DNA of 64,000 nucleotides from the NCBI RefSeq assembly GCF_000015725.1, contig NC_008825.1, positions 930,001 to 994,000 on the forward strand, read 5' to 3'. Every line of letters begins with the position of its first letter. The first letter of the stretch is position 1. Below, piece by piece: positions 1 to 64,000 of this stretch. Below the pieces are notes generated by a model. It did not search any database. It was not told where the DNA came from and was given only the letters and a program-made list of their open reading frames with translations. Source of the DNA: Methylibium petroleiphilum PM1 (GTDB lineage: Bacteria; Pseudomonadota; Gammaproteobacteria; Burkholderiales; Burkholderiaceae_C). A program made the position numbers and the translations under genes.

Positions 1-657
1 CGCAAGTTCCCCGAGCTCGTCGGCTACCTGCCGGCCTTCAAGCGCGTGCGCAAGTTCCCGACCAACCAGCGCTTCGAACCGCTGGTGCCCGGGATGAATC
101 TCTACCTGTCGGACGCCTGGGCGGCGGGCGACCCGATGCTGACTTGGGGCAACTACAAGATCGTCGGGCGCGGCCCGATGCTCGGTGCGCAGTCGCAGAC
201 CTGGTACGGCGACCGTCCGAACTGGGAGCGTCCGGTGCAAGGCGGCCCGAAGAACCAAACCTTCTTCGAGACGCAGATGGAGCTGTGTCCCGATGTCGTG
301 ATCTTCGAGGCCGAGCCGACCGGCTACCCGCGCGCCCCGGTGGGCAAGAAGCGGGTGTGGGTCGACGTGCGCAACCAGATGTATGTCGCCTACATCACCT
401 ACGACCGGCGCGGCGAGATCTTCAAGTCCTTCGAGCCGCAATACAGCTTCCTGGAAAAGGGTGACAAGAAGCTTATGGACGGAAAGAGCACGGCTTGGCA
501 CTGGACCGCGGTGCAGTGCTACAACTTCCAAGACGGGCGGATGACACGCTTCCAGCCCGTCACGTCGATCGCCGGCGGTATGTCCACGGCCTTCAACATC
601 GACGGTCTCTACGAGAAGTACATGACCCAGCAGGCGCTGCAGCGCATGGGGACCTGA
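1..657 (+). CDS. DUF1329 family protein, C-terminal part (5' end outside window)
   Basis: The reading frame is open from base 1, so the gene is cut by the window edge; only about 218 C-terminal residues are visible. They align throughout with the complete DUF1329 protein at 3730-5109 (shared landmarks GYLPAFKRVR, FPTNQRFEPLV, LYLSDAWAAGDP, YPRAPVGKKRVW, YDRRGE). DUF1329 proteins are exported, LolA/LolB-like in fold, and are usually encoded with a DUF1302 protein and an RND transporter; no molecular activity is established. The next gene starts 3 bases after the stop, indicating one operon. The family call is secure; the role is inferred from context. Confidence 0.9.
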   Translation, partial: RKFPELVGYLPAFKRVRKFPTNQRFEPLVPGMNLYLSDAWAAGDPMLTWGNYKIVGRGPMLGAQSQTWYGDRPNWERPVQGGPKNQTFFETQMELCPDVVIFEAEPTGYPRAPVGKKRVWVDVRNQMYVAYITYDRRGEIFKSFEPQYSFLEKGDKKLMDGKSTAWHWTAVQCYNFQDGRMTRFQPVTSIAGGMSTAFNIDGLYEKYMTQQALQRMGT

Positions 658-659
658 GT

Positions 660-1712
660 ATGGCTGCGCGTCATCTAGACGAGCGGAGGCGCGTCGCTCG
701 CAGCGGCCGACTGCAGTCTGCCCCGCTGCTGGCCCGGCTAGCGGTAGTGTTCGTTCTCTGCGGCGGACCTGCCTCTACACCGGCTCAATCCGCTGGCGCC
801 GTCCCGGGGGTGCCGGTGGCGGCGACCTTCAAGCAGATCCGTCATGGCACGCACCATGACGCGCTGTACGACGTGGCGTTCGAGGGTGAGCGCGGCATCG
901 CGGTGGGGGCGTTCGGCAACGTGCTCGTGACGGCCGACGGCGGGGCGACCTGGCAGGTACAGCCCTTCCCGATGAAGCACCTGGCCTTGATGGCCGTGGC
1001 CATGCGCGAAGGCAAGTGCATCGCCGTCGGACAGACCGGGCTGGTGTACTCCGCGGCGGACTGCAAGACCTGGAAGGCCTCGCCCTCCATGACCAAGTCG
1101 CGCCTGCTCGCCGTCGGCGTCAATCGCCAGGGCGTGGCCTACGCGGTGGGCGCGTTCGGGACCATCCTCAAGTCCAGCGACTGGGGCCAGTCCTGGGCGG
1201 TGCAGACGGTCGACTGGAGCACCATCACCGAGGACGGTGCGGAGCCCCACCTGTACGACATCCACGTTGCCGACGATGGCACCGTCACTGCGGTCGGCGA
1301 ATTCGAACTCGTCATGCGCAGCAGCGACGGCAAGCAGTGGAAGGCCCTGCACAAGGGCGAACGCTCCCTGTTCGGCCTGTCCGTCGTCGAGGGCGGCACC
1401 AAGATGTACGCCACCGGCCAGAGCGGCGCGCTGCTCAGCAGCGCCGACGGCGGCGCCACCTGGGTGTCGCACAAGACCGGCACCGGCGCCATCCTCACCG
1501 GCGTGCACGCCACGCCCAAGGGCGAAGTGCTCGCCAGCGGCATCAACGCCGTGGTGCTCAGCCGCGACGGCGGGGCCTCCTGGAGCCCGCTGAACTCCAA
1601 GCTCGTGCGCAACGCCTGGTACCAGGCCCTCGCAGCCAGCGAAGGCCCGGGCGGCAAGCGACGCGTGGTGGCGGTAGGAGCGGGTGGGTCGATTCTCGAA
1701 CTTGATTTTTGA
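660..1712 (+). CDS. Exported YCF48/BNR-repeat (photosystem II stability factor-like) protein
   Basis: A 350-residue protein with a hydrophobic N-terminal segment (about residues 20-45, ending near ASTPAQSAGA), consistent with export. The body consists of repeats with Asp-box-like motifs (SSDWGQSW, SSDGKQW, SADGGATW, SRDGGASW) and recurrent AVG motifs, typical of YCF48-type beta-propellers. The ATG at 660 is 2 bases after the preceding stop, and translational coupling is likely. YCF48-like genes are regular partners of DUF1302/DUF1329 genes, where they are thought to help an envelope transport complex; that is context knowledge and not shown here. No RND pump gene is visible in the window. Confidence 0.85.
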   Translation: MAARHLDERRRVARSGRLQSAPLLARLAVVFVLCGGPASTPAQSAGAVPGVPVAATFKQIRHGTHHDALYDVAFEGERGIAVGAFGNVLVTADGGATWQVQPFPMKHLALMAVAMREGKCIAVGQTGLVYSAADCKTWKASPSMTKSRLLAVGVNRQGVAYAVGAFGTILKSSDWGQSWAVQTVDWSTITEDGAEPHLYDIHVADDGTVTAVGEFELVMRSSDGKQWKALHKGERSLFGLSVVEGGTKMYATGQSGALLSSADGGATWVSHKTGTGAILTGVHATPKGEVLASGINAVVLSRDGGASWSPLNSKLVRNAWYQALAASEGPGGKRRVVAVGAGGSILELDF

Positions 1713-1735
1713 ACCTACAACGAGGAGACAACAGC

Positions 1736-3589
1736 GTGAAGAAGATTCGTACAGAAATCTCTCAGCGGCACGCCATCGCAGCAGCTACGTTGGTCGCGCT
1801 GTGTGGGTCGGCCCAAGCGGCCGACTGGGAAGTTTCCGGCATGATCCGGCAGGAGTTGGCGGTAAAGACCACCGACGATCAGAACAACACCAATCAGTAC
1901 GGCAATGCCCAGAACGGTGTGCCCTACACGAATACCAGCTTGGTGACTGGTGGTGTTGTTCCCACTCTGACCCGTCCTGGCGCCTTCAAGAAGGACGCCG
2001 ACGTCAATTGGTTCGCGACGCGGCTCGAACTCAACTTCGACGGCAAGCTCAGCGAATCGATGAAGGCCACGATCAAGCTGCGCGGCATCCTCGATGAAAC
2101 CCGGGTCGTCGACGACGCCTATGGCACCCGCACGGCGGGGGGCGTCAACACCGGCTCCGGGAACCTCTTGGCTGGCAGCAGCTTCCGTCAGCAGTTCGGC
2201 GGCACCGCCGGCGGCCCGCTGGCCTACGCCAACGACCGCGCGCTGATCGACCTGCCGGCCTTCTACATCGACTACAACAACGGCCCGCTGTGGCTGCGCG
2301 CGGGAAACCAGCAGATCGCCTGGGGCGAGGCGCTGTTCTTCCGCGTGGCCGACCAGCCCAACGGCCTGGACCTGCGGGGCCACCTGTTCGGCGTCGCTGC
2401 CGAGGAGTACTCCGATACCCGCCGCTCCGCGCTCGGCCTGCGGATGAACTACCGCGTCAACGAGGAGACGGACGTCGACGGTTTCATCCAGCGCTTCGCG
2501 CCGTCGCTGTTGCCCAACGGGGAAACGGCCTACAACGTCATCCAGGATCAGTTCACCGTCGACCAGAAGCCCGGCTACGACCATGTCAAGAACAAGTGGA
2601 ACGTCGGCTTCCGGGTGAAGGGCGAGGCCGGCGGCTTCGGCTACCAGGCCTTCGCGATCAACCGCACCAACCCCGACGGCGTCTTCAAGTGGTCGGCCGC
2701 CAAGGGCGACGGTGTGCTGCCCGGCACCGCCTTTGCCATTAATCCAACCGGCGTCTACAACGCCGCCGATTGGTTCAAATCGGCGGCTAACTCGCGCTTG
2801 GACGGCATCGAGGGCGTCGCGACCTCATTGAACTTCATCACCGCCGCGGGCGATCCCTACGGGCTTGTCGGCTTGGCCACGGCTTGTGGCGCCGAACGTG
2901 CGGTCTACGGGGACTTCAGACTCGGCAACAGTGCGGCAGCGTCATGTATCCTGGATACCTTTTTCACGCCGGGGGTGGCTGGACCGCTGCGTGGCTGGCT
3001 GAGCCGCGAGTACAAGCGCGAGACGGTGTTCGGTGGCGGCATCAACCGCGTGTTCGAGGGCGAACCCGCCTCGCTGCTCGACCAGCTGATCGGGCGCTTC
3101 GAGTTCTCGTACACGCCCAACAAGCACTTCACCAACCCGACGCTGGGTGACTACATCAAGAAGGACGAGTACCAGTTCGCGCTCATCCTCGAGAAGTACC
3201 ACAAGTTCACCAGCGCCTTCCCGGCGACCTACTTCGTGGCGCAGTGGCTGCACAAGTCCAGGAGCGACCTGTTCGGGCGCTACCTGGGTGGCGTGGACAA
3301 CCAGCCGGGGTCGGCGCCGAACGGGCAGTCGGGCGGCTTCAACGCGCTGGCGCTGGCGCTGCAGCAGGCCTCGCCGACGCTGGAGTACCGCTTCGACTTT
3401 TCGATCCTGACCGACACCAAGGGCGGCTGGTACATGCAGCCGGGCGTGAAGTGGAAGCCCACCAAGTCGATCCAGGCGGACCTCTACCTCAACGCCGTGT
3501 ACTCCCAGAACAAGGGCGAGTACCGCGACTTCGTCGACGGCCTGCAGCACAACAACGAAATCTTCGCCCGCGTGGCTTATCAGTTCTGA
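1736..3589 (+). CDS. DUF1302 family outer-membrane protein
   Basis: A 617-residue protein. The GTG at 1736 is preferred because GAGGAGA lies about 8 bases upstream and translation from there gives a clean Sec signal peptide (KK, hydrophobic core, cleavage after CGSAQA). The mature part has alternating aromatic beta-strand patterns and ends in VAYQF, a C-terminal Phe as expected for an outer-membrane beta-barrel. DUF1302 proteins are large porin-like proteins genetically linked to DUF1329, often in steroid, terpenoid or alicyclic degraders, so uptake or export of a hydrophobic compound is likely. It follows the YCF48-like gene by 23 bases and is followed by a strong terminator. Confidence 0.88.
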   Translation: MKKIRTEISQRHAIAAATLVALCGSAQAADWEVSGMIRQELAVKTTDDQNNTNQYGNAQNGVPYTNTSLVTGGVVPTLTRPGAFKKDADVNWFATRLELNFDGKLSESMKATIKLRGILDETRVVDDAYGTRTAGGVNTGSGNLLAGSSFRQQFGGTAGGPLAYANDRALIDLPAFYIDYNNGPLWLRAGNQQIAWGEALFFRVADQPNGLDLRGHLFGVAAEEYSDTRRSALGLRMNYRVNEETDVDGFIQRFAPSLLPNGETAYNVIQDQFTVDQKPGYDHVKNKWNVGFRVKGEAGGFGYQAFAINRTNPDGVFKWSAAKGDGVLPGTAFAINPTGVYNAADWFKSAANSRLDGIEGVATSLNFITAAGDPYGLVGLATACGAERAVYGDFRLGNSAAASCILDTFFTPGVAGPLRGWLSREYKRETVFGGGINRVFEGEPASLLDQLIGRFEFSYTPNKHFTNPTLGDYIKKDEYQFALILEKYHKFTSAFPATYFVAQWLHKSRSDLFGRYLGGVDNQPGSAPNGQSGGFNALALALQQASPTLEYRFDFSILTDTKGGWYMQPGVKWKPTKSIQADLYLNAVYSQNKGEYRDFVDGLQHNNEIFARVAYQF

Positions 3590-3648
3590 GTGGTCGTCAT
3601 GGTGTGCGTCGAACCGGCCGCCCGGCGGGCCGGTTTCGACGACGACAC

Positions 3649-3680
3649 GCACCGGCCGCTCGCGCAGCCGGTGCTTTTTT
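3649..3680 (+). terminator. Rho-independent terminator after the DUF1302 gene
   Basis: GCACCGGC (3649-3656) pairs perfectly with GCCGGTGC (3667-3674), giving an 8-bp GC-rich stem, and is followed directly by six T (3675-3680). A second long inverted repeat just upstream (about 3608-3640) adds structure. It lies 60 bases after the DUF1302 stop, so the downstream DUF1329 gene may need its own promoter or depend on read-through. Confidence 0.85.
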
Positions 3681-3729
3681 CTTTGTGCCATCGCCTTCGC
3701 GCCGGGGCGATGGCCTGAACAGGTCATTC

Positions 3730-5109
3730 ATGGCGCACCTCCTGCGTTTCGACCGCGACTACAGCCGCCGCGCCTTCCTCGACGCCACCGGCAAGGGACT
3801 GCTGCGCGCCGGCGTGTTCGGGTCGGCCTGGGCGGCCTTCCTGCGCACCGGCTCGGTCGCAGCGGCGTATCCGGACGAGTTGCTGTCGATCGAGGTCTAC
3901 ACGAAGGGGCGGCTCAAGCCCGGTGACGTGATCGACGCGGGCAACGTGGAACTGGTGAAGGACCTGCTCGACCCGGTCCGCTACCGGCAGATCGCCACGA
4001 TGGGTCGCAAGCTGCTGCTCGCGCCGACCACCACCGACCTGAGCCACCTGAACCCGCTGCCTTACCTGGAGGCCACGGCGCGCAACCGCGGCAAGGCGCG
4101 CTTCGATGCCACCGGCAACATCGTCACCACCGAAGGCAAGCCCTGGATCGGCGGCAATCCGTTTCCGGAGCCCACGTCGGCGCTGGAGATGTTCGCCGCC
4201 CACACGCTGAGCTGGGGCCGGCACGACGTGTCGGTCTATGCCAGCAAGGAATACGACCTCGACCCCGCGGGCAATCTGCAGTACCAGTACTCGTCGGTGT
4301 GGGCCGAGATGTCCACGGTAGCGCGCACCGTCATCGATCCCAAGCCCTACTGGGCCGGTGAAGCGGACAAGCTGCGCTACCAGTCGGTGCTGTTCACCGA
4401 GCCGGCCGATGCGCGTGGCACCATCTTCCTCAACATCTGGGCCTACGACCAGAACCAGTTCCCGCAGCTCTACGGCTACCTGCCGGCCTTCAAGCGGGTG
4501 CGCAGTTTCCCGACCAATCAGCGCTTCGAGCCGCTGGTGGCCGGCGCCGAGCTCTACCTGTCGGACGCCTGGGCGGCCGGCGATCCGTTCCTGACCTGGG
4601 GCAACTATCAGGTCGTGCACCGTGGGCCGCACCTCGCAGCGGTCTCGCGCGGATGGACGTCGACCCATCCGAACTGGGAGCACACCACCCATGGCGGCCC
4701 GAAGGGCAACCTGTTCTGGGACCACGCGGTCGAACTGGTGCCCGAGGTGATCGTCATCGAGGCCGAGCCGGTGCGTTACCCGCGCGCGCCGGTCGGGCGC
4801 AAGCGCGTGTGGTTCGACGCGCGCACGCTGGTGCCGTTCCAGATGGTGTCCTACGACCGTCGCGGCGAACTGTTCCGCCACTTCGACGCGTCCTTCGCGT
4901 ACTACGACGACGGCAAGGCGCGCGTGATGGACGGCAAGGAGCCCTACTGGTCCTGGGCCACCGTGCATGCCTTCAACGTGCAGACCAACCGCATGACCCG
5001 CATCGAGCAGGTGCGCGAGGTGCCGGGCGGCCACTCGATGCGCGTCAACGACCCCAGCGTCTACGACAAGTACCTGACCACTTCCGCGATGCAGCGGCTG
5101 GGCAACTGA
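3730..5109 (+). CDS. DUF1329 family protein with Tat-type signal
   Basis: A complete 459-residue DUF1329 protein. The N-terminus carries a twin-arginine motif (YSRRAFLDATGKGLL) followed by a short hydrophobic stretch and a likely cleavage after SVAAA, so it should be exported folded. The C-terminal half is closely similar to the truncated DUF1329 at the window start, making the two paralogues that flank the YCF48-like and DUF1302 genes. The exact ligand or partner of this family is unknown; association with DUF1302 suggests an envelope role in handling a hydrophobic substrate. The start follows a terminator, so transcription may begin nearby, but I see no clear promoter. Confidence 0.88.
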   Translation: MAHLLRFDRDYSRRAFLDATGKGLLRAGVFGSAWAAFLRTGSVAAAYPDELLSIEVYTKGRLKPGDVIDAGNVELVKDLLDPVRYRQIATMGRKLLLAPTTTDLSHLNPLPYLEATARNRGKARFDATGNIVTTEGKPWIGGNPFPEPTSALEMFAAHTLSWGRHDVSVYASKEYDLDPAGNLQYQYSSVWAEMSTVARTVIDPKPYWAGEADKLRYQSVLFTEPADARGTIFLNIWAYDQNQFPQLYGYLPAFKRVRSFPTNQRFEPLVAGAELYLSDAWAAGDPFLTWGNYQVVHRGPHLAAVSRGWTSTHPNWEHTTHGGPKGNLFWDHAVELVPEVIVIEAEPVRYPRAPVGRKRVWFDARTLVPFQMVSYDRRGELFRHFDASFAYYDDGKARVMDGKEPYWSWATVHAFNVQTNRMTRIEQVREVPGGHSMRVNDPSVYDKYLTTSAMQRLGN

Positions 5110-5152
5110 AGCCCGGTCTCTGCGCTTCTTCACCACCCCCAAGGAGACGACG

Positions 5153-6085
5153 ATGTCACTGGACCCGCAAGTACAAGGATTGCTCGATGCGTTCAAGGCG
5201 CAGGGCCTGAAGAGCTTCGAGCAGATGACGGTGCCCGAATCCCGCGAGACTGCCATGGCCTTCGTCGGCCTGGAAGGCGACGAGGAGGCGGTAGCCGATG
5301 TGTCGAATCACCGTGTGCCGGTGAAGGGCGGCGACATCGCCGTGCGCATCTACCGGCCAGCGGGCAACGCACCGCACCCGATGCTGGTTTACTTCCACGG
5401 CGGCGGCTTCGTGTTCGGCAACCTGGATCTGGTCGACAAGGTCGCCCGCTCGCTGTGCAACGCGTCCAATGCGGCGGTGGTCTCGGTCGACTACCGCAAG
5501 GCACCCGAGCACCCCTATCCCACGGCGCCGGAGGATGCCTACGCCGGCCTGGTGTGGGCGCGCGAGAACGCCGCGAAGCTGGGGCTCGATCCGGCCCGCA
5601 TCGCGGTGGCCGGCGACAGCGCCGGTGGCAACCTCGCGGCGGTCGTGTCGCAGATGGCACGTGACCGCAAGGGCCCGAAGATCGCCCACCAGGTGCTGGT
5701 CTACCCGGTCACCGACGCGGCGGGCGACTACCCCTCGCGCAAGGAAAACGCCGAAGGCTACCTGCTGACCCAGGGTGCGATGAACTGGTTCTTCGGCCAT
5801 TACCTGACGAGTCCCGGCCTGGCGAGCGACGCCTATGTCTCGCCGATCAAGGGGGATCTCAAGGGCCTGCCCGCCGCCACCGTGATCACCGCCGGCTACG
5901 ACCCGCTGCGCGACGAGGGCGATGCCTACGCCAAGGCGCTGGCGAAGGCCGGTGTGGCGGTCGACCACGTGCCCAACCCGACGATGATCCACGGCTTCTT
6001 CTGGATGAAGGGCGTGATCGGCCACACGCAGAGCATCTACGACCGCGTCGGCAGGAACCTGAAGGCCGCGTTCGGGACCGCCTGA
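5153..6085 (+). CDS. HSL-family alpha/beta-hydrolase (esterase/lipase)
   Basis: A 310-residue hormone-sensitive-lipase-type hydrolase. The oxyanion-hole motif HGGG is at residues 82-85 and the nucleophile motif GDSAG at 154-158 (Ser156); DPLRDE and HGFFW near the C-terminus supply the likely Asp and His of the triad. There is no signal peptide, so it is cytoplasmic. AAGGAGA lies 7 bases before the ATG. Its position next to acyl-CoA genes and within reach of two Baeyer-Villiger monooxygenases makes ester or lactone hydrolysis a reasonable role; the substrate cannot be read from sequence. Confidence 0.88.
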   Translation: MSLDPQVQGLLDAFKAQGLKSFEQMTVPESRETAMAFVGLEGDEEAVADVSNHRVPVKGGDIAVRIYRPAGNAPHPMLVYFHGGGFVFGNLDLVDKVARSLCNASNAAVVSVDYRKAPEHPYPTAPEDAYAGLVWARENAAKLGLDPARIAVAGDSAGGNLAAVVSQMARDRKGPKIAHQVLVYPVTDAAGDYPSRKENAEGYLLTQGAMNWFFGHYLTSPGLASDAYVSPIKGDLKGLPAATVITAGYDPLRDEGDAYAKALAKAGVAVDHVPNPTMIHGFFWMKGVIGHTQSIYDRVGRNLKAAFGTA

Positions 6086-6123
6086 ATGCCGCCGGTTTCG
6101 ACGCGCAGCTGAGGAGGGCGGTC

Positions 6124-7290
6124 ATGCCGGCAACGGGCCCGGGCCCCGGTCCGTTGCGCGGCGTGCGCGTGGTCGAGTTCGCTGCCATGGGGCCGGCGCC
6201 GTTCTGCGGCATGCTGCTGGCCGACCTGGGCGCCGACGTGCTGCGCATCGACCGGCCCGGCGGCGGCCCGCAGGCGGCGCTGTTCGATCCCGCCCGCGAC
6301 GTGCTTCAGCGCGGCCGCAACGCCGTGGCGCTCGACCTCGCGCAGGCCGATGGCCGCGCGGCGGCCTTGCGCCTGGTCGGCACGGCCGAGGTGCTGATCG
6401 AGGGCTTCCGGCCCGGCGTGATGGAGCGTCTGGGTCTGGGCCCCGAACCCTGCCTGGCGCACAACCCGCGGCTGGTCTACGGCCGTATGACCGGCTGGGG
6501 CCAGGACGGCCCGCTCGCACACACGGCGGGCCACGACCTGAACTACCTCGCGCTGTCGGGGGCCTTGCACGCCATCGGTCGATCCGAAGGCGGCCCTGTG
6601 CCGCCGCTCAACCTGGTGGCCGACTTCGGTGGCGGCGCCATGCTGCTCGCGGTGGGCGTGCTGGCTGCGGTGCTGCATGCCCGCCAGACCGGCGAAGGCC
6701 AGGTGGTCGACGCCGCGATGACCGATGGCTGCGCGCTGTTGCAGGCGATGAACCTGACCTTCCAGGCGATGGGGCAATGGGAGGATCGGCGGCAGAGCAA
6801 CCTGATCGATGGCGCCGCACCCTTCTACGACACCTATGCGTGCGCCGACGGTGGCTACATGGCGGTGGCTGCGCTCGAGGAACGCTTCTACCGCCAGTTC
6901 CTCGACCGCACCGGTCTGGCCGGCGTGGGGCTCATGCAGAGCCAGCACGACCGCACGCTCTGGCCGCTGCAGAAGCAGCGCATCTCCGAGGTGCTGCGAA
7001 CTCGCACGCGCGACGATTGGACACGGGTGTTCGAGGGCAGCGATGCCTGCGTCACGCCGGTGCTCACGCTGGGCGAGGCACCGCGCCATCCGCACCACCG
7101 GGCGCGCGGCAGCTTCGTCACGGTCGATGGCCAGGTGCAGCCCGGCCCGGCGCCGCGCTTCTCGCGCACGCCCACGGTGGGCGCGCGCTCGCTCCCGGCC
7201 ACGCACGACGGGGGGCAGGCGCTGGCGGACTGGGGCTGGTCTCGGGAGGACATTGCGCGGCTCGCGGCCAGCGGCGCGATGGCCGCCTGA
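6124..7290 (+). CDS. CaiB/BaiF (family III) CoA-transferase-fold protein, alpha-methylacyl-CoA racemase type
   Basis: A 388-residue protein starting with the family III pattern LRGVRVVEFA and LLADLGADVLRID. The segment GHDLNYLALSG has the His (about 137) and ADFGGG the Asp (about 167) that match the catalytic pair of alpha-methylacyl-CoA racemase, and ALEERFY supplies a candidate Glu, so racemase is more likely than CoA transferase. Such enzymes epimerise 2-methyl-branched acyl-CoAs so that beta-oxidation can proceed, which fits the branched-acid genes around it (icmF, hydratase, dehydrogenase). It lies 38 bases downstream of the esterase, probably in the same operon, and converges on the LAL regulator gene. 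Confidence 0.82.
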   Translation: MPATGPGPGPLRGVRVVEFAAMGPAPFCGMLLADLGADVLRIDRPGGGPQAALFDPARDVLQRGRNAVALDLAQADGRAAALRLVGTAEVLIEGFRPGVMERLGLGPEPCLAHNPRLVYGRMTGWGQDGPLAHTAGHDLNYLALSGALHAIGRSEGGPVPPLNLVADFGGGAMLLAVGVLAAVLHARQTGEGQVVDAAMTDGCALLQAMNLTFQAMGQWEDRRQSNLIDGAAPFYDTYACADGGYMAVAALEERFYRQFLDRTGLAGVGLMQSQHDRTLWPLQKQRISEVLRTRTRDDWTRVFEGSDACVTPVLTLGEAPRHPHHRARGSFVTVDGQVQPGPAPRFSRTPTVGARSLPATHDGGQALADWGWSREDIARLAASGAMAA

Positions 7291-7311
7291 GCGCTGACCG
7301 GCGCCACTCGC

Positions 7312-10125
7312 TCAGGACACCAGCCGCAAGGTCCGCGCCGCGTTGATCGCCTGCACGCGACCGCTGACGCCGAGCTTGGAGTAGATGTTCTTCAGGTGGA
7401 ACTTGACGGTGTTCTCGGAGACGAACAGCCGCGAGGCGATCTCCTTGTTGGCCACGCCGTTGGCCAGGAACTGCAGCATCTCCTTCTCGCGCTCCGACAG
7501 CGGGTCGGTGAGGTGATGGCGGCCGCGCGGCTGGCCGAGGTCGGTGCCCGATGCGGCCAGCAGCAGCTCGATGAAGTCGCGGTCCGGGTCCGCCGGCGCC
7601 TGGCCATCGGCGGCGGACTGCAGGAAGTGCTGGTACTCCTCGCGCAGCATCGACACGATCGCGCGGCCCTCGTCGAGGAAGCAACGCACGTAGCGGCCCG
7701 GCCGCGCCAGCTGCAGCGCCTTGCGCAGGCTGCGATGGGCGCCGTTGGGCGAGCCCTTGTCGTGGAGCATCAGGGCTTCGAACACGTACAGCCGGATGTC
7801 GCGGTAGACGCGTCCGGTCTGGCGCGCACGCTCGCGCGCGATCAACTGCGAGGCCAGCGCGTGGTCGTGGTGGGCGATGGCGAGGCGGATGCGACCGAAG
7901 GCTTCGCCCTCCATGTCGTCGGCCATGTAGATCCACTGCGGGTTCAGCGGCGGACAGACCGGTGCGATGCGCTTGGCCAGTGCCGTGGCGCGGTCGAGCT
8001 CACCGGCCAGCACCGCGCGGCGCACGCGCTCCCAGTCGGCCAGCGAAACCAGCCGGTCGAGATGGCTGTCGTGGCCCATGCGCTCGAGCTCTTCGAGCAC
8101 TTCCTGCGCCTCGGCCGAGCGACCTCGGGCGTCGTGCATGCGCGAGATCGACACATAGGCCAGCGCGATGAAATCGAGCGTGACGCACTCGGAAATGCCG
8201 CGCTGGAACTGCGCGCACAGCGGCTCCAGCGCCGCCAGGTCGTTGGCCTCGTAGAGCGCCCAGATCTGCGCGGCGGCCATCACCGCCGGCGCGAACGACT
8301 TGTCGAGCGGTGCGTGCTGCGCCAGCATGTCGGCGCGGTAGCGCTCGATCGCCTCGTTCAGCTTGCCCTGCACGATCAGGCGCGCGCCGCTGACGGCCGT
8401 GGTGTAGCCCATCACGAAGGAGCCTGCGCCGCGTTCGCTGTGCGCGCGAGCCAGCATCAGCGACTTGCGTGCGCCCTCGAAGTCGCCGGCGGCGATGCGG
8501 CCGAAGCTCAGCACGTTGCACGCGGCGCCGAGCTCGAAGGCCGGGAAGCCGCTGACCTCCTGCTGGAGCACCTCGGGGCGATCGATGATGTCGAGTGCCG
8601 CGTGCAGGTCGTCCTCGAACAGCAGGCGGGCCATCGCCCGGCACAGGTCGGGACTGGTGGTCTGCAGGATGTCGCCGCAGCCGGCGTGCTGGTTCATCAG
8701 GTCCACCAGCGGCCGCAGCTTGGCGCGCCGGCGCAGGAACATCAGCGAGTAGGCCGCCTTGATCGCCAGCACCGGGCGGTTCGCCACGTGGTCGAACGGC
8801 AGCCGGTCATACCAGCGCTCGAGCGTGATCAGCTCGGCGTTGGAGATCAGCCGCGAAGACCACTCGCTCAGGATCGCTGCGGCGAGCGAGAAATTGCGGC
8901 AGGACAGCGCGTGGTAGATCGCCTCCTCGGGCAGGTGCTGCGCCAGGTACCAGCGCGCCGCGCGCTCGTGCACGCTGACCACCTCGAGTTCGGAGCTGCG
9001 GTGCAGGCTGTCGGCGAGGAAGCTCGAGAACAGGCCGTGGTACTTGAACCAGCGGTTGTCGGAGTCGAGCGCACGGACGAACAGGCCGGAGCGCTCGAGC
9101 TGCTCCAGGATGTCCTGCGCGTCGTCGAAGCCGGTCACGGCCGCGCACAGCGGCGCCGACAGGCGCCGCAGCAGCGAGGTCTTGAACAGGAACTCCTGGA
9201 TGCGCGGCGACTGCAGCGTGACCACGTTGTCGGTCAGGTACTCGGCCAGCTCGCGCGGGCCATGGTCCTCGGGATCGACCAGCGAGGTGCGCACCTCCGG
9301 GCTGCCGAGGCCGAGACGGAACAGCTGCAGGCCGGCCGGCCAGCCCTCGGTGCGCCGGTAGATCGCGCCCACTTCCTCGGCGCTGACCCGCAGGTCCTTC
9401 GACTCGGCGAAGAACTGCGTCACTTCGCCGGGCGTGAAGCGCAGGTCGTCGGCGCGCAGCACCGTCGCCATGCGGTTGACCAGCAGCGTCGCCAGCCCGA
9501 TCTCCGGCAGCGAGCGCGAACCGATGAAGACGTGCGCATGGGCCGGCAGGCGCGACAGCAGGAAGCGGAAGAAGCGCAGGATGGCGTCGTTGCGCAGCGC
9601 CTGGAATTCGTCGAGGAAGATCGACGCGTGGGTCTCCATGCCCGACAGGCTGTCGAGCATCCAGTTCGCCAGGTCGGGTGGCGCGTCCCCGACCCAGGCC
9701 GCGTCGGCCTCCGGATGCGCGGCGCCGCCGCGCATCAGCCCCACCAACGCGCGCATGTGCGACTCGAAGCGGCGCGGGTCGTTGTCGGCGTCGTCGAGCG
9801 TGAGCCAGGCGGTGCGCCAGCCGCGCGCCTCGTGCGCGGTCTTGATCTGCTGCAGCGTGGTCGACTTGCCATGCCCGGCCGGGCCCTGCAGCACCGTGAC
9901 GCGCAGGCTGTTGTCCTGCAGCACGCGGTCGAGGATGACGCGGCGACGCACGGCGCCGGGGTAGATCGGCGGGGCGAACAGCTTGTGGGTGCTGACCTCC
10001 ATCGACGCCGGCGAAGGGCCGGACGAAGGCTTCTCCGTGCCCGGTGGCGCCGCGACCACCGGGGCGGGGATGTCGGCGGGCTTCGAACGGCGGAGGCCGG
10101 CGTCGGAGTGACCGGTTTTCGACAT
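7312..10125 (-). CDS. LAL-type (MalT-like) LuxR-family ATPase regulator, copy 1
   Basis: A 937-residue regulator. It has an N-terminal STAND-type NTPase (Walker A GPAGHGKST at 81-89, Walker B-like FLDEF), a long helical repeat region, and a C-terminal LuxR/NarL HTH (SEREKEM..NKEIASRLFVSENTVKFHLKNI). It is about 60-70 percent identical by eye to the second regulator at 15870-18671 and their recognition helices are identical, so both should bind the same site. A dyad CTACCC-N4-GGGTGG lies in the gap in front of its start and the divergent hydratase gene. LAL proteins are usually inducer- and ATP-dependent activators; the ligand here is unknown. Confidence 0.92.
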   Translation of the reverse strand: MSKTGHSDAGLRRSKPADIPAPVVAAPPGTEKPSSGPSPASMEVSTHKLFAPPIYPGAVRRRVILDRVLQDNSLRVTVLQGPAGHGKSTTLQQIKTAHEARGWRTAWLTLDDADNDPRRFESHMRALVGLMRGGAAHPEADAAWVGDAPPDLANWMLDSLSGMETHASIFLDEFQALRNDAILRFFRFLLSRLPAHAHVFIGSRSLPEIGLATLLVNRMATVLRADDLRFTPGEVTQFFAESKDLRVSAEEVGAIYRRTEGWPAGLQLFRLGLGSPEVRTSLVDPEDHGPRELAEYLTDNVVTLQSPRIQEFLFKTSLLRRLSAPLCAAVTGFDDAQDILEQLERSGLFVRALDSDNRWFKYHGLFSSFLADSLHRSSELEVVSVHERAARWYLAQHLPEEAIYHALSCRNFSLAAAILSEWSSRLISNAELITLERWYDRLPFDHVANRPVLAIKAAYSLMFLRRRAKLRPLVDLMNQHAGCGDILQTTSPDLCRAMARLLFEDDLHAALDIIDRPEVLQQEVSGFPAFELGAACNVLSFGRIAAGDFEGARKSLMLARAHSERGAGSFVMGYTTAVSGARLIVQGKLNEAIERYRADMLAQHAPLDKSFAPAVMAAAQIWALYEANDLAALEPLCAQFQRGISECVTLDFIALAYVSISRMHDARGRSAEAQEVLEELERMGHDSHLDRLVSLADWERVRRAVLAGELDRATALAKRIAPVCPPLNPQWIYMADDMEGEAFGRIRLAIAHHDHALASQLIARERARQTGRVYRDIRLYVFEALMLHDKGSPNGAHRSLRKALQLARPGRYVRCFLDEGRAIVSMLREEYQHFLQSAADGQAPADPDRDFIELLLAASGTDLGQPRGRHHLTDPLSEREKEMLQFLANGVANKEIASRLFVSENTVKFHLKNIYSKLGVSGRVQAINAARTLRLVS

Positions 10126-10290
10126 GGGCGACAGTGCCGGGCGGGCCGGCAGAGGGATACAACGAGGTGGATTGTTCGGTCCGACCCGGTACGAGCGCCA
10201 GCGGACTTCTACCGAGAGCCAGGGTAAACGCGAGACCGAATTGCCGGGGCCATGGGTCCGTGGGGCGCGTCACGCACCGAAACGACACAA

Positions 10291-10306
10291 CTACCCTTCC
10301 GGGTGG
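10291..10306. promoter_or_regulatory. Putative LAL operator, site 1 (CTACCC-TTCC-GGGTGG)
   Basis: A 6-4-6 dyad in the 349-base gap between the divergent LAL regulator (starts 10125) and enoyl-CoA hydratase (starts about 10475). The same element occurs in front of the second LAL gene and, in tandem, in front of the PQQ dehydrogenase gene. Nothing else recognisable was seen in this gap (no tRNA, no convincing small gene). Confidence 0.6.
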
Positions 10307-10474
10307 GAGTGCGAAGGACCTTCCAGCGTCCAATTCCTGCAGGCGGCCGATGCCCTTGCAGAGGCCACCGCGTGGAGGGCAAGCAAGCCCCTGCGTCGCG
10401 GGCCCGACATCGGGCCCGATCGCGGATCGACGATGGATGCGTATGTCGGCTCAGTTTCTTCCCGTTCAACCCTC

Positions 10475-11248
10475 ATGAAGGGCCTGCTCGTCAGCCGCGA
10501 CGGGGGTCTGGTGCGTCTGCGCCTCGACCGACCGGAGGCGCTCAATGCGCTCGATGTCGATCTGGCCCAGGCGCTGCTCGCCGCCTGCCGTGATCTCGCC
10601 GACGACGCGTCGGTGCGTGCCGTGCTGCTCAGCGGTTCGGGCCGCGCCTTCGCCGCTGGCGGTGATCTCTCGCAGATGCGCGCCGCGCCGGTGGCGGCGG
10701 CCGACAGCCTGATCACGCCGATGCACCAGGCGCTGCGTCTGTTGGGGAGCATCGATGCGCCGGTGCTGGTCGCGCTGCATGGCGCAGTGGCCGGCGCCGG
10801 CCTCAGCCTGGCGGCCGCGGCCGATCTGGCCATCGCCGCCGAGGGCACGAAGTTCAACCTGGCCTACATCAACATCGCGACCAGTTGCGACCTCGGCGCC
10901 TCGTGGTCGCTGCCGCGACTGGTGGGCTTGCGCCGCGCGCTCGAGATCGCGCTGCTGGGCGAAAGTTTCGATGCGCGCAAGGCGCTGGAGATCGGGCTCG
11001 TCAACCGCGTGGTCGCCGCCGACGCGCTGGAGGCCGAGGCCGAGGCGCTGGCGCAGCGGCTGGCACGCGGCCCGACGCTCGCTTATGGCCACATGCGCCG
11101 TCTGATGCGCGCCAGCTTCGAGCGAAGTTTCACCGAGCAGCTCGATGCCGAGCGCGATGCCTTTCTCGCCAGCGCCGCGACCGCCGATTTCGGCGAAGGC
11201 CTGGCGGCCTTCTTCGATCGGCGTCCGGCCCGTTTCCAGGGCCACTGA
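10475..11248 (+). CDS. Enoyl-CoA hydratase/isomerase (crotonase) family protein
   Basis: A 257-residue crotonase. N-terminal strand LVRLRLDRPEALNALD, the oxyanion-hole segments SGRAFAAGGDLSQM and LHGAVAGAGLSLAAAADLAIA, and the C-terminal FGEGLAAFFDRRPARF are all typical. At the positions of the two catalytic glutamates of rat crotonase I see no clear Glu pair (SCDLGASWSLPRLVG), so isomerase or another crotonase activity is possible. An in-frame ATG at 10433 would add 14 residues; neither start has a strong RBS, and 10475 matches the usual family N-terminus. It heads a run with the acyl-CoA synthetase gene 32 bases downstream. Confidence 0.85.
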   Translation: MKGLLVSRDGGLVRLRLDRPEALNALDVDLAQALLAACRDLADDASVRAVLLSGSGRAFAAGGDLSQMRAAPVAAADSLITPMHQALRLLGSIDAPVLVALHGAVAGAGLSLAAAADLAIAAEGTKFNLAYINIATSCDLGASWSLPRLVGLRRALEIALLGESFDARKALEIGLVNRVVAADALEAEAEALAQRLARGPTLAYGHMRRLMRASFERSFTEQLDAERDAFLASAATADFGEGLAAFFDRRPARFQGH

Positions 11249-11280
11249 GCGCCGCTCTTGTTCTTCTTTCTATCCAGGCC

Positions 11281-12843
11281 ATGAACATCCTCGACAGCGT
11301 TGCGCGTCAGACCCTGGGCGACCTGCTGCGCCGCACCCGCCAGCGCCATCCGAACAAGCTCGCCATCCGTTGCGGCGACACCGCGTGGACCTACGTACAG
11401 TTCGACCACGTCTGCAATCGCCTGGCCACAGGCCTGGCGGCGCAGAGCATCGCCAGCGGTGATCGGGTCGCGGTGCTGGCGCGCAATTCGCACGCCTTCG
11501 CGGCGCTGCGCTTCGCGGTGGCGCGGCTCGGCGCGGTGCTGGTGCCGATCAACTTCATGCTCAGCGCCGACGAGGCGCGCTACATCCTCGAACACTCGGG
11601 CGCGAAGCTGCTTTGCACCGACAGCGGCCTCACCGAACTGGCGCGCAAGGCCAGCGCCGGGACCGCCGTCGAGCGCCTCGTGTGGCTGCCCGGCGAGGAT
11701 CCCAGCGAGCCGGCCGCGGGCCTCACGCGCTTCGAGGACCTGCTCGAGTTCGGCGACCGCGTGCCCAGCCCGGTGCTGCACGGCGGCATGCTGGCGCAGA
11801 TCGTCTACACCAGCGGCACCGAGTCGCGGCCCAAGGGCGCGATGCTGACGCACGACGCGGTGATCGCCGAGTACGTGAGTTGCATCGTCGATGCCGAGAT
11901 CAGCGAGTCCGACCTGATCCTGCACGCCTTGCCGCTCTACCACTGCGCGCAGCTCGATGTCTTCCTGGGCCCGGCGATCTACATCGGCGCGACGAACGTC
12001 ATCACCGGCAAGCCGACCGCCGACAACCTGCTCGCGCTGATGGCACGTGACGGGATCACGTCCTTCTTCGCGCCGCCCACCGTGTGGATCTCGCTGCTGC
12101 GCGCGCCGCAGTTCGACACCACCGACCTGTCGGCCTTGCGCAAGGGCTATTACGGTGCGTCGATCATGCCGGTGGAGGTGCTGAAGGAGATGCAGCGGCG
12201 CCTGCCGAAGGTGCGGTTGTGGAACCTGTACGGACAGACCGAGATCGCGCCCGTGGCCACCGTGCTCAAGCCGGAGGACCAGCTGCGCAAGGCCGGCTCG
12301 GCGGGGCGTGCGACGCTCAACGTCGAGACGCGCGTGGTCGACGACGCCATGCGCGATGTGGCGGTCGGCGAGATCGGCGAGATCGTGCACCGCTCGCCGC
12401 AGCTGCTGAGCGGCTACTTCCGCGACGAGGAGCGCACCCGGGCGGCCTTCGAGGGCGGCTGGTTCCACAGCGGCGATCTCGGCGTGCTCGATGCCGAGGG
12501 CTACCTGACCGTCGTCGATCGCAAGAAGGACATGATCAAGACCGGCGGCGAGAACGTCGCCAGCCGCGAGGTCGAGGAAACGATCTACGCGCTCGAGGGC
12601 GTGTCGGAGGTGGCCGTGATCGGCCTGCCGCACCCGGTGTGGATCGAGGCCGTGACGGCCGTCATCGTGCCCAAGGCCGGCCATGCGCTGACCGAGGCGG
12701 CGGTGATCGCCTTCTGCGACCAGCGCCTCGCGCGCTTCAAGATTCCCAAGACGGTGATCCTCACCGACGCGTTGCCGAAGAACCCGAGCGGCAAGCTGCT
12801 CAAGCGCGAGCTGCGGCTGCGCTACCAGACCCCGGCGACCTGA
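11281..12843 (+). CDS. AMP-forming acyl-CoA synthetase/ligase
   Basis: A 520-residue ANL-superfamily enzyme. The P-loop-like motif YTSGTESRPKGAML, the LYGQTEIAP motif, the YFRDEERT..GGWFHSGDLG block with the adenine/ribose-binding Asp, and the C-terminal PKNPSGKLLKREL with the catalytic Lys are all present. It activates a carboxylic acid to its CoA thioester using ATP. Placed between the hydratase and a Baeyer-Villiger-type monooxygenase, it would activate the acid released by ester cleavage. Chain-length specificity cannot be judged. Confidence 0.9.
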   Translation: MNILDSVARQTLGDLLRRTRQRHPNKLAIRCGDTAWTYVQFDHVCNRLATGLAAQSIASGDRVAVLARNSHAFAALRFAVARLGAVLVPINFMLSADEARYILEHSGAKLLCTDSGLTELARKASAGTAVERLVWLPGEDPSEPAAGLTRFEDLLEFGDRVPSPVLHGGMLAQIVYTSGTESRPKGAMLTHDAVIAEYVSCIVDAEISESDLILHALPLYHCAQLDVFLGPAIYIGATNVITGKPTADNLLALMARDGITSFFAPPTVWISLLRAPQFDTTDLSALRKGYYGASIMPVEVLKEMQRRLPKVRLWNLYGQTEIAPVATVLKPEDQLRKAGSAGRATLNVETRVVDDAMRDVAVGEIGEIVHRSPQLLSGYFRDEERTRAAFEGGWFHSGDLGVLDAEGYLTVVDRKKDMIKTGGENVASREVEETIYALEGVSEVAVIGLPHPVWIEAVTAVIVPKAGHALTEAAVIAFCDQRLARFKIPKTVILTDALPKNPSGKLLKRELRLRYQTPAT

Positions 12844-12947
12844 GCGCCCAAGCCTGCGGCCCGCGATCCGCAGCGAGCGCGGGCCACCCCATCCTTGAAC
12901 CATGAACTTCGGTCCGAACGGGGCCGAGACAATTCGGAGAAGAAGCA

Positions 12948-14423
12948 ATGAAGGTCTACAACGTCGCGATCCTGGGCACCGGCTTCGGAGGGCTCTGCAT
13001 GGCCCTGCGCCTGCGCGAGCAGGGTGAGAACGATTTCTTGCTGCTCGAGAAGGCCTCTGGCGTCGGCGGCACCTGGCGCGACAACACCTACCCCGGCGCG
13101 GCCTGCGACGTGAAGTCGCATCTCTACTGGCTGTCGTTCACCGAGCGGCCCGAGTGGACCAAGACCTACTGCGACCAGCCCGAGATTCTGCACAACATCG
13201 AGCTGCTGGCCGAGAAGAGCGGCCTCAAGCCGCAGATCCGCTTCAACACCGAGGTGATTGATGCGACCTGGGACGAGTCCCAGCTGCTGTGGCGCATCCG
13301 CACCGCGAACAACGAGACCGTGCTCGCGCGCAACTTCGTGCCGGCCTGGGGCCAGCTCAACCGGCCGAGTTTCGCCGGCATTGCGGGCCGTGAGCGCTTC
13401 CAGGGGGCGCAGTTCCATTCGGCGGGCTGGCGGCACGACGTGCCGCTCGCCGGCAAGCGCATCGCCTGCATCGGCGTGGGTCCGAGTGCGGCGCAGTTCA
13501 TCCCCGAACTGGCACGCCAGGCCGGGCACCTGACGGTGTTCCAACGCTCGCCGAACTACGTGGTGCCGCGCCTCGATCGACCCTACACCGACGACGAGCA
13601 GCGCATCTTCCACGCTGTGCCGGCCACGCGCGACGCCAGCCGGGCGGCGATCTTCGCCGACCACGAGAGCTGGTACGACGCGATGCGCCTGGACACGCCG
13701 AAGGCGGCCGAGTTCACCGCGATGGCGCGCGCCCAGCTGGAGTCGCAGGTGGCGGACCCGGTGCTGCGCGAGAAGCTGTGGCCCACCTATCCCATCGGCT
13801 GCAAGCGCATCATCATCGCCGACGACTATTACCCGGCCCTGGTGCGCCCCAACGTGACGCTCGAGACCACCGCGATCTCGGGCATCGAGGAGCAGGGCAT
13901 CCGCACCAAGGACGGCACGCTGCACGAGTTCGACGTCATCGTGTTCGGCACCGGCTTCGAGACCGAGACGCTGCTCGGTGTGTCGGACATCAAGGGCCGC
14001 GGCGGCAAGTCGCTGCGCGAGACCTGGAAGCCGGTGCCCGAGGCCTACCTCGGCATCACCGTCAGCGGCTTCCCGAACCTCTACGTGCTGTACGGCCCCA
14101 ACACCAACCTCGGCCACAACTCCATCCTCAACATGATCGAGGCCCAGGTCGACTACACGGTGCGCGCGCTGCAGGCGGCCAAGGCGCACGGCGTGGCGGC
14201 ACTCGACGTCAAGCCGGCGGTGATGGCCGAGTTCAACCGCCAGCTGCAGAAGGACCTGCAGGGCACGTCATGGGCGGGCTCCTGCACCAGCTGGTACAAG
14301 CACGCCGACGGCCGCATCAGCAACAACTGGTCGGGCAACGTCATCGACTACCGCAAGGCCACCGCGAACTTCCGGATCGAAGAGTACGACCAGCTCCGCC
14401 AGGCCGAGACGGCCAGCGCCTGA
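12948..14423 (+). CDS. Flavin-dependent monooxygenase, Baeyer-Villiger type (copy 1)
   Basis: A 491-residue class B flavoprotein. The N-terminal FAD Rossmann motif is GTGFGG (about 10-15), followed by SGVGGTWRDNTYPGAACD; the BVMO fingerprint FxGxxxHxxxW appears as FQGAQFHSAGW (151-161), ending in Arg where most BVMOs have Pro or Asp; the NADPH Rossmann motif is GVGPSA (176-181). It is shorter than cyclohexanone monooxygenase and resembles the 4-hydroxyacetophenone-type and related groups. It should insert oxygen next to a ketone to give an ester; the hydrolase encoded immediately downstream could cleave that product. The fingerprint deviation leaves N-hydroxylase activity as an alternative. 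Confidence 0.85.
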   Translation: MKVYNVAILGTGFGGLCMALRLREQGENDFLLLEKASGVGGTWRDNTYPGAACDVKSHLYWLSFTERPEWTKTYCDQPEILHNIELLAEKSGLKPQIRFNTEVIDATWDESQLLWRIRTANNETVLARNFVPAWGQLNRPSFAGIAGRERFQGAQFHSAGWRHDVPLAGKRIACIGVGPSAAQFIPELARQAGHLTVFQRSPNYVVPRLDRPYTDDEQRIFHAVPATRDASRAAIFADHESWYDAMRLDTPKAAEFTAMARAQLESQVADPVLREKLWPTYPIGCKRIIIADDYYPALVRPNVTLETTAISGIEEQGIRTKDGTLHEFDVIVFGTGFETETLLGVSDIKGRGGKSLRETWKPVPEAYLGITVSGFPNLYVLYGPNTNLGHNSILNMIEAQVDYTVRALQAAKAHGVAALDVKPAVMAEFNRQLQKDLQGTSWAGSCTSWYKHADGRISNNWSGNVIDYRKATANFRIEEYDQLRQAETASA

Positions 14424-14473
14424 TCCGGTCGAGCGCGCGTCGGAGAGCGCGAACCACACGAGGAGGCGGCCCG

Positions 14474-15526
14474 ATGGTCGACAACGAGTACTACTCGCAG
14501 GCCGTGCACGGCCCTTACGAGAGCTTCAACATCGGCGACCTGGTGCTGGAGGAGGGCGGCACGATCCGCAACTGCCAGATCGCCTACGCCAGCTTCGGCA
14601 CGTTGTCGGCGGCGAAGGACAACGCGATCCTGGTGCCCACCTGGTTCTCGGGCACCAGCAAGATCATGGAGCAGGCCTACATCGGCCCGGGGCGCGCGCT
14701 CGACCCCGAGAAGTACTTCATCGTCGTCGCCAACCAGATCGGCAACGGCCTGTCGACCTCACCGCACAACACCGCGTGGCCGCTCGGCATGGCGAACTTT
14801 CCCAAGGTCCGCATCGGCGACGACGTGGTCGCGCAGCAGCGGCTGCTGAAAGGCAGGTTCGGCATCGAGACGCTGGCGCTGGTGGTGGGCGGTTCGATGG
14901 GCGCGCAGCAGACCTACGAGTGGGCGGTGCGCTTCCCCGACGCGGTGAAGCGCGCCGCGCCGATCGCCGGTACCGCGAAGAACACGCCGCACGACTTCCT
15001 GTATGCGCAGTCTTTGTGCGACGCCATCACCTCCGACCCGGCCTGGGCCGGTGGCTGGTACCGCGAGCCGCACGCGGTGCGCGAGGGCCTGCGCCGGCAC
15101 TCGCGGCTGTGGGCGGTGATGGGCTTCAGCACCGAGTTCTACAAGCAGGAGCTGTGGCGGCCGTTCGGCTTCTCGTCGGTCGACGACCTGATGCTGAACT
15201 TCCTGGACGCCACCTTCCTGCCGATGGACCCGAACGACCTGCTGTGCATGGCCTGGAAGTGGCAGCGCGGCGACGTGAGCCGGCACACCGGCGGCGACCT
15301 CGCGAAGGCGCTGGCGCGCATCACGGCGAAGACGGTGGTGATGCCGATCAGCACCGACATGTTCTTCCCGCCGGCCGACTGCGCGGCCGAGCAGCGGCTG
15401 ATCCCGAAGGGCGAGCTGAAGGTGATCGACAGCCTGTGGGGCCACATCGCGCTGTTCGGGCTGGATGCGGGCTACATCGAGCAGGTCGATCGGGCGCTGA
15501 AGCAGTTGCTCGACACGCCGGCCTGA
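14474..15526 (+). CDS. Alpha/beta-hydrolase, homoserine O-acetyltransferase (MetX)-like
   Basis: A 350-residue protein of the MetX-like alpha/beta-hydrolase family. The nucleophile elbow is GGSMGAQQ with Ser141; DMFFPP and GHIALFG near the C-terminus provide the likely Asp and His. The N-terminal block (FGTLSAAKDNAILVPTWFSG) also follows this family, but the gene sits 50 bases behind a BVMO-type gene with GAGGAGG as RBS and no methionine genes are near. A role as esterase acting on the monooxygenase product is therefore more plausible than homoserine acetylation. The second part is inference. Confidence 0.8.
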   Translation: MVDNEYYSQAVHGPYESFNIGDLVLEEGGTIRNCQIAYASFGTLSAAKDNAILVPTWFSGTSKIMEQAYIGPGRALDPEKYFIVVANQIGNGLSTSPHNTAWPLGMANFPKVRIGDDVVAQQRLLKGRFGIETLALVVGGSMGAQQTYEWAVRFPDAVKRAAPIAGTAKNTPHDFLYAQSLCDAITSDPAWAGGWYREPHAVREGLRRHSRLWAVMGFSTEFYKQELWRPFGFSSVDDLMLNFLDATFLPMDPNDLLCMAWKWQRGDVSRHTGGDLAKALARITAKTVVMPISTDMFFPPADCAAEQRLIPKGELKVIDSLWGHIALFGLDAGYIEQVDRALKQLLDTPA

Positions 15527-15541
15527 GGCTGCTACCGCACT

Positions 15542-15650
15542 GCTGACCAGGGCGCCGGGTGAACGGCTCCGTTCGTGTCCCCCGTGCCGGGCTTGCGCCC
15601 GGCCCTCCTCCTTTACCTCACTTTGCCATTCACCCGACACCCTGGTCAGC
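15542..15650. repeat. Long-range inverted repeat with internal hairpin
   Basis: A 22-base segment at 15542-15563 is matched by its reverse complement at 15629-15650 with two mismatches. Inside lies a perfect 7-bp stem with a 4-base loop (GCCGGGC-TTGC-GCCCGGC, 15586-15603). It sits just after the MetX-like gene, between convergent genes, and may act as a bidirectional transcription barrier. There is no T run. Confidence 0.65.
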
Positions 15651-15787
15651 ACCTACCACCGGGACATGCGAAGGTCTTTCACCCCCCGCGTAGCACGATG
15701 CATCGAAGCGCCGTGACGGGCCGCTGTGTGGAGTGAGGTTAAGGAGGAGGGGGCGGCCGATCAGGTCGACGCCGGGGGACACGAACG
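15570..15787. repeat. Inverted pair of a 52-55 base intergenic element
   Basis: Copy A (15570-15621) begins CGTTCGTGTCCCCCG and ends in CCCTCCTCCTTTACCTCAC. Copy B (15733-15787) is the same element on the other strand, with identical outer 15 bases and an outer 19-base end differing at one base, but a diverged middle. Conserved ends with a variable core look like a small repeated or mobile intergenic element. The two copies fill most of the 343-base gap between convergent genes, where I see no gene. Confidence 0.6.
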
Positions 15788-15869
15788 CAACACAGCGGCC
15801 CGGCGCGGTGCCCGCCCCACCGCTGCGCAGGCCGCTTTCCAGCGAAGTAACGAAGCAAGGATCGTCGGT

Positions 15870-18671
15870 TCAGTCGATCAACCGCAGCGCCCGCGCCGTG
15901 TTGATGGCCTGCAATCGGTTGCCGACGCCGAGCTTGGAGTAGATGTTCTTCAGGTGGAACTTGACGGTGTTCTCCGATACGAACAGCCGTCCGGCGATCT
16001 CGCGGTTGGTGGTGCCGTCGAGCAGGAAACGCAGCATCTCCTTTTCGCGCTCCGACAGTGCCTCGGTCAGGGCGTTGCCGGCGGCCTGGCGGCCCAGGTC
16101 GGTCCCCGAGGCCTCGAGCAGCAGCTCGATGTAGTCGCGGTCCGGGTCGGTACCGGTGCCGCCGCCCGGTTCGTGACCTCGCAGCAGGTTCTGGTAGGCC
16201 TCGCGCAGCAGCTCGATGACGCCGTCCCCCTCGTCGAGCAGGCAGCGCACGTAGCGGCCCCGTCGGCCCAGCTGCAGCGCCTTGCGCAGGCAGCGATGGG
16301 CGGCGTTACGGGCGCCCATGCGTTGCTGGAGCAGGGTCTCCAGCACGCTCAGCTTGATGTCGCGGTAGACCCGACCGGTCTGGCGCGCCCGCTCCCGGGC
16401 GATGCGCTGCGCGGCGTCGGCGTGGTCGTGCCGCGCGATGGCGAGGCGGATCCACCCGTAGCCCGAGCCTTCCACGTCCTCGGCCAGGTGGATCCAGTGC
16501 GGCGCGTCGTCGCGCGAGTCCGGGGCGATGCGCGTCGCCAGCGCCACCGCGCGCTCGATCTCGCCGCCCGCCAGCGCACGCCGCACGCGCTCCCACTCGC
16601 TCACCGCCACCAGGCGTTGCCAGGGGCTGGTGTGGCCGATGCGCTCCAGTTCGTCGAGCACCGCGACGGCCTCGTCGGAGCGCCCGCGCGCCTCGTGCAT
16701 GCGCGAGATGGCGATGTGGGCCGCGGCGATGAAGTCGAGCGTCACCGACTCGGAGATCTCGCGCTGGAAGCGGTGCGCCAGCGACTCCAGCGTCGCCAGG
16801 TCGTTGGCCTCGTACAGCGCGAACATGTGGCAGGCCGCGAGCGCCGCACCGGCCACCGAGGTGTCGAGCGGCGCCTCCTGCGCGTTCTCGTCGCGCAGGT
16901 GCGCCAGCGCCTCCTGCAGCCGGCCCTGCACGAGCAGGTTGCTGCCGGTGATGGCGGCGGTGTAGCCGCCGACGAACGAGCCGCCGCCGCGACCGAGGTG
17001 TGCACGCGCCAGCGCCAGGGCCTGCCGCGCGCCCTCGAAATCGCCGCTGGCCACCTTGCCCAGCGCGAGCACGTTCGCGGCGGCTCCCAGCTCGAAGGCC
17101 GGGAAGCCCTCCAGCTCGCGCTGCACCACGCCGGCCTGCTCGACGGTGTCGGCCGCCGCCGCCATGTCGTCGTCCACCAGCAGGAAGGACATCGCGCGGC
17201 ACAGGTCGGGGTTGGTGGTCGGCACGATGTCGCCGCCGCCGGCCTGCGGTGCCATCAGCTCCAGCAGCGGCCGCAGCTTGGGGCGGCGGCGCAGGAACAT
17301 CAGCGCATAGGCGGCGCGGATCACCAGCGCCGGCCGCTGCGCCACCTCGTGGAAGGGCAGGCGGTCGTGCCAGCGCTCCAGCGTGATCAGCTCGGCCCCG
17401 GCCACCAGCTGCGACGACCAGTCGGTCAGCGTGGACGCCGCGAGCGGAAAGTTCCTGCAGCACAACGCGTGGTGGATCGCTTCCTCGGGCAGCTCGTGCG
17501 CCAGGCACCACTGCGCCGCCTTCTTGTGCACCTGCCGCAGCGCTTCGGGGCCGTTGCGCTGCAGGGTCTCGGCCAGGTAGGTCGAGAACAGGCCGTGGTA
17601 CCGGAACCAGCGGTTGTCGGAGTCGAGCGCGCGCAGGAACAGGCCGGAGCGCTCCAGCCGCACCAGCAGCTCCTGCGCGTCCTCGAAGCCGGTCACGGCG
17701 GTGCACAGCGGTGCCGACAGGCGCTGCAGCAGCGAGGTCTTCAGCAGGAACTCCTGCATGCGCGGCGACTGCAGCGACATCACGTTGTCGGCCAGGTATT
17801 CGGCCAGCTCGCGCGGCCCGTGGTCGTCGGCGCCGTCCAGCGCCATGCGCACCTCGGGACTCACCAGCGCCAGCCGGAACAGCTGCACGCCGGCCGGCCA
17901 GCCCTCGGTGCGGCGGTAGATCGCGTCCACCTCGCCGGCGCTGACCTGCAGGCTGGCCGAATCGGCGAAGAACTGCGTCACCTCGCCCGGCGTGAAGCGC
18001 AGGTCGTCGGCCCGCACCACCGACGCCACACGGTTGACCATCAGCGTGGCCAGGCCGATCTCCGGCAGCGTGCGGGAGCCGATGAACACATGCACGTTGG
18101 CCGGCAGGCGCGCGAGCACCGAGCGGAAGAAGCGCAGCAGGGCCTCGTTGCGCAGCGCCTGGAACTCGTCGATGAAGATCGAGGCCGGCGTGATGCGGCC
18201 CGACAGGGTGTCGAGCATCCAGTCGGCCAGATCGCGCGGCGCATCGCCGGTGCCGCTGCGCGAGGCGCCGGGCGACGCGGCACGGCCGTGCAGCAGGCTC
18301 ATCACCGCGACCAGGTGCGACTCGAAGCGTCGCGGGTCGTTGTCGGCGTCGTCGAGGGTGAGCCAGGCGGTGCGCCAGCCGCGGGCCTCGTGGGCGGTCT
18401 TGATCTGCTGCAGGGTGGTCGACTTGCCGTGGCCGGCGGGCCCCTGCAGCACCGTGACGCGCAGGCTGTCGTCCTGCAGCACACGGTCGAGGATGGCCTG
18501 TCGCGGCACGGCGCCCGGGTACACCGGCGGCGTGAACAGCTTGTGCATCCGCACGTCCGACGGGAAGCCACGTTCGGTCGAGGCCAGCTCGTCGGCCAGC
18601 GGCGTGGGCCAGTCCGTCGTGGCCTCGAGCGGGTGCGATCGCAGCTGACGGTGGGGCGACGACGGGGGCAT
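15870..18671 (-). CDS. LAL-type (MalT-like) LuxR-family ATPase regulator, copy 2
   Basis: A 933-residue paralogue of the regulator at 7312-10125, with the same architecture: Walker A GPAGHGKST, FIDEF Walker B-like strand, helical repeats and a C-terminal LuxR HTH with the identical helix SENTVKFHLKNIYSKLGV. The ATG at 18671 (MPPSSPHRQLRSH) is chosen; an upstream in-frame start would overlap the divergent promoter. It is transcribed away from the cyclohexanone-monooxygenase-like gene, with one copy of the CTACC dyad in the shared gap. Divergence from copy 1 is mainly at the N-terminus and in the helical repeats, suggesting different inducers but common targets. Confidence 0.92.
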   Translation of the reverse strand: MPPSSPHRQLRSHPLEATTDWPTPLADELASTERGFPSDVRMHKLFTPPVYPGAVPRQAILDRVLQDDSLRVTVLQGPAGHGKSTTLQQIKTAHEARGWRTAWLTLDDADNDPRRFESHLVAVMSLLHGRAASPGASRSGTGDAPRDLADWMLDTLSGRITPASIFIDEFQALRNEALLRFFRSVLARLPANVHVFIGSRTLPEIGLATLMVNRVASVVRADDLRFTPGEVTQFFADSASLQVSAGEVDAIYRRTEGWPAGVQLFRLALVSPEVRMALDGADDHGPRELAEYLADNVMSLQSPRMQEFLLKTSLLQRLSAPLCTAVTGFEDAQELLVRLERSGLFLRALDSDNRWFRYHGLFSTYLAETLQRNGPEALRQVHKKAAQWCLAHELPEEAIHHALCCRNFPLAASTLTDWSSQLVAGAELITLERWHDRLPFHEVAQRPALVIRAAYALMFLRRRPKLRPLLELMAPQAGGGDIVPTTNPDLCRAMSFLLVDDDMAAAADTVEQAGVVQRELEGFPAFELGAAANVLALGKVASGDFEGARQALALARAHLGRGGGSFVGGYTAAITGSNLLVQGRLQEALAHLRDENAQEAPLDTSVAGAALAACHMFALYEANDLATLESLAHRFQREISESVTLDFIAAAHIAISRMHEARGRSDEAVAVLDELERIGHTSPWQRLVAVSEWERVRRALAGGEIERAVALATRIAPDSRDDAPHWIHLAEDVEGSGYGWIRLAIARHDHADAAQRIARERARQTGRVYRDIKLSVLETLLQQRMGARNAAHRCLRKALQLGRRGRYVRCLLDEGDGVIELLREAYQNLLRGHEPGGGTGTDPDRDYIELLLEASGTDLGRQAAGNALTEALSEREKEMLRFLLDGTTNREIAGRLFVSENTVKFHLKNIYSKLGVGNRLQAINTARALRLID

Positions 18672-18774
18672 GCGGCTCGCAGGGCAACCAGCGGAACAGC
18701 GATTGTTTGCTGCGGCGCAGCTGACGGGTCTGCGGGCTTCCCCCAGGGGGTGGGTGGGGAGCGGGTGGCCAAAA

Positions 18775-18790
18775 CTACCTGACCGGGTGG
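18775..18790. promoter_or_regulatory. Putative LAL operator, site 2 (CTACCT-GACC-GGGTGG)
   Basis: The dyad lies between divergent LAL copy 2 (start 18671) and the BVMO gene (start 18848). Its right edge is 57 bases before the BVMO ATG, nearly the same distance as the proximal site in front of the PQQ dehydrogenase (55 bases). One base differs from the other copies in the left arm. An extra GGGTGG half-site is at 18763-18768. Confidence 0.6.
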
Positions 18791-18847
18791 CGGAATTTGC
18801 AATGCCGGCGGGTTCAATCGGGCCGATCATTTCCAGAGGAGACCCTG

Positions 18848-20467
18848 ATGTCGAATGTCCAGCAGGCAACGAAGCAGGTCGATGCCGTCGTCGTGGGCGC
18901 CGGATTCGCCGGCATGTATTCGCTCTACAAGCTGCGCGAGCAGGGCCTGAAGGTGCAGGTCTACGAGGCCGGCACTGGCGTCGGCGGCACCTGGTACTGG
19001 AACCGCTACCCGGGCGCGCGGGTCGACTCGCAGGCCTACATCTACCAGTACTGGTTCTCCAAGGAGCTGCTGGACGAGTGGAACTGGAGCGAGCGCTTCC
19101 CCGCCCAGGACGAGACCGAGCGCTACCTCAACCACGTGGCCGACCGCTTCGACCTGCGCAAGGACATCCAGTTCAAGACCCGGGTGACCGCGGCGGCCTA
19201 TGACGAAGCGTCCCAGCGCTGGACCATCACCACCGACGACGGCCAGTCCGTCAGTGCGCAGTACTTCATCATGGGCACCGGCGGCCTGTCGGTGCCGATG
19301 CTGCCGGCGCTGCCGGGCATCGAGAACTTCAAGGGCCGCATCGTGCACACGGCGCAGTGGCCGCGCGAGGGCGTGGACCTCAAGGGCAAGCGCGTCGGCA
19401 TCATCGGCACCGGCGCGACCGGCATCCAGGTGATCCAGACCATCGCCGGCGAGGTCGGGCACCTGACGGTGTTCCAGCGCACGCCGAACTACACCATCCC
19501 GATGCGCAACCCGAAGTACGACGACGCGGCGCGCGCCGAGCTGCGCGCGCAGTACCCGATGCTGAAGGAGCGCGTGCAGCGCACCTTCGCCGGCTTCGAC
19601 TACGACTTCGAGGACCGCAACTTCTTCGACGTGGACCCCGCCGAGCGCCAGCGCATCCTGCAGCGCCTGTGGGACGACGGCTCGCTGAACTTCTGGATCG
19701 GCGGCTTCCGCGAGGTGTTCTTCGACGAGAAGGTCAACGCCGAGTTCTCCGACTTCGTGCGCCAGCGCATCCGCGAGCGCGTGAAGGACCCGAAGGTGGC
19801 CGACAAGCTGGTGCCGCAGGACTACGGCTTCGGCACGCGCCGCGTGCCGCTGGAGACCAAGTACTACGAAGCCTTCAACCGCGACAACGTGCTGCTGGTC
19901 GACACCAAGGCCACGCCGATGGAGGAAGTCACCGCGAAGGGCATCCGCACCTCGGCCGGCCTGCACGAGCTCGACATCCTGATCTGCGCCACCGGCTTCG
20001 ACGCCGGCACCGGCGCGCTGACCAAGGTCGACATCCGCGGCCGCGACGGCGTGCTGCTGCGCGATGCCTGGGCCCAGGACGGTGTGCGCACCACCATGGG
20101 CCTGCAGGTGCACGGCTACCCGAACCTGTTCATGACGATGGCGCCGTTCTCGCCGGCGGCGGCGTTCTGCAACGTGCCCACCTGCCTGCAGCAGCAGGTG
20201 GACTGGATCGCCGACTGCATCGCCTTCGTGCGCCAGCAGGGCCGCCATTCCATCGAGCCCAGCGCCGAGGCCGAGGCCAAGTGGGTGGCCCACCACGACG
20301 AACTCGCCAACCTGACGCTGGTGCCGAAGACCAACTCCTGGTACATGGGCTCCAACGTCAAGGGCAAGCCGCGGCGCCTGCTGGCCTATGCCGGCGGCGC
20401 GGGCACCTATCGTGCCAAGTGCGAGGAAGTCAAGGCGAGCGGCTACGAGGGCTTCGTGACCGCCTGA
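18848..20467 (+). CDS. Baeyer-Villiger monooxygenase, cyclohexanone-monooxygenase type (copy 2)
   Basis: A 539-residue protein, the usual length for CHMO-type BVMOs. FAD motif GAGFAG (17-22), TGVGGTWYWNRYPGARVD, the complete BVMO fingerprint FKGRIVHTAQWP (161-172) and the NADPH motif GTGATG (187-192) are all intact. It catalyses NADPH- and O2-dependent conversion of a ketone to an ester or lactone. The ATG is preceded by GAGGAGA. A promoter region with the LAL dyad precedes it, and it appears to be a single-gene unit ending against a convergent gene. Which ketone is used is unknown; cyclic, linear and acetone-type substrates are all handled by this family. Confidence 0.93.
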   Translation: MSNVQQATKQVDAVVVGAGFAGMYSLYKLREQGLKVQVYEAGTGVGGTWYWNRYPGARVDSQAYIYQYWFSKELLDEWNWSERFPAQDETERYLNHVADRFDLRKDIQFKTRVTAAAYDEASQRWTITTDDGQSVSAQYFIMGTGGLSVPMLPALPGIENFKGRIVHTAQWPREGVDLKGKRVGIIGTGATGIQVIQTIAGEVGHLTVFQRTPNYTIPMRNPKYDDAARAELRAQYPMLKERVQRTFAGFDYDFEDRNFFDVDPAERQRILQRLWDDGSLNFWIGGFREVFFDEKVNAEFSDFVRQRIRERVKDPKVADKLVPQDYGFGTRRVPLETKYYEAFNRDNVLLVDTKATPMEEVTAKGIRTSAGLHELDILICATGFDAGTGALTKVDIRGRDGVLLRDAWAQDGVRTTMGLQVHGYPNLFMTMAPFSPAAAFCNVPTCLQQQVDWIADCIAFVRQQGRHSIEPSAEAEAKWVAHHDELANLTLVPKTNSWYMGSNVKGKPRRLLAYAGGAGTYRAKCEEVKASGYEGFVTA

Positions 20468-20473
20468 ATCGGG

Positions 20474-20493
20474 CCGCCGCCGGCCGGCGGCGG
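20474..20493. terminator. GC-rich perfect palindrome between convergent genes
   Basis: CCGCCGCCGG directly followed by its reverse complement, 6 bases after the BVMO stop and 6 bases before the stop of the convergent reductase gene. It could end transcription from both sides, but there is no T tract, so the function is tentative. Confidence 0.4.
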
Positions 20494-20498
20494 TGCGT

Positions 20499-21485
20499 TC
20501 AGTCGATCGACAGCACCACGTTGCCGATCGCGCGCCCGCTCTCGACCAGCTCGTGCGCCTCGACGATGCGCTCGAGCGGCAGCCGCGCGGCGATCTGGTG
20601 CACGAGGTCGCCGCGTGCCAGGAAGCCGTTCAGCGTGTCGATCGCGCGACGGCGGTCCGCCGCCTCGAGCAGGTAGACGATGAACAGCCGGATGCGCGGG
20701 CTGCGCGCGGCGAGCGCGAAGAAGGGCAGCGTGAACTGCACCGCGCCGCTGCCGTAGACCACCCACTCGCCGCCGGGCCGCACGGCCTCCATGTTCAGTG
20801 CCGCGTTGGCCACCACGTCGACCTCGATCACGCGGTCGACGCCCTGGCCGCCGGTGATCTGGTGCACGCGCTCGGCCACGTTCTCGGTCCTGTAGTCCAC
20901 CACCGTGTCGGCGCCGGCCGCACGCACCAGTTCGGCCTTCTCGGCGCTGCTGACGGTGGCGACGATGTGCTTCGCACCGAGCCGGCGCGCGAACTGCACC
21001 GCGTAGTGGCCCACGGCACCGGCGCCGCCGGCGACCAGCACCGTCTTGCCCGCCACGCCGCCGTCCACCAGCAGCGCGTGCAGCGCGGTCAGCGCCGGGA
21101 TGCCGAAGCAGGCGCCGGCCTCGCCCGGCACGCCGTCCGGCAGCGGCACGGCCTGCTGCTCGGGCACGGTGATGTACTGCGCGGCGGTGCCGGCCGGGCG
21201 CGCCCAGGCGCCGTTCCACAGCCACACGCGCTCGCCGAGACGGCCTGCGTCGACGCCCGGGCCCACGGCGTCGACGACGCCCATGCCGTCGCTGTGCGGC
21301 GTGACGCGGGGAAACGGCATCACCGGGCTGCGCAGGCCGGCGCGGGACTTCACGTCCGAGGGGTTCACACCGGACCACTGCAGCTTCACGCGCAGTTCAC
21401 CCGGGCCGGGCACCGGGTCGGGCAGCTCGCCGATCCGGAGCACGTCCCGGGCCGCTCCGGTGCGTTCGTAGAAGGTGGCGCGCAT
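20499..21485 (-). CDS. Medium-chain dehydrogenase/reductase, quinone oxidoreductase-like
   Basis: A 328-residue MDR protein without the zinc-ligand pattern of alcohol dehydrogenases. It begins MRATFYERTGAARDVLRIGELPDPVPGPGELRVK in family style, continues with SGVNPSDVKSRAG, and has the nucleotide-binding segment VLVAGGAGAVGHYAVQFA typical of NADPH:quinone or enone reductases. It probably reduces an activated C=C bond. It is transcribed opposite to its neighbours; its start is 152 bases from the divergent 3-hydroxyacyl-CoA dehydrogenase gene. The substrate is not predictable. Confidence 0.85.
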   Translation of the reverse strand: MRATFYERTGAARDVLRIGELPDPVPGPGELRVKLQWSGVNPSDVKSRAGLRSPVMPFPRVTPHSDGMGVVDAVGPGVDAGRLGERVWLWNGAWARPAGTAAQYITVPEQQAVPLPDGVPGEAGACFGIPALTALHALLVDGGVAGKTVLVAGGAGAVGHYAVQFARRLGAKHIVATVSSAEKAELVRAAGADTVVDYRTENVAERVHQITGGQGVDRVIEVDVVANAALNMEAVRPGGEWVVYGSGAVQFTLPFFALAARSPRIRLFIVYLLEAADRRRAIDTLNGFLARGDLVHQIAARLPLERIVEAHELVESGRAIGNVVLSID

Positions 21486-21637
21486 GGTCTTTGCAGGGGA
21501 TAGGAAGAGGAGTGATGGTGCCCGACATCGGATGCGCGTGCAGTGGCAAAACCCGCCAGCCCCTGCGACGCGTTCGGGCATCGATGCGCAGGCCGGCAGG
21601 GCCTACAGTGGCGGGAGATCATCGAAGGAGTCGCTGC

Positions 21638-22489
21638 ATGAGCGGTCAAACAATCGGCGTCATCGGCGCCGGCACCATGGGCAACGGCATCGCGCAGGTG
21701 TGCGCGATGGCCGGGCTGGACGTGACGCTGGTCGACGTGTCGGACGCGGCGGTCGCGCGCGGCCTCGCGACGCTGGGCAACAGCCTGGAGCGGCTGGTCA
21801 AGAAGGACAAGCTGACGGCCGCGGCCAGCGCCGCGGCGCTGGCACGCGTGCGCGGCACGACCGACTACGCGGCGCTGGCCGGGGCCGACCTCGTGATCGA
21901 GGCCGCCACCGAGAACCTGGCGCTGAAGCTGCGCATCCTGCAGCAGCTCGCCGAGGTGGTGCGCGAGGACGCGGTGATCGCGACCAACACCTCGTCGATC
22001 AGCATCACCCAGCTGGCCGCGGCGGTGAAGGCGCCCGAGCGCTTCGTCGGCATGCACTTCTTCAACCCGGTGCCGCTGATGGCGCTGGTGGAGGTGATCG
22101 GCGGCCTGCAGACCTCGGACGCGACGCGCGAGCGTGCGCTGGCCTTCGTCAAGTCCATCGGCAAGACGCCGATCGCGGTGAAGAACAGCCCGGGATTCGC
22201 GGTCAACCGCATTCTGGTGCCGATGATCAACGAGGCGATCTTCGTGCTGCAGGAGGGCCTGGCCAGCGCCGAGGACATCGACGCCGGCATGACGCTGGGC
22301 TGCAACCAGCCGATCGGCCCGCTGGCGCTGGCCGACCTGATCGGCCTGGACACGCTGCTCGCGGTGATGCAGGTGTTCAGCGAGGGATTCGACGACCCGA
22401 AGTACCGGCCCGCGCCGCTGCTGAAGGAAATGGTGGCCGCCGGCCGCCTGGGCCGCAAGAGCGGCCGCGGCTTCTACACCTACGCCTGA
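21638..22489 (+). CDS. 3-hydroxyacyl-CoA (3-hydroxybutyryl-CoA) dehydrogenase
   Basis: A 283-residue single-function 3HCDH. The NAD motif GAGTMGNGIAQ is at the N-terminus; IEAATEN, NTSSISIT and MHFFNPVPLM supply the catalytic Glu, Ser/Asn and His segment; the C-terminal domain has NSPGFAVNRIL and NQPIGPLALADLIGLD. It oxidises L-3-hydroxyacyl-CoA with NAD, probably short-chain. The ATG at 21638 has GAAGGAG 7 bases upstream. The next gene starts 10 bases downstream, so the two form an operon. Confidence 0.92.
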   Translation: MSGQTIGVIGAGTMGNGIAQVCAMAGLDVTLVDVSDAAVARGLATLGNSLERLVKKDKLTAAASAAALARVRGTTDYAALAGADLVIEAATENLALKLRILQQLAEVVREDAVIATNTSSISITQLAAAVKAPERFVGMHFFNPVPLMALVEVIGGLQTSDATRERALAFVKSIGKTPIAVKNSPGFAVNRILVPMINEAIFVLQEGLASAEDIDAGMTLGCNQPIGPLALADLIGLDTLLAVMQVFSEGFDDPKYRPAPLLKEMVAAGRLGRKSGRGFYTYA

Positions 22490-22499
22490 GGGCGATCGC

Positions 22500-23483
22500 A
22501 TGTTCCGCGCCCTGATGCTGACGCAGGTGGACCGGCGCACCCATGCCGAGCTGGTGGAGCTGGACGAGTCGCAGTTGCCGCCCGGCGACGTGACGGTGCG
22601 CATCGAGTACTCCAGCCTCAACTTCAAGGACGCGCTCGCGGTCACCGGCCGCGGCGCGGTGGTGAAGAACTGGCCACTGGTGCCGGGGATCGACCTGGCC
22701 GGCGTGGTCGAGCGCAGCAGCGACCCGGCCTGGCAGCCGGGCGACCGCGTCGTGGTCAACGGCTGGGGCCTGGGCGAAACCGAATGGGGAGGGCTGGCGC
22801 AGAAGGCGCGGCTGTCGCCGCAATGCCTGTTGCGGCTGCCGGCGGCCTTCACCACGCGCGAGGCGATGGCCATCGCCACGGCCGGCTACACCGCCGCGCT
22901 GTGCGTCATCGCGCTGCAGCGCCACGGCCTCGAGCCGGGCGCCGACGAGGTGCTGGTCACCGGCGCGGCCGGTGGCGTGGGCTCGGTGGCGGTGGCGCTG
23001 CTGGCCGGGCTGGGCTTCCGGGTGGTCGCGTCGACCGGGCGGCCGGCGGAGGCCGAGTACCTGCGCTTCCTCGGCGCCGCGGCGATCCTCGACCGGGCGG
23101 AACTGTCGTCGCCCGGCAAGCCGCTGCAGAGCGAGCGCTGGGCCGGCGTGGTGGACACGGTGGGCAGCCACACGCTGGTCAACGCCTGCGCGCAGACGCA
23201 GTGGCACGGCGCGGTGACCGCCTGCGGCCTGGCCCAGGGCAGCGACCTGCCCGGCACGGTGATGCCCTTCATCCTGCGCGGCATCACGCTGTACGGCATC
23301 AACTGCATGCGCGTCGACGAGGCCACGCGGCGCCTCGCCTGGGAGCTGCTGGCGCAGCATGTGCGCAGCGACCAGCTGGCGCAGATGACGCAGGAGATCG
23401 GGCTGTCCGAGGTGATCGCCTATTCGCCCGGCCTGCTGGACGGCAAGGTGCGCGGACGCACCGTGGTCGACGTCAACCGCTGA
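22500..23483 (+). CDS. YhdH/AcuI-type acrylyl-CoA reductase-like MDR protein
   Basis: A 327-residue MDR enzyme of the YhdH/AcuI group: FRALMLTQ start, YSSLNFKDALAVTGRG, PLVPGIDLAG, GWGLGETEWGGLAQKA, TAGYTAALCV and VTGAAGGVGSVAVALLA all match. AcuI reduces acryloyl-CoA to propionyl-CoA with NADPH and also detoxifies acryloyl-CoA. Together with the upstream dehydrogenase and downstream icmF this suggests short-chain acyl-CoA handling. Its 3' end overlaps the convergent AraC-type gene by 11 bases. Confidence 0.85.
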   Translation: MFRALMLTQVDRRTHAELVELDESQLPPGDVTVRIEYSSLNFKDALAVTGRGAVVKNWPLVPGIDLAGVVERSSDPAWQPGDRVVVNGWGLGETEWGGLAQKARLSPQCLLRLPAAFTTREAMAIATAGYTAALCVIALQRHGLEPGADEVLVTGAAGGVGSVAVALLAGLGFRVVASTGRPAEAEYLRFLGAAAILDRAELSSPGKPLQSERWAGVVDTVGSHTLVNACAQTQWHGAVTACGLAQGSDLPGTVMPFILRGITLYGINCMRVDEATRRLAWELLAQHVRSDQLAQMTQEIGLSEVIAYSPGLLDGKVRGRTVVDVNR

Positions 23484-24549
23484 GCAGTGCCGGGGCGGTG
23501 GCCGGCCGCCGCGCGGTGGCGTCGGCGCCCGGCGCCGACATGCCGTCGGCACGCAACGCGCGGTACTCGCCCGGCTGCGACCCGGTCCATTTCTTGAAGG
23601 CGCGGTGGAAGGCGCTGGGCTCCTGGAAGCCGAGCAGCGTGGAGATCTCGGCGATGCTGAGCCGGCTGTGGCACAGGTGGTGGATCGCCGCATCGCGCCG
23701 CAGGTCGTCCTTGGCGCTCTGGTAGGTGCCACCCTCGGCCTCCAGCCGGCGCCGCAGCGTCGACGGGGCGACGTGGAACTCGAGCGCCAGGTCGTCCAGC
23801 GTCGGCCAGCCGGCCTGGCCGCCTAGGCAGCGGCGCAGCCGGCGCCGCACGCGCGCGGTCCAGCTGTCGGTGCTCTTGTACTTGAGGAACACCGACTGCG
23901 GCGCCGAGCGCAAAAAGCTCTTCAGCGTGGCCTCGGTCTGGATGATCGGCGCCTCCAGCAGCGCGGCGTCGAACTCGATGGTGGTGCGTTCGGCGCCGAA
24001 CGCCAGGTCTTCGCCGTACATCACGCGGTACTCGCGCGCTTCCTCGGGCAGCGCGTGGCCGAAGGCGATGTGGGCGAGCTGGATGCGCCGCCCGATCAGC
24101 CAGCACATCAGGCCGTGCAGCATCACCAGGTAGGTCTCCTCGGCGAAGCGGCGGTCGGCCGGGTCGGCGATGCGGTTGTGCAGCGTGATCACCGCCCGGT
24201 CGTCGTCCACCGCCAGCTCGCCGTGCAGGTCGTCGAGGAAGGCCGAGAAGCTGCGCAGGCAGCGGCGCAGGGCCCGGCCGAGCGTGCCGCAGTGCAGCAC
24301 CGCATGGCACATCAGGGCGAAGCTGCCGACCTTCATGCGGCGCGCGTCGAGGCCGAAGAATTCGTCGTCGAGCTGGTGCGCGACGGCCAGCCACAGCGCC
24401 GCGAAGGCCCGGGCCGGCACGCGCGCCTGGCGGTGGGCCAGCATCTCGGCCGGGATGCCGGCCGCGCGCAGCACCGCGGGCAGCGCCTCGGGTGCAAGAT
24501 GCGCCAGCGCGGCCCGCACGAAATAGATCGAGACGGTGTCCTTGTCCAT
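23473..24549 (-). CDS. AraC-family transcriptional regulator
   Basis: A 358-residue regulator with an N-terminal arabinose-binding-like domain of the kind found in the OruR/ArgR-type AraC subgroup (about residues 15-220) and a C-terminal AraC HTH pair ([23 protein letters not shown], then [33 protein letters not shown]). The ATG at 24549 gives [15 protein letters not shown]. It is divergent from icmF with 158 bases between starts and is a natural candidate regulator of icmF. The effector is unknown. Confidence 0.9.
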
Positions 24550-24707
24550 GTTCCGGGGGCCAGTGTAGGGCGCTGCCGCGGGTGGCAAAAACGAGCGCGG
24601 CACTTGACGGCTCGGGGCATGTCGCCGGCCCGCCCGCCCGCGGAAAATCAGGCATCGATCCCGGCCCGCGGACCCCCCGCCGGGCGCCCGCAGCAAGGAG
24701 ACCCGCG

Positions 24708-27700
24708 ATGACCGACCTGTCCGCCGAGTTCAAGGCCCTGGCCGAGTACCGCCCGACGAACCGGGTGCGCTTCGTCACCGCCGCGAGCCTGTTCGACGGC
24801 CACGACGCCGCGATCAACATCATGCGGCGCATCCTGATGGGCATGGGCGCCGAGGTGATCCACCTGGGCCACAACCGCTCGGTCGACGAGGTGGTGACCG
24901 CGGCGCTGCAGGAAGACGCCCAGGGCATCGCGATCAGCTCCTACCAGGGCGGCCACGTCGAGTACTTCAAGTACATGGTCGAGCTGCTGAAGGCGCGCGG
25001 CGGCGAGCACATCCAGGTGTTCGGCGGTGGCGGCGGCGTCATCGTGCCGGCCGAGATCCGCGACCTGGCCGATAGCGGCGTGCGCATCTTCAGCCCCGAG
25101 GACGGCCAGCGCATGGGCCTGCAGGGGATGATCGGCGAGATGGTGATGCGCTGCGACCGCGACCTGTCGCCGCATGCGCCAAAGACGCTGGACGCGCTGC
25201 AGGGCCACGCCGAGGGCGCCTGGCGCGCGCTGGCCCAGCTGATCACCGCGCTGGAGAACGGCCGGGCCGACCCGGCGCTGGTGCAGGCGCTGCACGCGAA
25301 GGCCCAGGCGTGCCACGTGCCGGTGCTCGGCATCACCGGCACCGGTGGTGCCGGCAAGTCCAGCCTCACCGACGAACTGATCCGCCGCCTGCGCCTCGAC
25401 CAGGACGACGCGCTGCGCGTCGCCGTGATCTCCATCGACCCGTCGCGCCGCAAGAGCGGCGGCGCGCTGCTGGGCGACCGCATCCGCATGAACGCGATCG
25501 GGCCGTGGAGCCAGGGCCCGAGAGTCTTCATGCGCAGCCTGGCCACGCGCGACACCGGCAGCGAGATCAGCGCCGCGCTGCCCGAGGTGCTGGCGGCGGC
25601 CAAGGTGGCCGGCTTCGACCTGGTGATCGTCGAGACCTCCGGCATCGGCCAGGGCGACGCCGCCATCGTGCCGCTGGTCGACGTGCCGATGTACGTGATG
25701 ACGCCGGAGTACGGCGCCGCCAGCCAGCTCGAGAAGATCGACATGCTCGACTTCGCCGAGTTCGTGGCGATCAACAAGTTCGACCGCAAGGGCGCGCCCG
25801 ACGCGCTGCGCGACGTGGCCAAGCAGGTGCAGCGCAACCAGGAGGCCTGGAAGCAGCGGCCCGAGGAGATGCCGGTGTTCGGCACCATGGCCAGCCGCTT
25901 CAACGACGACGGCGTGACCTCGCTCTACCAGTCGCTGAAGCAGCGGCTGGCCGGCCTGGGCCTGCCGGTGCGCGAGGGGCGGTTGCCGGCGGTGAGCACG
26001 CGCCACAGCACCCACCAGACGCCGATCGTGCCGGGCGCGCGCGTGCGCTACCTGGCCGACATCTCCGAGACCGTGCGCGGCTACAAGCGGCACGCCCGCG
26101 AGCAGGCGCGCCTGGCCCGCGAGATCCAGCAGCTGCGGGCGAGCTCGCGCATGCTGCACGAGGCCATCCCCGACAAGTACAAGGCGCGCGACGCGCTCGA
26201 GGAACAGGCCGTGAGCCGCGAGGCGCGGCTCGACCCGCGCGCGAAGAAGCTGCTCGCCATGTGGCCCGACCTGCAGAAGGCCTATGCCGGCGACGAATAC
26301 GTGGTGAAGATCCGCGACAAGGAGATCCGCACCACGCTCACCCACACCACGCTGTCGGGCAACAAGATCCGCAAGGTGGCGCTGCCGCGCTACGAGGACC
26401 ACGGCGAGATCCTGCAGTGGCTGATGCTCGACAACGTGCCGGGCAGCTTTCCGTACAGCGCCGGCACCTTCGCGTTCAAGCGCGAGGGCGAGGACCCGAC
26501 GCGCATGTTCGCCGGCGAGGGCGACGCCTTCCGCACCAACCGGCGCTTCAAGCTGGTGAGCGAGGGCATGCCGGCCAAGCGGCTGTCGACCGCCTTCGAC
26601 TCGGTCACGCTGTACGGCCACGACCCCGACCTGCGGCCCGACATCTACGGCAAGGTCGGCAACTCGGGCGTCAGCATCGCGACGCTCGACGACCTGAAGG
26701 TGCTGTACTCGGGCTTCGACCTCACCAACCCCAGCACCTCGGTGAGCATGACGATCAATGGCCCGGCGCCGTCGATCCTGGCGATGTTCATGAACACCGC
26801 CATCGACCAGAACCTGGAGAAGTTCGCGGCCGAGAACGGCCGCGAGCCGACCGACACCGAGGCCGCCAAGATCCGCGAATGGGCGCTGGCCAACGTGCGC
26901 GGCACGGTGCAGGCCGACATCCTGAAGGAAGACCAGGGCCAGAACACCTGCATCTTCAGCACCGAGTTCAGCCTGAAGGTGATGGGCGACATCGCCGAGT
27001 ACTTCGTGCACCACGACGTGCGCAACTTCTACTCGGTGAGCATCAGCGGCTACCACATCGCCGAGGCCGGCGCGAACCCCATCTCGCAGCTGGCCTTCAC
27101 GCTCTCCAACGGCTTCACCTTCGTGGAAGCCTACCTGGCGCGCGGCATGCACATCGACGACTTCGCGCCGAACCTGAGCTTCTTCTTCAGCAACGGCATG
27201 GACCCGGAGTACACCGTGATGGGCCGCGTGGCGCGGCGCATCTGGGCGGTGGCGATGCGCGACCGCTACGGCGCCAACGAGCGCAGCCAGAAGCTCAAGT
27301 ACCACGTGCAGACCAGCGGCCGCAGCCTGCACGCGCAGGAGATCGCCTTCAACGACATCCGCACCACGCTGCAGGCGCTGATCGCGATCTACGACAACTG
27401 CAACTCGCTGCACACCAACGCCTACGACGAGGCGATCACCACGCCCACCGAGGAGAGCGTGCGCCGCGCGATGGCGATCCAGCTCGTGATCAACCGCGAG
27501 TGGGGCCTGGCGAAGAACGAGAACCCCAACCAGGGCGCCTTCATCATCGACGAGCTGACCGAGCTGGTGGAGGAGGCGGTGCTGGCCGAGTTCGAGAAGA
27601 TCTCCGAGCGCGGCGGCGTGCTCGGCGCGATGGAGACCGGCTACCAGCGCGGCAAGATCCAGGAGGAGAGCATGCACTACGAGATGCTCAAGCACACCGG

Positions 27701-27998
27701 CGAGTACCCGATCATCGGCGTGAACACCTTCCGCAACCCGCACGGCGACCCGACGCCCGGCCACATCGAGCTGGCGCGCTCCACCGACGAGGAGAAGCAG
27801 TCGCAGCTGCAGCGCCTGGCCGACTTCCACGCCCGCCACGCGGCCGAGTCGCCGGCGATGCTGGCGCGGCTGCAGCAGACCGTGATCGACAACGGCAACG
27901 TGTTCGAGGTGCTGATGGACGCGGTGCGGGTGTGCTCGCTGGGGCAGATCACCACCGCGCTGTTCGAGGTGGGTGGGCAGTACCGGCGCAGCATGTGA
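24708..27998 (+). CDS. icmF: Fused isobutyryl-CoA mutase (B12-binding, G-protein chaperone and mutase domains)
   Basis: A 1096-residue fusion, the usual length of IcmF. N-terminal B12-binding domain with DGHDAA (30-35, His32 as lower axial ligand) and LGHNRSVDE; central MeaI-like GTPase with Walker [10 protein letters not shown] (211-219), ETSGIGQGD and NKFD (356-359); C-terminal TIM-barrel mutase ([63 protein letters not shown]). IcmF interconverts isobutyryl-CoA and n-butyryl-CoA with self-reactivation by its G domain; related enzymes act on pivalyl- or isovaleryl-CoA, and I did not assign substrate-specificity residues. AAGGAG lies before the ATG. Confidence 0.95.
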
Positions 27999-28032
27999 GC
28001 GGCGCGCCGCCCGGCGCGGGCCGGCCGCGACA

Positions 28033-28842
28033 ATGACGTCCATGCCTGCCCGCTTTCCCGAACGCATCGTCTGCCTCACCGAGGAGCCCACCGAGGTGCT
28101 CTACGCGCTGGGCGAGGCGCACCGCATCGTCGGCATCTCCGGCTTCACCGTGCGTCCGCCACGCGCGCGGCAGGAGAAGCCCAAGGTGTCGGCCTTCACC
28201 AGCGCGAAGCTCGAGCCGATCCTGGCGCTGCAGCCCGACCTGGCGATCGGCTTCTCCGACATCCAGGCCGACATCGCCCGCGAGCTGATCCAGCGCGGCG
28301 TGGAGGTGTGGATCAGCAACCACCGCTCGGTCGACGGCATCCTGGGTTATGTGCGCCGGCTCGGCGCGATGGTCGGCGCGGCGCACCGGGCCGAGGCCTA
28401 TGCTGACGCGCTGGCCGCGCGCGTGGAGCGCGTGCGGCAGGCCGCCGCGCAGCTGCCGCGCCGCCCGCGCGTCTACTTCGAGGAGTGGGACGAGCCGCAG
28501 ATCAGCTGCATCCGCTGGGTCAGCGAGCTGGTGGGCATCGCGGGCGGCGACGACATCTTTCCCGAGCGCGCCGTGGCGAGCCTGGCGCGCGACCGCATCC
28601 TCGCGACGCCCGACGAGGTGATCCCGCGCGCGCCCGACATCGTCATCGGCTCGTGGTGCGGCAAGAAGTTCCGCCCCGAGAAGGTGGCCGCCCGTGCCGG
28701 CTGGGACCAAGTGCCCGCGGTGCGCGACCGCGAGCTGCACGAGATCAAGTCGCCGCTGATCCTGCAGCCGGGCCCGGCCGCGCTGACCGACGGGCTGGAC
28801 GCGCTGCACGCGATCGTGGCGCGCTGGGCGGCCCGGCACTGA
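28033..28842 (+). CDS. Cobalamin/corrinoid-binding (BtuF-like) fold protein lacking a signal peptide
   Basis: A 269-residue protein of the ABC-type corrinoid/haem substrate-binding family (PERIVCLTEEPTEVLYALGEAHRIVGIS, LEPILALQPDLAIGFSDIQADIARELIQRG, RVYFEEWDEPQIS). Normal members are periplasmic, but this one starts MTSMPARFPERIVCL with no signal peptide, so it should be cytoplasmic. It starts 34 bases after icmF, a B12-dependent mutase, which suggests handling or delivery of the cofactor inside the cell. That role is inferred. A second ATG three codons downstream is also possible. Confidence 0.82.
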   Translation: MTSMPARFPERIVCLTEEPTEVLYALGEAHRIVGISGFTVRPPRARQEKPKVSAFTSAKLEPILALQPDLAIGFSDIQADIARELIQRGVEVWISNHRSVDGILGYVRRLGAMVGAAHRAEAYADALAARVERVRQAAAQLPRRPRVYFEEWDEPQISCIRWVSELVGIAGGDDIFPERAVASLARDRILATPDEVIPRAPDIVIGSWCGKKFRPEKVAARAGWDQVPAVRDRELHEIKSPLILQPGPAALTDGLDALHAIVARWAARH

Positions 28843-28888
28843 GCCCGCCGGCGCGCGCGCCGCGTCGCCATGGATCAGGCGTTCAAGC

Positions 28889-28924
28889 CTACCCACCCGG
28901 GTGGAAAACTACCCTCGCGGGTAG
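28889..28924 (+). promoter_or_regulatory. Tandem LAL operators, sites 3 and 4, before the PQQ dehydrogenase
   Basis: CTACCC-ACCC-GGGTGG (28889-28904) and the perfect dyad CTACCC-TCGC-GGGTAG (28909-28924) lie exactly 20 bases apart, about two helical turns. The proximal site ends 55 bases before the ATG. The same element precedes both LAL regulators and the CHMO-type gene. Confidence 0.68.
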
Positions 28925-28979
28925 TGGCCTGCGGCGACGCGGGCCGGGATCATCGCGCACGCCCAAGGAGACCTGCACG

Positions 28980-31115
28980 ATGCACCGACGCCCCGCCCCC
29001 TCACCCGCAGCGCTGGTTGCCCGGCTGGTCGTGACCCTGAGCCTGGCCTGCGGGCTGTCCGCCCCGTCGGCAGCCGCCGGCACCGAGGTGAACGACGCGG
29101 CCCTGAGCGACCCGAAGCAGGGTGCGAACTGGCTGGCCTACGGCCGCAACTACAGCGAGCAGCGCTACAGCCCGCTGGCGCAGGTCCATGCCGGCAACGT
29201 GGGGCGGCTCGGGCTCGCGTGGTCGATGGCGCTGCCCGAAGACCGCTCTCTGCTGTCGACGCCGCTGATCGTCGACGGCGTCATGTACTTCACCGGCAGC
29301 TGGAGCAAGACCCGCGCGGTGGACGCCGCGACCGGCAAGCTGCTGTGGGAGTACGACCCGGAGTCGATCAAGCACGCTGGCGGCGAACGCCTGCGTGCCA
29401 TGTGGGACTCCAGCCGCGGGCTGGCCTACTGGAAGGGCAAGCTGGTCATCGCGACCATCGACGGGCGGCTGATCGGCCTGGACGCGAAGACCGGCCAGAA
29501 GCTGTGGAGCACCCAGACCTTCGACCCGAAGCGACCGCTCTACATCTCCGGTCACCCGAAGGCCTTCCGCGACCTGGTGATCGTCGGCAACGGAGGCTCC
29601 GAGTTCGGCGCGGGCCGCGGCTTCGTCAGTGCGTACCACGTGGACAGCGGCAAGCTGGCGTGGAAGTTCTACGTGGTGCCGGGCAATCCCGCCGACGGCT
29701 TCGAGGACGAGGCCCAGGCGATGGCGGCCAAGACCTGGACCGGCGAGTGGTGGAAGCACGGCGGCGGCGGCCAGGTGTGGAACGGCCTCACCTACGACCC
29801 CGAGTACGACCAGATCCTGATCGGCACCGGCAACGGCGGTCCGTGGAACCGGAAGGTGCGCAGCCCGGACGGCGGCGACAACCTGTTCCTCTGCTCGATC
29901 GTGGCGCTGGACGCACGGACCGGCAAGTACAAGTGGCACTACCAGACCGTGCCCGGCGAGACCTGGGACTACAACTCCAGCATGGACATGGTGCTGGCCG
30001 ACCTGAAGCTGCGGCCGGGCGGCGGACCGCGCAAGGTGCTGCTGCATGCGCCGAAGAACGGCTTCTTCTATGTCATCGACCGCAAGAACGGCAAGCTGCT
30101 GTCGGCCGAGAAGATCGCCAAGGTGACCTGGGCGACCGGCATCGACATGAAGACCGGGCGGCCGATCGAGGCCGAGGGCGCGCGCTACGAGGACGGCTCG
30201 GAGCTGGTATGGCCCAGCGTCTACGGGGCCCACAACTGGCATGCCATGTCCTTCAATCCGAAGACCGGGCTGGTCTACATCCCCAAGGTCGAACTGCCCG
30301 CGCTGTTCACCGACACGGGCGTGCGGATCGTCGACTGGCGCAAGCCCGAGAACTTCGGCCAGCTCGATGTCGCGGTCGACATCGGCCTGGGCAGCGACAT
30401 CCCCAAGGACGCCGGGGTGAGCTCGCTGCTGGCCTGGGACCCGGTGAAGCAGAAGAAGGCGTGGGAGGTGGCCCAGCCGAACTACTGGAACCCCGGCACC
30501 ATGACCACCGCGGGCAACCTGGTGTTCCAGGGCCGCATCGACGGCACGTTCATCGCCTACGACGCGCGCGACGGCAGGCAGCTGTGGTCGGTGCACGTCG
30601 GGTCCGGCATCAGCGCGCCGCCGGTCACCTACTCGGTGGGCGGCCGGCAGTACGTGTCGCTGCTCGTCGGCTGGGGCGGTGCCGGCATGTCGCTCGGTGG
30701 CGGCAGCTCGATGGCGCAGTACGGCTGGGGCTTTGGCGGCCAGACGCGGCAGTTGCTGACTTTCGCGCTCGACGGCAAGCTGCCGATGCCCGACGTGGGC
30801 AAGCCCGTGTTCGTCCGGCCCATCGTGCCGGCGGATTTCAAGCCCGACGAGAAGCTGGTCGATCGTGGCCGTGCGCTCTACGCCAGCACCTGCGTCTGGT
30901 GCCACAGCGCCGGCGCGGTGTCGGGAGGCTATGCGCCGGACCTGCGTGCCTCGCCGATGCTGCTGGACCTGAAGGCGTTGCGGACCGTACTCGAAGGCGC
31001 CCTGGTGCAGCGCGGCATGCCGAAATACCCCGACCTCACGGACGACGATCTCGTGGCACTCCAGCACTACGTGCGCAGTCAGGCTATCGTGACTTCACAG
31101 CCGACCCCGCCCTAG
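28980..31115 (+). CDS. PQQ-dependent quinohaemoprotein alcohol dehydrogenase
   Basis: A 711-residue type II quinohaemoprotein. It has a Sec signal (cleavage near PSAAAGT), an eight-bladed PQQ propeller with the catalytic-Asp segment [10 protein letters not shown] (Asp330), and a C-terminal cytochrome c domain with CVWCH (638-642) and likely axial Met680 (RGMP). It oxidises an alcohol in the periplasm and passes electrons to its own haem. The adjacent Cys-Cys pair that contacts PQQ in most relatives is absent; the equivalent segment reads [13 protein letters not shown] (139-151). Tandem LAL operators precede it, and the GST gene 19 bases downstream may be cotranscribed. Confidence 0.92.
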
Positions 31116-31134
31116 TCGGCACGGAGCGCACTGC

Positions 31135-31821
31135 ATGATCGATCTCTACACCTCGGCCACGCCCAACGGCTGGAAGGCCAGCATCCTGCTCGAGGAACTG
31201 GGGGTGCCGTACACGGTGCATCCGCTGTCGCTGCAGAAGCAGGACCAGAAGACGCCGGCCTTCCTGTCCATCAACCCGAACGGTCGCATCCCGGCGATCG
31301 TCGACCGCAGTGCGGGCGACTTCGCGGTGTTCGAGTCCGGCGCGATCCTGATCTACCTCGCGGAGAAGCACGGCCGCTTCCTGCCTGCCGACGTGAAGGG
31401 GCGTTCGCTCGTCATCCAGTGGCTGATGTTCCAGATGGGCGGCATCGGTCCGATGCAGGGCCAGGCGAACGTCTTCCACCGCTACGCGCCCGAGAAGATC
31501 CCCTATGCCATCGAGCGCTACCAGAGCGAGACCAAGCGTCTCTACCGTGTGCTCGACGGTCGGCTGGCCGACCACGAGTTCCTGGCCGGTGACTACTCCA
31601 TCGCCGACATCGCCAACTGGTCCTGGGTGTCGCTGTACGACTGGGCCGGCGTGAGCATCGACGATCTGCCGCACCTGCGGCGCTGGCTGGACACCATCGC
31701 GGCGCGGCCTGCGGTGCAGCGCGGCATCGTCATTCCCGAGCCGCTGCAGCTCGGCGGCGGCGGCGAGGCGGTGAAGAAGATGGCGCAGTCCATCCTCGTC
31801 TCCGCCCCGGGCACGGCCTGA
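31135..31821 (+). CDS. Glutathione S-transferase family protein (YfcG/Nu-like)
   Basis: A 228-residue GST. The N-terminal thioredoxin-like domain contains [19 protein letters not shown], then [12 protein letters not shown] and the gamma-Glu-binding [13 protein letters not shown]. The C-terminal domain has the [12 protein letters not shown] capping motif. The TSATPNG segment resembles the Nu-class (YfcG) active site with disulphide reductase activity. It follows the PQQ dehydrogenase by 19 bases, suggesting detoxification of an aldehyde or other reactive product. Confidence 0.88.
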
Positions 31822-31868
31822 AGCGACGCCCCCGCTGCTCCAGGCAACTTGCTTCTCGCGCGCGCGCT

Positions 31869-32519
31869 TCAGCCGCGCATGCCGATCTCCTGCCAGCCCG
31901 GCGACAGCGAGGCGGTGGCACTGGGCCGCGCGTTCATGCGCGCCAGCCACGCGGTCACGTTCTTGAGCGCCGGGTCGACCTGCAGGCCGGTGGACATGCA
32001 GAAGTCGAGGCAGCAGTACAGCACCAGGTCGCCCAGCGTGACGCGCTCGCCGCACAGGTAGGACTTGCCCTTCAGCAGCGTATCCACCAGCGCCACGCCG
32101 TCCAGGCCCTTGGCCTTGAGGCCGTCGGCGGCGTCGGGCAGGCAGCGCACGCGGTCCTTGAACAGCGGCAGCCCGGGCCCGAAGCGGAAGGCGTTGTAGA
32201 GATGCTCGCAGGCGTTGAGCTCGGCGCGCCGCAGGGCCATGCGCGCCTCGGCGCGTTCCACCGGCGTGTTGCCGATCAGCGCCGGCGTCGGGTGCAGTTC
32301 CTCGAGGTACTCGCAGATCGCCACCGTCTCCGCGATGACGCGGCCGTCGTCGAGCTCCAGGCTCGGCGTCTGGCCGGCCGGGTTCTTGGCGAGATAGGGG
32401 TCCTTGCGGTTCTCGCCGCCGAGGATGTCGAAGTCCTGGAACGGGATCGAGATCTTCTTCTCGGCCATGAACATCCGCACCATGCGGGGATTGGGGCCGA
32501 AGGAATTGAGCAGTTTCAA
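31869..32519 (-). CDS. Glutathione S-transferase family protein (second GST)
   Basis: A 216-residue GST with NSFGPNPRMVRMFMAEKKI, NPAGQTPSLELDDGRVIAETVAICEYLEEL and the C-terminal VTLGDLVLYCCLDF motif. I start it at TTG 32519 because AGGAGA lies 5 bases upstream and translation begins LKLLNSFGPNP like family members; a GTG 19 codons further upstream has no supported N-terminus. It converges on the first GST gene and is co-directional with the SDR gene upstream. The substrate is unknown. Confidence 0.85.
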   Translation of the reverse strand: MKLLNSFGPNPRMVRMFMAEKKISIPFQDFDILGGENRKDPYLAKNPAGQTPSLELDDGRVIAETVAICEYLEELHPTPALIGNTPVERAEARMALRRAELNACEHLYNAFRFGPGLPLFKDRVRCLPDAADGLKAKGLDGVALVDTLLKGKSYLCGERVTLGDLVLYCCLDFCMSTGLQVDPALKNVTAWLARMNARPSATASLSPGWQEIGMRG

Positions 32520-32582
32520 GCGGGTCTCCTGTTGTGACGAACATTGACGATCAAGCGCGCACGGGTGTGCGCGCACGGGGGC

Positions 32583-33323
32583 TCAGAACGATTCCTTGTA
32601 GGGGCGCAGGTCGATCTCCTGCGCCCACGCGCTGCGGGGCTGGCGGTGGAGCTGCCAGTAGGTCTCGGCGATCGCATCGACGTCGAGCAGACCGTCCTCG
32701 CCGCGCTGCGCCACCATCTTCGGCATCACGCTGCGCAGGCGCTCGCCGTTGATGCCGCCGTCGATCACGACGTGGGCCACGTGGAGGCCCAGGGGGCCGA
32801 ACTCGCGCGCCATGCTCTGGCTCAGCATGCGCAGCCCGGCCTTGGCCGCAGCGAAGTGGGCGAAGCCCGGCTTGCCGCGCAGGCTGCCCGAGGCGCCGGT
32901 GAAGATCACCGTGCCGCGCCCCAGCGGTGCCAGGCGCCGCGCCGCCTCGCGGCCGACCAGGAAGCCGCCGAAGCAGCCGACGCGCCAGAAGCTCTCGAAC
33001 TGCGCCGCGGTGAGCGTGCGGAAATCGATCACCTGGTTGTTGCCGGCGTTGAACACCACCAGATCGGCCGGTTCGCGGCCCGCACCCGGCGTCATGGCCA
33101 GGTCGAACAGCCGCTCGACATCGGTTTCCGAGGTGGTGTCGGTGACGACGGCCTGCGCGCTGCCGCCGGCCGCGCGGATGGCGTCGACCACCTGGCCGAT
33201 CTTGGCGGCGGTGTGCCCCGCCGCGAGGACGTGGTAGCCCTCGGCTGCGAAGCGCCGGCAGACAGCGCCGCCCACGCCCTGCTCGACACCCACGCCGACG
33301 ACGACGGCGGTTGGAAGGCCCAT
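32583..33323 (-). CDS. Short-chain dehydrogenase/reductase-family protein lacking the catalytic Tyr
   Basis: A 246-residue SDR. NAD(P) motif VGVGVEQGVGGAV, NNAG-like element VFNAGNNQV and TGASGSL are present, but the YxxxK motif reads FAAAK (HFAAAKAG): the catalytic Tyr is Phe, while Lys is kept. An SDR subgroup with this change and the same following sequence (REFGPLGLHVAHVVIDG) exists, so it may be a lineage trait. Catalysis by the normal mechanism is doubtful. The ATG at 33323 has GGAGA just upstream. It lies 63 bases upstream of the GST gene, probably in the same transcript. Confidence 0.83.
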   Translation of the reverse strand: MGLPTAVVVGVGVEQGVGGAVCRRFAAEGYHVLAAGHTAAKIGQVVDAIRAAGGSAQAVVTDTTSETDVERLFDLAMTPGAGREPADLVVFNAGNNQVIDFRTLTAAQFESFWRVGCFGGFLVGREAARRLAPLGRGTVIFTGASGSLRGKPGFAHFAAAKAGLRMLSQSMAREFGPLGLHVAHVVIDGGINGERLRSVMPKMVAQRGEDGLLDVDAIAETYWQLHRQPRSAWAQEIDLRPYKESF

Positions 33324-33464
33324 GCTGTTCTCCACCAATGAACTCGGTTGCGGGTTCAGGCGAATCTCAGCGGGCATGCTCGGTGCCTTGCCGTGCCGCT
33401 GCGCTCCGGACGCATCGACCCGTTCGTCTGCCGTCGCATTCTCCGCATCGGCCGGCAAACGGCA

Positions 33465-33480
33465 CTACCCGAAAGGATAG
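33465..33480. promoter_or_regulatory. Possible fifth LAL operator (CTACCC-GAAA-GGATAG)
   Basis: This differs at one base from the consensus dyad and lies 141 bases before the SDR start. It overlaps the last codons and stop of the helicase gene, so its sequence is partly constrained by coding and the match may be chance. Confidence 0.35.
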
Positions 33481-35786
33481 GTTTTCGCTGGCAGGCGTTG
33501 GCTCGGTGTCAGCATCCACCAGGCCGGCAGCAGCGCCTGGACTTCGCGCCGTGCGTAGCGGTCGTCGATCAGGTGGACCACGCCCCGGTCGTCGGGCGTG
33601 CGGATCACGCGGCCCGCGGCCTGCACCACCTTCTGCAGGCCGGGGTAGAGGTAGGTGTAGTCATCGCCGGCGCCGAACATCGCCTGCATGCGGGCGCGGA
33701 TCTGCTCGTTGACCGGGTTGACCTGCGGCAGGCCGAGCGTGGACAGGAAGGCGCCGATCAGGCGCCGGCCCGGCAGGTCGATGCCTTCGGAGAATGCACC
33801 GCCCAGCACCGCGAAGCCGATGCCCTGGCCCGTGTCGGTGAAGCGCGCCAGGAAGCGCTGCCGCTCGGCCTCCGGCATGCGCCGCGACTGGCGCCAGCTC
33901 GGCAGCTGAGGATGGCGGGCGGCCAGCCGGTCGGCCACCTGCTCGAGGTAGTCGTAGCTGCTGAAGAAGGCGAGGTAGTTGCCCGGCCGCGCCTCGAATT
34001 CGCGGGCGATCAGCGCCACGATCGGGTCCAGCGAAGCCGCGCGGTGCCGGTAGCGGGTGGAGATGTGGCGCGCGATCTCGACCCGCAGCTGGCCGGGCTG
34101 GAAAGGTGAGGCCACGTCGATGACGGCGTGGTCGGCCGGCAGGCCCAGCAGGTCGGCGTAGTAGAGCCTGGGCTGCAGCGTGGCCGAGAAGAGCGTGCTC
34201 GTGTGGGCAGCGGCCAGGCGCGGCGCCAGGAAGGGCGCCGGCACCAGGTTGCGGATGCACAGCGTCGACGGCGCGGCGCGGTGCGCCCCGGCGCCGGCCG
34301 GCGGCCGGGTGACATCGAGCAGCGAGTGGGTGTCCAGCAGTTCGGCGAGGCGCAGCAGCTGCAGCGCCTCGAAGTGGAAGGCCCGCAGCGCGGCGTCCTG
34401 CGTCTGTGGATGCTCGGCGTCGTGCTCGCCGATCGTGGCACAGGCCAGTTGCAGCGCGGCCCTCAGCGGCGCGGGGAAGGCGGCATGCACCTGGTAGGGC
34501 AGCGATTGGTCCCGGTCGAGGGCGGCCCAGCAGCGGCGCAGCTTGTCGAGCGCCTTCTTCAGCGCCGGAACGGTCTGCGCCGTGACGGAGCGGCGGGCCT
34601 CGGCCAGCGTGTCGGGCCGCAGTTCGGCGCTGTACATCCGGCGTCCGCGCTCCACCAGGTTGTGTGCCTCGTCGACCAGCAGCCCCACCCGCCACAGGTT
34701 GGCCTGCGCCAGGCCGTGCAGCAGGGCGCCGAGATCGAAGTAGTAGTTGTAGTCGCCCACCACCACGTCGGCCCAGCGCGCCAGTTCCTGACTCAGGTAG
34801 TAGGGGCAGACGTCGTGCTGCAGCGCCACGTCGCGCACTCGAGCCCGGTGCAGCACCAGGCGTTCTGCGGACGGTGCCAGCGCCGCCGCGCGCGCTGCCG
34901 GCAACCGGTCGTAGAAGCCGCGGGCCAGCGGGCAGCTTTCGCCGTGGCAGGCCTTGTCGGGGTGCTCGCAGGCCTTGTCGCGGGCCACCAGTTCCAGCAC
35001 CCGCAGCGGGCCGACGGCCAGGCGCTCCAGCGCGTCGAGCGCGAGCTGGCGGCCCGAGGTCTTGGCGGCCAGGAAGAACAGTTTGTCCAGTTTCGCCCCC
35101 GGGGCCGCCTTGAGCAACGGGAACAGCGTGCCCAGGGTCTTGCCGATGCCGGTGGGCGCCTGGGCGAGCAGGCAGCGACCGGCATTCGCCGCCTTGTAGA
35201 CAGCCTCGGCCAGCGGGCGCTGGCCGGCGCGGAAGCCGTCGAAGGGGAAGGCCAGCGCCTGCAGTGCGGCGTCGCGTGCACCGCGATGTGCCAGCTGCTG
35301 CTCGGCCCAGGCCAGGAAGCGCTCGCACTGCTGCTCGAAATGCTGCCGCAGCTCGCCGGCGCTGCAGCGCTCGGTGAACACGGTCTCCTGCTGGCTGCCG
35401 ATGTCGAGGTAGACCAGCGCGATGTCCAGCGCCGCCAGGTCCTGCTGTCGGCACAGCAGCCAGCCGTAGACCTTGGCCTGGGCCCAATGCAGTTGGCGGT
35501 GCGAGGGCGGCTGGCGGTCGAGCCGGCCCTTGTGGGTCTTCACCTCCTCGAGCCGTTGCCGCGCCGGGTCGTAGCCGTCGGCCCGGCCGCGCACCCGCAG
35601 CGCGCCGTGGTCTCCCTGCAGGCTGAGTTCGGTCTGGTAGCCCGGGCCGCGGCGCGCGGCCACCAGCGCGTGGCCGGCCATGCCTTCCAGCGCGCTGGGC
35701 GCGGGTGTGAAGCGCAGGTCGAGATCGCCCTGCTTGGCAGCGAACTCGCAGAGTTCGCGCACCGCGACGGTGTAGCGGGGGTTCAC
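33465..35786 (-). CDS. XPD/DinG-type Fe-S DNA helicase with N-terminal PD-(D/E)XK-like region
   Basis: A 773-residue superfamily 2 helicase. Walker A APTGIGKT (210-217), DEAH box 372-375, and four Cys (273, 280, 285, 327) spaced as in the XPD/DinG 4Fe-4S domain; helicase C-terminal motifs follow (GGAFSEGIDLPG, QAAGRVIRT). The N-terminal 180 residues resemble a Cas4-like nuclease (GRADGYD with Asp70; EEVKT with Glu81 and Lys83). Such proteins unwind damaged or structured DNA 5' to 3'. Its ATG overlaps the stop of the nuclease-like gene by 4 bases, and a LexA box controls the pair. Confidence 0.88.
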   Translation of the reverse strand: MNPRYTVAVRELCEFAAKQGDLDLRFTPAPSALEGMAGHALVAARRGPGYQTELSLQGDHGALRVRGRADGYDPARQRLEEVKTHKGRLDRQPPSHRQLHWAQAKVYGWLLCRQQDLAALDIALVYLDIGSQQETVFTERCSAGELRQHFEQQCERFLAWAEQQLAHRGARDAALQALAFPFDGFRAGQRPLAEAVYKAANAGRCLLAQAPTGIGKTLGTLFPLLKAAPGAKLDKLFFLAAKTSGRQLALDALERLAVGPLRVLELVARDKACEHPDKACHGESCPLARGFYDRLPAARAAALAPSAERLVLHRARVRDVALQHDVCPYYLSQELARWADVVVGDYNYYFDLGALLHGLAQANLWRVGLLVDEAHNLVERGRRMYSAELRPDTLAEARRSVTAQTVPALKKALDKLRRCWAALDRDQSLPYQVHAAFPAPLRAALQLACATIGEHDAEHPQTQDAALRAFHFEALQLLRLAELLDTHSLLDVTRPPAGAGAHRAAPSTLCIRNLVPAPFLAPRLAAAHTSTLFSATLQPRLYYADLLGLPADHAVIDVASPFQPGQLRVEIARHISTRYRHRAASLDPIVALIAREFEARPGNYLAFFSSYDYLEQVADRLAARHPQLPSWRQSRRMPEAERQRFLARFTDTGQGIGFAVLGGAFSEGIDLPGRRLIGAFLSTLGLPQVNPVNEQIRARMQAMFGAGDDYTYLYPGLQKVVQAAGRVIRTPDDRGVVHLIDDRYARREVQALLPAWWMLTPSQRLPAKTYPFG

Positions 35787-36595
35787 GACTGGCCCGGTCC
35801 GGCGTCACCCAGCAGGGCCTGCGCGCTGTCGATGTCGCTGTCGCTGCGCAGCGGCGTGGCCCGGGCCAGCGCCAGCCAGACCGCGAAGGGCAGCGTGCAG
35901 CGGGCATGGCGCGCGGGGCGCAGTTGCTCGAAGTGACCGTCTTCAAGGCTGCCGTGCAGCACCCAGACGCCGAAGGCCTCGGGGATTTCCTCGGGCCGCG
36001 CCACCGCCACCGGGAACACGTAGTGGCACTCGCTGCACAGCCACTGGTAGGCCTGCCGCTTGGCGGCGTGTCGCAGGTCGGACAGCAGGTCGGCCCGCGT
36101 CGCCTTCACCTCGTGGACCATGGGCTGCAGATAGGCCTCGACACTGGTGTTGCGCACCGAGTAGAGGTCGGGCCGTGCGATGCGCCACACGCCGGCGGGC
36201 GCGGCGTGGCCCGCGCCGGCGTCCTGCCACAGCGTGGGCACGGCGGGAGACTGATCCGGCACGGGCTGCCCGGTCGGCGGCGCGTCGATGGCGGCGCGCA
36301 GGGACAGTTCGCGCCAGACGATGCGGCCCGCGCGCATCAGGTGCTCGGCGAACTTCTGCGCCAGGCGGTCGTGTGCGCCGAGTTCGCGCGCGCCACGCCG
36401 GCGCGCATCGGCCAGCACCTCGATGCCGGCGTCGGTGAGTCGCAGCGTGTCGCGGCCCTCGGGCGTGGTGTGCACGCAGAGCCATTGCGCAGCCAGCAGG
36501 TCGATCTCGATGCCGTCCCGGCAAGGCCAGCCCGCCGAGCGCCAGATCTGCAGCAGGCGGGCACGGTGGTGGCGGGTCAGGCGCGGTTCGGCCAT
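35783..36595 (-). CDS. Predicted PD-(D/E)XK-type nuclease-like protein, SOS operon partner of the helicase
   Basis: A 270-residue protein. The first 100 residues look like a winged-helix domain (RLTRHHRARLLQIWR, LRLTDAGIEVL). The second half has a restriction-nuclease-like pattern: RPDLYSVRN (Asp143), then MVHEVKATRADL (Glu162, Lys164) and a following QAYQW. I cannot name the family with certainty. It lies directly upstream of, and overlaps by 4 bases, the XPD/DinG-type helicase gene, and starts 29 bases downstream of a LexA box, so a role in DNA repair is likely. Confidence 0.72.
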   Translation of the reverse strand: MAEPRLTRHHRARLLQIWRSAGWPCRDGIEIDLLAAQWLCVHTTPEGRDTLRLTDAGIEVLADARRRGARELGAHDRLAQKFAEHLMRAGRIVWRELSLRAAIDAPPTGQPVPDQSPAVPTLWQDAGAGHAAPAGVWRIARPDLYSVRNTSVEAYLQPMVHEVKATRADLLSDLRHAAKRQAYQWLCSECHYVFPVAVARPEEIPEAFGVWVLHGSLEDGHFEQLRPARHARCTLPFAVWLALARATPLRSDSDIDSAQALLGDAGPGQS

Positions 36596-36624
36596 GGAAG
36601 GGGAGGCAGGAGGGTGCGAAAAGA

Positions 36625-36644
36625 TACTGTTCGTAAATACAGTA
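36625..36644 (-). promoter_or_regulatory. LexA (SOS) box
   Basis: TACTGTTCGTAAATACAGTA is a 20-base dyad with perfect TACTGT/ACAGTA arms and the CTG-N10-CAG spacing of the E. coli-type LexA box. It lies 29 bases upstream of the nuclease-like gene on the minus strand, where it should repress the nuclease-helicase operon until DNA damage. Confidence 0.88.
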
Positions 36645-36688
36645 CCACGCTTCTCGTCGCGGCCGGGTAAACGAGTGCCGCGTTCGCC

Positions 36689-36718
36689 TTGACAGCGGCG
36701 CGATGCGCTCGTTACTCT
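36689..36718 (+). promoter_or_regulatory. Candidate sigma-70 promoter of the sulfite dehydrogenase genes
   Basis: TTGACA (36689-36694) is followed after 18 bases by TACTCT (36713-36718). The -35 is perfect and the -10 weaker. A dyad overlaps the end of the -10, where a repressor would block initiation. Confidence 0.6.
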
Positions 36719-36733
36719 ACCGACCGATCGGTA
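36718..36733. promoter_or_regulatory. TetR-type operator candidate (TACCGA-CCGA-TCGGTA)
   Basis: A perfect 6-4-6 dyad overlapping the -10 and start region of the promoter before soxC. Its form is typical of TetR-family operators, and a TetR gene lies just downstream of soxD in convergent orientation. Confidence 0.55.
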
Positions 36734-36810
36734 CAGTTCTCGTGCGCGCCGCGCACCATGACCCGCCGCCGGGGCCTTCGCGTCCGGGCGCTCGACGAGG
36801 AAACACGACC

Positions 36811-38124
36811 ATGAAGAATTCGAACACGACCCGACTGATGGAGGCCGCCCGGACCGAACTGCAGGTGGGCGGATCCCTCACCCACGACCCGGGGCGGCGG
36901 GCACTGCTGGGCCGCTCCGCCACGGCGGTGGCGGCCGGCGTGACCGCGCTCGCCGCCGGCCGCAGTGCGGCCGCGCCGCTGGCGGTCCCGGCCGCCAACC
37001 TGGCGATGGGGCGGGCGCTGCCGGAGAGCGAGTACGGCATGCCGTCGAAGTTCGAGGCGCACGTGAAGCGTCGCCGGACCGATGTCTTCGTCAACAAGCA
37101 GAACTTCTCGGACTGGAGCATGACGCCGCTGCACCAGCAGCACGGCACCGTCACGCCCAATGGGCTGATCTACGAGCGCCACCACAACGGCGTTCCGGAG
37201 ATCAACCCCGACGAGCACCGCTTCGCGATCCACGGCATGGTGAAGCAGCCGCTGGTGTTCACGATGTCCGACCTGATGAAGTACCCGTCGGTGTCGAAGT
37301 TCTATTTCATGGAGTGCTCCGGCAACGGCCTGACCGATTGGCTCAAGGCCGCGTCGAAGACCGTGCAGCAGACGCACGGCATGCTGTCGTGTGCGCAGTG
37401 GACGGGCATCCCGGTGTCGACGCTGCTGCAGGAGGCCGGCGTGATGCCCGGAGCGACCTGGGCACTGGCCGAGGGCGCCGACGGCGCGGCGCACGCGCGC
37501 AGCATCCCGATGCAGAAGATGCTGGAGGACGCACTCATCGTCTACGCCGCCAACGGCGAGATGCTGCGGCCCGAGAACGGCTACCCGCTGCGCCTGTTCA
37601 TCCCGGGGTGGGAGGGCAATGTCAGCATCAAGTGGCTGCGCCGCATCAAGCTGGGTGACCAACCCTGGAACCTGCGCAGCGAGACGGCGCGCTACACCGA
37701 CCCGATGCCGGACGGGAAGTGGCGACAGTTCAGCTTCGCGATGGAGGCCAAGTCGGTGGTGACCTCGCCGTCGGGGGGCATGACGGTGCGTCCCGGAGAG
37801 ATCGAGATCCTGGGCTTCGCGTGGTCCGGGCAGGGCAGCATCCGCGCCGTCGACGTGACGCTCGACGGCGGGCGCACCTGGCAGGAGGCCACGCTGGAGC
37901 CGCCGGTGCTCGACAAGTGCCTGACCCGCTTCAGGCTGCGCTGGAAATGGGACGGTCGACCGACGTCGATCGCCAGTCGTGCCGTCGACTCGACGGGTTA
38001 TGTGCAACCCACCGTGGAAGAGATCAAGAAGGTCCGCGCGATCACCGGCTTCGTGCAGCACCACAACGGCATCTTCCCGTGGTCCATCGATGCCGCCGGG
38101 GAGGTGAAGAATGCGATCGCCTGA
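36811..38124 (+). CDS. soxC: SoxC-like molybdopterin sulfite dehydrogenase subunit
   Basis: A 437-residue sulfite oxidase-family protein. A twin-arginine export motif (GRRALLGRS, Arg29-Arg30) precedes a hydrophobic segment; the Mo-ligating Cys is in YFMECSGNGLTDW (Cys169); the C-terminal dimerisation domain has the GQGSIRAVDVTLDGGRTWQEA pattern. In the Sox system SoxC works with the cytochrome SoxD; stand-alone relatives oxidise sulfite. The gene for a c-type cytochrome overlaps its 3' end by 14 bases. No soxXYZAB genes are visible, so oxidation of free sulfite, such as that released from sulfonates, is the likelier role. GAGGAAA precedes the ATG. Confidence 0.9.
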   Translation: MKNSNTTRLMEAARTELQVGGSLTHDPGRRALLGRSATAVAAGVTALAAGRSAAAPLAVPAANLAMGRALPESEYGMPSKFEAHVKRRRTDVFVNKQNFSDWSMTPLHQQHGTVTPNGLIYERHHNGVPEINPDEHRFAIHGMVKQPLVFTMSDLMKYPSVSKFYFMECSGNGLTDWLKAASKTVQQTHGMLSCAQWTGIPVSTLLQEAGVMPGATWALAEGADGAAHARSIPMQKMLEDALIVYAANGEMLRPENGYPLRLFIPGWEGNVSIKWLRRIKLGDQPWNLRSETARYTDPMPDGKWRQFSFAMEAKSVVTSPSGGMTVRPGEIEILGFAWSGQGSIRAVDVTLDGGRTWQEATLEPPVLDKCLTRFRLRWKWDGRPTSIASRAVDSTGYVQPTVEEIKKVRAITGFVQHHNGIFPWSIDAAGEVKNAIA

Positions 38125-38719
38125 ACTGTCGTGGTGCGGCCTCGTCGTCGCGTGCTGTCTGGCAGGTTGCGCGGTCCCGGCTGCCGCGCCGAACGCGGCG
38201 GCGCCTTCGCCGCACGGCCATGCGATCTCGGAGCAGGAACTGCAGGCCTGGAACATCGACGTGCGCGGCCCCGACGGCGCGGGGCTGCCGCCGGGGTCGG
38301 GTTCGGTCGCGGCGGGCAAGGCGGTGTTCGACGCCAAGTGCGCCGCCTGCCATGGCGCCGCCGCAGCCGGTGGGCCGGTGTTCGGGCCCATGGTCGGTGG
38401 CATCGGCTCCTTCAAGACCGATCGCCGCGTACTCACGCCGGGCAGCATGTATCCGTATGCGCCGATCCTGTTCGACTACGTGCGGCGTGCGATGCCGATG
38501 AACGCGCCGCAGTCGCTGACGAACGACGAGACCTACGCGGTCAGCGGCTATCTGCTGCACCTCAACGGGCTGGTGCCGGCCGATGCGGTGATGAGCGCAC
38601 AGACGTTGGCTGCGGTGCGCATGCCCAACCGCGACGGCTTCCTGGTCGACGATCGGCCCGACACCCGGGCCACGCGGTGCATGCGCGACTGCCCGCCGAT
38701 CTCGAGCGCGGCGCGCTGA
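38111..38719 (+). CDS. soxD: SoxD-like c-type cytochrome, predicted lipoprotein
   Basis: A 202-residue protein with a lipoprotein signal (LAGC, Cys20) and a single haem-binding motif CAACH (77-81); downstream RRAMPMNAPQSLT resembles the axial-Met region of SoxD/cytochrome c domains, and ETYAVSGYLLHLNGLV follows the family C-terminus. It overlaps soxC by 14 bases and would take electrons from its Mo centre. Only one haem is present. The lipid anchor would hold the enzyme at the membrane. Confidence 0.86.
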   Translation: MRSPELSWCGLVVACCLAGCAVPAAAPNAAAPSPHGHAISEQELQAWNIDVRGPDGAGLPPGSGSVAAGKAVFDAKCAACHGAAAAGGPVFGPMVGGIGSFKTDRRVLTPGSMYPYAPILFDYVRRAMPMNAPQSLTNDETYAVSGYLLHLNGLVPADAVMSAQTLAAVRMPNRDGFLVDDRPDTRATRCMRDCPPISSAAR

Positions 38720-38734
38720 ACGGCGGCTGCCGGG

Positions 38735-38752
38735 CGCCGCGGGACCGCGGCG
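38735..38752. terminator. GC-rich hairpin between convergent soxD-like and TetR genes
   Basis: CGCCGCGG and CCGCGGCG are perfect 8-base arms around a 2-base loop, placed in the 33-base gap between convergent genes. There is no T run, so the terminator function is only probable. Confidence 0.4.
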
Positions 38753-39340
38753 TCAGGCGGCCAGCGCCCGCAGCGCCATCGAGTTGAAGCGCTCGGCGAT
38801 CTGCCGCGGCCCGACGCGGCCCGAAGGCTTGAGCCACAGGTAGCTGTAGAAGTACATGCCCAGCAGGCCCTTGAGGACGATGGCGTCGTAGGGGCGGAAC
38901 ACGCCCTGGCGTTCGCCATCGACCAGGATGCTCTTCCACGCTCCCTCGTAGCGGGCGTGCAGCGCCATCACCTCGCGGTGCCGCTCGCCGGTGAGCGACT
39001 GCACCTCGCGGAAGCACACCGTCAGCTCGGCCTGGTGCGACGCGATCTTCAGCATCAGGTAATCGCCCAGCAGCACCAGCCGCTCGGCCGGCGGCAGCTC
39101 GCTGCGTGCCACTTCGGCGGCGTGCGCGGCCAGGTCGACGATGTACTCGCGGCTGATGTCGTACAGCAGGTCTTCCTTGCTTCGGATGTGGTGGTAGAGC
39201 GCGCCGCGCCCGAGCGAGACCGCGTCGCCGAGTTCGGCGATGCCGACCGCGTGGAAGCCGCGCGCCGCAAACAGCTGGGCCGCGGTCTTGAGGATGCGGT
39301 CTCGCTGGGAGGCTTCGGCGGGGGCCTTGTTCTTGTTCAT
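38753..39340 (-). CDS. TetR-family transcriptional regulator
   Basis: A 195-residue TetR protein. The N-terminal HTH reads RDRILKTAAQLFAARGFHAVGIAELGDAVSLGRGALYHHIRSKEDLLYDI, and the C-terminal all-helical ligand domain follows. The ATG giving MNKNKAPAEAS is used; an upstream GTG would add 21 residues. It is convergent with the sulfite dehydrogenase genes, whose promoter carries a TetR-type dyad at 36718-36733, so it probably represses them. The ligand is unknown. Confidence 0.88.
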   Translation of the reverse strand: MNKNKAPAEASQRDRILKTAAQLFAARGFHAVGIAELGDAVSLGRGALYHHIRSKEDLLYDISREYIVDLAAHAAEVARSELPPAERLVLLGDYLMLKIASHQAELTVCFREVQSLTGERHREVMALHARYEGAWKSILVDGERQGVFRPYDAIVLKGLLGMYFYSYLWLKPSGRVGPRQIAERFNSMALRALAA

Positions 39341-39528
39341 CGGTCGTTCTGAAATCGGCAATCGACAGCCGGATTCTAGAGGCCGCTGTACCGTTTGTTC
39401 CACCCTTCGATACGGGGTCGGCGCGAGCGCCGATCGGTGCGTGGGGGTCGCTCTCTATTGCTGCGTGCACTGCGTGCCCATACGCTCTGTTCTGCCCCCG
39501 CCATCATCTGTTCCATTGACCGATACCG

Positions 39529-40556
39529 ATGAGAGCCCAGCGCCATACGTACGATCTTGCCGAGGTGTTCGAACAGATCTTCTCGGCCGCGCCGTGGCCG
39601 ATGCTGATGCTGGGTGAGGACGCCGCGGTGCTGGGTGCGAGCGACGAATACGGCCACGGTGAGGCCGACTCCGACCTGCCGCTGCGCGCGCGTGCGCCGC
39701 ACTACCTGGCGTCGTTGCGCGGCGGCCCGCCGTGGTCGGCCGCGCAGGAGGCCGACAGCGTGCGGACGCTGCCCTCGGGGGCGCAGGTGCACGAGCGGCT
39801 CTTCCTGCGCCGCACGCCCTGGGGGGCCAGCCTCGTGATCGTCGACCAGACCGACCTGCGCCAGCTCCAGACCTCCGACCTGCAGACGGCACGGCTCGCG
39901 GCGCTGGGCTTCATGGTGGCGGGCGTCTGCCACGAGATCACGAACCCGCTCACCTCGCTGCACTCCATCGTGCAGATCCTGCGGTCCGAGAAGCAGCCGA
40001 GCCCGGCGCTGCTGGACAAGGGCTTCGACAACATCGCGGTCAACGTCAAGCGCATCCTCGACATCTCGCGGCGGCTGGTGAAGTTCTCGCGCGTCGGTGA
40101 CGAGCCGCGCTACGGCTTCGCGGTCGACGAGGCCATCGAGGAGGCGCTCTACGTGCTGCGCCAGGACGACCTGCTGCGCGACGTGGAGCTGCAGTACCTG
40201 CGCCGCGACGCGGGCCTGAAGGTGTTCGGCAACACGGGGCAGATCCGCGAGATCTTCCTGAACCTGTTCGTCAATGCCGCTCAGGCGATGGCCGGCCGCG
40301 GCACGCTGCGCATCGAGACCCGCGAGGCCGGCCCGATGGTCGAAGTGCTGGTCGGTGACACCGGCCCGGGCGTGCCGGCCGAGGCCGTGGGCCGCATCTT
40401 CGAACCCTTCTTCACCACCAAGTCCAGCATGCACGGCACCGGGCTCGGGCTGGCGATCAGCACCGAGATCGCCCACGAGCACGGCGGCAGCCTCTCGCTG
40501 CGACACACCGGCAGCGAGGGCGCCACGTTCTGCGTCGCGCTGCCCAGGGAACGCGC

Positions 40557-40560
<4 letters not shown>
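39529..40560 (+). CDS. Soluble sensor histidine kinase (NtrB-like)
   Basis: A 343-residue kinase without membrane segments. A degenerate PAS-like region (about 10-110) is followed by the dimerisation/phosphoacceptor helix MVAGVCHEITNPLTSL (His135), the N box NLFVNAAQAM, G1 DTGPGVP, F box FTTKSS and G2 GTGLGLA. It senses a cytoplasmic signal and phosphorylates the response regulator encoded next, whose ATG overlaps its stop by 4 bases. Together they form a sigma-54 two-component system placed between the sulfite oxidation genes and the oxygenase operon. Confidence 0.9.
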
Positions 40561-42005
<1,445 letters not shown>

Positions 42006-42023
42006 ACCGCACGGAAAGCAGCC

Positions 42024-42482
42024 ATGTCGAACGAATCCGCCGAACTGCTGACACCGAACCTGATCCTCGCGCAGACGGGTTTCTTCCAGGACCTGACCGC
42101 GCGCCAGCTCGAGCGCATCGCGCTGCTCAGCGAGGTGCAGCACTGCAACGAGGGGCAGCAGGTCTACCGGGTCGGCGAACCGGCCAGCCTGGTCTATGTG
42201 CTGGTGCGCGGCATGGTCCGGCTCGCGGTGGGCTACGGCGAGCGCAACGCCAGTGCCGGCAACATGCTGCGGCGCGGCGAGGTGTTCGGCTGGGCGGCGC
42301 TCACGCCGAGCTGCAACCTGCGCATCGCCACCGCCACCTGCCTCACGCCCTGCAGCTTCCTGGCGATCGACGGCAACGGCCTGCTCGGTCTGATGGAGCA
42401 GGATCACACGCTGGGCTACCGCCTGATGACCCAGCTCAACCGCATCATCTCCGGCACGCTGACGGCCTTCGCCGGCGGTTGA
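42024..42482 (+). CDS. Free-standing cyclic-nucleotide-binding-like domain protein
   Basis: A 152-residue protein consisting of one Crp-type cNMP-binding domain with no HTH. The barrel spans about 20-120, with the phosphate-binding cassette RRGEVFGWAALTPSCNLRIATATC (split: RRGEVFGWAAL at 83-93, then LRIATATC). The Glu that binds ribose in cAMP sites is Trp here, and the phosphate Arg is shifted, so the ligand may not be cAMP. It follows the response regulator by 18 bases. The same cassette recurs in the Rieske-ferredoxin fusion and the ABC-permease fusion, suggesting a shared signal or assembly. Confidence 0.88.
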   Translation: MSNESAELLTPNLILAQTGFFQDLTARQLERIALLSEVQHCNEGQQVYRVGEPASLVYVLVRGMVRLAVGYGERNASAGNMLRRGEVFGWAALTPSCNLRIATATCLTPCSFLAIDGNGLLGLMEQDHTLGYRLMTQLNRIISGTLTAFAGG

Positions 42483-42507
42483 CGCAGAGCCCCGCGCGGC
42501 CGACGCG

Positions 42508-43251
42508 CTACAGCGCGCGCAGCAGCAGGCCGGCTCCGACCGCGACGCACAGCGCGCCCACGGCGCGGCGCAGCAGCGCGGCATCGACGGCGTGCGCGAG
42601 ATGCACGCCGATCCACACGCCGGCCACCTCGAACACCGTCAGCAGCGCGGCGAGTTCGAGGTCCACGATGCCGTGCGCCAAGTGGCCCACGCTGCCCGAG
42701 ACCGACGCCAGGATCTGCACCACCTGGCTGGCGCCGATCGCGGTCAGCGGCGCGAAGCCGCTCAGCACCATCATCGGCACGGACAGCGCCGGACCGCCCA
42801 CGCCGGTGAGCCCGGATCCGAAGCCGGTGAGCGCGCCGATGCCGAACAGCAGCGCGCGCCGCCACTGCGGCCGACCCTCGAAGGCGGTGCGGCGTCGTGC
42901 GCCGCCCCCGAGCAGCGTGTAGACACCGGCCAGCACGATCAGCACGGCCAGCACCAGCCCGAGCAGGTGGGCATCGAGCAGAGCGTTGGCCCAGGCGCCG
43001 ACCGCGCCGAACAGCGCGCCGCCCACGCACAGCGGCAGCGTCACCGACCAGTCGATGCTGCCGCGCCGTTGGAAGAACCAGGTGCCGACGATGCCGGTGA
43101 AGATGAAGGTGAAGAGGGCCGTGGCCATCGACGCCTGGATGGGCAGCGGCGCCAGCAGGTTGAGCGCCGGGATCAGCAGGATGCCACCCACTCCCACGGC
43201 GCCGATCAGCACGCCGACGACCAGCGCGACCGCGATCAGCCCGGCCATCAT
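42508..43251 (-). CDS. TauE/SafE-family membrane permease (sulfite/organosulfonate exporter type)
   Basis: A 247-residue TSUP protein with about eight hydrophobic segments. It begins LIAVALVVGVLIGAVGVGGILLIPAL and repeats the pattern as GIGALTGFGSGLTGVGGPALSVPMM, the two internal copies typical of the family. TSUP proteins move sulfite, sulfoacetate or other organosulfur anions. Its ATG overlaps the SulP stop by 4 bases, so the two are cotranscribed. Near a sulfite dehydrogenase it would export sulfite to the periplasm for oxidation; the substrate is inferred. Confidence 0.88.
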   Translation of the reverse strand: MMAGLIAVALVVGVLIGAVGVGGILLIPALNLLAPLPIQASMATALFTFIFTGIVGTWFFQRRGSIDWSVTLPLCVGGALFGAVGAWANALLDAHLLGLVLAVLIVLAGVYTLLGGGARRRTAFEGRPQWRRALLFGIGALTGFGSGLTGVGGPALSVPMMVLSGFAPLTAIGASQVVQILASVSGSVGHLAHGIVDLELAALLTVFEVAGVWIGVHLAHAVDAALLRRAVGALCVAVGAGLLLRAL

Positions 43252-45038
43252 GGGGTGCCGGCCGGCTCGCGCGGCGTGCCGTCGGGCAGCGTGCGCTGGC
43301 ACTGGCTGAAGATGCGGGCAGGGCAGCGGCGGCAGATCTGCGGGTCCAGCCGCGGGTAGAGGGCGTCGATCACGTTGCTGCCGATCGCATGCAGGTTCTC
43401 GCGGCCGATGGCGTCGAGGTGGCCGGAGCGCGCCAGCACGTCGACGGCCGACGGGTGCAGGCGGTGGAAGTACAGGCCGCCGCCGAGCTGGCGCCGTCGG
43501 CGCGCCTCCTGGCCCAGCAGCTCGGCCCCCGAGCTGTCGATGAAGTTGATGCCCGGCGCCAGCACGAGCAGGTGCTTGTGGCCGGGATCGGCCGCGTCGA
43601 TGTCGCGCAGCCGGCGCTGCACGTGATCGACGGCGCCGAAGTAGATGGGCCCGTCGATGAAGACCATCTTCAGCTGGCAGCAGTCGGGCTCGTCGGTCTG
43701 CGGCACGAAGTGGTAGCTGTGCGCGCCCGGCGCCGGGACCGCGTCGCGGATCTCCGGCCGGGCGGTGCGCTCCAGGAACACCATCAGCGACAGCAGCACG
43801 CCGACGTAGATGGCGAACTCGAGGTGCAGGAACAGGGTGGCGAGGAACGTCGCCGCCAGCACCGCAGCCTCGGCGCGACTGGTCCGCAGGATGCCGCGGA
43901 TGTGGTGCACGTCGACCAGCGAGTACGCGACGACGAGCAGGATCGCCGCCATCGACGCGATCGGCAGGTAGCGCACCAGCGGCGCCAGCGCCACCAGCGT
44001 CAGCACCAGGAACAGCGCCGAGAACACCGGCGCCAGCGGCGTCTTCGCGCCGGCTGTGTGGTTGACCCCGCTGCGCGTGAACGAGCCACTGGAGACATAG
44101 CTCGAGGCGAAGCTGCCGACCACGTTGGCGAGGCCCTGGCCGATGAACTCCTGGCTGCTGTCGATGCGCTGCCCCGACTTGAGCGCGATCGCGCGCGCGA
44201 TGGCCACCGCCTCGGTGAGCGAGAGCATCGCGAGCGCCAGCGCGATCGGTGCGAGCTGCCTCAGGGTCTCACCCGAAGGGATCGGCATCGACAGCGGCGG
44301 CAGGCTGCGCGGGATGGCCGACACCATCGCGATGCCCGTCTGCGGGCCGAACAGCGCGGTCAGCGCCAGCGCATGCAGGCTGCCGACCGCCATGGCGACG
44401 ATCATGTGCGGCGCGCGCGGCAGCCAGGTGCGCGTGCCCACCGCGGCCAGCAGCGTGACGATGCCCACGCTCAGCACGTGGACGTTGGTGTCCGGCAGGC
44501 GCTGCACGAACAGGCGCAGGGTCTCGATGAACGAGGCGCTGGCCGGCGCGGTGATGCCGAAGAAGTTCTTCAGCTGGCTGGTGGCGATCAGCACCGCGGC
44601 GCCGGCGGTGAATCCGATCACCACGCTGTGCGAGATGAAGTTCACCAGCACGCCGAGGCGCGCCAGCCCCATCGCCAGCATCAGCAGCCCCGTCATGAAG
44701 GTGAGGCTCAGCGCGAGCTGGATGTAGGCCGCGCTGCCCGGCTCGGCCAGCGGGCTGAGCGTCGCGAAGATGACGATCGACAACGCGGCGGTGGGGCCGG
44801 ACACGAGATGCAGCGACGAGCCGAACAGCGCGGCCACGATCACCGGCACGATCGCGGTGTAGAGGCCATAGGCCGGCGGCAGCCCGGCGATGCTGGCGTA
44901 GGCGACCGCCTGCGGCACCAGGATGATGGTGCCCGTGAGTCCGGCGAGCAGGTCCGCGCGCAGGCTGCGCCGGTTCACCATCGGCCACCACTGCAGCATG
45001 GGCAGGAGCCTTGCGAGCCAGCGGTCGGTCGTTGCCAT
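43248..45038 (-). CDS. SulP-family anion permease with STAS domain
   Basis: A 596-residue SulP transporter. The membrane part has the family signature LLAGLTGTIILVPQAVAYASIAGLPPAYGLYTAIVP and NVVGSFASSYVSSGSFTRSGVN; the C-terminal STAS domain (about 445-560) carries GINFIDSSGAELLG. A Cys-containing tail (CRRCPARIFSQC, about 565-585) is an unusual addition that could bind metal or be redox active. SulP proteins carry sulfate, bicarbonate or other anions; sulfate export or uptake fits the sulfur genes here. It is divergent from the Rieske operon. Confidence 0.9.
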   Translation of the reverse strand: MATTDRWLARLLPMLQWWPMVNRRSLRADLLAGLTGTIILVPQAVAYASIAGLPPAYGLYTAIVPVIVAALFGSSLHLVSGPTAALSIVIFATLSPLAEPGSAAYIQLALSLTFMTGLLMLAMGLARLGVLVNFISHSVVIGFTAGAAVLIATSQLKNFFGITAPASASFIETLRLFVQRLPDTNVHVLSVGIVTLLAAVGTRTWLPRAPHMIVAMAVGSLHALALTALFGPQTGIAMVSAIPRSLPPLSMPIPSGETLRQLAPIALALAMLSLTEAVAIARAIALKSGQRIDSSQEFIGQGLANVVGSFASSYVSSGSFTRSGVNHTAGAKTPLAPVFSALFLVLTLVALAPLVRYLPIASMAAILLVVAYSLVDVHHIRGILRTSRAEAAVLAATFLATLFLHLEFAIYVGVLLSLMVFLERTARPEIRDAVPAPGAHSYHFVPQTDEPDCCQLKMVFIDGPIYFGAVDHVQRRLRDIDAADPGHKHLLVLAPGINFIDSSGAELLGQEARRRRQLGGGLYFHRLHPSAVDVLARSGHLDAIGRENLHAIGSNVIDALYPRLDPQICRRCPARIFSQCQRTLPDGTPREPAGTP

Positions 45039-45173
45039 GGTGCTTTCGTTGGGACGCGCGTGAGGGCGGTGCGATGCGCGCCGCCCTCACGTCGTCGCAT
45101 CGCCAGCGCCTCGTTCAGCAAAGTTGGTGCCACGCACGCCAGCGTGGACATCGGGGCGCATCGGCACGTGCGC

Positions 45174-45211
45174 GTTTCGAATGGAAACGGTCGCCGGTTT
45201 CGCTGTGAAAC
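45174..45211. promoter_or_regulatory. Two GTTTC-N5-GAAAC dyads: candidate activator sites upstream of the Rieske operon
   Basis: GTTTCGAATGGAAAC (45174-45188) and GTTTCGCTGTGAAAC (45197-45211) share perfect 5-base arms and are 23 bases apart. They lie about 110-150 bases upstream of the sigma-54-like promoter at 45321, the normal distance for NtrC-type enhancers, inside the 374-base gap between divergent SulP and Rieske genes. No gene is visible in that gap. Confidence 0.55.
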
Positions 45212-45320
45212 GTCGGTCGGTCCGGCGCGCTGATGGAAACCCTTGGAAGCGCCGCAACATCGGTTCGATGAAGCGCGATTTCGGCCTCCGCGCGGCCCGG
45301 AAACCGCGATTTGTCCCTTG

Positions 45321-45334
45321 GGCACGGACCGTGC
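45321..45334 (+). promoter_or_regulatory. Sigma-54-like (-24/-12) promoter before the Rieske operon
   Basis: GGCAC-GGACC-GTGC gives the invariant GG-N10-GC spacing; the flanking T before GG and the first T of TTGC differ from consensus. Predicted transcription would start about 65 bases before the ATG. The element is also a GCACGG-A-CCGTGC dyad, so it could be a protein site instead. Confidence 0.45.
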
Positions 45335-45412
45335 AATGAAGGTGTCGTCACGGACGCAGCGGTGACCTCGAGCGCTGTGTCATCCCTGTCTTCGCAACTC
45401 ACGGAGAGCCGC

Positions 45413-46624
45413 ATGTCGCGCAATGCAACCGAGTGGCAGCAACGCCCCAATTTCCCCGACACCCACTTCGTCAGCACCGACATCTACACCGACGAGCAGA
45501 TCTTCCGGCAGGAGCAGGAGCTGATCTTCAACAAGGTGTGGATCATTGCGTGCCACGAGTCGGAGCTGCAGAACGCCTACGACTACCGCACCTTCAACCA
45601 CCCGGGCGGCGCGCCGCTGATCGTGGTGCGCGGCGAGGACATGAAGGTCCGCAGCTTCTACAACATCTGTCCGCACCGCGGCAACACGCTGCTCTACGAG
45701 CCGGTAGGCAATGCCAAGCGCATCACCTGCATCTTCCACGCGTGGTCGTTCGACGTGAAGGGCAACTGCATCGACATCTCGCGCGGCAAGCAGGGCTACC
45801 AGGACCGCTACGGCTGCGAGCAGGCCGGCCTGCGCGAGGTGAAGACCGAGATCGGCTACGGCGGCTTCGTGTGGGTCAACGTGGATGACCAGTGCTCATC
45901 GCTCGGTGAGTACATCGGCGACTCGATGAGCATGCTCGACGAGCAGCTGAACATGCCGCTCGAGGTCTTCCACTATCACAAGGCCGTGGTCAACACGAAC
46001 TACAAGCTGTGGCACGACACGAACAGCGAGTTCTATCACGACTACATGCACTACTTCAATCGCATCACCGGGATGATCCAGCCCGGCTATTTCGATCGGA
46101 AGTACACCGGCTACCCCAACGGCCACGCCTCGGTCGGCTCGATGGCGATCAAGTACGACGCCTACGAGGGCAGCAAGGCGCGCGGCGTGGGCTGGCCCGG
46201 CCTGGCGCCGGGAGGCTGGGTGCTGATCGACATCTTCCCGGGCATGACCTTCAACCTGCGCACCTCGGTGCTGCGGATGGACACGGCGATCCCGCTGGGG
46301 CCGAACAAGCTGCTGATCGAGTTCCGCGGTCTGGGCCTCAAGAGCGACACGCCCGAAGAGCGGGCCGAGCGTATCCGCGACCACAACACCATCTGGGGGC
46401 CGTTCGGTCGCAACCTGCACGAGGACCTGCTTGGGGTGCATGGCCAGGGGCTGGCGATGCGCGACCGCACCGACAGCAAGTGGGTGCTGCACGGGCGCGA
46501 GGAGAACATGACCATCCACGACGAAGGCGGCATGCGCCACTTCTATGCGGAATGGAGCCGCCGCATGGGCCGCATGGCCCATGACCCGCACGGCAAGGCC
46601 GGCACGGCCCAGGCCGCCGCCTGA
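45413..46624 (+). CDS. Rieske non-haem iron oxygenase, alpha (large) subunit
   Basis: A 403-residue oxygenase large subunit. The Rieske centre is CPHRG (Cys86, His88) with CIFHAW (Cys106, His109), 17 residues between the pairs; the catalytic domain has WHDTNSEFYHDYMHYFNR, in which Glu206, His209 and His213 are the likely iron region, a variant of the common D-x2-H-x4-H. The beta subunit, reductase and ferredoxin genes follow in one operon. The combination with TauT-type uptake and sulfite oxidation suggests C-S bond cleavage of a sulfonate. Methanesulfonate monooxygenase is one comparison, but its unusual long Rieske spacing is absent here. Confidence 0.9.
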   Translation: MSRNATEWQQRPNFPDTHFVSTDIYTDEQIFRQEQELIFNKVWIIACHESELQNAYDYRTFNHPGGAPLIVVRGEDMKVRSFYNICPHRGNTLLYEPVGNAKRITCIFHAWSFDVKGNCIDISRGKQGYQDRYGCEQAGLREVKTEIGYGGFVWVNVDDQCSSLGEYIGDSMSMLDEQLNMPLEVFHYHKAVVNTNYKLWHDTNSEFYHDYMHYFNRITGMIQPGYFDRKYTGYPNGHASVGSMAIKYDAYEGSKARGVGWPGLAPGGWVLIDIFPGMTFNLRTSVLRMDTAIPLGPNKLLIEFRGLGLKSDTPEERAERIRDHNTIWGPFGRNLHEDLLGVHGQGLAMRDRTDSKWVLHGREENMTIHDEGGMRHFYAEWSRRMGRMAHDPHGKAGTAQAAA

Positions 46625-46651
46625 GTCCGGACCACCGACGCGAGGAACACC

Positions 46652-47113
46652 GTGGACACACGCACCGCCATCACCGAACTGATCAGCCGCTCGGCCATGA
46701 CCCTGGACGAGAAGAAGTTCGACGCCTACCTCGAACTCTGCGATCCGGCCTACGTGTACCGGATCACCGCCTACAGCCCCGAGATCCGCAAGGAGATGAC
46801 CTGGCTGGAGCACGACAAGCCGGGCCTGAAGACGCTGTTCACCAACCTGCCGCGGCACAACAGCGACCAGTCGCCGATGACCCGCCACGTCTGCGTGTAC
46901 ACGGTGAAGCTCGACGACGGCGCGGCGCAGGCCGAGGTGGTGAGCACCGTGCAGGCCTACCGCACCACGCTGGACGGCGGCACGACCGAGCTGTTCGCGG
47001 TCGGCAAGATCTACGACCGGGTCGCGCTCGGCGCCGAGGGCCCGCGGATGCTCGAGCGCAACGTGCGGCTCGACACGCGGATGCTCGGCTTCGGCTACCA
47101 CATCCCGATCTGA
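46652..47113 (+). CDS. Rieske oxygenase beta (small) subunit
   Basis: A 153-residue protein of the ring-hydroxylating dioxygenase beta/SnoaL-like cystatin-fold group (ITELISRSAMTLDEKKFDAYLELCDPAYVYRITAYSPEI, then HVCVYTVKL, TVQAYRTT). It begins with GTG at 46652, 27 bases after the alpha subunit, with GAGGAAC upstream. It should form an alpha-beta oxygenase with structural and stabilising roles. It is shorter than aromatic dioxygenase beta subunits (about 160-190 residues). Confidence 0.85.
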   Translation: MDTRTAITELISRSAMTLDEKKFDAYLELCDPAYVYRITAYSPEIRKEMTWLEHDKPGLKTLFTNLPRHNSDQSPMTRHVCVYTVKLDDGAAQAEVVSTVQAYRTTLDGGTTELFAVGKIYDRVALGAEGPRMLERNVRLDTRMLGFGYHIPI

Positions 47114-47135
47114 GCGCCGGCCACGGAGCCACCCC

Positions 47136-48173
47136 ATGAAGATCGAAGTCAAGGCGCGCAACCGCGCCCACGCGTTCGACGCCGAGCCGGGCAGCCGGGT
47201 GCTGTACGCCGGGCTCGGCCAGGCCATCGACCTGCCCTACGAGTGCGGCAGCGGCACCTGCGGCACCTGCAAGGCGCGACTGCTGTCGGGCGAGATCGAC
47301 GACCTGTGGCCCGAGGCGCCCGGCCGCAAGTACCTGAAGCAGGCCGACGAGTTCCTGATGTGCCAGTGCGCCGCGCGCGGCCCGCTGTCGATCGAAGTGG
47401 CGAGCTTCGTCGAGGACCTCGAGCCCGATGTCTGCATCCCGCGCGCCGCGTCCGGGCGCATCGTCGCCGCCCGGCTGCTGACTCACGACGTGATGTCGCT
47501 GCGCATCGCGCTGGCCGCACCGCTGTCGTTCGACGCCGGGCAGTTCGTGCTGGTCCAGGTGCCGGGGATCGACGGCTACCGCGGCTGGTCGATGGTGAAC
47601 CACGCGAAGGACGCCCTCGAGCTCGACTTCGTCATCAAGAAGAAGCCCGACGGGAAGCTGTCGGACTGGCTGTTCTCGGCTACGCCGGCCGGCACCGCGG
47701 TCGAGCTGTTCGGTCCGCTTGGCGCGGCCACCTTCTATCCGGAGCTCGACAAGAACATCCTCTGCATCGCTGGCGGCAGCGGCATCGCCGGGATGATGTC
47801 GATCCTGGAGCGGGCCGCGCGGGCCGACTACTTCGCCAGCCACGACGGCGACGTCTTCTTCGGCGTGCGCTCGATGAAGGACGCGTTCTTCCTCGACGAG
47901 TTCAGCCGCCTGCGCGCCGCCTGTGGCGAGCGACTGCGCGTCACGATCGCGTTCTCCGAGGAGCCGGCGTCCGACGCGTTGCGGGCGAGCCATCCGCTGC
48001 TGCAGTTCGAGACAGGCTTCGTGCACGAGGTGGCCGGCCGTGGCATGCAGGGGCGCTATCAGGGCGTGCGCGCCTACCTGGCCGGGCCGCCGCCGGCGGT
48101 GGACGCCTGCGTGCGCATGCTGCTGATGGCGCGCGTGTCGACCGACAACATCCGCTACGACAAGTTCAGCTGA
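47136..48173 (+). CDS. Oxygenase reductase: plant-type 2Fe-2S ferredoxin plus FAD/NAD domains
   Basis: A 345-residue electron-transfer protein. N-terminal 2Fe-2S domain with CGSGTCGTC (Cys37, 42, 45) and a fourth Cys at 76 or 78; then a ferredoxin-NADP reductase-type FAD domain (RGWSMVNH, KLSDWLF) and an NAD domain (ILCIAGGSGIAGMMSILE, YLAGPPPAVDA). It transfers electrons from NAD(P)H to the Rieske ferredoxin encoded next, or directly to the oxygenase. It is located 22 bases after the beta subunit. Confidence 0.93.
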   Translation: MKIEVKARNRAHAFDAEPGSRVLYAGLGQAIDLPYECGSGTCGTCKARLLSGEIDDLWPEAPGRKYLKQADEFLMCQCAARGPLSIEVASFVEDLEPDVCIPRAASGRIVAARLLTHDVMSLRIALAAPLSFDAGQFVLVQVPGIDGYRGWSMVNHAKDALELDFVIKKKPDGKLSDWLFSATPAGTAVELFGPLGAATFYPELDKNILCIAGGSGIAGMMSILERAARADYFASHDGDVFFGVRSMKDAFFLDEFSRLRAACGERLRVTIAFSEEPASDALRASHPLLQFETGFVHEVAGRGMQGRYQGVRAYLAGPPPAVDACVRMLLMARVSTDNIRYDKFS

Positions 48174-48186
48174 CGACGGGCCCCCC

Positions 48187-48915
48187 ATGAAGCGCATCCG
48201 CATCTGCAGCGCCAGCGAGATCCCCGGCCAGGGGATGAAGTGCTACGACACGGCCACGGGCAGCAAGGTCCTGGTGGTGAACAGCGGCGACCAATTCCAC
48301 GCCTTCCAGGGCCTGTGCCCACACCAGGACGTGTGCCTCGACGAGGGCTTCTTCGACGGCAGCACGCTGACCTGCCACCAGCACCTGTGGCAGTGGGACG
48401 TGAAGACGGGCGAGGCCCTCGGGCTGGCCGAGGCGCCGCTGGAGCGCTACGAGATCGAGCACGTCGACGGCGAGATCTTCGTGCTGCAGTCCAGTGCGCT
48501 GCGCGCCTGCGAGCTGTTCAAGGGCATCTCCGACGCGGTGATCGGGCGGCTCGACGCCCTGGCGCGGCGGGAGGAGCACGGCGTGGCGGCGGCGCTGTAC
48601 GACATCGGCGATCCGGCCGACGACCTCTACATCCTCGAATCGGGCCGCGTGGAATTCGAGATCGGCCGCGAGGACCGCACGCGCATGGCGGGCTTCATGC
48701 TGCGCAAGGGCGAGATGTTCGGGTGGGCCGCGCTGCTGCAGGACCAGCCGCGCCGCATCGCCCGCGCCACCTGCATGGAGCCGTCCACGTTCCTGCGGCT
48801 CAAGGGCGAGGACGTCCTGAAGGTGCTGGCGGAGGAGCCGGCAGCAGGCTTCCTCGTGATGCGCCAGCTCTCGACGCTGATCACGCGGCATCTGCGCACG
48901 CAGGGCGGCAAGTGA
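48187..48915 (+). CDS. Rieske ferredoxin fused to a cyclic-nucleotide-binding-like domain
   Basis: A 242-residue protein with two domains. Residues 1-100 are a Rieske ferredoxin (CPHQD with Cys44/His46; CHQH with Cys63/His66). Residues about 107-235 are a Crp-type cNMP-binding-like barrel with the cassette RKGEMFGWAALL (173-184) and PRRIARATC (188-196). Normal oxygenase ferredoxins end after about 105 residues. The cassette is shared with the proteins at 42024 and 50285. Coupling electron delivery to a small-molecule signal is the obvious hypothesis. No linker stop or frameshift is seen and the 13-base spacing to the reductase is normal, so the fusion looks real. Confidence 0.92.
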   Translation: MKRIRICSASEIPGQGMKCYDTATGSKVLVVNSGDQFHAFQGLCPHQDVCLDEGFFDGSTLTCHQHLWQWDVKTGEALGLAEAPLERYEIEHVDGEIFVLQSSALRACELFKGISDAVIGRLDALARREEHGVAAALYDIGDPADDLYILESGRVEFEIGREDRTRMAGFMLRKGEMFGWAALLQDQPRRIARATCMEPSTFLRLKGEDVLKVLAEEPAAGFLVMRQLSTLITRHLRTQGGK

Positions 48916-49000
48916 ACCGCGCCGCACAGGAACCGGCGCAAGGAAGGCAAGCAACAACAAGGAAGCCCGCAGAGGGAGTCGAATGGTCCGATAAAACCGG

Positions 49001-49015
49001 GCCCGCTGCGCGGGC
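49001..49015 (+). other. Stem-loop in the operon before the substrate-binding protein gene
   Basis: GCCCGC-TGC-GCGGGC forms a perfect 6-bp stem with a 3-base loop in the 127-base gap between the ferredoxin fusion and the periplasmic binding protein gene. Such hairpins often protect or separate the highly expressed binding-protein mRNA in transporter operons. Confidence 0.4.
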
Positions 49016-49042
49016 ACCGCATGAACCAACAAGGAGACAAGC

Positions 49043-50188
49043 ATGACGTTCTGGATGAATCAGCGTGTACGCGCGGCCGCCGCAGCGATGGCGGTGGCTT
49101 GCGGCCTCGGCATCGGGGCTCCTTCGACGGCGCTCGCCGCCGATCTCGACTACGGCAAGCCGGGTGATCCGGTCCAACTGGTGATCGGCTACCAGCCGTA
49201 CTACACCCAGTCGTGGTCCGGCGTGGTCATGCGGGGCAAGAAGTTCTACGAGAAGTACCTGCCCAAGGGCTCCACGGTCGACTTCTCGATCGGCCTGCAG
49301 GGCGCGGTGATCGTCAACGCCATGCTGGCCGGCAAGCAGCACATCGGCTACATGGGCGACATGCCGGCGATCGTCTCGACCACCAAGGAATCGGTGGCGG
49401 ACATCCGCATCGTCGCGACGCTCGGCGTCGGCTTCGACCAGTGCAACATCCTGCTGGCTCGCAACGACGCGCCCAAGTTCGGCAACGGCAAGGAAGGCGT
49501 CAAGTGGCTCGAGGGCAAGCGCATCGGCATCCCGCTGGGCAGCTGCGCCGACCGTTTCGCGAAGGAGGCCTTCCGCAAGGAGGGGGTCGCGCCGGCGGCC
49601 ATAATGAACCAGAACATCGAGGTCATCACCAGCGGCTTCCGCGCCGGCAAGCTCGATGCCGCGGCGATCTGGGAGCCCACCGCCTCGCGGCTGGTGGAGG
49701 AGGGGCTGGCGCGGCGCATCGCCAGCGGCGCGACGGTCAACGAGAAGGACGCCGGCTTCCTGGCCATGCGGGCCGACCTGATCAAGCAGCGTCCCGACGT
49801 CGCCAAGGCCTGGCTGAACGCCGAGCTCGACGCCCAGCTGTTCCTCGCCGACCCGAAGAACGCGATGGAGGTGGCGGCGATGGCCGCGCAGCAGGCGACC
49901 GGCTTCACCGAGAAGATGCTGTGGCACTCCCTCTACGGCCAGTACCCGGCCGAGATCGGCGGGATCCCGGTGCGCATGCAGATGCCCTTCACGCTGACGC
50001 CCGACGTGGTGGCGCAGATCAACCAGTCCGCGGCCTTCCTGTTCTCCATCAAGAGCATCAACGTCGAGAAGCTGCGCGCCGACGCGCTGATGAACGACAT
50101 GGCGGCGCAGGTGCTCAAGGAGCGCAACCTGAGTTCGCCGATCGGTGAGGTCAAGGCCATGCCCGACAGCGAGTACGGCAAGAAGTAG
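49043..50188 (+). CDS. ABC transporter periplasmic substrate-binding protein, NitT/TauT (SsuA) type
   Basis: A 381-residue protein with a Sec signal peptide (cleavage after STALAA) and the TauA/SsuA-type fold pattern: VQLVIGYQPYYTQSWSGVVMRGKKFYEKYLPKG, VNAMLAGKQHIGYMGDMPAIVS, GKRIGIPLGSCADRFAKEAF, GKLDAAAIWEPTASRLVEEG. It delivers an anion such as a sulfonate to the permeases encoded downstream. AAGGAGAC precedes the ATG. The gene follows the oxygenase genes directly, so the transported compound is probably the oxygenase substrate. Confidence 0.9.
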   Translation: MTFWMNQRVRAAAAAMAVACGLGIGAPSTALAADLDYGKPGDPVQLVIGYQPYYTQSWSGVVMRGKKFYEKYLPKGSTVDFSIGLQGAVIVNAMLAGKQHIGYMGDMPAIVSTTKESVADIRIVATLGVGFDQCNILLARNDAPKFGNGKEGVKWLEGKRIGIPLGSCADRFAKEAFRKEGVAPAAIMNQNIEVITSGFRAGKLDAAAIWEPTASRLVEEGLARRIASGATVNEKDAGFLAMRADLIKQRPDVAKAWLNAELDAQLFLADPKNAMEVAAMAAQQATGFTEKMLWHSLYGQYPAEIGGIPVRMQMPFTLTPDVVAQINQSAAFLFSIKSINVEKLRADALMNDMAAQVLKERNLSSPIGEVKAMPDSEYGKK

Positions 50189-50284
50189 CCGGCCGTTCGG
50201 CCCCGAGCGAGAGAGAGCAGCCGGTCATCGCCGCGGCCAGGAGCCGCAGGCGGTGCCGCCACTCGGCCCCATTCAGGAGGATGC

Positions 50285-51619
50285 ATGGATCACATCGGTG
50301 CGGTGCTCAAGCGAGCCATGCCGTTCCAGACGGTACCGCCGGAGATGCTTCAGGAGATCGTGAAGCTGTCGAAGCTGAAGTCGTATGCGCGTGGCGACAT
50401 GATCTACGACCTCGACGAAGAGGCCGACGATGTCTACATCGTCGCCTCCGGCAGCGTGAACCACGCCCTGCGTAGCGAAGCCGGCGGCGAACTGCTCGAG
50501 AAGGTGATGCGCCCGGGCGACGTGTTCGGCTGGGCGGCCGTGCTGACCGGTCGCAATCGCCGCATGGCCCGGACGGTGTGCCTGGAGCGTACCGAGGCCA
50601 TCCGCATCAACGGCGGGGCGCTGATGGCGCTGATCAAGCAGTCTCCGGCGCGCGGCGATGTGGTGATGAGCCGCTTCGCGACCATGATCACCCGCGAGTT
50701 CTCGGCGTCGCCGTCGGTCGCGGCGCGGGTGCCGCATTTCGGCGCAGCCGACTCCGGCGCGGCGCAGGGCGGTAGCGGCGGCGACGGCTGGGCGCGCACG
50801 ATGTTCCGCCTCTCGCAGTGGCTCAAGAGCCCCAAGCCCTACATGATGCTGGCCGGCTACGCCATGCTGCTGGGCTTCTGGTACTTCACGGTCGAGGTCT
50901 GGAAGCTGCCGCGCTTTCGGGACATGCCGGGCCTGACGACGGTGTTCACCGAGATGTTCAACCGCCATCCGGTGTACGGGCTCTCGATCTACACGCCGGA
51001 GTACTACGACCACATCTGGGCCAGCGTGCGGCGGGTCGCCACCGCCTTCTTCCTGGCCACCGGGCTGGGCGTGCCGCTCGGGCTCTTTCTCGGCTGGTCG
51101 AAGTCCTTCCGCGAGTACGTGTTCCCGATCTTCGAGACGCTGCGGCCGATCCCCATCCTGGCGTGGGTGCCGCTGGCGATCCTGATGTTCTCGGGCACCG
51201 AGACGCCGGTGATCTTCCTGACCTTCCTGGCCTCGTTCTTCGCCACGGCGCTCAACACCATGCTCGGCGTCGAGTCGATCGACGAGTCCTACAGCCGCGC
51301 AGCCTACTGCCTGGGCGCGAGCAAGTGGCAGGTGTTCCGCGAGGTCATCGTGCCGGGTTCCATGCCCTACATCTTCACGGGGCTGCAGATCTCGGTCGGG
51401 GTCGCGTGGTTCTCGCTGGTGGCCGGCGAGATGGTCTCTGGCGAGTTCGGCCTGGGCTATGTGATCAACACCTCGTACACGATGGTGCAGTACCCGACGA
51501 TCGTGATCGGCATGGTCACGCTCGGTGCGGTGGGCTACGTGACCAGCGCCATGGTGCGTGTGGTGGGCGACATGATGATGCAGTGGCGCGTGCGCGAGCT
51601 GGCGTTGGGAGGACGCTGA
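50285..51619 (+). CDS. ABC permease with an N-terminal cyclic-nucleotide-binding-like domain
   Basis: A 444-residue fusion. Residues 10-140 are a Crp-type cNMP-binding-like barrel (cassette RPGDVFGWAAVL 76-87, NRRMARTVC 91-99); 141-170 is a Gly/Ala-rich linker; 171-444 is a SsuC/TauC-type permease with about six membrane segments and the EAA loop SRAAYCLGASKWQVFREVIVPGSMP that docks the ATPase. Usual SsuC-type permeases are about 260 residues with no such domain. The barrel would be cytoplasmic next to the ATPases and could gate transport. Its cassette matches the proteins at 42024 and 48187. It is followed by an ATPase gene 1 base after its stop. Confidence 0.92.
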   Translation: MDHIGAVLKRAMPFQTVPPEMLQEIVKLSKLKSYARGDMIYDLDEEADDVYIVASGSVNHALRSEAGGELLEKVMRPGDVFGWAAVLTGRNRRMARTVCLERTEAIRINGGALMALIKQSPARGDVVMSRFATMITREFSASPSVAARVPHFGAADSGAAQGGSGGDGWARTMFRLSQWLKSPKPYMMLAGYAMLLGFWYFTVEVWKLPRFRDMPGLTTVFTEMFNRHPVYGLSIYTPEYYDHIWASVRRVATAFFLATGLGVPLGLFLGWSKSFREYVFPIFETLRPIPILAWVPLAILMFSGTETPVIFLTFLASFFATALNTMLGVESIDESYSRAAYCLGASKWQVFREVIVPGSMPYIFTGLQISVGVAWFSLVAGEMVSGEFGLGYVINTSYTMVQYPTIVIGMVTLGAVGYVTSAMVRVVGDMMMQWRVRELALGGR

Positions 51620-51620
51620 G

Positions 51621-52487
51621 ATGAACACCACCCAGGAAAGACAGCGGCAGTCCGGCGGCCGGGCCGCCACGCAGGGCGCGATCCGCATCGACGATGTCGT
51701 CAAGGTCTACGACCCCGACGGCGCGGCCGTGATGGCGGTGGACCACTGCACGCTCGACATCGCGGCCGGTGAGATCTGCATGATCGTCGGGCCCTCGGGC
51801 TGCGGCAAGACCACGCTGCTCAACGCGATCGCGGGCTTCCACAGCATCAGCTCGGGCACGATCACGATGGACGGCGAGGTGCTGTGCGGTCCCGGCAAGC
51901 CCAAGGCCGAGCCGGGCTCGGACCGCATCGTGGTGTTCCAGAACGGCGCGCTGTTCCCATGGAAGACCAACCTCGAGAACGTCGCCTTCGGCCCGCTGAT
52001 GCAGGGGAAGATGGGCAAGAAGGAGATCTACGAGAAGGCCCGCCGCATGATGGCCGATGCCGGCCTGAGCGGCACCGAGAACAACTACCCCGGCGAGGTG
52101 TCGTCGGGGCTGCGCCGGCGCGTGGAGATCGTGCGCGCGCTGATGAACGACCCGAAGGTGCTGCTGTTCGACGAGCCCTACCGAGCGCTCGACTCGCTGA
52201 CCAAGTCGGTCATGCACGAGGCGCTGCTGGAGATCTACTACAAGAACAAGGTCACGATCTTCTTCATCACCCACGACCTCGAGGAGGCCATCTTCCTCGG
52301 GCACCGGCTGGTGATCATGACCTCGCGGCCGTGCCGGCCGAAGAAGATCCTCGATGTCGACATTCCCCATCCGCGCGACTACAGCGTGCTGACCAGCCCG
52401 CGCTTCCGCGAGCTGATGGAGGAGACCAGTGCGATCGTGCACGAGGAAGCGAAGAAGTCCTTCGCGGCCGGCGAGAAGGAGGGCTGA
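51621..52487 (+). CDS. ABC importer ATPase A (TauB/SsuB type, variant signature motif)
   Basis: A 288-residue ATPase. Walker A GPSGCGKT (57-64), Q loop VVFQNGALFPW (Gln107), Walker B LLFDEP with Glu185 and H-loop THD (His218) are intact, but the LSGGQ-type signature reads VSSGL (160-164). In the two-ATPase dimer this signature would face the nucleotide bound by the partner, ATPase B, which lacks its H-loop His. The gene starts 1 base after the permease fusion and precedes the second permease by 3 bases. The C-terminal tail is longer than in SsuB. Confidence 0.92.
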   Translation: MNTTQERQRQSGGRAATQGAIRIDDVVKVYDPDGAAVMAVDHCTLDIAAGEICMIVGPSGCGKTTLLNAIAGFHSISSGTITMDGEVLCGPGKPKAEPGSDRIVVFQNGALFPWKTNLENVAFGPLMQGKMGKKEIYEKARRMMADAGLSGTENNYPGEVSSGLRRRVEIVRALMNDPKVLLFDEPYRALDSLTKSVMHEALLEIYYKNKVTIFFITHDLEEAIFLGHRLVIMTSRPCRPKKILDVDIPHPRDYSVLTSPRFRELMEETSAIVHEEAKKSFAAGEKEG

Positions 52488-52490
52488 ACC

Positions 52491-53315
52491 ATGAGCCATG
52501 GCATCACCCGGTTTCGCCAGCGCGTGCTGAGCCGCTCGACGCTGCGCGCGATCATTGCGCTGACGGCCTTCGTCATCCTGTGGGAACTGGGCGCGCGCTC
52601 GCCCGAATGGCTGGGCTTCGCGCTGCCCTGGATCGGCCAGGTGCCGGCGCCCAGCGGCGTGCTCAAGGCCTGGGCAGGCCTGCTGGGCAACGCCGGCTAC
52701 TGGGAGAGCTGGTACCTCAGCCTGGTGCGGGTGCTCGCGGGCTTCGGCGCGGCGATGCTGATCGGCATCCCGCTGGGCCTGATGATGGCCGTGAGCAAGG
52801 CGGTGCACGGCGTCGTGTTCCCGAGCTTCGAGCTGCTGCGGCCGATCCCGCCGCTGGCCTGGGTGCCGGCCTCGATCATCTTCTGGCCGACGGCCGAGAT
52901 GTCGATCGCCTTCGTGACCTTCCTCGGCGCCTTCTTCACCATCGTCATCAACGTCGTCGGCGGGGCCAAGTCGATCGACGTGCGCTACTTCCAGGCGGCG
53001 CAGGCGATGGGCGCGTCGCAGTGGGACATCTTCCGCCGCGTGGTGCTGCCGGCCACGCTGCCGTCGATCGTGGTCGGCTCCGCGGTGGGCATGGGCATCA
53101 CCTGGGAGGTGGTGGTGGCGGCCGAGATGATCTCCGGGGGCGGCAAGAGCGCCGAAGGCGGGGGACTGGGCTTCTTCATCTGGAACTCGTACGTGGGCGG
53201 TTCGTACGAGCAGATCGTCGTCGGCATGATCAGCATCGGCATCGCGGGCTTCGCCTGCAGCGAGGCGCTGCGCGCGCTCGGCGGACTGGTCACGCCCTGG
53301 TTGAAACAGCGTTGA
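52491..53315 (+). CDS. ABC transporter permease, SsuC/TauC type (second permease)
   Basis: A 274-residue membrane protein with about six segments and the BPD_transp_1 EAA loop YFQAAQAMGASQWDIFRRVVLPATLP. It has no N-terminal extension, unlike the partner permease at 50285. A heteromeric importer with two permeases and two ATPases is expected. GGAIN-like Gly-rich stretch GGGKSAEGGGLG (periplasm-facing by prediction) is an unusual insertion. The spacing of 3 bases before and 10 after indicates tight translation coupling. Confidence 0.92.
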   Translation: MSHGITRFRQRVLSRSTLRAIIALTAFVILWELGARSPEWLGFALPWIGQVPAPSGVLKAWAGLLGNAGYWESWYLSLVRVLAGFGAAMLIGIPLGLMMAVSKAVHGVVFPSFELLRPIPPLAWVPASIIFWPTAEMSIAFVTFLGAFFTIVINVVGGAKSIDVRYFQAAQAMGASQWDIFRRVVLPATLPSIVVGSAVGMGITWEVVVAAEMISGGGKSAEGGGLGFFIWNSYVGGSYEQIVVGMISIGIAGFACSEALRALGGLVTPWLKQR

Positions 53316-53325
53316 GGAGTGCACG

Positions 53326-54216
53326 ATGGCCCAACACAAGCCTTCGGGCAGCACGCGCGGCGAGATCCAGGTCCGCAACGTCACCAAGACCTACGGCACC
53401 GGACCGTTCGCCAAGACCGTGGTGCAGGACTGCTCGTTCACGATCGAGCGCAACAAGCTCACCGTGATGATCGGCCCGTCGGGTTGCGGGAAGAGCACGC
53501 TGATCCGGTTGCTCGCGGGCTTCGAGAAGCCCGACAGCGGCAGCATCCAGATCGACGGGCGGCCCATCACCGGGCCCGGCAAGGACCGTCTCGTGGTGTT
53601 CCAGGAAAGCGCGCTGTTCCCGTGGATGACGACCATGGACAACATCCTCTACGGACCGCGCGCGCGCGGTGAGCAGAACGGGCAGACGCAGTCGCAGGCC
53701 GATTTCCTGCTGGAGAAGGTGGGACTCAAGGCCTTCAGCCGCAAGTACCCCACGCAGCTGTCGGGTGGCATGCAGCGGCGTGCCGAACTGGCGCGCGCCA
53801 TGATCAACAACCCCGACGTGATGATCCTCGACGAGCCGTTCCGCGGCCTCGACGCGATGTCCAAGGAGCTGATGTGGGAGTACTACTCCGGCCTGTACGA
53901 GGAGTCTCACCGCACCAATTTCTTCGTGACCACCGACATCGACGAGGCGATCTTCCTCGCCGACCGCCTGATCGTGATGACGAACATCCCGACGCAGGTG
54001 AGGGCGACGCTCGAGGTGGACATCCCGCGGCCGCGAAGGCTGGCCAACGCCTTCGACAGCGAGCGCGCCAACGAAATCAAGATGCAGGCGCTGTCGCTGC
54101 TGCACGAGGAGGCCATGAAGTCCTTCTCGGGCGGCAGCCGCGCCGCGGCGGACTTCATCGAGGCCTATGCCAAGCGCACCGGCAAGGCGCCGGCCGAGGC
54201 GAAGCAGCCGGAATGA
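53326..54216 (+). CDS. ABC importer ATPase B (TauB/SsuB type, H-loop His missing)
   Basis: A 296-residue ATPase. Walker A GPSGCGKS (50-57), Q loop VVFQESALFPW, signature LSGGM (145-149) and Walker B MILDEP (Glu170) are intact, but the H-loop reads VTTDIDEA, with Thr203 in place of the conserved His. Codon ACC is clear in the sequence. Together with the altered signature of ATPase A this predicts one good and one degenerate ATP site in the heterodimer. It ends the transporter gene set; the amidohydrolase-like gene follows 58 bases later. Confidence 0.92.
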   Translation: MAQHKPSGSTRGEIQVRNVTKTYGTGPFAKTVVQDCSFTIERNKLTVMIGPSGCGKSTLIRLLAGFEKPDSGSIQIDGRPITGPGKDRLVVFQESALFPWMTTMDNILYGPRARGEQNGQTQSQADFLLEKVGLKAFSRKYPTQLSGGMQRRAELARAMINNPDVMILDEPFRGLDAMSKELMWEYYSGLYEESHRTNFFVTTDIDEAIFLADRLIVMTNIPTQVRATLEVDIPRPRRLANAFDSERANEIKMQALSLLHEEAMKSFSGGSRAAADFIEAYAKRTGKAPAEAKQPE

Positions 54217-54274
54217 AACCTGTCGCGCCGTCGACCCGAACAACGAACGAACCATCCAAGAAGGAGAACGATCC

Positions 54275-55132
54275 ATGGCCAGCAAGAAGGTGATCGACAT
54301 GCGCAGCCGCCCTGCGTTCCTGCACGACTTCTACGGCAAGACGCGCGGCACGCCGGAGTTCGAGGTCGTGAAGTGGCTGAACGGCCGGGTCGGCTCGCGG
54401 GACCTGGAGCACTTCACGCATTCGAAGAACATCGATGGCTACCTGCGCGACATCAAGGAGACGCGCATAACGGCGGCGGTGGTCGTCGGCCGCGACACAC
54501 CCGGCATCAAGCACTCCAACGACGAGATCCACGACCTCGTCAAGGGCCACAAGGAACTGGTCGGGGTGGGCTCGATCGATCCGCACCGCTGGGGCGTCAA
54601 GGCGGCGATCGACGAGGTGGAGCGCGCGGTGCGGCAGCTCGACCTGAAGGCGATCAACGTCGAGCCCGGCTTCGGCAGCCCGCTGTGCAAGGCCGACGAT
54701 CCGATGCTGTTCCCGATCTACGACGCCTGCGCGCAGCTCGGCGTGCCAGTCTCCATCATGTCCGGCCCCACCGCGCCGAGCCTCGACATGGTGACGCCGA
54801 CCGCGGTTGGCCATGTGGCGAAGGCCTTCCCCAAGCTGTCGATCATCTGCTACCACGGCTTCTATCCGTACGTGAACGAGATCATCGGCGTCGCGTTCCG
54901 CTGGGAGAACGTGTTCATCGTGCCCGACATGTACATCTTCGCGCCGGGAGGCTCGCTCTACGTCGAGGCCGCGAACGGCTGCATGCGCCACCAGATCCTG
55001 TTCGGCAGCTCCTACCCGTTCCGGCCGATGGGACAGTCGATCAACGACTACCGCACCCTCGGTTTCGCGGAGGGCGTGATCGACGACGTGATGTACGGCA
55101 ACGCGAAGCGCGTGCTGAAGCTCGGCGTCTAG
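54275..55132 (+). CDS. Amidohydrolase-2 family protein lacking the usual metal ligands
   Basis: A 285-residue TIM-barrel protein of the amidohydrolase-2 group (VIDMRSRPAF start, KAINVEPGFGSPLCKADDPMLFPIYDACAQLGVPVSIMSG, YHGFYPYVNEI, ILFGSSYPFRP). The HxH motif at strand 1 is RSR (10-12) and the catalytic Asp of GSDYP is Ser246, while His194 remains, so a classical metal hydrolase centre is unlikely. It may be a decarboxylase-like or non-catalytic variant. AAGGAGAA precedes the ATG. Its place behind the importer suggests a later step of the same pathway. Confidence 0.8.
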   Translation: MASKKVIDMRSRPAFLHDFYGKTRGTPEFEVVKWLNGRVGSRDLEHFTHSKNIDGYLRDIKETRITAAVVVGRDTPGIKHSNDEIHDLVKGHKELVGVGSIDPHRWGVKAAIDEVERAVRQLDLKAINVEPGFGSPLCKADDPMLFPIYDACAQLGVPVSIMSGPTAPSLDMVTPTAVGHVAKAFPKLSIICYHGFYPYVNEIIGVAFRWENVFIVPDMYIFAPGGSLYVEAANGCMRHQILFGSSYPFRPMGQSINDYRTLGFAEGVIDDVMYGNAKRVLKLGV

Positions 55133-55154
55133 CCGCCCGGACCGGAGAACCGCC

Positions 55155-55631
55155 GTGAAGGACCTCGAGATACGCGCCGCGCGGCTGTCCGACGTGCCGC
55201 GTCTCCTGGAGTTCTACAAGCAGCTCGACATCACGCCCGAGCCCGAGATGCCGATCGAGCACGCCTGGGCGCGCTTTCTCGACCTGGAAGCGAACCCGCT
55301 GCACCACATCTACGTGGCGGAGTCGAACGATCTCATCGTGGGTACCTTCGCGGTGGTCTTCGTGGGCGGCATCTCCCACGGCGCGCGCGACTCGTGCATC
55401 GTGGAAGACGTGGTCGTGGCGCCGGACGCCCAGGGACAGCGGATCGGCCGGCGGATGATGCAGTTCGCGATGAAGCTGTGTGCGGCGCGCGACTGCTACA
55501 AGCTGGTGCTGTCGAGCCACGTCAATCGCGAGAAGGCCCATGCCTTCTACGAGGGCCTGGGTTTCCGCAAGCACGGCTACAGCTACCTGATCGACCCCGG
55601 CGACGCTGCCGCTCCGGCGGCGCCTGCCTGA
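55155..55631 (+). CDS. GNAT-family N-acetyltransferase
   Basis: A 158-residue GNAT protein. The acetyl-CoA-binding motif A reads EDVVVAPDAQGQRIGRRMMQFA, followed by YKLVLSSHVNREKAHAFYEGLGFRKHGYSYLI. It begins with GTG at 55155, with CGGAGAA upstream, 22 bases after the amidohydrolase-like gene. The acyl acceptor is unknown; acetylation of an amine intermediate or inactivation of a toxic product are possibilities. Confidence 0.88.
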   Translation: MKDLEIRAARLSDVPRLLEFYKQLDITPEPEMPIEHAWARFLDLEANPLHHIYVAESNDLIVGTFAVVFVGGISHGARDSCIVEDVVVAPDAQGQRIGRRMMQFAMKLCAARDCYKLVLSSHVNREKAHAFYEGLGFRKHGYSYLIDPGDAAAPAAPA

Positions 55632-55651
55632 CCGACCGGAGGAGACTCGCC

Positions 55652-56017
55652 ATGGTGGAGGCCGACGAACGCGGTGCCGAGTACAGCATCCAGGTGAGCG
55701 CCGTGGCGGACGCCGGCTGCTCGGTCTATCGAGCACGGGTCGTGGTCAAGGAGTTGCCTGCGATGCGCCCGGTGTTCTGCGACGACGTGCTGCCGCAGGA
55801 GCAGACCTGGCCTCAGCTTCAGGAGGCGCTCGCCGCGGCGCTCGCCCGGGGGCAGCGGTTCGTGCGCTTCGCGCTGTGCCGCCGGTTCGCCGAGGGCATG
55901 GACGACGACGAGGCGGCCTGGGAGGCGATGCTTGCCGGGCTGGCCGGCAGAGCGGCCGCGACACGCTCGCCGGTCGAGTGGCGCAGCACCGGGTTCCATC
56001 CGACGTGGACGCAGTGA
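55652..56017 (+). CDS. Small protein of unknown function in the transporter/oxygenase operon
   Basis: A 121-residue protein I do not recognise. CGGAGGAGA lies 7 bases before the ATG, and its stop overlaps a GTG start of the next gene, so it is a real gene. The sequence is acidic at the N-terminus, contains VVVKELPAMRPVFCDDVLPQEQ and an Ala-rich helix (WPQLQEALAAALARGQRFVRFALCRRFAEG) and ends EWRSTGFHPTWTQ. There is no signal peptide or membrane segment. It may act with the acetyltransferase or nitroreductase that flank it. Confidence 0.7.
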   Translation: MVEADERGAEYSIQVSAVADAGCSVYRARVVVKELPAMRPVFCDDVLPQEQTWPQLQEALAAALARGQRFVRFALCRRFAEGMDDDEAAWEAMLAGLAGRAAATRSPVEWRSTGFHPTWTQ

Positions 56018-56676
56018 CGTTCGTCGCGCCCGAAGAAGCCGGGGGCCGCAGCACGCCGTCGCTGCCAGCGTGCGATGACGACGGCGCGTCGAGGGCGGGT
56101 GTCGAGTTGCGGGCGACGATGGCCGCAAGGCAGCACACGTCTCCGAAGCGTCTGGTCGAGCCGGGCCCCGACGCGGACCAGATCGAGAGCCTGTTCTGCG
56201 CCGCCGCGACGGCGCCGGACCACGGCCGGCTCGTACCCTGGCGCTTCGTGATCGTTCCTGCCGATCAGCGCGCGCGCCTGGCCGAGGCCTTCGCGCTGGC
56301 CTTGATCGACCGTGATCCCGGCGCGACCCTGGTCCAGATCGAGGCAGCCCGGCTCAAGGCCTGGCGTGCCCCGTGGATCGCCCTCGCGATCGCGAGATTG
56401 CGAGACGACGAGCGCGATGCCGACGCCGTTCCCGCGGCCGAGCGGCTCGTCTCGCTCGGCGCCGCGCTCCAGAACCTGCTGCTCGCGGCGCACTCGATGG
56501 GCTTCGGCAGCGGGTTGACCAGCGGCCGTGCGATGGCGTCGACGCGCCTGCGCGGCCTGTTCGGCGTGCAGCCGCAGGAGCAGGCCGTGTGCTTCGTCAA
56601 CGTGGGCACCGTGGTGGGACGGCGACCCGTGTCGCCCAGGCCCGCGCCGGCCCGGTTCGTCAGTTGCCTGTCGTAG
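56014..56676 (+). CDS. Nitroreductase-family flavoprotein
   Basis: A 220-residue protein. The N-terminal part TSPKRLVEPGPDADQIESLFCAAATAPDHGRLVPWRFVIV and the later LGAALQNLLLAAHSMGFGSGL match the FMN-binding nitroreductase fold. I use GTG 56014, which overlaps the preceding stop as GTGA; GTG 56005 or an internal ATG (about 56107) are alternatives. The family reduces nitro compounds, quinones or enones, or cuts flavins. Here it is the last clear gene of the Rieske/transporter operon. Confidence 0.78.
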   Translation: MTFVAPEEAGGRSTPSLPACDDDGASRAGVELRATMAARQHTSPKRLVEPGPDADQIESLFCAAATAPDHGRLVPWRFVIVPADQRARLAEAFALALIDRDPGATLVQIEAARLKAWRAPWIALAIARLRDDERDADAVPAAERLVSLGAALQNLLLAAHSMGFGSGLTSGRAMASTRLRGLFGVQPQEQAVCFVNVGTVVGRRPVSPRPAPARFVSCLS

Positions 56677-56733
56677 TGGCAGGCCGGGGCTGCGGCGTAT
56701 GCTCGCCGCCACCGCAATCCTCGGTGCGCACGG

Positions 56734-57387
56734 ATGAGCAACTTCTACAACGATCACATCCTGCCGCGCGCGGTCGATGTCATCTGTGGTCTGCCCAGCT
56801 TCGAGAGCGGGCGCGCGGAGCTGGTGCCGCAGGCCTCGGGCCGGGTGCTCGAGATCGGCATGGGCACGGGACGCAACCTGCCGTACTACCGCGCTGCCGG
56901 ACTGCAATGCCTGTGCGGTGTCGATCCCGGCCTGCATGCCCTGGCCCGGCGCCGGGCCGAGGCCGCAGGCCTGGAGATCCAGGCGCTGCCGCTGTCGGCC
57001 GAACGCATCCCGGTGGACGACCGCAGCTTCGATTGCGTGGTGTCCACCTTCACGCTCTGCACCATTCCCGATGCGGCCCAGGCGCTGAAGGAGGTCTACC
57101 GCGTGCTGGTGCCGGGCGGGCGCCTGCTGTTCCTGGAGCACGGTGCCGCGCCTGACGCGTCGGTGCGGCGCTGGCAGGACCGCCTCACGCCGTACTGGAG
57201 GCCGCTGGCCGGCGGCTGCCATCTCAACCGCGAGATGCCGGGGCTGATCGAGTCGGCGGGCTTCTGGATCGAAAGTCTGCAGCGCCGCTACCGGCCCGGG
57301 CCGAGATGGCTGACCAGTCTGTACTCGGGGGTCGCTACACGGCCCCGTTCTCCGGGTCCGACGGATCGAGGCTCGTCGCCGGATTGA
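56734..57387 (+). CDS. Class I SAM-dependent methyltransferase
   Basis: A 217-residue UbiE/COQ5-like methyltransferase: motif I VLEIGMGTGRNLPYY, motif II region FDCVVSTFTLCTIPDAAQALKEVYRVLVPGGRLLFLEHG. The family methylates small molecules, lipids or thiol/arsenic compounds; no zinc or Cys-rich features are visible. The C-terminal 20 residues (VATRPRSPGPTDRGSSPD) are low-complexity and may be read-through into the gene-poor region that follows, suggesting the original stop has shifted. Confidence 0.85.
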   Translation: MSNFYNDHILPRAVDVICGLPSFESGRAELVPQASGRVLEIGMGTGRNLPYYRAAGLQCLCGVDPGLHALARRRAEAAGLEIQALPLSAERIPVDDRSFDCVVSTFTLCTIPDAAQALKEVYRVLVPGGRLLFLEHGAAPDASVRRWQDRLTPYWRPLAGGCHLNREMPGLIESAGFWIESLQRRYRPGPRWLTSLYSGVATRPRSPGPTDRGSSPD

Positions 57388-57930
57388 TCCACCAGGGATG
57401 CTGTGGCGGGCGTCGTAGACGCTGCCCGACGGGCTGGGGGTCCGCAGTTCGCCGCAGCTGGCCCTGGGAATCCTCCCGGTCGCGATGCACGCACCGTTCA
57501 AGCCCTGCGACGACGGCGACCGGCCGGTCAGCGACGTCCCGGCGCTCGCTATGCCGCCCGTTGTGATCCTCGGCCCCATGGCCTTCATGCTCGAGGTGCG
57601 CCGCGCCTGGCGCCCGACTCTTCCGGCGCCGGCCTCGCCGCTGCGGCAGGTCGACCACGCGCGTTGCTGGCAGGGCCCGCGCGGACATCTCGATCCGGCA
57701 TAGCGTTGAAGTTGAGTGGCCCATGGTCTCGGCTTCATGAGCCGGGTCGTCTTCCCGAGCACGCGCGGAAGCGGCGCGCAACCTCCAGTCGTCGCTACCC
57801 GCGTACTACCCGCTGCGGGCCCGTCGATGAAAAACTGTCGACCATCCCCCGGGAGCGAGATCGCCGGATCCGCGTGCGTCCATCGACGTCTTCGACGCGC
57901 ACTCGCACCCCGCCAGTCACAGGAGTACAC
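57388..57930. other. Gene-poor stretch, possibly an eroded gene
   Basis: A 543-base gap between the methyltransferase and the glyoxalase-like gene with no convincing complete gene. One plus-strand frame (about 57420-57703) reads like a hydrophobic-rich fragment (VVILGPMAFMLEVRRAW) interrupted upstream by a stop at about 57416, compatible with a decayed membrane protein gene. Near the end CTACCC occurs twice (57795-57800, 57806-57811) without a matching GGGTRG arm. I see no RNA gene. Confidence 0.4.
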
Positions 57931-58326
57931 GTGGCAAAGCTCATTCACACCATGATCCGGGTCCGCGAGCTCGAGCGCTCGCTGAAGTTCTACGAAGCCG
58001 TCCTCGACATGAAGGAGTCCCATCGGCTCGACTTCCCGGAGTTCACGCTCGTCTATCTGCGCGCCGAAGGCTGTCACTTCGAAATCGAGCTGACGCTCAA
58101 CAAGGGGCGTGAGGACGACTACACGCACGGCACGGGCTACGGCCATGTCGCGGCCGTCGTGCCGGACGCGAGCGCGAAGCGGGCGCAGGTCGATGCGCTC
58201 GGCTATGCGCCGACCGCGGTCAAGGAGTTCAAGCGAGGCGAGGAACTGCTGGCGCGGTTCTTCTTCGTGCAGGACCCAGACGGCTACAAGATCGAGGTGC
58301 TGGAACAGCACGGGCATTACCGCTAG
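57931..58326 (+). CDS. gloA: Glyoxalase I (lactoylglutathione lyase)-like VOC protein
   Basis: A 131-residue VOC protein close to GloA in length and pattern (KLIHTMIRVRELERSLKFYEAVLDM). The four metal ligands of GloA are all present: His6, Glu53 (EIELT), His72 (GYGHVA) and Glu122 (IEVLE). It starts with GTG 57931, with AGGAG 8 bases upstream. GloA converts the methylglyoxal-glutathione hemithioacetal to S-lactoylglutathione. A gloB-like gene follows 110 bases downstream, so the pair can detoxify a 2-oxoaldehyde; a different hemithioacetal substrate is possible. Confidence 0.8.
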   Translation: MAKLIHTMIRVRELERSLKFYEAVLDMKESHRLDFPEFTLVYLRAEGCHFEIELTLNKGREDDYTHGTGYGHVAAVVPDASAKRAQVDALGYAPTAVKEFKRGEELLARFFFVQDPDGYKIEVLEQHGHYR

Positions 58327-58436
58327 CGATCGTTGCAGGCCCGGGCCGGAGGTCCGGGAACGATGCGTCGCGCGTCCGACCTCGATCAGGTCCCGCGCGG
58401 CTCGGTGAGTTTGCTCAGCGCTGCCAGGAGAGGAAC

Positions 58437-59216
58437 GTGCCCGCCCTCGTGTCGATCAAGGCCTTTGCCGACAACTACATCTGGTTGTTTCGCGTCGGGA
58501 ACCGCGCGTGGGTCGTCGACCCGGGCGAGTCGGCCGGCGTGCTCGGCTATCTGGACAAGCACCACCTGATCCTCGAAGGGATCCTGCTGACCCACCACCA
58601 CGACGACCACACGGGTGGCGTCGAACACTTGCGATCGGTGCGCAACGCCCGGGTCTACGGGCCTGCGCGCGAGCGCCTGCCCGAGCCCGTCATCCGGCTG
58701 CTGCACGGCGACGAGGTGGACGCCCTGGGCGTGCGCTTCCGCGTGATCGACGTGCCGGGGCACACCGCCGGGCACATCGCCTATTACGCCGAAGACTTCG
58801 ACGGTCGTCCGCTGCTGTTCTGCGGCGACACGCTGTTCTCCGGCGGCTGCGGGCGCCTGTTCGAGGGCACGCCGGCGCAGATGTTCGCGTCGCTCGACCG
58901 GCTCGCCGGCCTGCCCGGAGACACTCTCGTGTGCTGTGCCCACGAGTACACGGTGGGCAACCTGCGGTTCGCGAACGCTGTCGAGCCCGGCAATCGCGAC
59001 GTGGTGGAGCACCTCGATCGATGCCTGGCGCTGCGGGCCCGCGACGAGCCCACGCTGCCCAGTTCCATCAAGCAGGAGCGCCTGATCAACCCCTTCCTGC
59101 GCTGCCAGGACCCGGCGGTGGCGAACGCGGCGCGGCGCCGGGCCGCGGTCGGCCATGCGATGGACGACGTGGCGGTGTTCGCTGCGTTGAGGGCCTGGAA
59201 GGACCGCTTCGCATGA
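58437..59216 (+). CDS. gloB: Hydroxyacylglutathione hydrolase (glyoxalase II)
   Basis: A 259-residue metallo-beta-lactamase-fold hydrolase, typical GloB length. Start [18 protein letters not shown], the metal motif [10 protein letters not shown] (His53, His55, Asp57, His58), [25 protein letters not shown] and CAHEYT are all standard, as is the C-terminal ARR...RCQDP glutathione-binding region. It hydrolyses S-lactoylglutathione to lactate and glutathione. It starts at GTG 58437 with AGGAG upstream. It is followed after 10 bases by the PAS protein. Confidence 0.93.
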
Positions 59217-59226
59217 GGCCTCGACC

Positions 59227-60450
59227 ATGGCGATGAGGGTGTCCTTCTTCCGCGCGCGCCGGGACGCACCGCAGGAACCTGACGAGAAGGGCGCCGAGGT
59301 GGCACGGTTGCACTGGCAGGTCGCGGCATTGCAGGCCGAGATCCAAGGCCTGCAGATGCGCTTCGACCTGATCCGCCGTGCGTCGGGAGAAGGTCTGTGG
59401 GACATGGAAGTGCCCGCCGACGATGCGGCCGGCGCGGGCAACCCGTTCTGCTGGTCGGCGCAGTTCCGCAGGCTGCTCGGCTACCAGGACGAACGCGACT
59501 TTCCCGACGTGCTGTCCAGCTGGTCCGACCTGCTGCACCCGGAGGACAAGCAGCGCACGCTGCAGGCCTTCGCCGCCCACATGCAGGACCGTTCCGGTCG
59601 CACGCCGTACGACGTGACCTACCGCCTGCGCTGCAAGGATGGCGTGTGCCGCTGGTTCCGTGCGCGGGGCGAGACGCTGCGCGCGGCCGACGGCACCCCC
59701 TTGCGCGTGGCGGGCACCCTCATTCCAATCGACGAGGACCTGAAGCTCCAGCAGGCGCTCGACGTGACGCACACGCGCTTCGAGCTGTCGCGCGAGATCG
59801 TCAACGACGGCGTCTGGGACCTGGCCGTGGTCGCCGGCGATCCGGTGAATCCCCGCAACGCGTTCTGGTGGTCGCCGCAGTTCCGCCGCCTGCTGGGCTT
59901 CGCCGACGAAGCCGAGTTCCCGAACGTGCTCGACAGCTGGGCGTCACGCCTGCACCCGGAGGACAAGGACCGCACGATGACGGCCTTCGTGCAGCACCTG
60001 ACCGACAAGACCGGCCGCACCCCCTACGACGTCTGCTACCGGCTGCGGTGCAAGGACGACCGCTATCGCTGGTTCCGCGCCCGTGGCCAGACCCAGCGGG
60101 CCGCCGACGGCACCGCGCTGCGGGCCGTCGGGGCCCTGGCCGACATCCAGGCCGAAAGGGACCGGGAGGAGGCCGAGCGGCAGCGTGTCAGGTACAACGC
60201 GCAGCTCGAATCCAGCCTGAAGGACATCGGCGACATCGTCGGCACGATCCAGCGCATCGCCCAGCAGACCAATCTGATCGCGATCAACGCCGCGGTGGAG
60301 GCCGCGCGAGCCGGCGAAGCGGGCCGTGGCTTCTCCGTCATCGCCAGCGAGATCCGCGCGCTGTCCAAGCGCACCAGCGACGCGACGAACGATGCCACAC
60401 ACATCCGGCAGAAGCTCGAAGACGGTCGACGCGAGTTGATCGCGCGCTGA
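59227..60450 (+). CDS. Soluble PAS-PAS protein with short MCP-like signalling tip
   Basis: A 407-residue cytoplasmic protein. A short coiled coil (about 20-50) is followed by two very similar PAS domains (about 50-175 and 180-310; both contain [17 protein letters not shown] or [28 protein letters not shown] or [17 protein letters not shown], and YRWFRARG). The C-terminal 85 residues hold the chemoreceptor hairpin tip ([33 protein letters not shown]) but not the long helices or methylation regions of a normal MCP. No membrane segment is present. The PAS pair arose by internal duplication. It probably docks CheA/CheW-like partners or works as a stand-alone sensor. Confidence 0.85.
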
Positions 60451-60480
60451 TCACCCCCCGACAGGACACCAGGAGACGCC

Positions 60481-61524
60481 ATGAAGGCCGCCGTGCTGCA
60501 CCAGTACAACGAGTCGCTGAGCGGCGACAGCTTCGTGCGCTACGGCGACGTGCCCGACCCGAAGATCGAGAGCCCGACCGACGTCATCGTGCGCATCGGC
60601 GGTGCCGGCGTGTGCCGCACCGACCTGCACGTGGTCGAGGGCCTGTGGCGCGGCAAGGTCGACGTCGAACTGCCCTACATCATGGGCCACGAGAACGCCG
60701 GCTGGATCGAGGCCGTGGGTTCGGCGGTGAGCGGCATGAAGGTCGGCGACCCGGTGATCTGCCATCCGCTCGTGACCAGCGGCCACTGCCTGGCCTGCCG
60801 CCGCGGCGACGACATGCACGCCGACGGCAGCCGCTTCCCCGGCATCAATGCCGACGGCGGCTATGCCGAGTACCTGCGCACGAACCAGCGCTCGCTGATC
60901 AAGCTGCCGTCGACGCTGGCGCCCAAGGATGTCGCGCCCTACACCGACGCCGGGCTCACCGCCTACCGCGCCGCCAAGAAGGCCTCGCGCCACCTGCTGC
61001 CTGGCGAGTACGCGGTCGTCATCGGCGCCGGCGGGCTGGGGCACATCGGCATCCAGGTGCTGGCGGCACTGTGCGCCGCCGAGATCATCGTCGTCGACCG
61101 CGCCGACGCCGCGCTGCAGCTGGCCAAATCCTGCGGGGCCCACCATCTGGTGAAGGCGGACGAGCAGGCGTTGGAGCGCGTGCTCGAGCTCACCGAGGGG
61201 AAGGGCGCCCAGGCGGTCATCGATTTCGTCGGCGAGGGCGAGGCCATCTCCAGGGGCCTGGCGATGACGCGCAACGCCGGCACCTACTACGTCGTCGGCT
61301 ACGGCGGACGGATCGAGCTGCCGTCGATCGACATGATCACCAGCGAGAAGAGCATCGTCGGCAACCTGGTCGGCACGTATGCGGAGCTGGTCGAGCTGAT
61401 GGCGCTGGCCGACCGCGGGCGGGTGCACCTGGCGACGCGCGAGTACGCGCTGAAGGACGCCAACCAGGCGCTGCTCGACCTGCACCACGGCAGGATCCAG
61501 GGGCGCGCCGTGCTCGTGCCCTGA
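60481..61524 (+). CDS. Zinc-type NAD-dependent alcohol dehydrogenase (MDR), degenerate structural zinc site
   Basis: A 347-residue MDR alcohol dehydrogenase. Catalytic-zinc ligands are present (GVCRTDLH with Cys45; GHENAG with His70/Glu71; an Asp at the third ligand position in YTDAGLTAYRA), as is the NAD motif VIGAGGLGHIG. The structural zinc lobe reads TSGHCLACRRGDDMHADG, keeping Cys103 and Cys106 but with Ser and Ala at the other two positions. It could oxidise a primary or secondary alcohol formed in the neighbouring pathways. GGAGAC precedes the ATG. Confidence 0.9.
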   Translation: MKAAVLHQYNESLSGDSFVRYGDVPDPKIESPTDVIVRIGGAGVCRTDLHVVEGLWRGKVDVELPYIMGHENAGWIEAVGSAVSGMKVGDPVICHPLVTSGHCLACRRGDDMHADGSRFPGINADGGYAEYLRTNQRSLIKLPSTLAPKDVAPYTDAGLTAYRAAKKASRHLLPGEYAVVIGAGGLGHIGIQVLAALCAAEIIVVDRADAALQLAKSCGAHHLVKADEQALERVLELTEGKGAQAVIDFVGEGEAISRGLAMTRNAGTYYVVGYGGRIELPSIDMITSEKSIVGNLVGTYAELVELMALADRGRVHLATREYALKDANQALLDLHHGRIQGRAVLVP

Positions 61525-61529
61525 ACGAC

Positions 61530-61547
61530 GGCCCGCGGCCGCGGGCC
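61530..61547. terminator. Perfect GC palindrome between convergent genes
   Basis: GGCCCGCGG followed by CCGCGGGCC, 6 bases after the alcohol dehydrogenase stop and 10 bases before the stop of the convergent small gene. It could stop transcription from both sides; no T tract. Confidence 0.4.
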
Positions 61548-61556
61548 GCGTCGGCG

Positions 61557-61796
61557 TCAGCAGGGGCGTCGGCGCGCGTACACGCGCGGCACGGCGAAGT
61601 CGCGGCCCACCAGCGCGCGCGCATACAGGTAGCTGTTGAGCTCGTGCTCGCCGAGTCCGTCCATGCGCACCTGCCCCGCGGCGTCGCACGGGAAGGCGTA
61701 GGCACGTCCGGCATCGAACAGCGACTGGAATCGCAGCTGGTAGCGGGTGGCTTCGCGGGCGGCCTCGTCAGGGTCGTCGGCTGTGGGGTCGGGCAT
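61557..61796 (-). CDS. Small protein of unknown function (79 aa)
   Basis: A 79-residue protein with an excellent AGGAGG RBS 7 bases upstream of the ATG at 61796. It begins with an acidic stretch (MPDPTADDPDEAARE) and continues with RYQLRFQSLFDAGRAYAFPCDAAGQVRMDGL and SYLYARALVGRDFAVPRV. I recognise no family; short proteins of this form occur next to regulatory or envelope genes in Burkholderiales. It stands alone between convergent alcohol dehydrogenase and the secreted SRPBCC genes. Confidence 0.65.
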   Translation of the reverse strand: MPDPTADDPDEAAREATRYQLRFQSLFDAGRAYAFPCDAAGQVRMDGLGEHELNSYLYARALVGRDFAVPRVYARRRPC

Positions 61797-62017
61797 GGTG
61801 GGCCTCCTGTCGTGTCGGGTCGCCGGGTTTTCACCTTGGGCCGACTCGTGCGAATCGCATGCCAATGCTCCAGATGCCTAGTCGCCCTCGTCTTCCAGGG
61901 GAGGCGCGCCCCGCGGCCGCGGCGCGTGCGGGGCGAGCGTCGTGTTTCGAGACGTGCTGCGCCGCGATCCGTCCGATTGCTGGACGCCGCTCGTCGGCGC
62001 CTGACCGGCAAGCTGGA

Positions 62018-62524
62018 TTACGGTGCCTTCTCGAAATGGGTCGCCACCTTGCCCAGCCCCCCATCGAAGGCGATGCCGACCCACTCGGTCGCGATGTCCT
62101 CGTCCACATCGACGGCATCGAAGCTGGCGCTCCAGGTCAGCAGCGTCTTGCCGTCCGCGGTGGGGCTCACCGAGAGCGTCGAGATGCAGTTCTTGATCGG
62201 GAACGGACTCTTCAGCGTGGTGTAGGTGTAGCGGGTCTTCGCGGCGTCGTAGGCGAGCAGCTTCTCCACCATCTGGCTGTCGCCGGTGAGCGTGAGGGTG
62301 CGGATCGCACCCGGCCGGTTGCTGCGGCCGGTGAGCGTGCTGTTGCGGACCGAGGGGTGCCAGAGGTCGGTCGCATTGAAGTCGCCCACGTACTTCCAGA
62401 CGGTGGCCGGCGAGCGATCGATCGTGACGTCGCGCGAGAACGAGATCGCGCCGTCGGCATGGCTCGGGCCGGCCAGGGCCATCAGCAGGCCCGTCGCGGC
62501 GGCGTGGCGGAGGAGGGTGTTCAT
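62018..62524 (-). CDS. Exported SRPBCC (polyketide cyclase/START-like) protein 1
   Basis: A 168-residue protein with a signal peptide (cleavage near GPSHADG) and an SRPBCC helix-grip fold (SFSRDVTIDRSPATVWKYVGDFNATDLWHPSVRNSTL). It is about 45 percent identical by eye to the next upstream gene product, indicating tandem duplication. SRPBCC proteins bind hydrophobic ligands; export to the periplasm is unusual and fits lipid or substrate binding at the envelope. It is transcribed 16 bases after its paralogue. Confidence 0.85.
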   Translation of the reverse strand: MNTLLRHAAATGLLMALAGPSHADGAISFSRDVTIDRSPATVWKYVGDFNATDLWHPSVRNSTLTGRSNRPGAIRTLTLTGDSQMVEKLLAYDAAKTRYTYTTLKSPFPIKNCISTLSVSPTADGKTLLTWSASFDAVDVDEDIATEWVGIAFDGGLGKVATHFEKAP

Positions 62525-62540
62525 GTGCAGGGTCTCCTGT

Positions 62541-63041
62541 TCAAGGCTGCCTGAAGTTGGCCCGCAGCTTGGCCATCCCGGCGTCCTGGAGAGCGCCGAT
62601 GATCGTGGTCGCCTGCTCGTCGCTGACGCCGTGGGCGTCGAAGGTCGAACGCCACGTCATCCGCGTGCGGCCCTCTTCGGCCGGCGTGAGCGTGATGGTC
62701 GCCTTGTAGTTGGCGACCGGCAGGGCGCTCTCGACGATGGCGTAGCTGTAGCTGCGCTGCGCCGCGCTGTACGACAGCAGCTTCTCGAGCCGCGTGGCGC
62801 CGTCGTCCAGCGTCAGGAGCCGCCGGGCGCCGGTCCGGCCGGCCTGGCCCTGGAGCTCGCTCTTGAGCACCGCCGGGTGCCAGACGTCGATGGCGTTGAA
62901 ATTGCCCACCAGCTTCCAGACGGTGGCCGGCGAGGTGTCGATCGTGACTTCGCGCTCGACCGACAGGGCGCCCGCAGCGAAGCAAGTGCCGGTCGCGAGC
63001 AGCAAGCCGGCGACGCTGAGGAGGAAGGTGCGTGTCTTCAT
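62541..63041 (-). CDS. Exported SRPBCC (polyketide cyclase/START-like) protein 2
   Basis: A 166-residue paralogue of the preceding entry with a clear signal peptide (KTRTFLLSVAGLLLATGTCFA) and the same pattern (LSVEREVTIDTSPATVWKLVGNFNAIDVWHPAVLKSEL). The ATG at 63041 is chosen because it gives the signal peptide directly. It lies between the outer-membrane-like protein and SRPBCC protein 1 in a three-gene operon on the minus strand. No activity can be assigned. Confidence 0.85.
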   Translation of the reverse strand: MKTRTFLLSVAGLLLATGTCFAAGALSVEREVTIDTSPATVWKLVGNFNAIDVWHPAVLKSELQGQAGRTGARRLLTLDDGATRLEKLLSYSAAQRSYSYAIVESALPVANYKATITLTPAEEGRTRMTWRSTFDAHGVSDEQATTIIGALQDAGMAKLRANFRQP

Positions 63042-63060
63042 GGGGAAGCGATCTCCTGGG

Positions 63061-63870
63061 TTAGAACCTGATCGACAGTCCGGCACCGAACTCCCAGTCC
63101 GGTGAGGTGTGGGTGATGCCGCGCGAGACCACGGCGTCCACCTGGACCGTGGGGCTCAGGAGGTAGGCGGTGCCCGCGTCGACGCTCACCACCGACCCGC
63201 CGTGGCGGGACGGGGCGAGCTGCCGGCCCGCCAGCTCGACAAACGTGCGGAAGCGGTCGGTCCACGACTTGCCCGCGGTCACCGCGAGAATGCCGGTGGC
63301 GAACCGCCCGCTGTCGGTGTCGCGATCCAACGCGATGCCGCCCATGGCGCCCACCGACATCGCGCCGTCCAGCTCCCACTCGCCGACCACGCGCAGGGAG
63401 GGGCGCAGGCCGCTGCCGCGGAACGCGGCCGATCCCGTGTCCACGTCCACATGCAGGAGCCAGGCGACGGCCGGGCGCCCGGCCGCCTCATCGCCATCCT
63501 GCATGTGCCACTTGACGCCGAGCGAGGTGTCCGCAAAGCCTCGCTCGCGCGTGACGCGCGAGGCGGCCGGGGCCTCGGATCGGGACCTCAGATGACCGTC
63601 GGTCTCGATCCGCAGTTCGAGGGTCTCGCTGACACCCAGGCGCAGCAGCGTCGGTGTCGAGTCCACCCTCAGCCGGTTCCCCGCGGCATCGCCGCTGCGT
63701 TCCCGGGCGAGTCCCGTCTCCAGCTGGAACCGGCCTTTGCCGACCACCTGGCTGGATTCCACGAAATCGGGCCGGTCGGTGCTGATGCCGTCGCCGGCGT
63801 GTGCGGGCGCCAGGCAGCACAGCAAGGCGGCTGCCGCGGTCAGGGGCTTCACGGCGTCTCTCTGTCTCAT
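63061..63870 (-). CDS. Predicted outer-membrane transporter (MetA/phenol-degradation type barrel)
   Basis: A 269-residue protein with a signal peptide (LTAAAALLCCLAPAHA) and the pattern DGISTDRPDFVESSQVVGKGRFQLETGLA typical of the phenol meta-degradation associated transporter-like barrel family. Mature strands alternate hydrophobic and polar residues and the protein ends SIRF, a C-terminal Phe as in outer-membrane proteins. The ATG at 63870 is preferred over a longer frame. It precedes the two exported SRPBCC genes; the three could move a hydrophobic compound across the envelope. No gene was seen between its start and the window end. Confidence 0.8.
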   Translation of the reverse strand: MRQRDAVKPLTAAAALLCCLAPAHAGDGISTDRPDFVESSQVVGKGRFQLETGLARERSGDAAGNRLRVDSTPTLLRLGVSETLELRIETDGHLRSRSEAPAASRVTRERGFADTSLGVKWHMQDGDEAAGRPAVAWLLHVDVDTGSAAFRGSGLRPSLRVVGEWELDGAMSVGAMGGIALDRDTDSGRFATGILAVTAGKSWTDRFRTFVELAGRQLAPSRHGGSVVSVDAGTAYLLSPTVQVDAVVSRGITHTSPDWEFGAGLSIRF

Positions 63871-64000
63871 GTTCTGTGTTTGTGGCGCGGGGCCCGGCCT
63901 GCCGTGCGCGAAGTGCAAAGGCCGCCGGGCCGGCATTCGAGGCAGTGCCCGAACGCAGCGACCCGGCGGCCCCGGCAGCACGGTCTGCCGTCTACTTCCC

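What the first reader, a model, noticed from the sequence alone, without database searches (positions are those of the whole stretch)
42024..51619. One sensor-domain family placed in three roles: free, on the Rieske ferredoxin and on an ABC permease
Three proteins within 10 kb carry a homologous Crp-type cNMP-binding-like barrel with the same cassette (GEVFGWAAL at 42024; GEMFGWAALL in the ferredoxin fusion at 48187; GDVFGWAAVL in the permease fusion at 50285). In all three the ribose-binding Glu of cAMP sites is Trp, so a different ligand or a structural role is likely. This would put one small-molecule signal in direct control of uptake and of electron supply to the oxygenase, with the free copy cotranscribed with the sigma-54 two-component genes. 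Fusions of this domain to a Rieske ferredoxin or SsuC-type permease are not familiar to me. The sequence shows the fusions; the control logic is inference.
Basis: partly seen in the sequence, partly recalled or inferred. Interest (0 to 1): 0.88.

Follow-up and report, generated by a model that had tools for sequence, protein, structure and literature searches.

The report
One sensor barrel on three proteins
Bacteria that probably feed on small sulfonates carry the same custom sensor-like domain on their nutrient importer, on the electron carrier of the oxidising enzyme and as a free protein beside the regulators, which suggests that one internal signal may set uptake and oxidation together.

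Summary
Window 42024-42482 (free), 48187-48915 (Rieske ferredoxin + barrel) and 50285-51619 (barrel + ABC permease) each encode a Pfam cNMP_binding barrel. The fusions are real: with the window's own, 40 Rieske-fused and 43 permease-fused barrels were collected, and each class, like the free one, is a single branch of the tree, so each fusion probably arose once. In 111 of 111 barrels the cAMP-ribose Glu is Trp and the phosphate Arg is kept; CRP's Ser and adenine contacts are replaced in the window barrels. The locus resembles methanesulfonate catabolism: oxygenase, reductase, ferredoxin, sulfonate-type importer, TauE, sulfite dehydrogenase, sigma-54 two-component genes. In 399 genomes of the order, close oxygenase and permease orthologues occur in the same 11. 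Most likely the barrel binds a small anionic pathway metabolite (sulfonate or sulfite) and tunes import, electron supply and transcription; ligand and control are inferred, not shown. Docking of the ferredoxin on the transporter is the main rival. My literature searches found no description of this architecture. New variant of a known kind; high interest.

The parts
39529..40560 (+). histidine kinase (HisKA + HATPase_c; no sensor domain found by Pfam)
40557..42005 (+). sigma-54-dependent response regulator (AtoC/NtrC type)
42024..42482 (+). free Trp-type CNB barrel, 152 aa; Trp90 codon 42291-42293
42508..43302 (-). TauE/SafE-type sulfite exporter (PF01925)
43248..45038 (-). SulP/STAS anion permease
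45117..45132 (-). perfect sigma-54 -24/-12 match facing SulP/TauE
45320..45335 (+). sigma-54-like site (9 of 11 positions) upstream of the oxygenase
45413..46624 (+). Rieske oxygenase alpha subunit, MsmA-like with 17-residue Rieske spacer (ORF listed from TTG 45311; likely start ATG 45413)
46652..47113 (+). oxygenase beta subunit
47136..48173 (+). 2Fe-2S/FAD/NAD reductase (BenC/MmoC type)
48187..48915 (+). Rieske ferredoxin (aa 1-99) fused to Trp-type CNB barrel (aa 104-238); Trp180 codon 48724-48726
49043..50188 (+). ABC substrate-binding protein, SsuA/NMT1 type
50285..51619 (+). Trp-type CNB barrel (aa 7-139), variable linker (141-168), ABC permease (175-440); Trp83 codon 50531-50533
51621..52487 (+). 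ABC ATPase 1 (named from sequence; not run through Pfam)
52491..53315 (+). second ABC permease, no barrel (274 aa; about 40% identical to the first permease part; not run through Pfam)
53326..54216 (+). ABC ATPase 2 (about 38% identical to ATPase 1; not run through Pfam)
54167..55132 (+). amidohydrolase (PF04909); a 51% relative lies beside an MsmA-like gene in Methylobacterium nodulans
36703..38719 (+). sulfite-dehydrogenase-like molybdopterin protein and cytochrome c

Best explanation
The locus imports and oxidatively desulfonates a small sulfonate, methanesulfonate or a close relative. A dedicated branch of the Crp/CNB barrel family has been placed on the (probably cytoplasmic) N-terminus of one importer permease, on the C-terminus of the oxygenase's Rieske ferredoxin, and as a free protein coded beside the sigma-54 two-component genes and the sulfite exporter. 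Shown: the architecture, its conservation, one branch per role, the invariant Trp and Arg, and the lost cyclic-nucleotide contacts in the window barrels. Inferred: the barrel binds a small anionic metabolite of this pathway (sulfonate or sulfite, held by the Arg with the Trp in the pocket), and binding changes transport (compare trans-inhibition of MetNI), changes electron delivery to the oxygenase, and through the free copy informs the regulators, so that import, oxidation and expression follow one internal signal.
For: Each class is one side of a branch: permease 100/99, Rieske 97/93, free 100/99 (ultrafast bootstrap/SH-aLRT, 108 of 111 family barrels). Trp, Arg and the Ala two after the Arg are 111/111 across the classes. 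Against E. coli CRP: E72->W, R82 kept, S83->I/M/I, T127->Q/S/F, S128->G/P/A in the Rieske, permease and free barrels of the window. The ferredoxin's barrel is as conserved as its Rieske half (mean pairwise identity 0.616 v 0.606, 39 proteins). By my reading, 34 of 40 genomes (outlier G890 left out of 41) have both fusions and 22 of these also a free copy; family barrels score 94.9 bits or more, other Crp-type barrels 75.6 or less. Close orthologues of oxygenase (>=68% identity) and permease occur in the same 11 of 399 genomes. Of 25 distinct free-barrel loci, 22 have TauE within 300 nt and 22 have the sigma-54 regulator within about 1.3 kb (the other three have under 1.2 kb of flank on that side or are short). 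L054 and L055 have the 26-residue Rieske spacer that PMC4433239 regards as a likely MsmA signature, beside the same barrel-bearing genes. 17 of 52 scan loci carry a PanB-like gene (75% identity or more to L062's), mostly with GcvT and FolD; GcvT and PanB-type genes are also listed beside Filomicrobium msm genes. Add-on regulatory domains on ABC importers are established (MetNI, ModBC; passages of PMC10710835).
Against: No ligand or control was measured. The permease barrel is much less conserved than the permease (0.484 v 0.790), and the cis copies can be missing: permease unfused in L073, L084 and G095, Rieske unfused in L072 and L084. No free barrel was found in 12 of the 34 genomes with both fusions, including the draft of the isolate Thiobacillus thioparus DSM 505. 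ABC genes also occur near oxygenases with an unfused ferredoxin (L160, L161). The substrate is unproven: the window's oxygenase has the 17-residue spacer, PMC4433239 knows of no data that such proteins oxidise methanesulfonate, and the window lacks the folate genes.
Confidence: 0.5

Rival explanations
1. Docking: the barrels are pairing modules. Through their C-terminal helix the ferredoxin barrel pairs with the single barrel of the importer (or the free barrel bridges them), holding the electron carrier and oxygenase at the membrane.
For: Crp-type barrels pair through the C-helix (recalled). The C-helix is strongly conserved within the permease class. Only one of the two permeases carries a barrel. 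One permease has a tandem double barrel (L057).
Against: The pocket Trp and Arg are among the few positions invariant across all classes, which pairing alone does not need. The C-helix differs between classes. Fusions can be missing singly.
Confidence: 0.25
2. Redox or gas sensing in the manner of DNR/FNR-type Crp relatives: the barrel reports redox state or O2/NO rather than a pathway metabolite.
For: The DNR sensor domain is among the structural matches; a Cys is common at one position (38/40 Rieske, 22/43 permease, 22/28 free).
Against: That Cys is not universal and no further conserved Cys is seen for a cluster; the family tracks one sulfonate-type locus.
Confidence: 0.08
3. A true cyclic-nucleotide (cAMP/cGMP) switch on all three proteins, i.e. 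classical catabolite control.
For: Pfam and fold place it in the cNMP-binding family; the phosphate Arg is invariant.
Against: The ribose Glu is Trp in 111/111; Ser83 and the C-helix contacts are replaced in the window barrels.
Confidence: 0.04
4. Non-sensing structural domain that only stabilises or spaces its host protein.
For: Unfused relatives of the ferredoxin and the permease exist.
Against: The same family with the same invariant pocket residues is kept in three different settings, one a free protein; the ferredoxin barrel is as conserved as the Rieske half.
Confidence: 0.12

Closest known systems
Methanesulfonate monooxygenase and transporter, MsmABCD/MsmEFGH (Methylosulfonomonas, Filomicrobium)
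   Same: Oxygenase alpha/beta, Rieske ferredoxin, reductase, sulfonate-type ABC importer, TauE, sulfite dehydrogenase + cytochrome c; some relatives also GcvT and PanB-like genes. The Filomicrobium importer genes seem to have the same order, binding protein, permease, ATPase, permease, ATPase (part of a table seen)
   Different: Filomicrobium MsmC (378 bp) and MsmF (888 bp), by the coordinates, are too short for a barrel; window spacer 17, not 26; barrels on ferredoxin and permease here
Crp/CNB barrel (PF00027; CRP, GlxR, PKG domains)
   Same: Fold, cassette position, Arg
   Different: Glu->Trp in 111/111; Ser and adenine contacts replaced in the window barrels; no HTH; fused to a ferredoxin and a permease
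ABC importers with fused regulatory domains (MetNI C2, ModBC)
   Same: Cytoplasmic add-on domain on an importer (PMC10710835 passages)
   Different: Those sit on the ATPase C-terminus; here on the permease N-terminus and of CNB fold; the same domain is also on the enzyme's electron carrier
MFS transporters fused to CNB domains
   Same: Mentioned in PMC10710835 as transporter-CNB fusions of unknown function (passage)
   Different: Other transporter superfamily; no shared domain on a pathway enzyme mentioned in the passage seen
NrtBCD/CmpBCD nitrate/bicarbonate importers
   Same: Closest solved permease folds
   Different: Solved chains of 246-265 residues, without a barrel
T4MoC/CarAc-type Rieske ferredoxins
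   Same: Closest solved folds of the ferredoxin half, i.e. oxygenase electron carriers
   Different: Stand-alone proteins of about 100-115 residues

Membership tests
CNB/Crp barrel superfamily (PF00027) | match above Pfam cut-off, and fold | tested here: met
   46-51.9 bits v 27.5; CRP/GlxR folds among the top structure matches
cyclic-nucleotide-binding CNB | ribose-binding Glu of the cassette | tested here: not met
   Trp in 111/111
cyclic-nucleotide-binding CNB | phosphate-binding Arg | tested here: met
   Arg in 111/111
cyclic-nucleotide-binding CNB | Ser83 and C-helix Thr127/Ser128 contacts of CRP (roles recalled) | tested here: not met
   I/M/I; Q/S/F; G/P/A in the three window barrels
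Crp/Fnr transcription regulators | C-terminal HTH after the barrel | tested here: not met
   Free protein is 152 aa with only PF00027 in Pfam
Methanesulfonate monooxygenase (MsmA) | 26-residue spacer in the Rieske motif | tested here: not met
   Window spacer 17; L054 and L055 26
Methanesulfonate monooxygenase (MsmA) | oxidises methanesulfonate | not testable with these tools
   Needs enzyme or growth assay
Methanesulfonate-type locus | sulfite-handling genes beside oxygenase and importer | tested here: met
   TauE, sulfite-dehydrogenase-like protein + cytochrome c, SulP in the window
Trans-inhibited ABC importer | ligand binding to the add-on domain lowers transport | not testable with these tools
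   Needs transport assay
Oxygenase Rieske ferredoxin | CXH...CXXH cluster ligands and fold | tested here: met
   CPH-X16-CHQH; T4MoC/CarAc folds

The most novel reading that the evidence does not exclude
A new class of small-anion (sulfite or sulfonate) sensor, derived from the Crp barrel, wired in cis into both the importer and the electron carrier of the same pathway and in trans into its regulator: one metabolite sets flux at entry, at catalysis and at transcription, including direct ligand gating of a Rieske ferredoxin.
Probability: 0.35. Interest if true: 0.88.

Novelty: new variant of a known kind. Interest (0 to 1): 0.74.

Why it matters
Fused regulatory domains on importers are known, but one sensor domain placed on the importer, on the enzyme's electron carrier and beside the regulators of a single pathway would be distributed control by domain duplication, and a ligand-gated Rieske ferredoxin would be a new way to throttle an oxygenase. 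It also bears on a question left open in print: whether the short-spacer 'MsmA' proteins of Methylibium, Methyloversatilis and Thiobacillus take part in methanesulfonate use (PMC4433239, passages). The barrel set marks this group of loci and makes both questions testable.

Tried and rejected
Sequencing or frame error joining genes: rejected, the fusions recur in many genomes. Barrel as chance Pfam match: rejected. cAMP site: rejected on contacts. Plasmid-borne copies: tblastn of the permease fusion gave 1470 plasmid records, none covering 80% of the query and none at 60% identity or more; 30 of 1470 rows were seen. Wider spread of the barrel: 2 of 398 genomes of the phylum at E<=1e-22, with at most ten first-look candidates per genome scored. 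Substrate by homology: no NCBIfam model reached its cut-off for the oxygenase, the permease (SaoP, NtrB, TauC, then SsuC score best) or the binding protein (SsuA family best); the nearest solved oxygenases are diverse. The window's own genome has only 30-35% relatives of the PanB-like protein.

Sigma-54 sites: the first locus scan had an offset mistake and is void. In the whole window, matches with up to 2 mismatches are no more than chance (26 v mean 28.6 of shuffles); one of the 26 is perfect. In the corrected scan of 34 loci (500 nt, mononucleotide shuffles) the best oxygenase-side site has 9 positions of 11 in 18 loci and 10 in 5, each with shuffle frequencies of about 0.003-0.07; these 23 lie within 145 nt of the aligned start; the other 11 have weaker sites. 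On the opposite strand 8 of 34 reach 10 or more.

Tree: L085_O_14468 in the first tree is a wrong-frame row, and the five outgroup rows are long and poorly placed; the second tree leaves out all five and three long rows, L091, L056 (221 aa) and L064. Against a strict link of barrel and ABC import: G074 (L160) and a second cluster of G137 (L161) have an unfused ferredoxin with ABC-like genes near an oxygenase. The stretches with MFS or TRAP transporters (L139, L140, L141) have no barrel match. AlphaFold of the permease fusion is weak overall (pLDDT 68.3, pTM 0.44); that of the ferredoxin fusion is good per domain (86.5) but domain placement is unsure (pTM 0.65).
Full report
OBSERVATION. The three barrels are real. 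Pfam's cNMP_binding domain matches the free 152-aa protein (46 bits), the Rieske protein (51.9) and the permease protein (51.9), above the 27.5-bit cut-off; the Rieske domain (47.4 bits) and BPD_transp_1 (95.5 bits) share open frames with their barrels. They are 3 of 13 such matches in the genome. The quoted cassettes are in place.

FUSIONS ARE CONSERVED. Among 149 relatives, the permease and Rieske queries find both fusions together in G000, G001, G004 (contig cut), G051, G115, G135 and G137. A scan of one genome for each of 84,980 species returned 52 loci, mostly Betaproteobacteria by title: Methylibium sp. Root1272 (96%), Rubrivivax, Rhizobacter, Polaromonas, Herminiimonas, Glaciimonas immobilis, Thiobacillus thioparus, Methyloversatilis; two bin titles (Anaerolineales, Rhizobium) are probably mis-binned contigs (inference). 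The order oxygenase alpha, beta, reductase, Rieske-barrel, binding protein, barrel-permease, ATPase, permease, ATPase is kept in most loci that are long enough, with exceptions such as L074, where the importer precedes the oxygenase. Because that scan used barrel motifs, I also searched 399 genomes of the order with the permease half alone: 11 have an orthologue (E<=1e-100); 9 are fused by open frame, G115 is fused (C40 holds barrel and linker, C255 begins inside the linker), G095 is not. The oxygenase alpha subunit at 68% identity or more is found in the same 11 genomes; two further genomes have 43-44% relatives, and three of the 11 have additional 55-62% copies.

ONE BRANCH PER ROLE. I collected 111 barrels, the window's included: 43 permease (two from the tandem of L057), 40 Rieske, 28 free or unassigned (one contig-edge permease row relabelled). 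Only identical rows were dropped. On 108 of them, without outgroup, each class is one side of one branch: permease 100/99, Rieske 97/93, free 100/99. With five distant outgroup rows the three clusters remain but with weaker support, one divergent free barrel (L056, 221 aa) falls among the permeases, and the outgroup is poorly placed. So each fusion probably arose once. Counts in 41 genomes show a gap between family barrels (94.9 bits or more) and other Crp-type barrels (75.6 or less). By my reading of that table, leaving out the outlier G890, 22 of 40 genomes hold all three forms, 12 both fusions without a free form, 2 free + Rieske, 1 free + permease, 1 free only, 1 Rieske only, 1 a permease fusion plus a stand-alone barrel; the class of some rows rests on frame length and place alone, and many genomes are incomplete bins.

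NATURAL VARIANTS. The domain is modular. Permeases without barrel begin just at the linker (L073, L084, G095/L028); ferredoxins without barrel end just after the Rieske domain (L072, L084); L064 has a stand-alone barrel in the slot after the reductase; L057 has two barrels in tandem on the permease.

POCKET. Across the 111 barrels the Gly-Trp of FGW, an Arg, the Ala two residues on, and one upstream Gly are invariant. Aligned to E. coli CRP (sequence, alignment), Trp replaces Glu72, Arg82 is kept, Ser83 becomes I/M/I, Thr127 Q/S/F and Ser128 G/P/A in the Rieske, permease and free barrels of the window. The roles of these CRP residues are recalled. A cyclic nucleotide is therefore unlikely; an invariant Arg beside a Trp suggests a small anion (inference). 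In the ferredoxin the barrel is as conserved as the Rieske half (0.616 v 0.606 mean pairwise identity, 39 proteins); in the permease protein the barrel is less conserved than the permease (0.484 v 0.790, 35 proteins; linker 0.267).

STRUCTURE. AlphaFold gives a ferredoxin model with pLDDT 86.5 and pTM 0.65, Trp180 at the start of helix 180-183, and a weak permease model (68.3, 0.44) whose barrel region lies at 67-89 per ten residues and has similar topology, Trp83 starting helix 83-86. Structure search places the barrel with GlxR/CRP, the Rieske half with toluene-4-monooxygenase, carbazole-dioxygenase and 3-nitrotoluene-dioxygenase ferredoxins, and the permease with CmpBCD/NrtBCD. The permease N-terminus is probably cytoplasmic (basic residues before the first membrane helix; inference).

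PATHWAY. The binding protein scores best with the SsuA family, the permease with SaoP, NtrB and TauC, none at cut-off. The window adds TauE, SulP, a sulfite-dehydrogenase-like protein and cytochrome c. The oxygenase Rieske motif has a 17-residue spacer; in L054 and L055 the oxygenase beside the same barrel-bearing ferredoxin and importer genes has a 26-residue spacer, which PMC4433239 (passages) regards as a likely signature of methanesulfonate monooxygenase; L054's is 54.6% identical to the protein annotated as that enzyme in phage HMO-2011 (the paper notes that some virome versions lack the Rieske ligands). The same passages name short-spacer 'MsmA' proteins in Methylibium, Methyloversatilis and Thiobacillus and state that the authors know of no hard data for their use in methanesulfonate oxidation. 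PMC5068391 (passage) lists NZ_KB891326 of T. thioparus, here L060, among the records of a tree legend, apparently that of MsmE. PMC5023235 (passage) reports methanesulfonate genes of Methyloversatilis FAM5 among the silent modules under its conditions. 17 of 52 scan loci carry a PanB-like gene, mostly with GcvT and FolD, around TauE, the free barrel and the sigma-54 regulator (some of these loci share a genome and many others have short flanks); TauE, GcvT, PanB-type, SoxC and SoxD genes are also listed beside the Filomicrobium msm genes. The window and its nearest relatives lack the folate genes and have an amidohydrolase and often a GNAT gene, so the window's substrate may be methanesulfonate or another small sulfonate.

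REGULATION. One search holds 37 rows, 25 of them distinct loci by my matching: TauE lies within 300 nt of the free barrel in 22 of 25 (not in L045, L089, L086) and the sigma-54 regulator within about 1.3 kb in 22 of 25 (L071, L084 and L117 have little flank). A perfect -24/-12 site faces SulP at 45117-45132 and a 9-of-11 site lies upstream of the oxygenase at 45320-45335; in 23 of 34 loci a site with 9 or more of 11 positions lies within 145 nt of the aligned oxygenase start, though over the whole window such matches are not above chance. That the kinase or regulator contacts the free barrel is inference.

MECHANISM. I commit to ligand sensing: one small anionic metabolite of the pathway bound by all three barrels, acting on import (compare MetNI and ModBC, PMC10710835 passages), on electron delivery and on expression. 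Sulfite is attractive because it is toxic and because the free barrel gene sits by its likely exporter; the sulfonate itself is as possible. Confidence about one half. Docking of the ferredoxin on the importer through barrel pairing is the chief rival.

NOVELTY. Searches for papers holding all of: CNB domain, ABC transporter permease, Rieske; CNB, fused to, ABC transporter permease, Crp; Rieske, cNMP-binding domain, ferredoxin; CNB domain, ABC transporter, domain architectures, fused gave 0 papers each; CNB domain with sulfonate gave ten, seen as a listing only, none on this subject by title. PMC10710835 mentions CNB domains on MFS transporters (passage); PMC4433239 and PMC5068391 contain no 'cyclic nucleotide'. 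The library holds open-licence papers only, so this is not proof of absence.

Noticed in passing
L057:9878-11803 (+); L099 holds the same barrels: A permease with two barrels in tandem before the membrane part.
   Followed up: partly
L064:407-910: Stand-alone 168-aa barrel in the slot normally held by the Rieske-barrel protein, in a gammaproteobacterial bin.
   Followed up: partly
L054:4074-5369 and L055:4081-5379: Long-spacer (26) MsmA-like oxygenase with a separate MsmC-like ferredoxin beside barrel-bearing ferredoxin and importer genes: a bridge between canonical msm loci and the short-spacer loci.
   Followed up: partly
window 45117-45132 (-): Perfect sigma-54 promoter match in the divergent region between SulP and the oxygenase.
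   Followed up: partly
L056:2188-2850: Divergent 221-aa family barrel upstream of the oxygenase; falls among the permease barrels in the first tree.
   Followed up: no
L091:5813-6493: A 227-aa protein in a Dehalococcoidia bin with an FGWAA barrel (103 bits), a distant family member; context not studied.
   Followed up: no
L161 and L160: Further Rieske oxygenase clusters with ABC-like genes and an unfused ferredoxin, in G137 (second cluster) and G074.
   Followed up: partly
L139 (Paraburkholderia graminis PHS1 plasmid): Closest plasmid oxygenase (61%) sits with an unfused ferredoxin, an MFS transporter, a TSUP transporter and aldehyde dehydrogenase/aldolase genes: perhaps a different sulfonate.
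   Followed up: partly
L166 (G095): Oxygenase gene in two pieces, and the permease elsewhere unfused, in a 68%-complete genome: a decaying locus or poor assembly.
   Followed up: no
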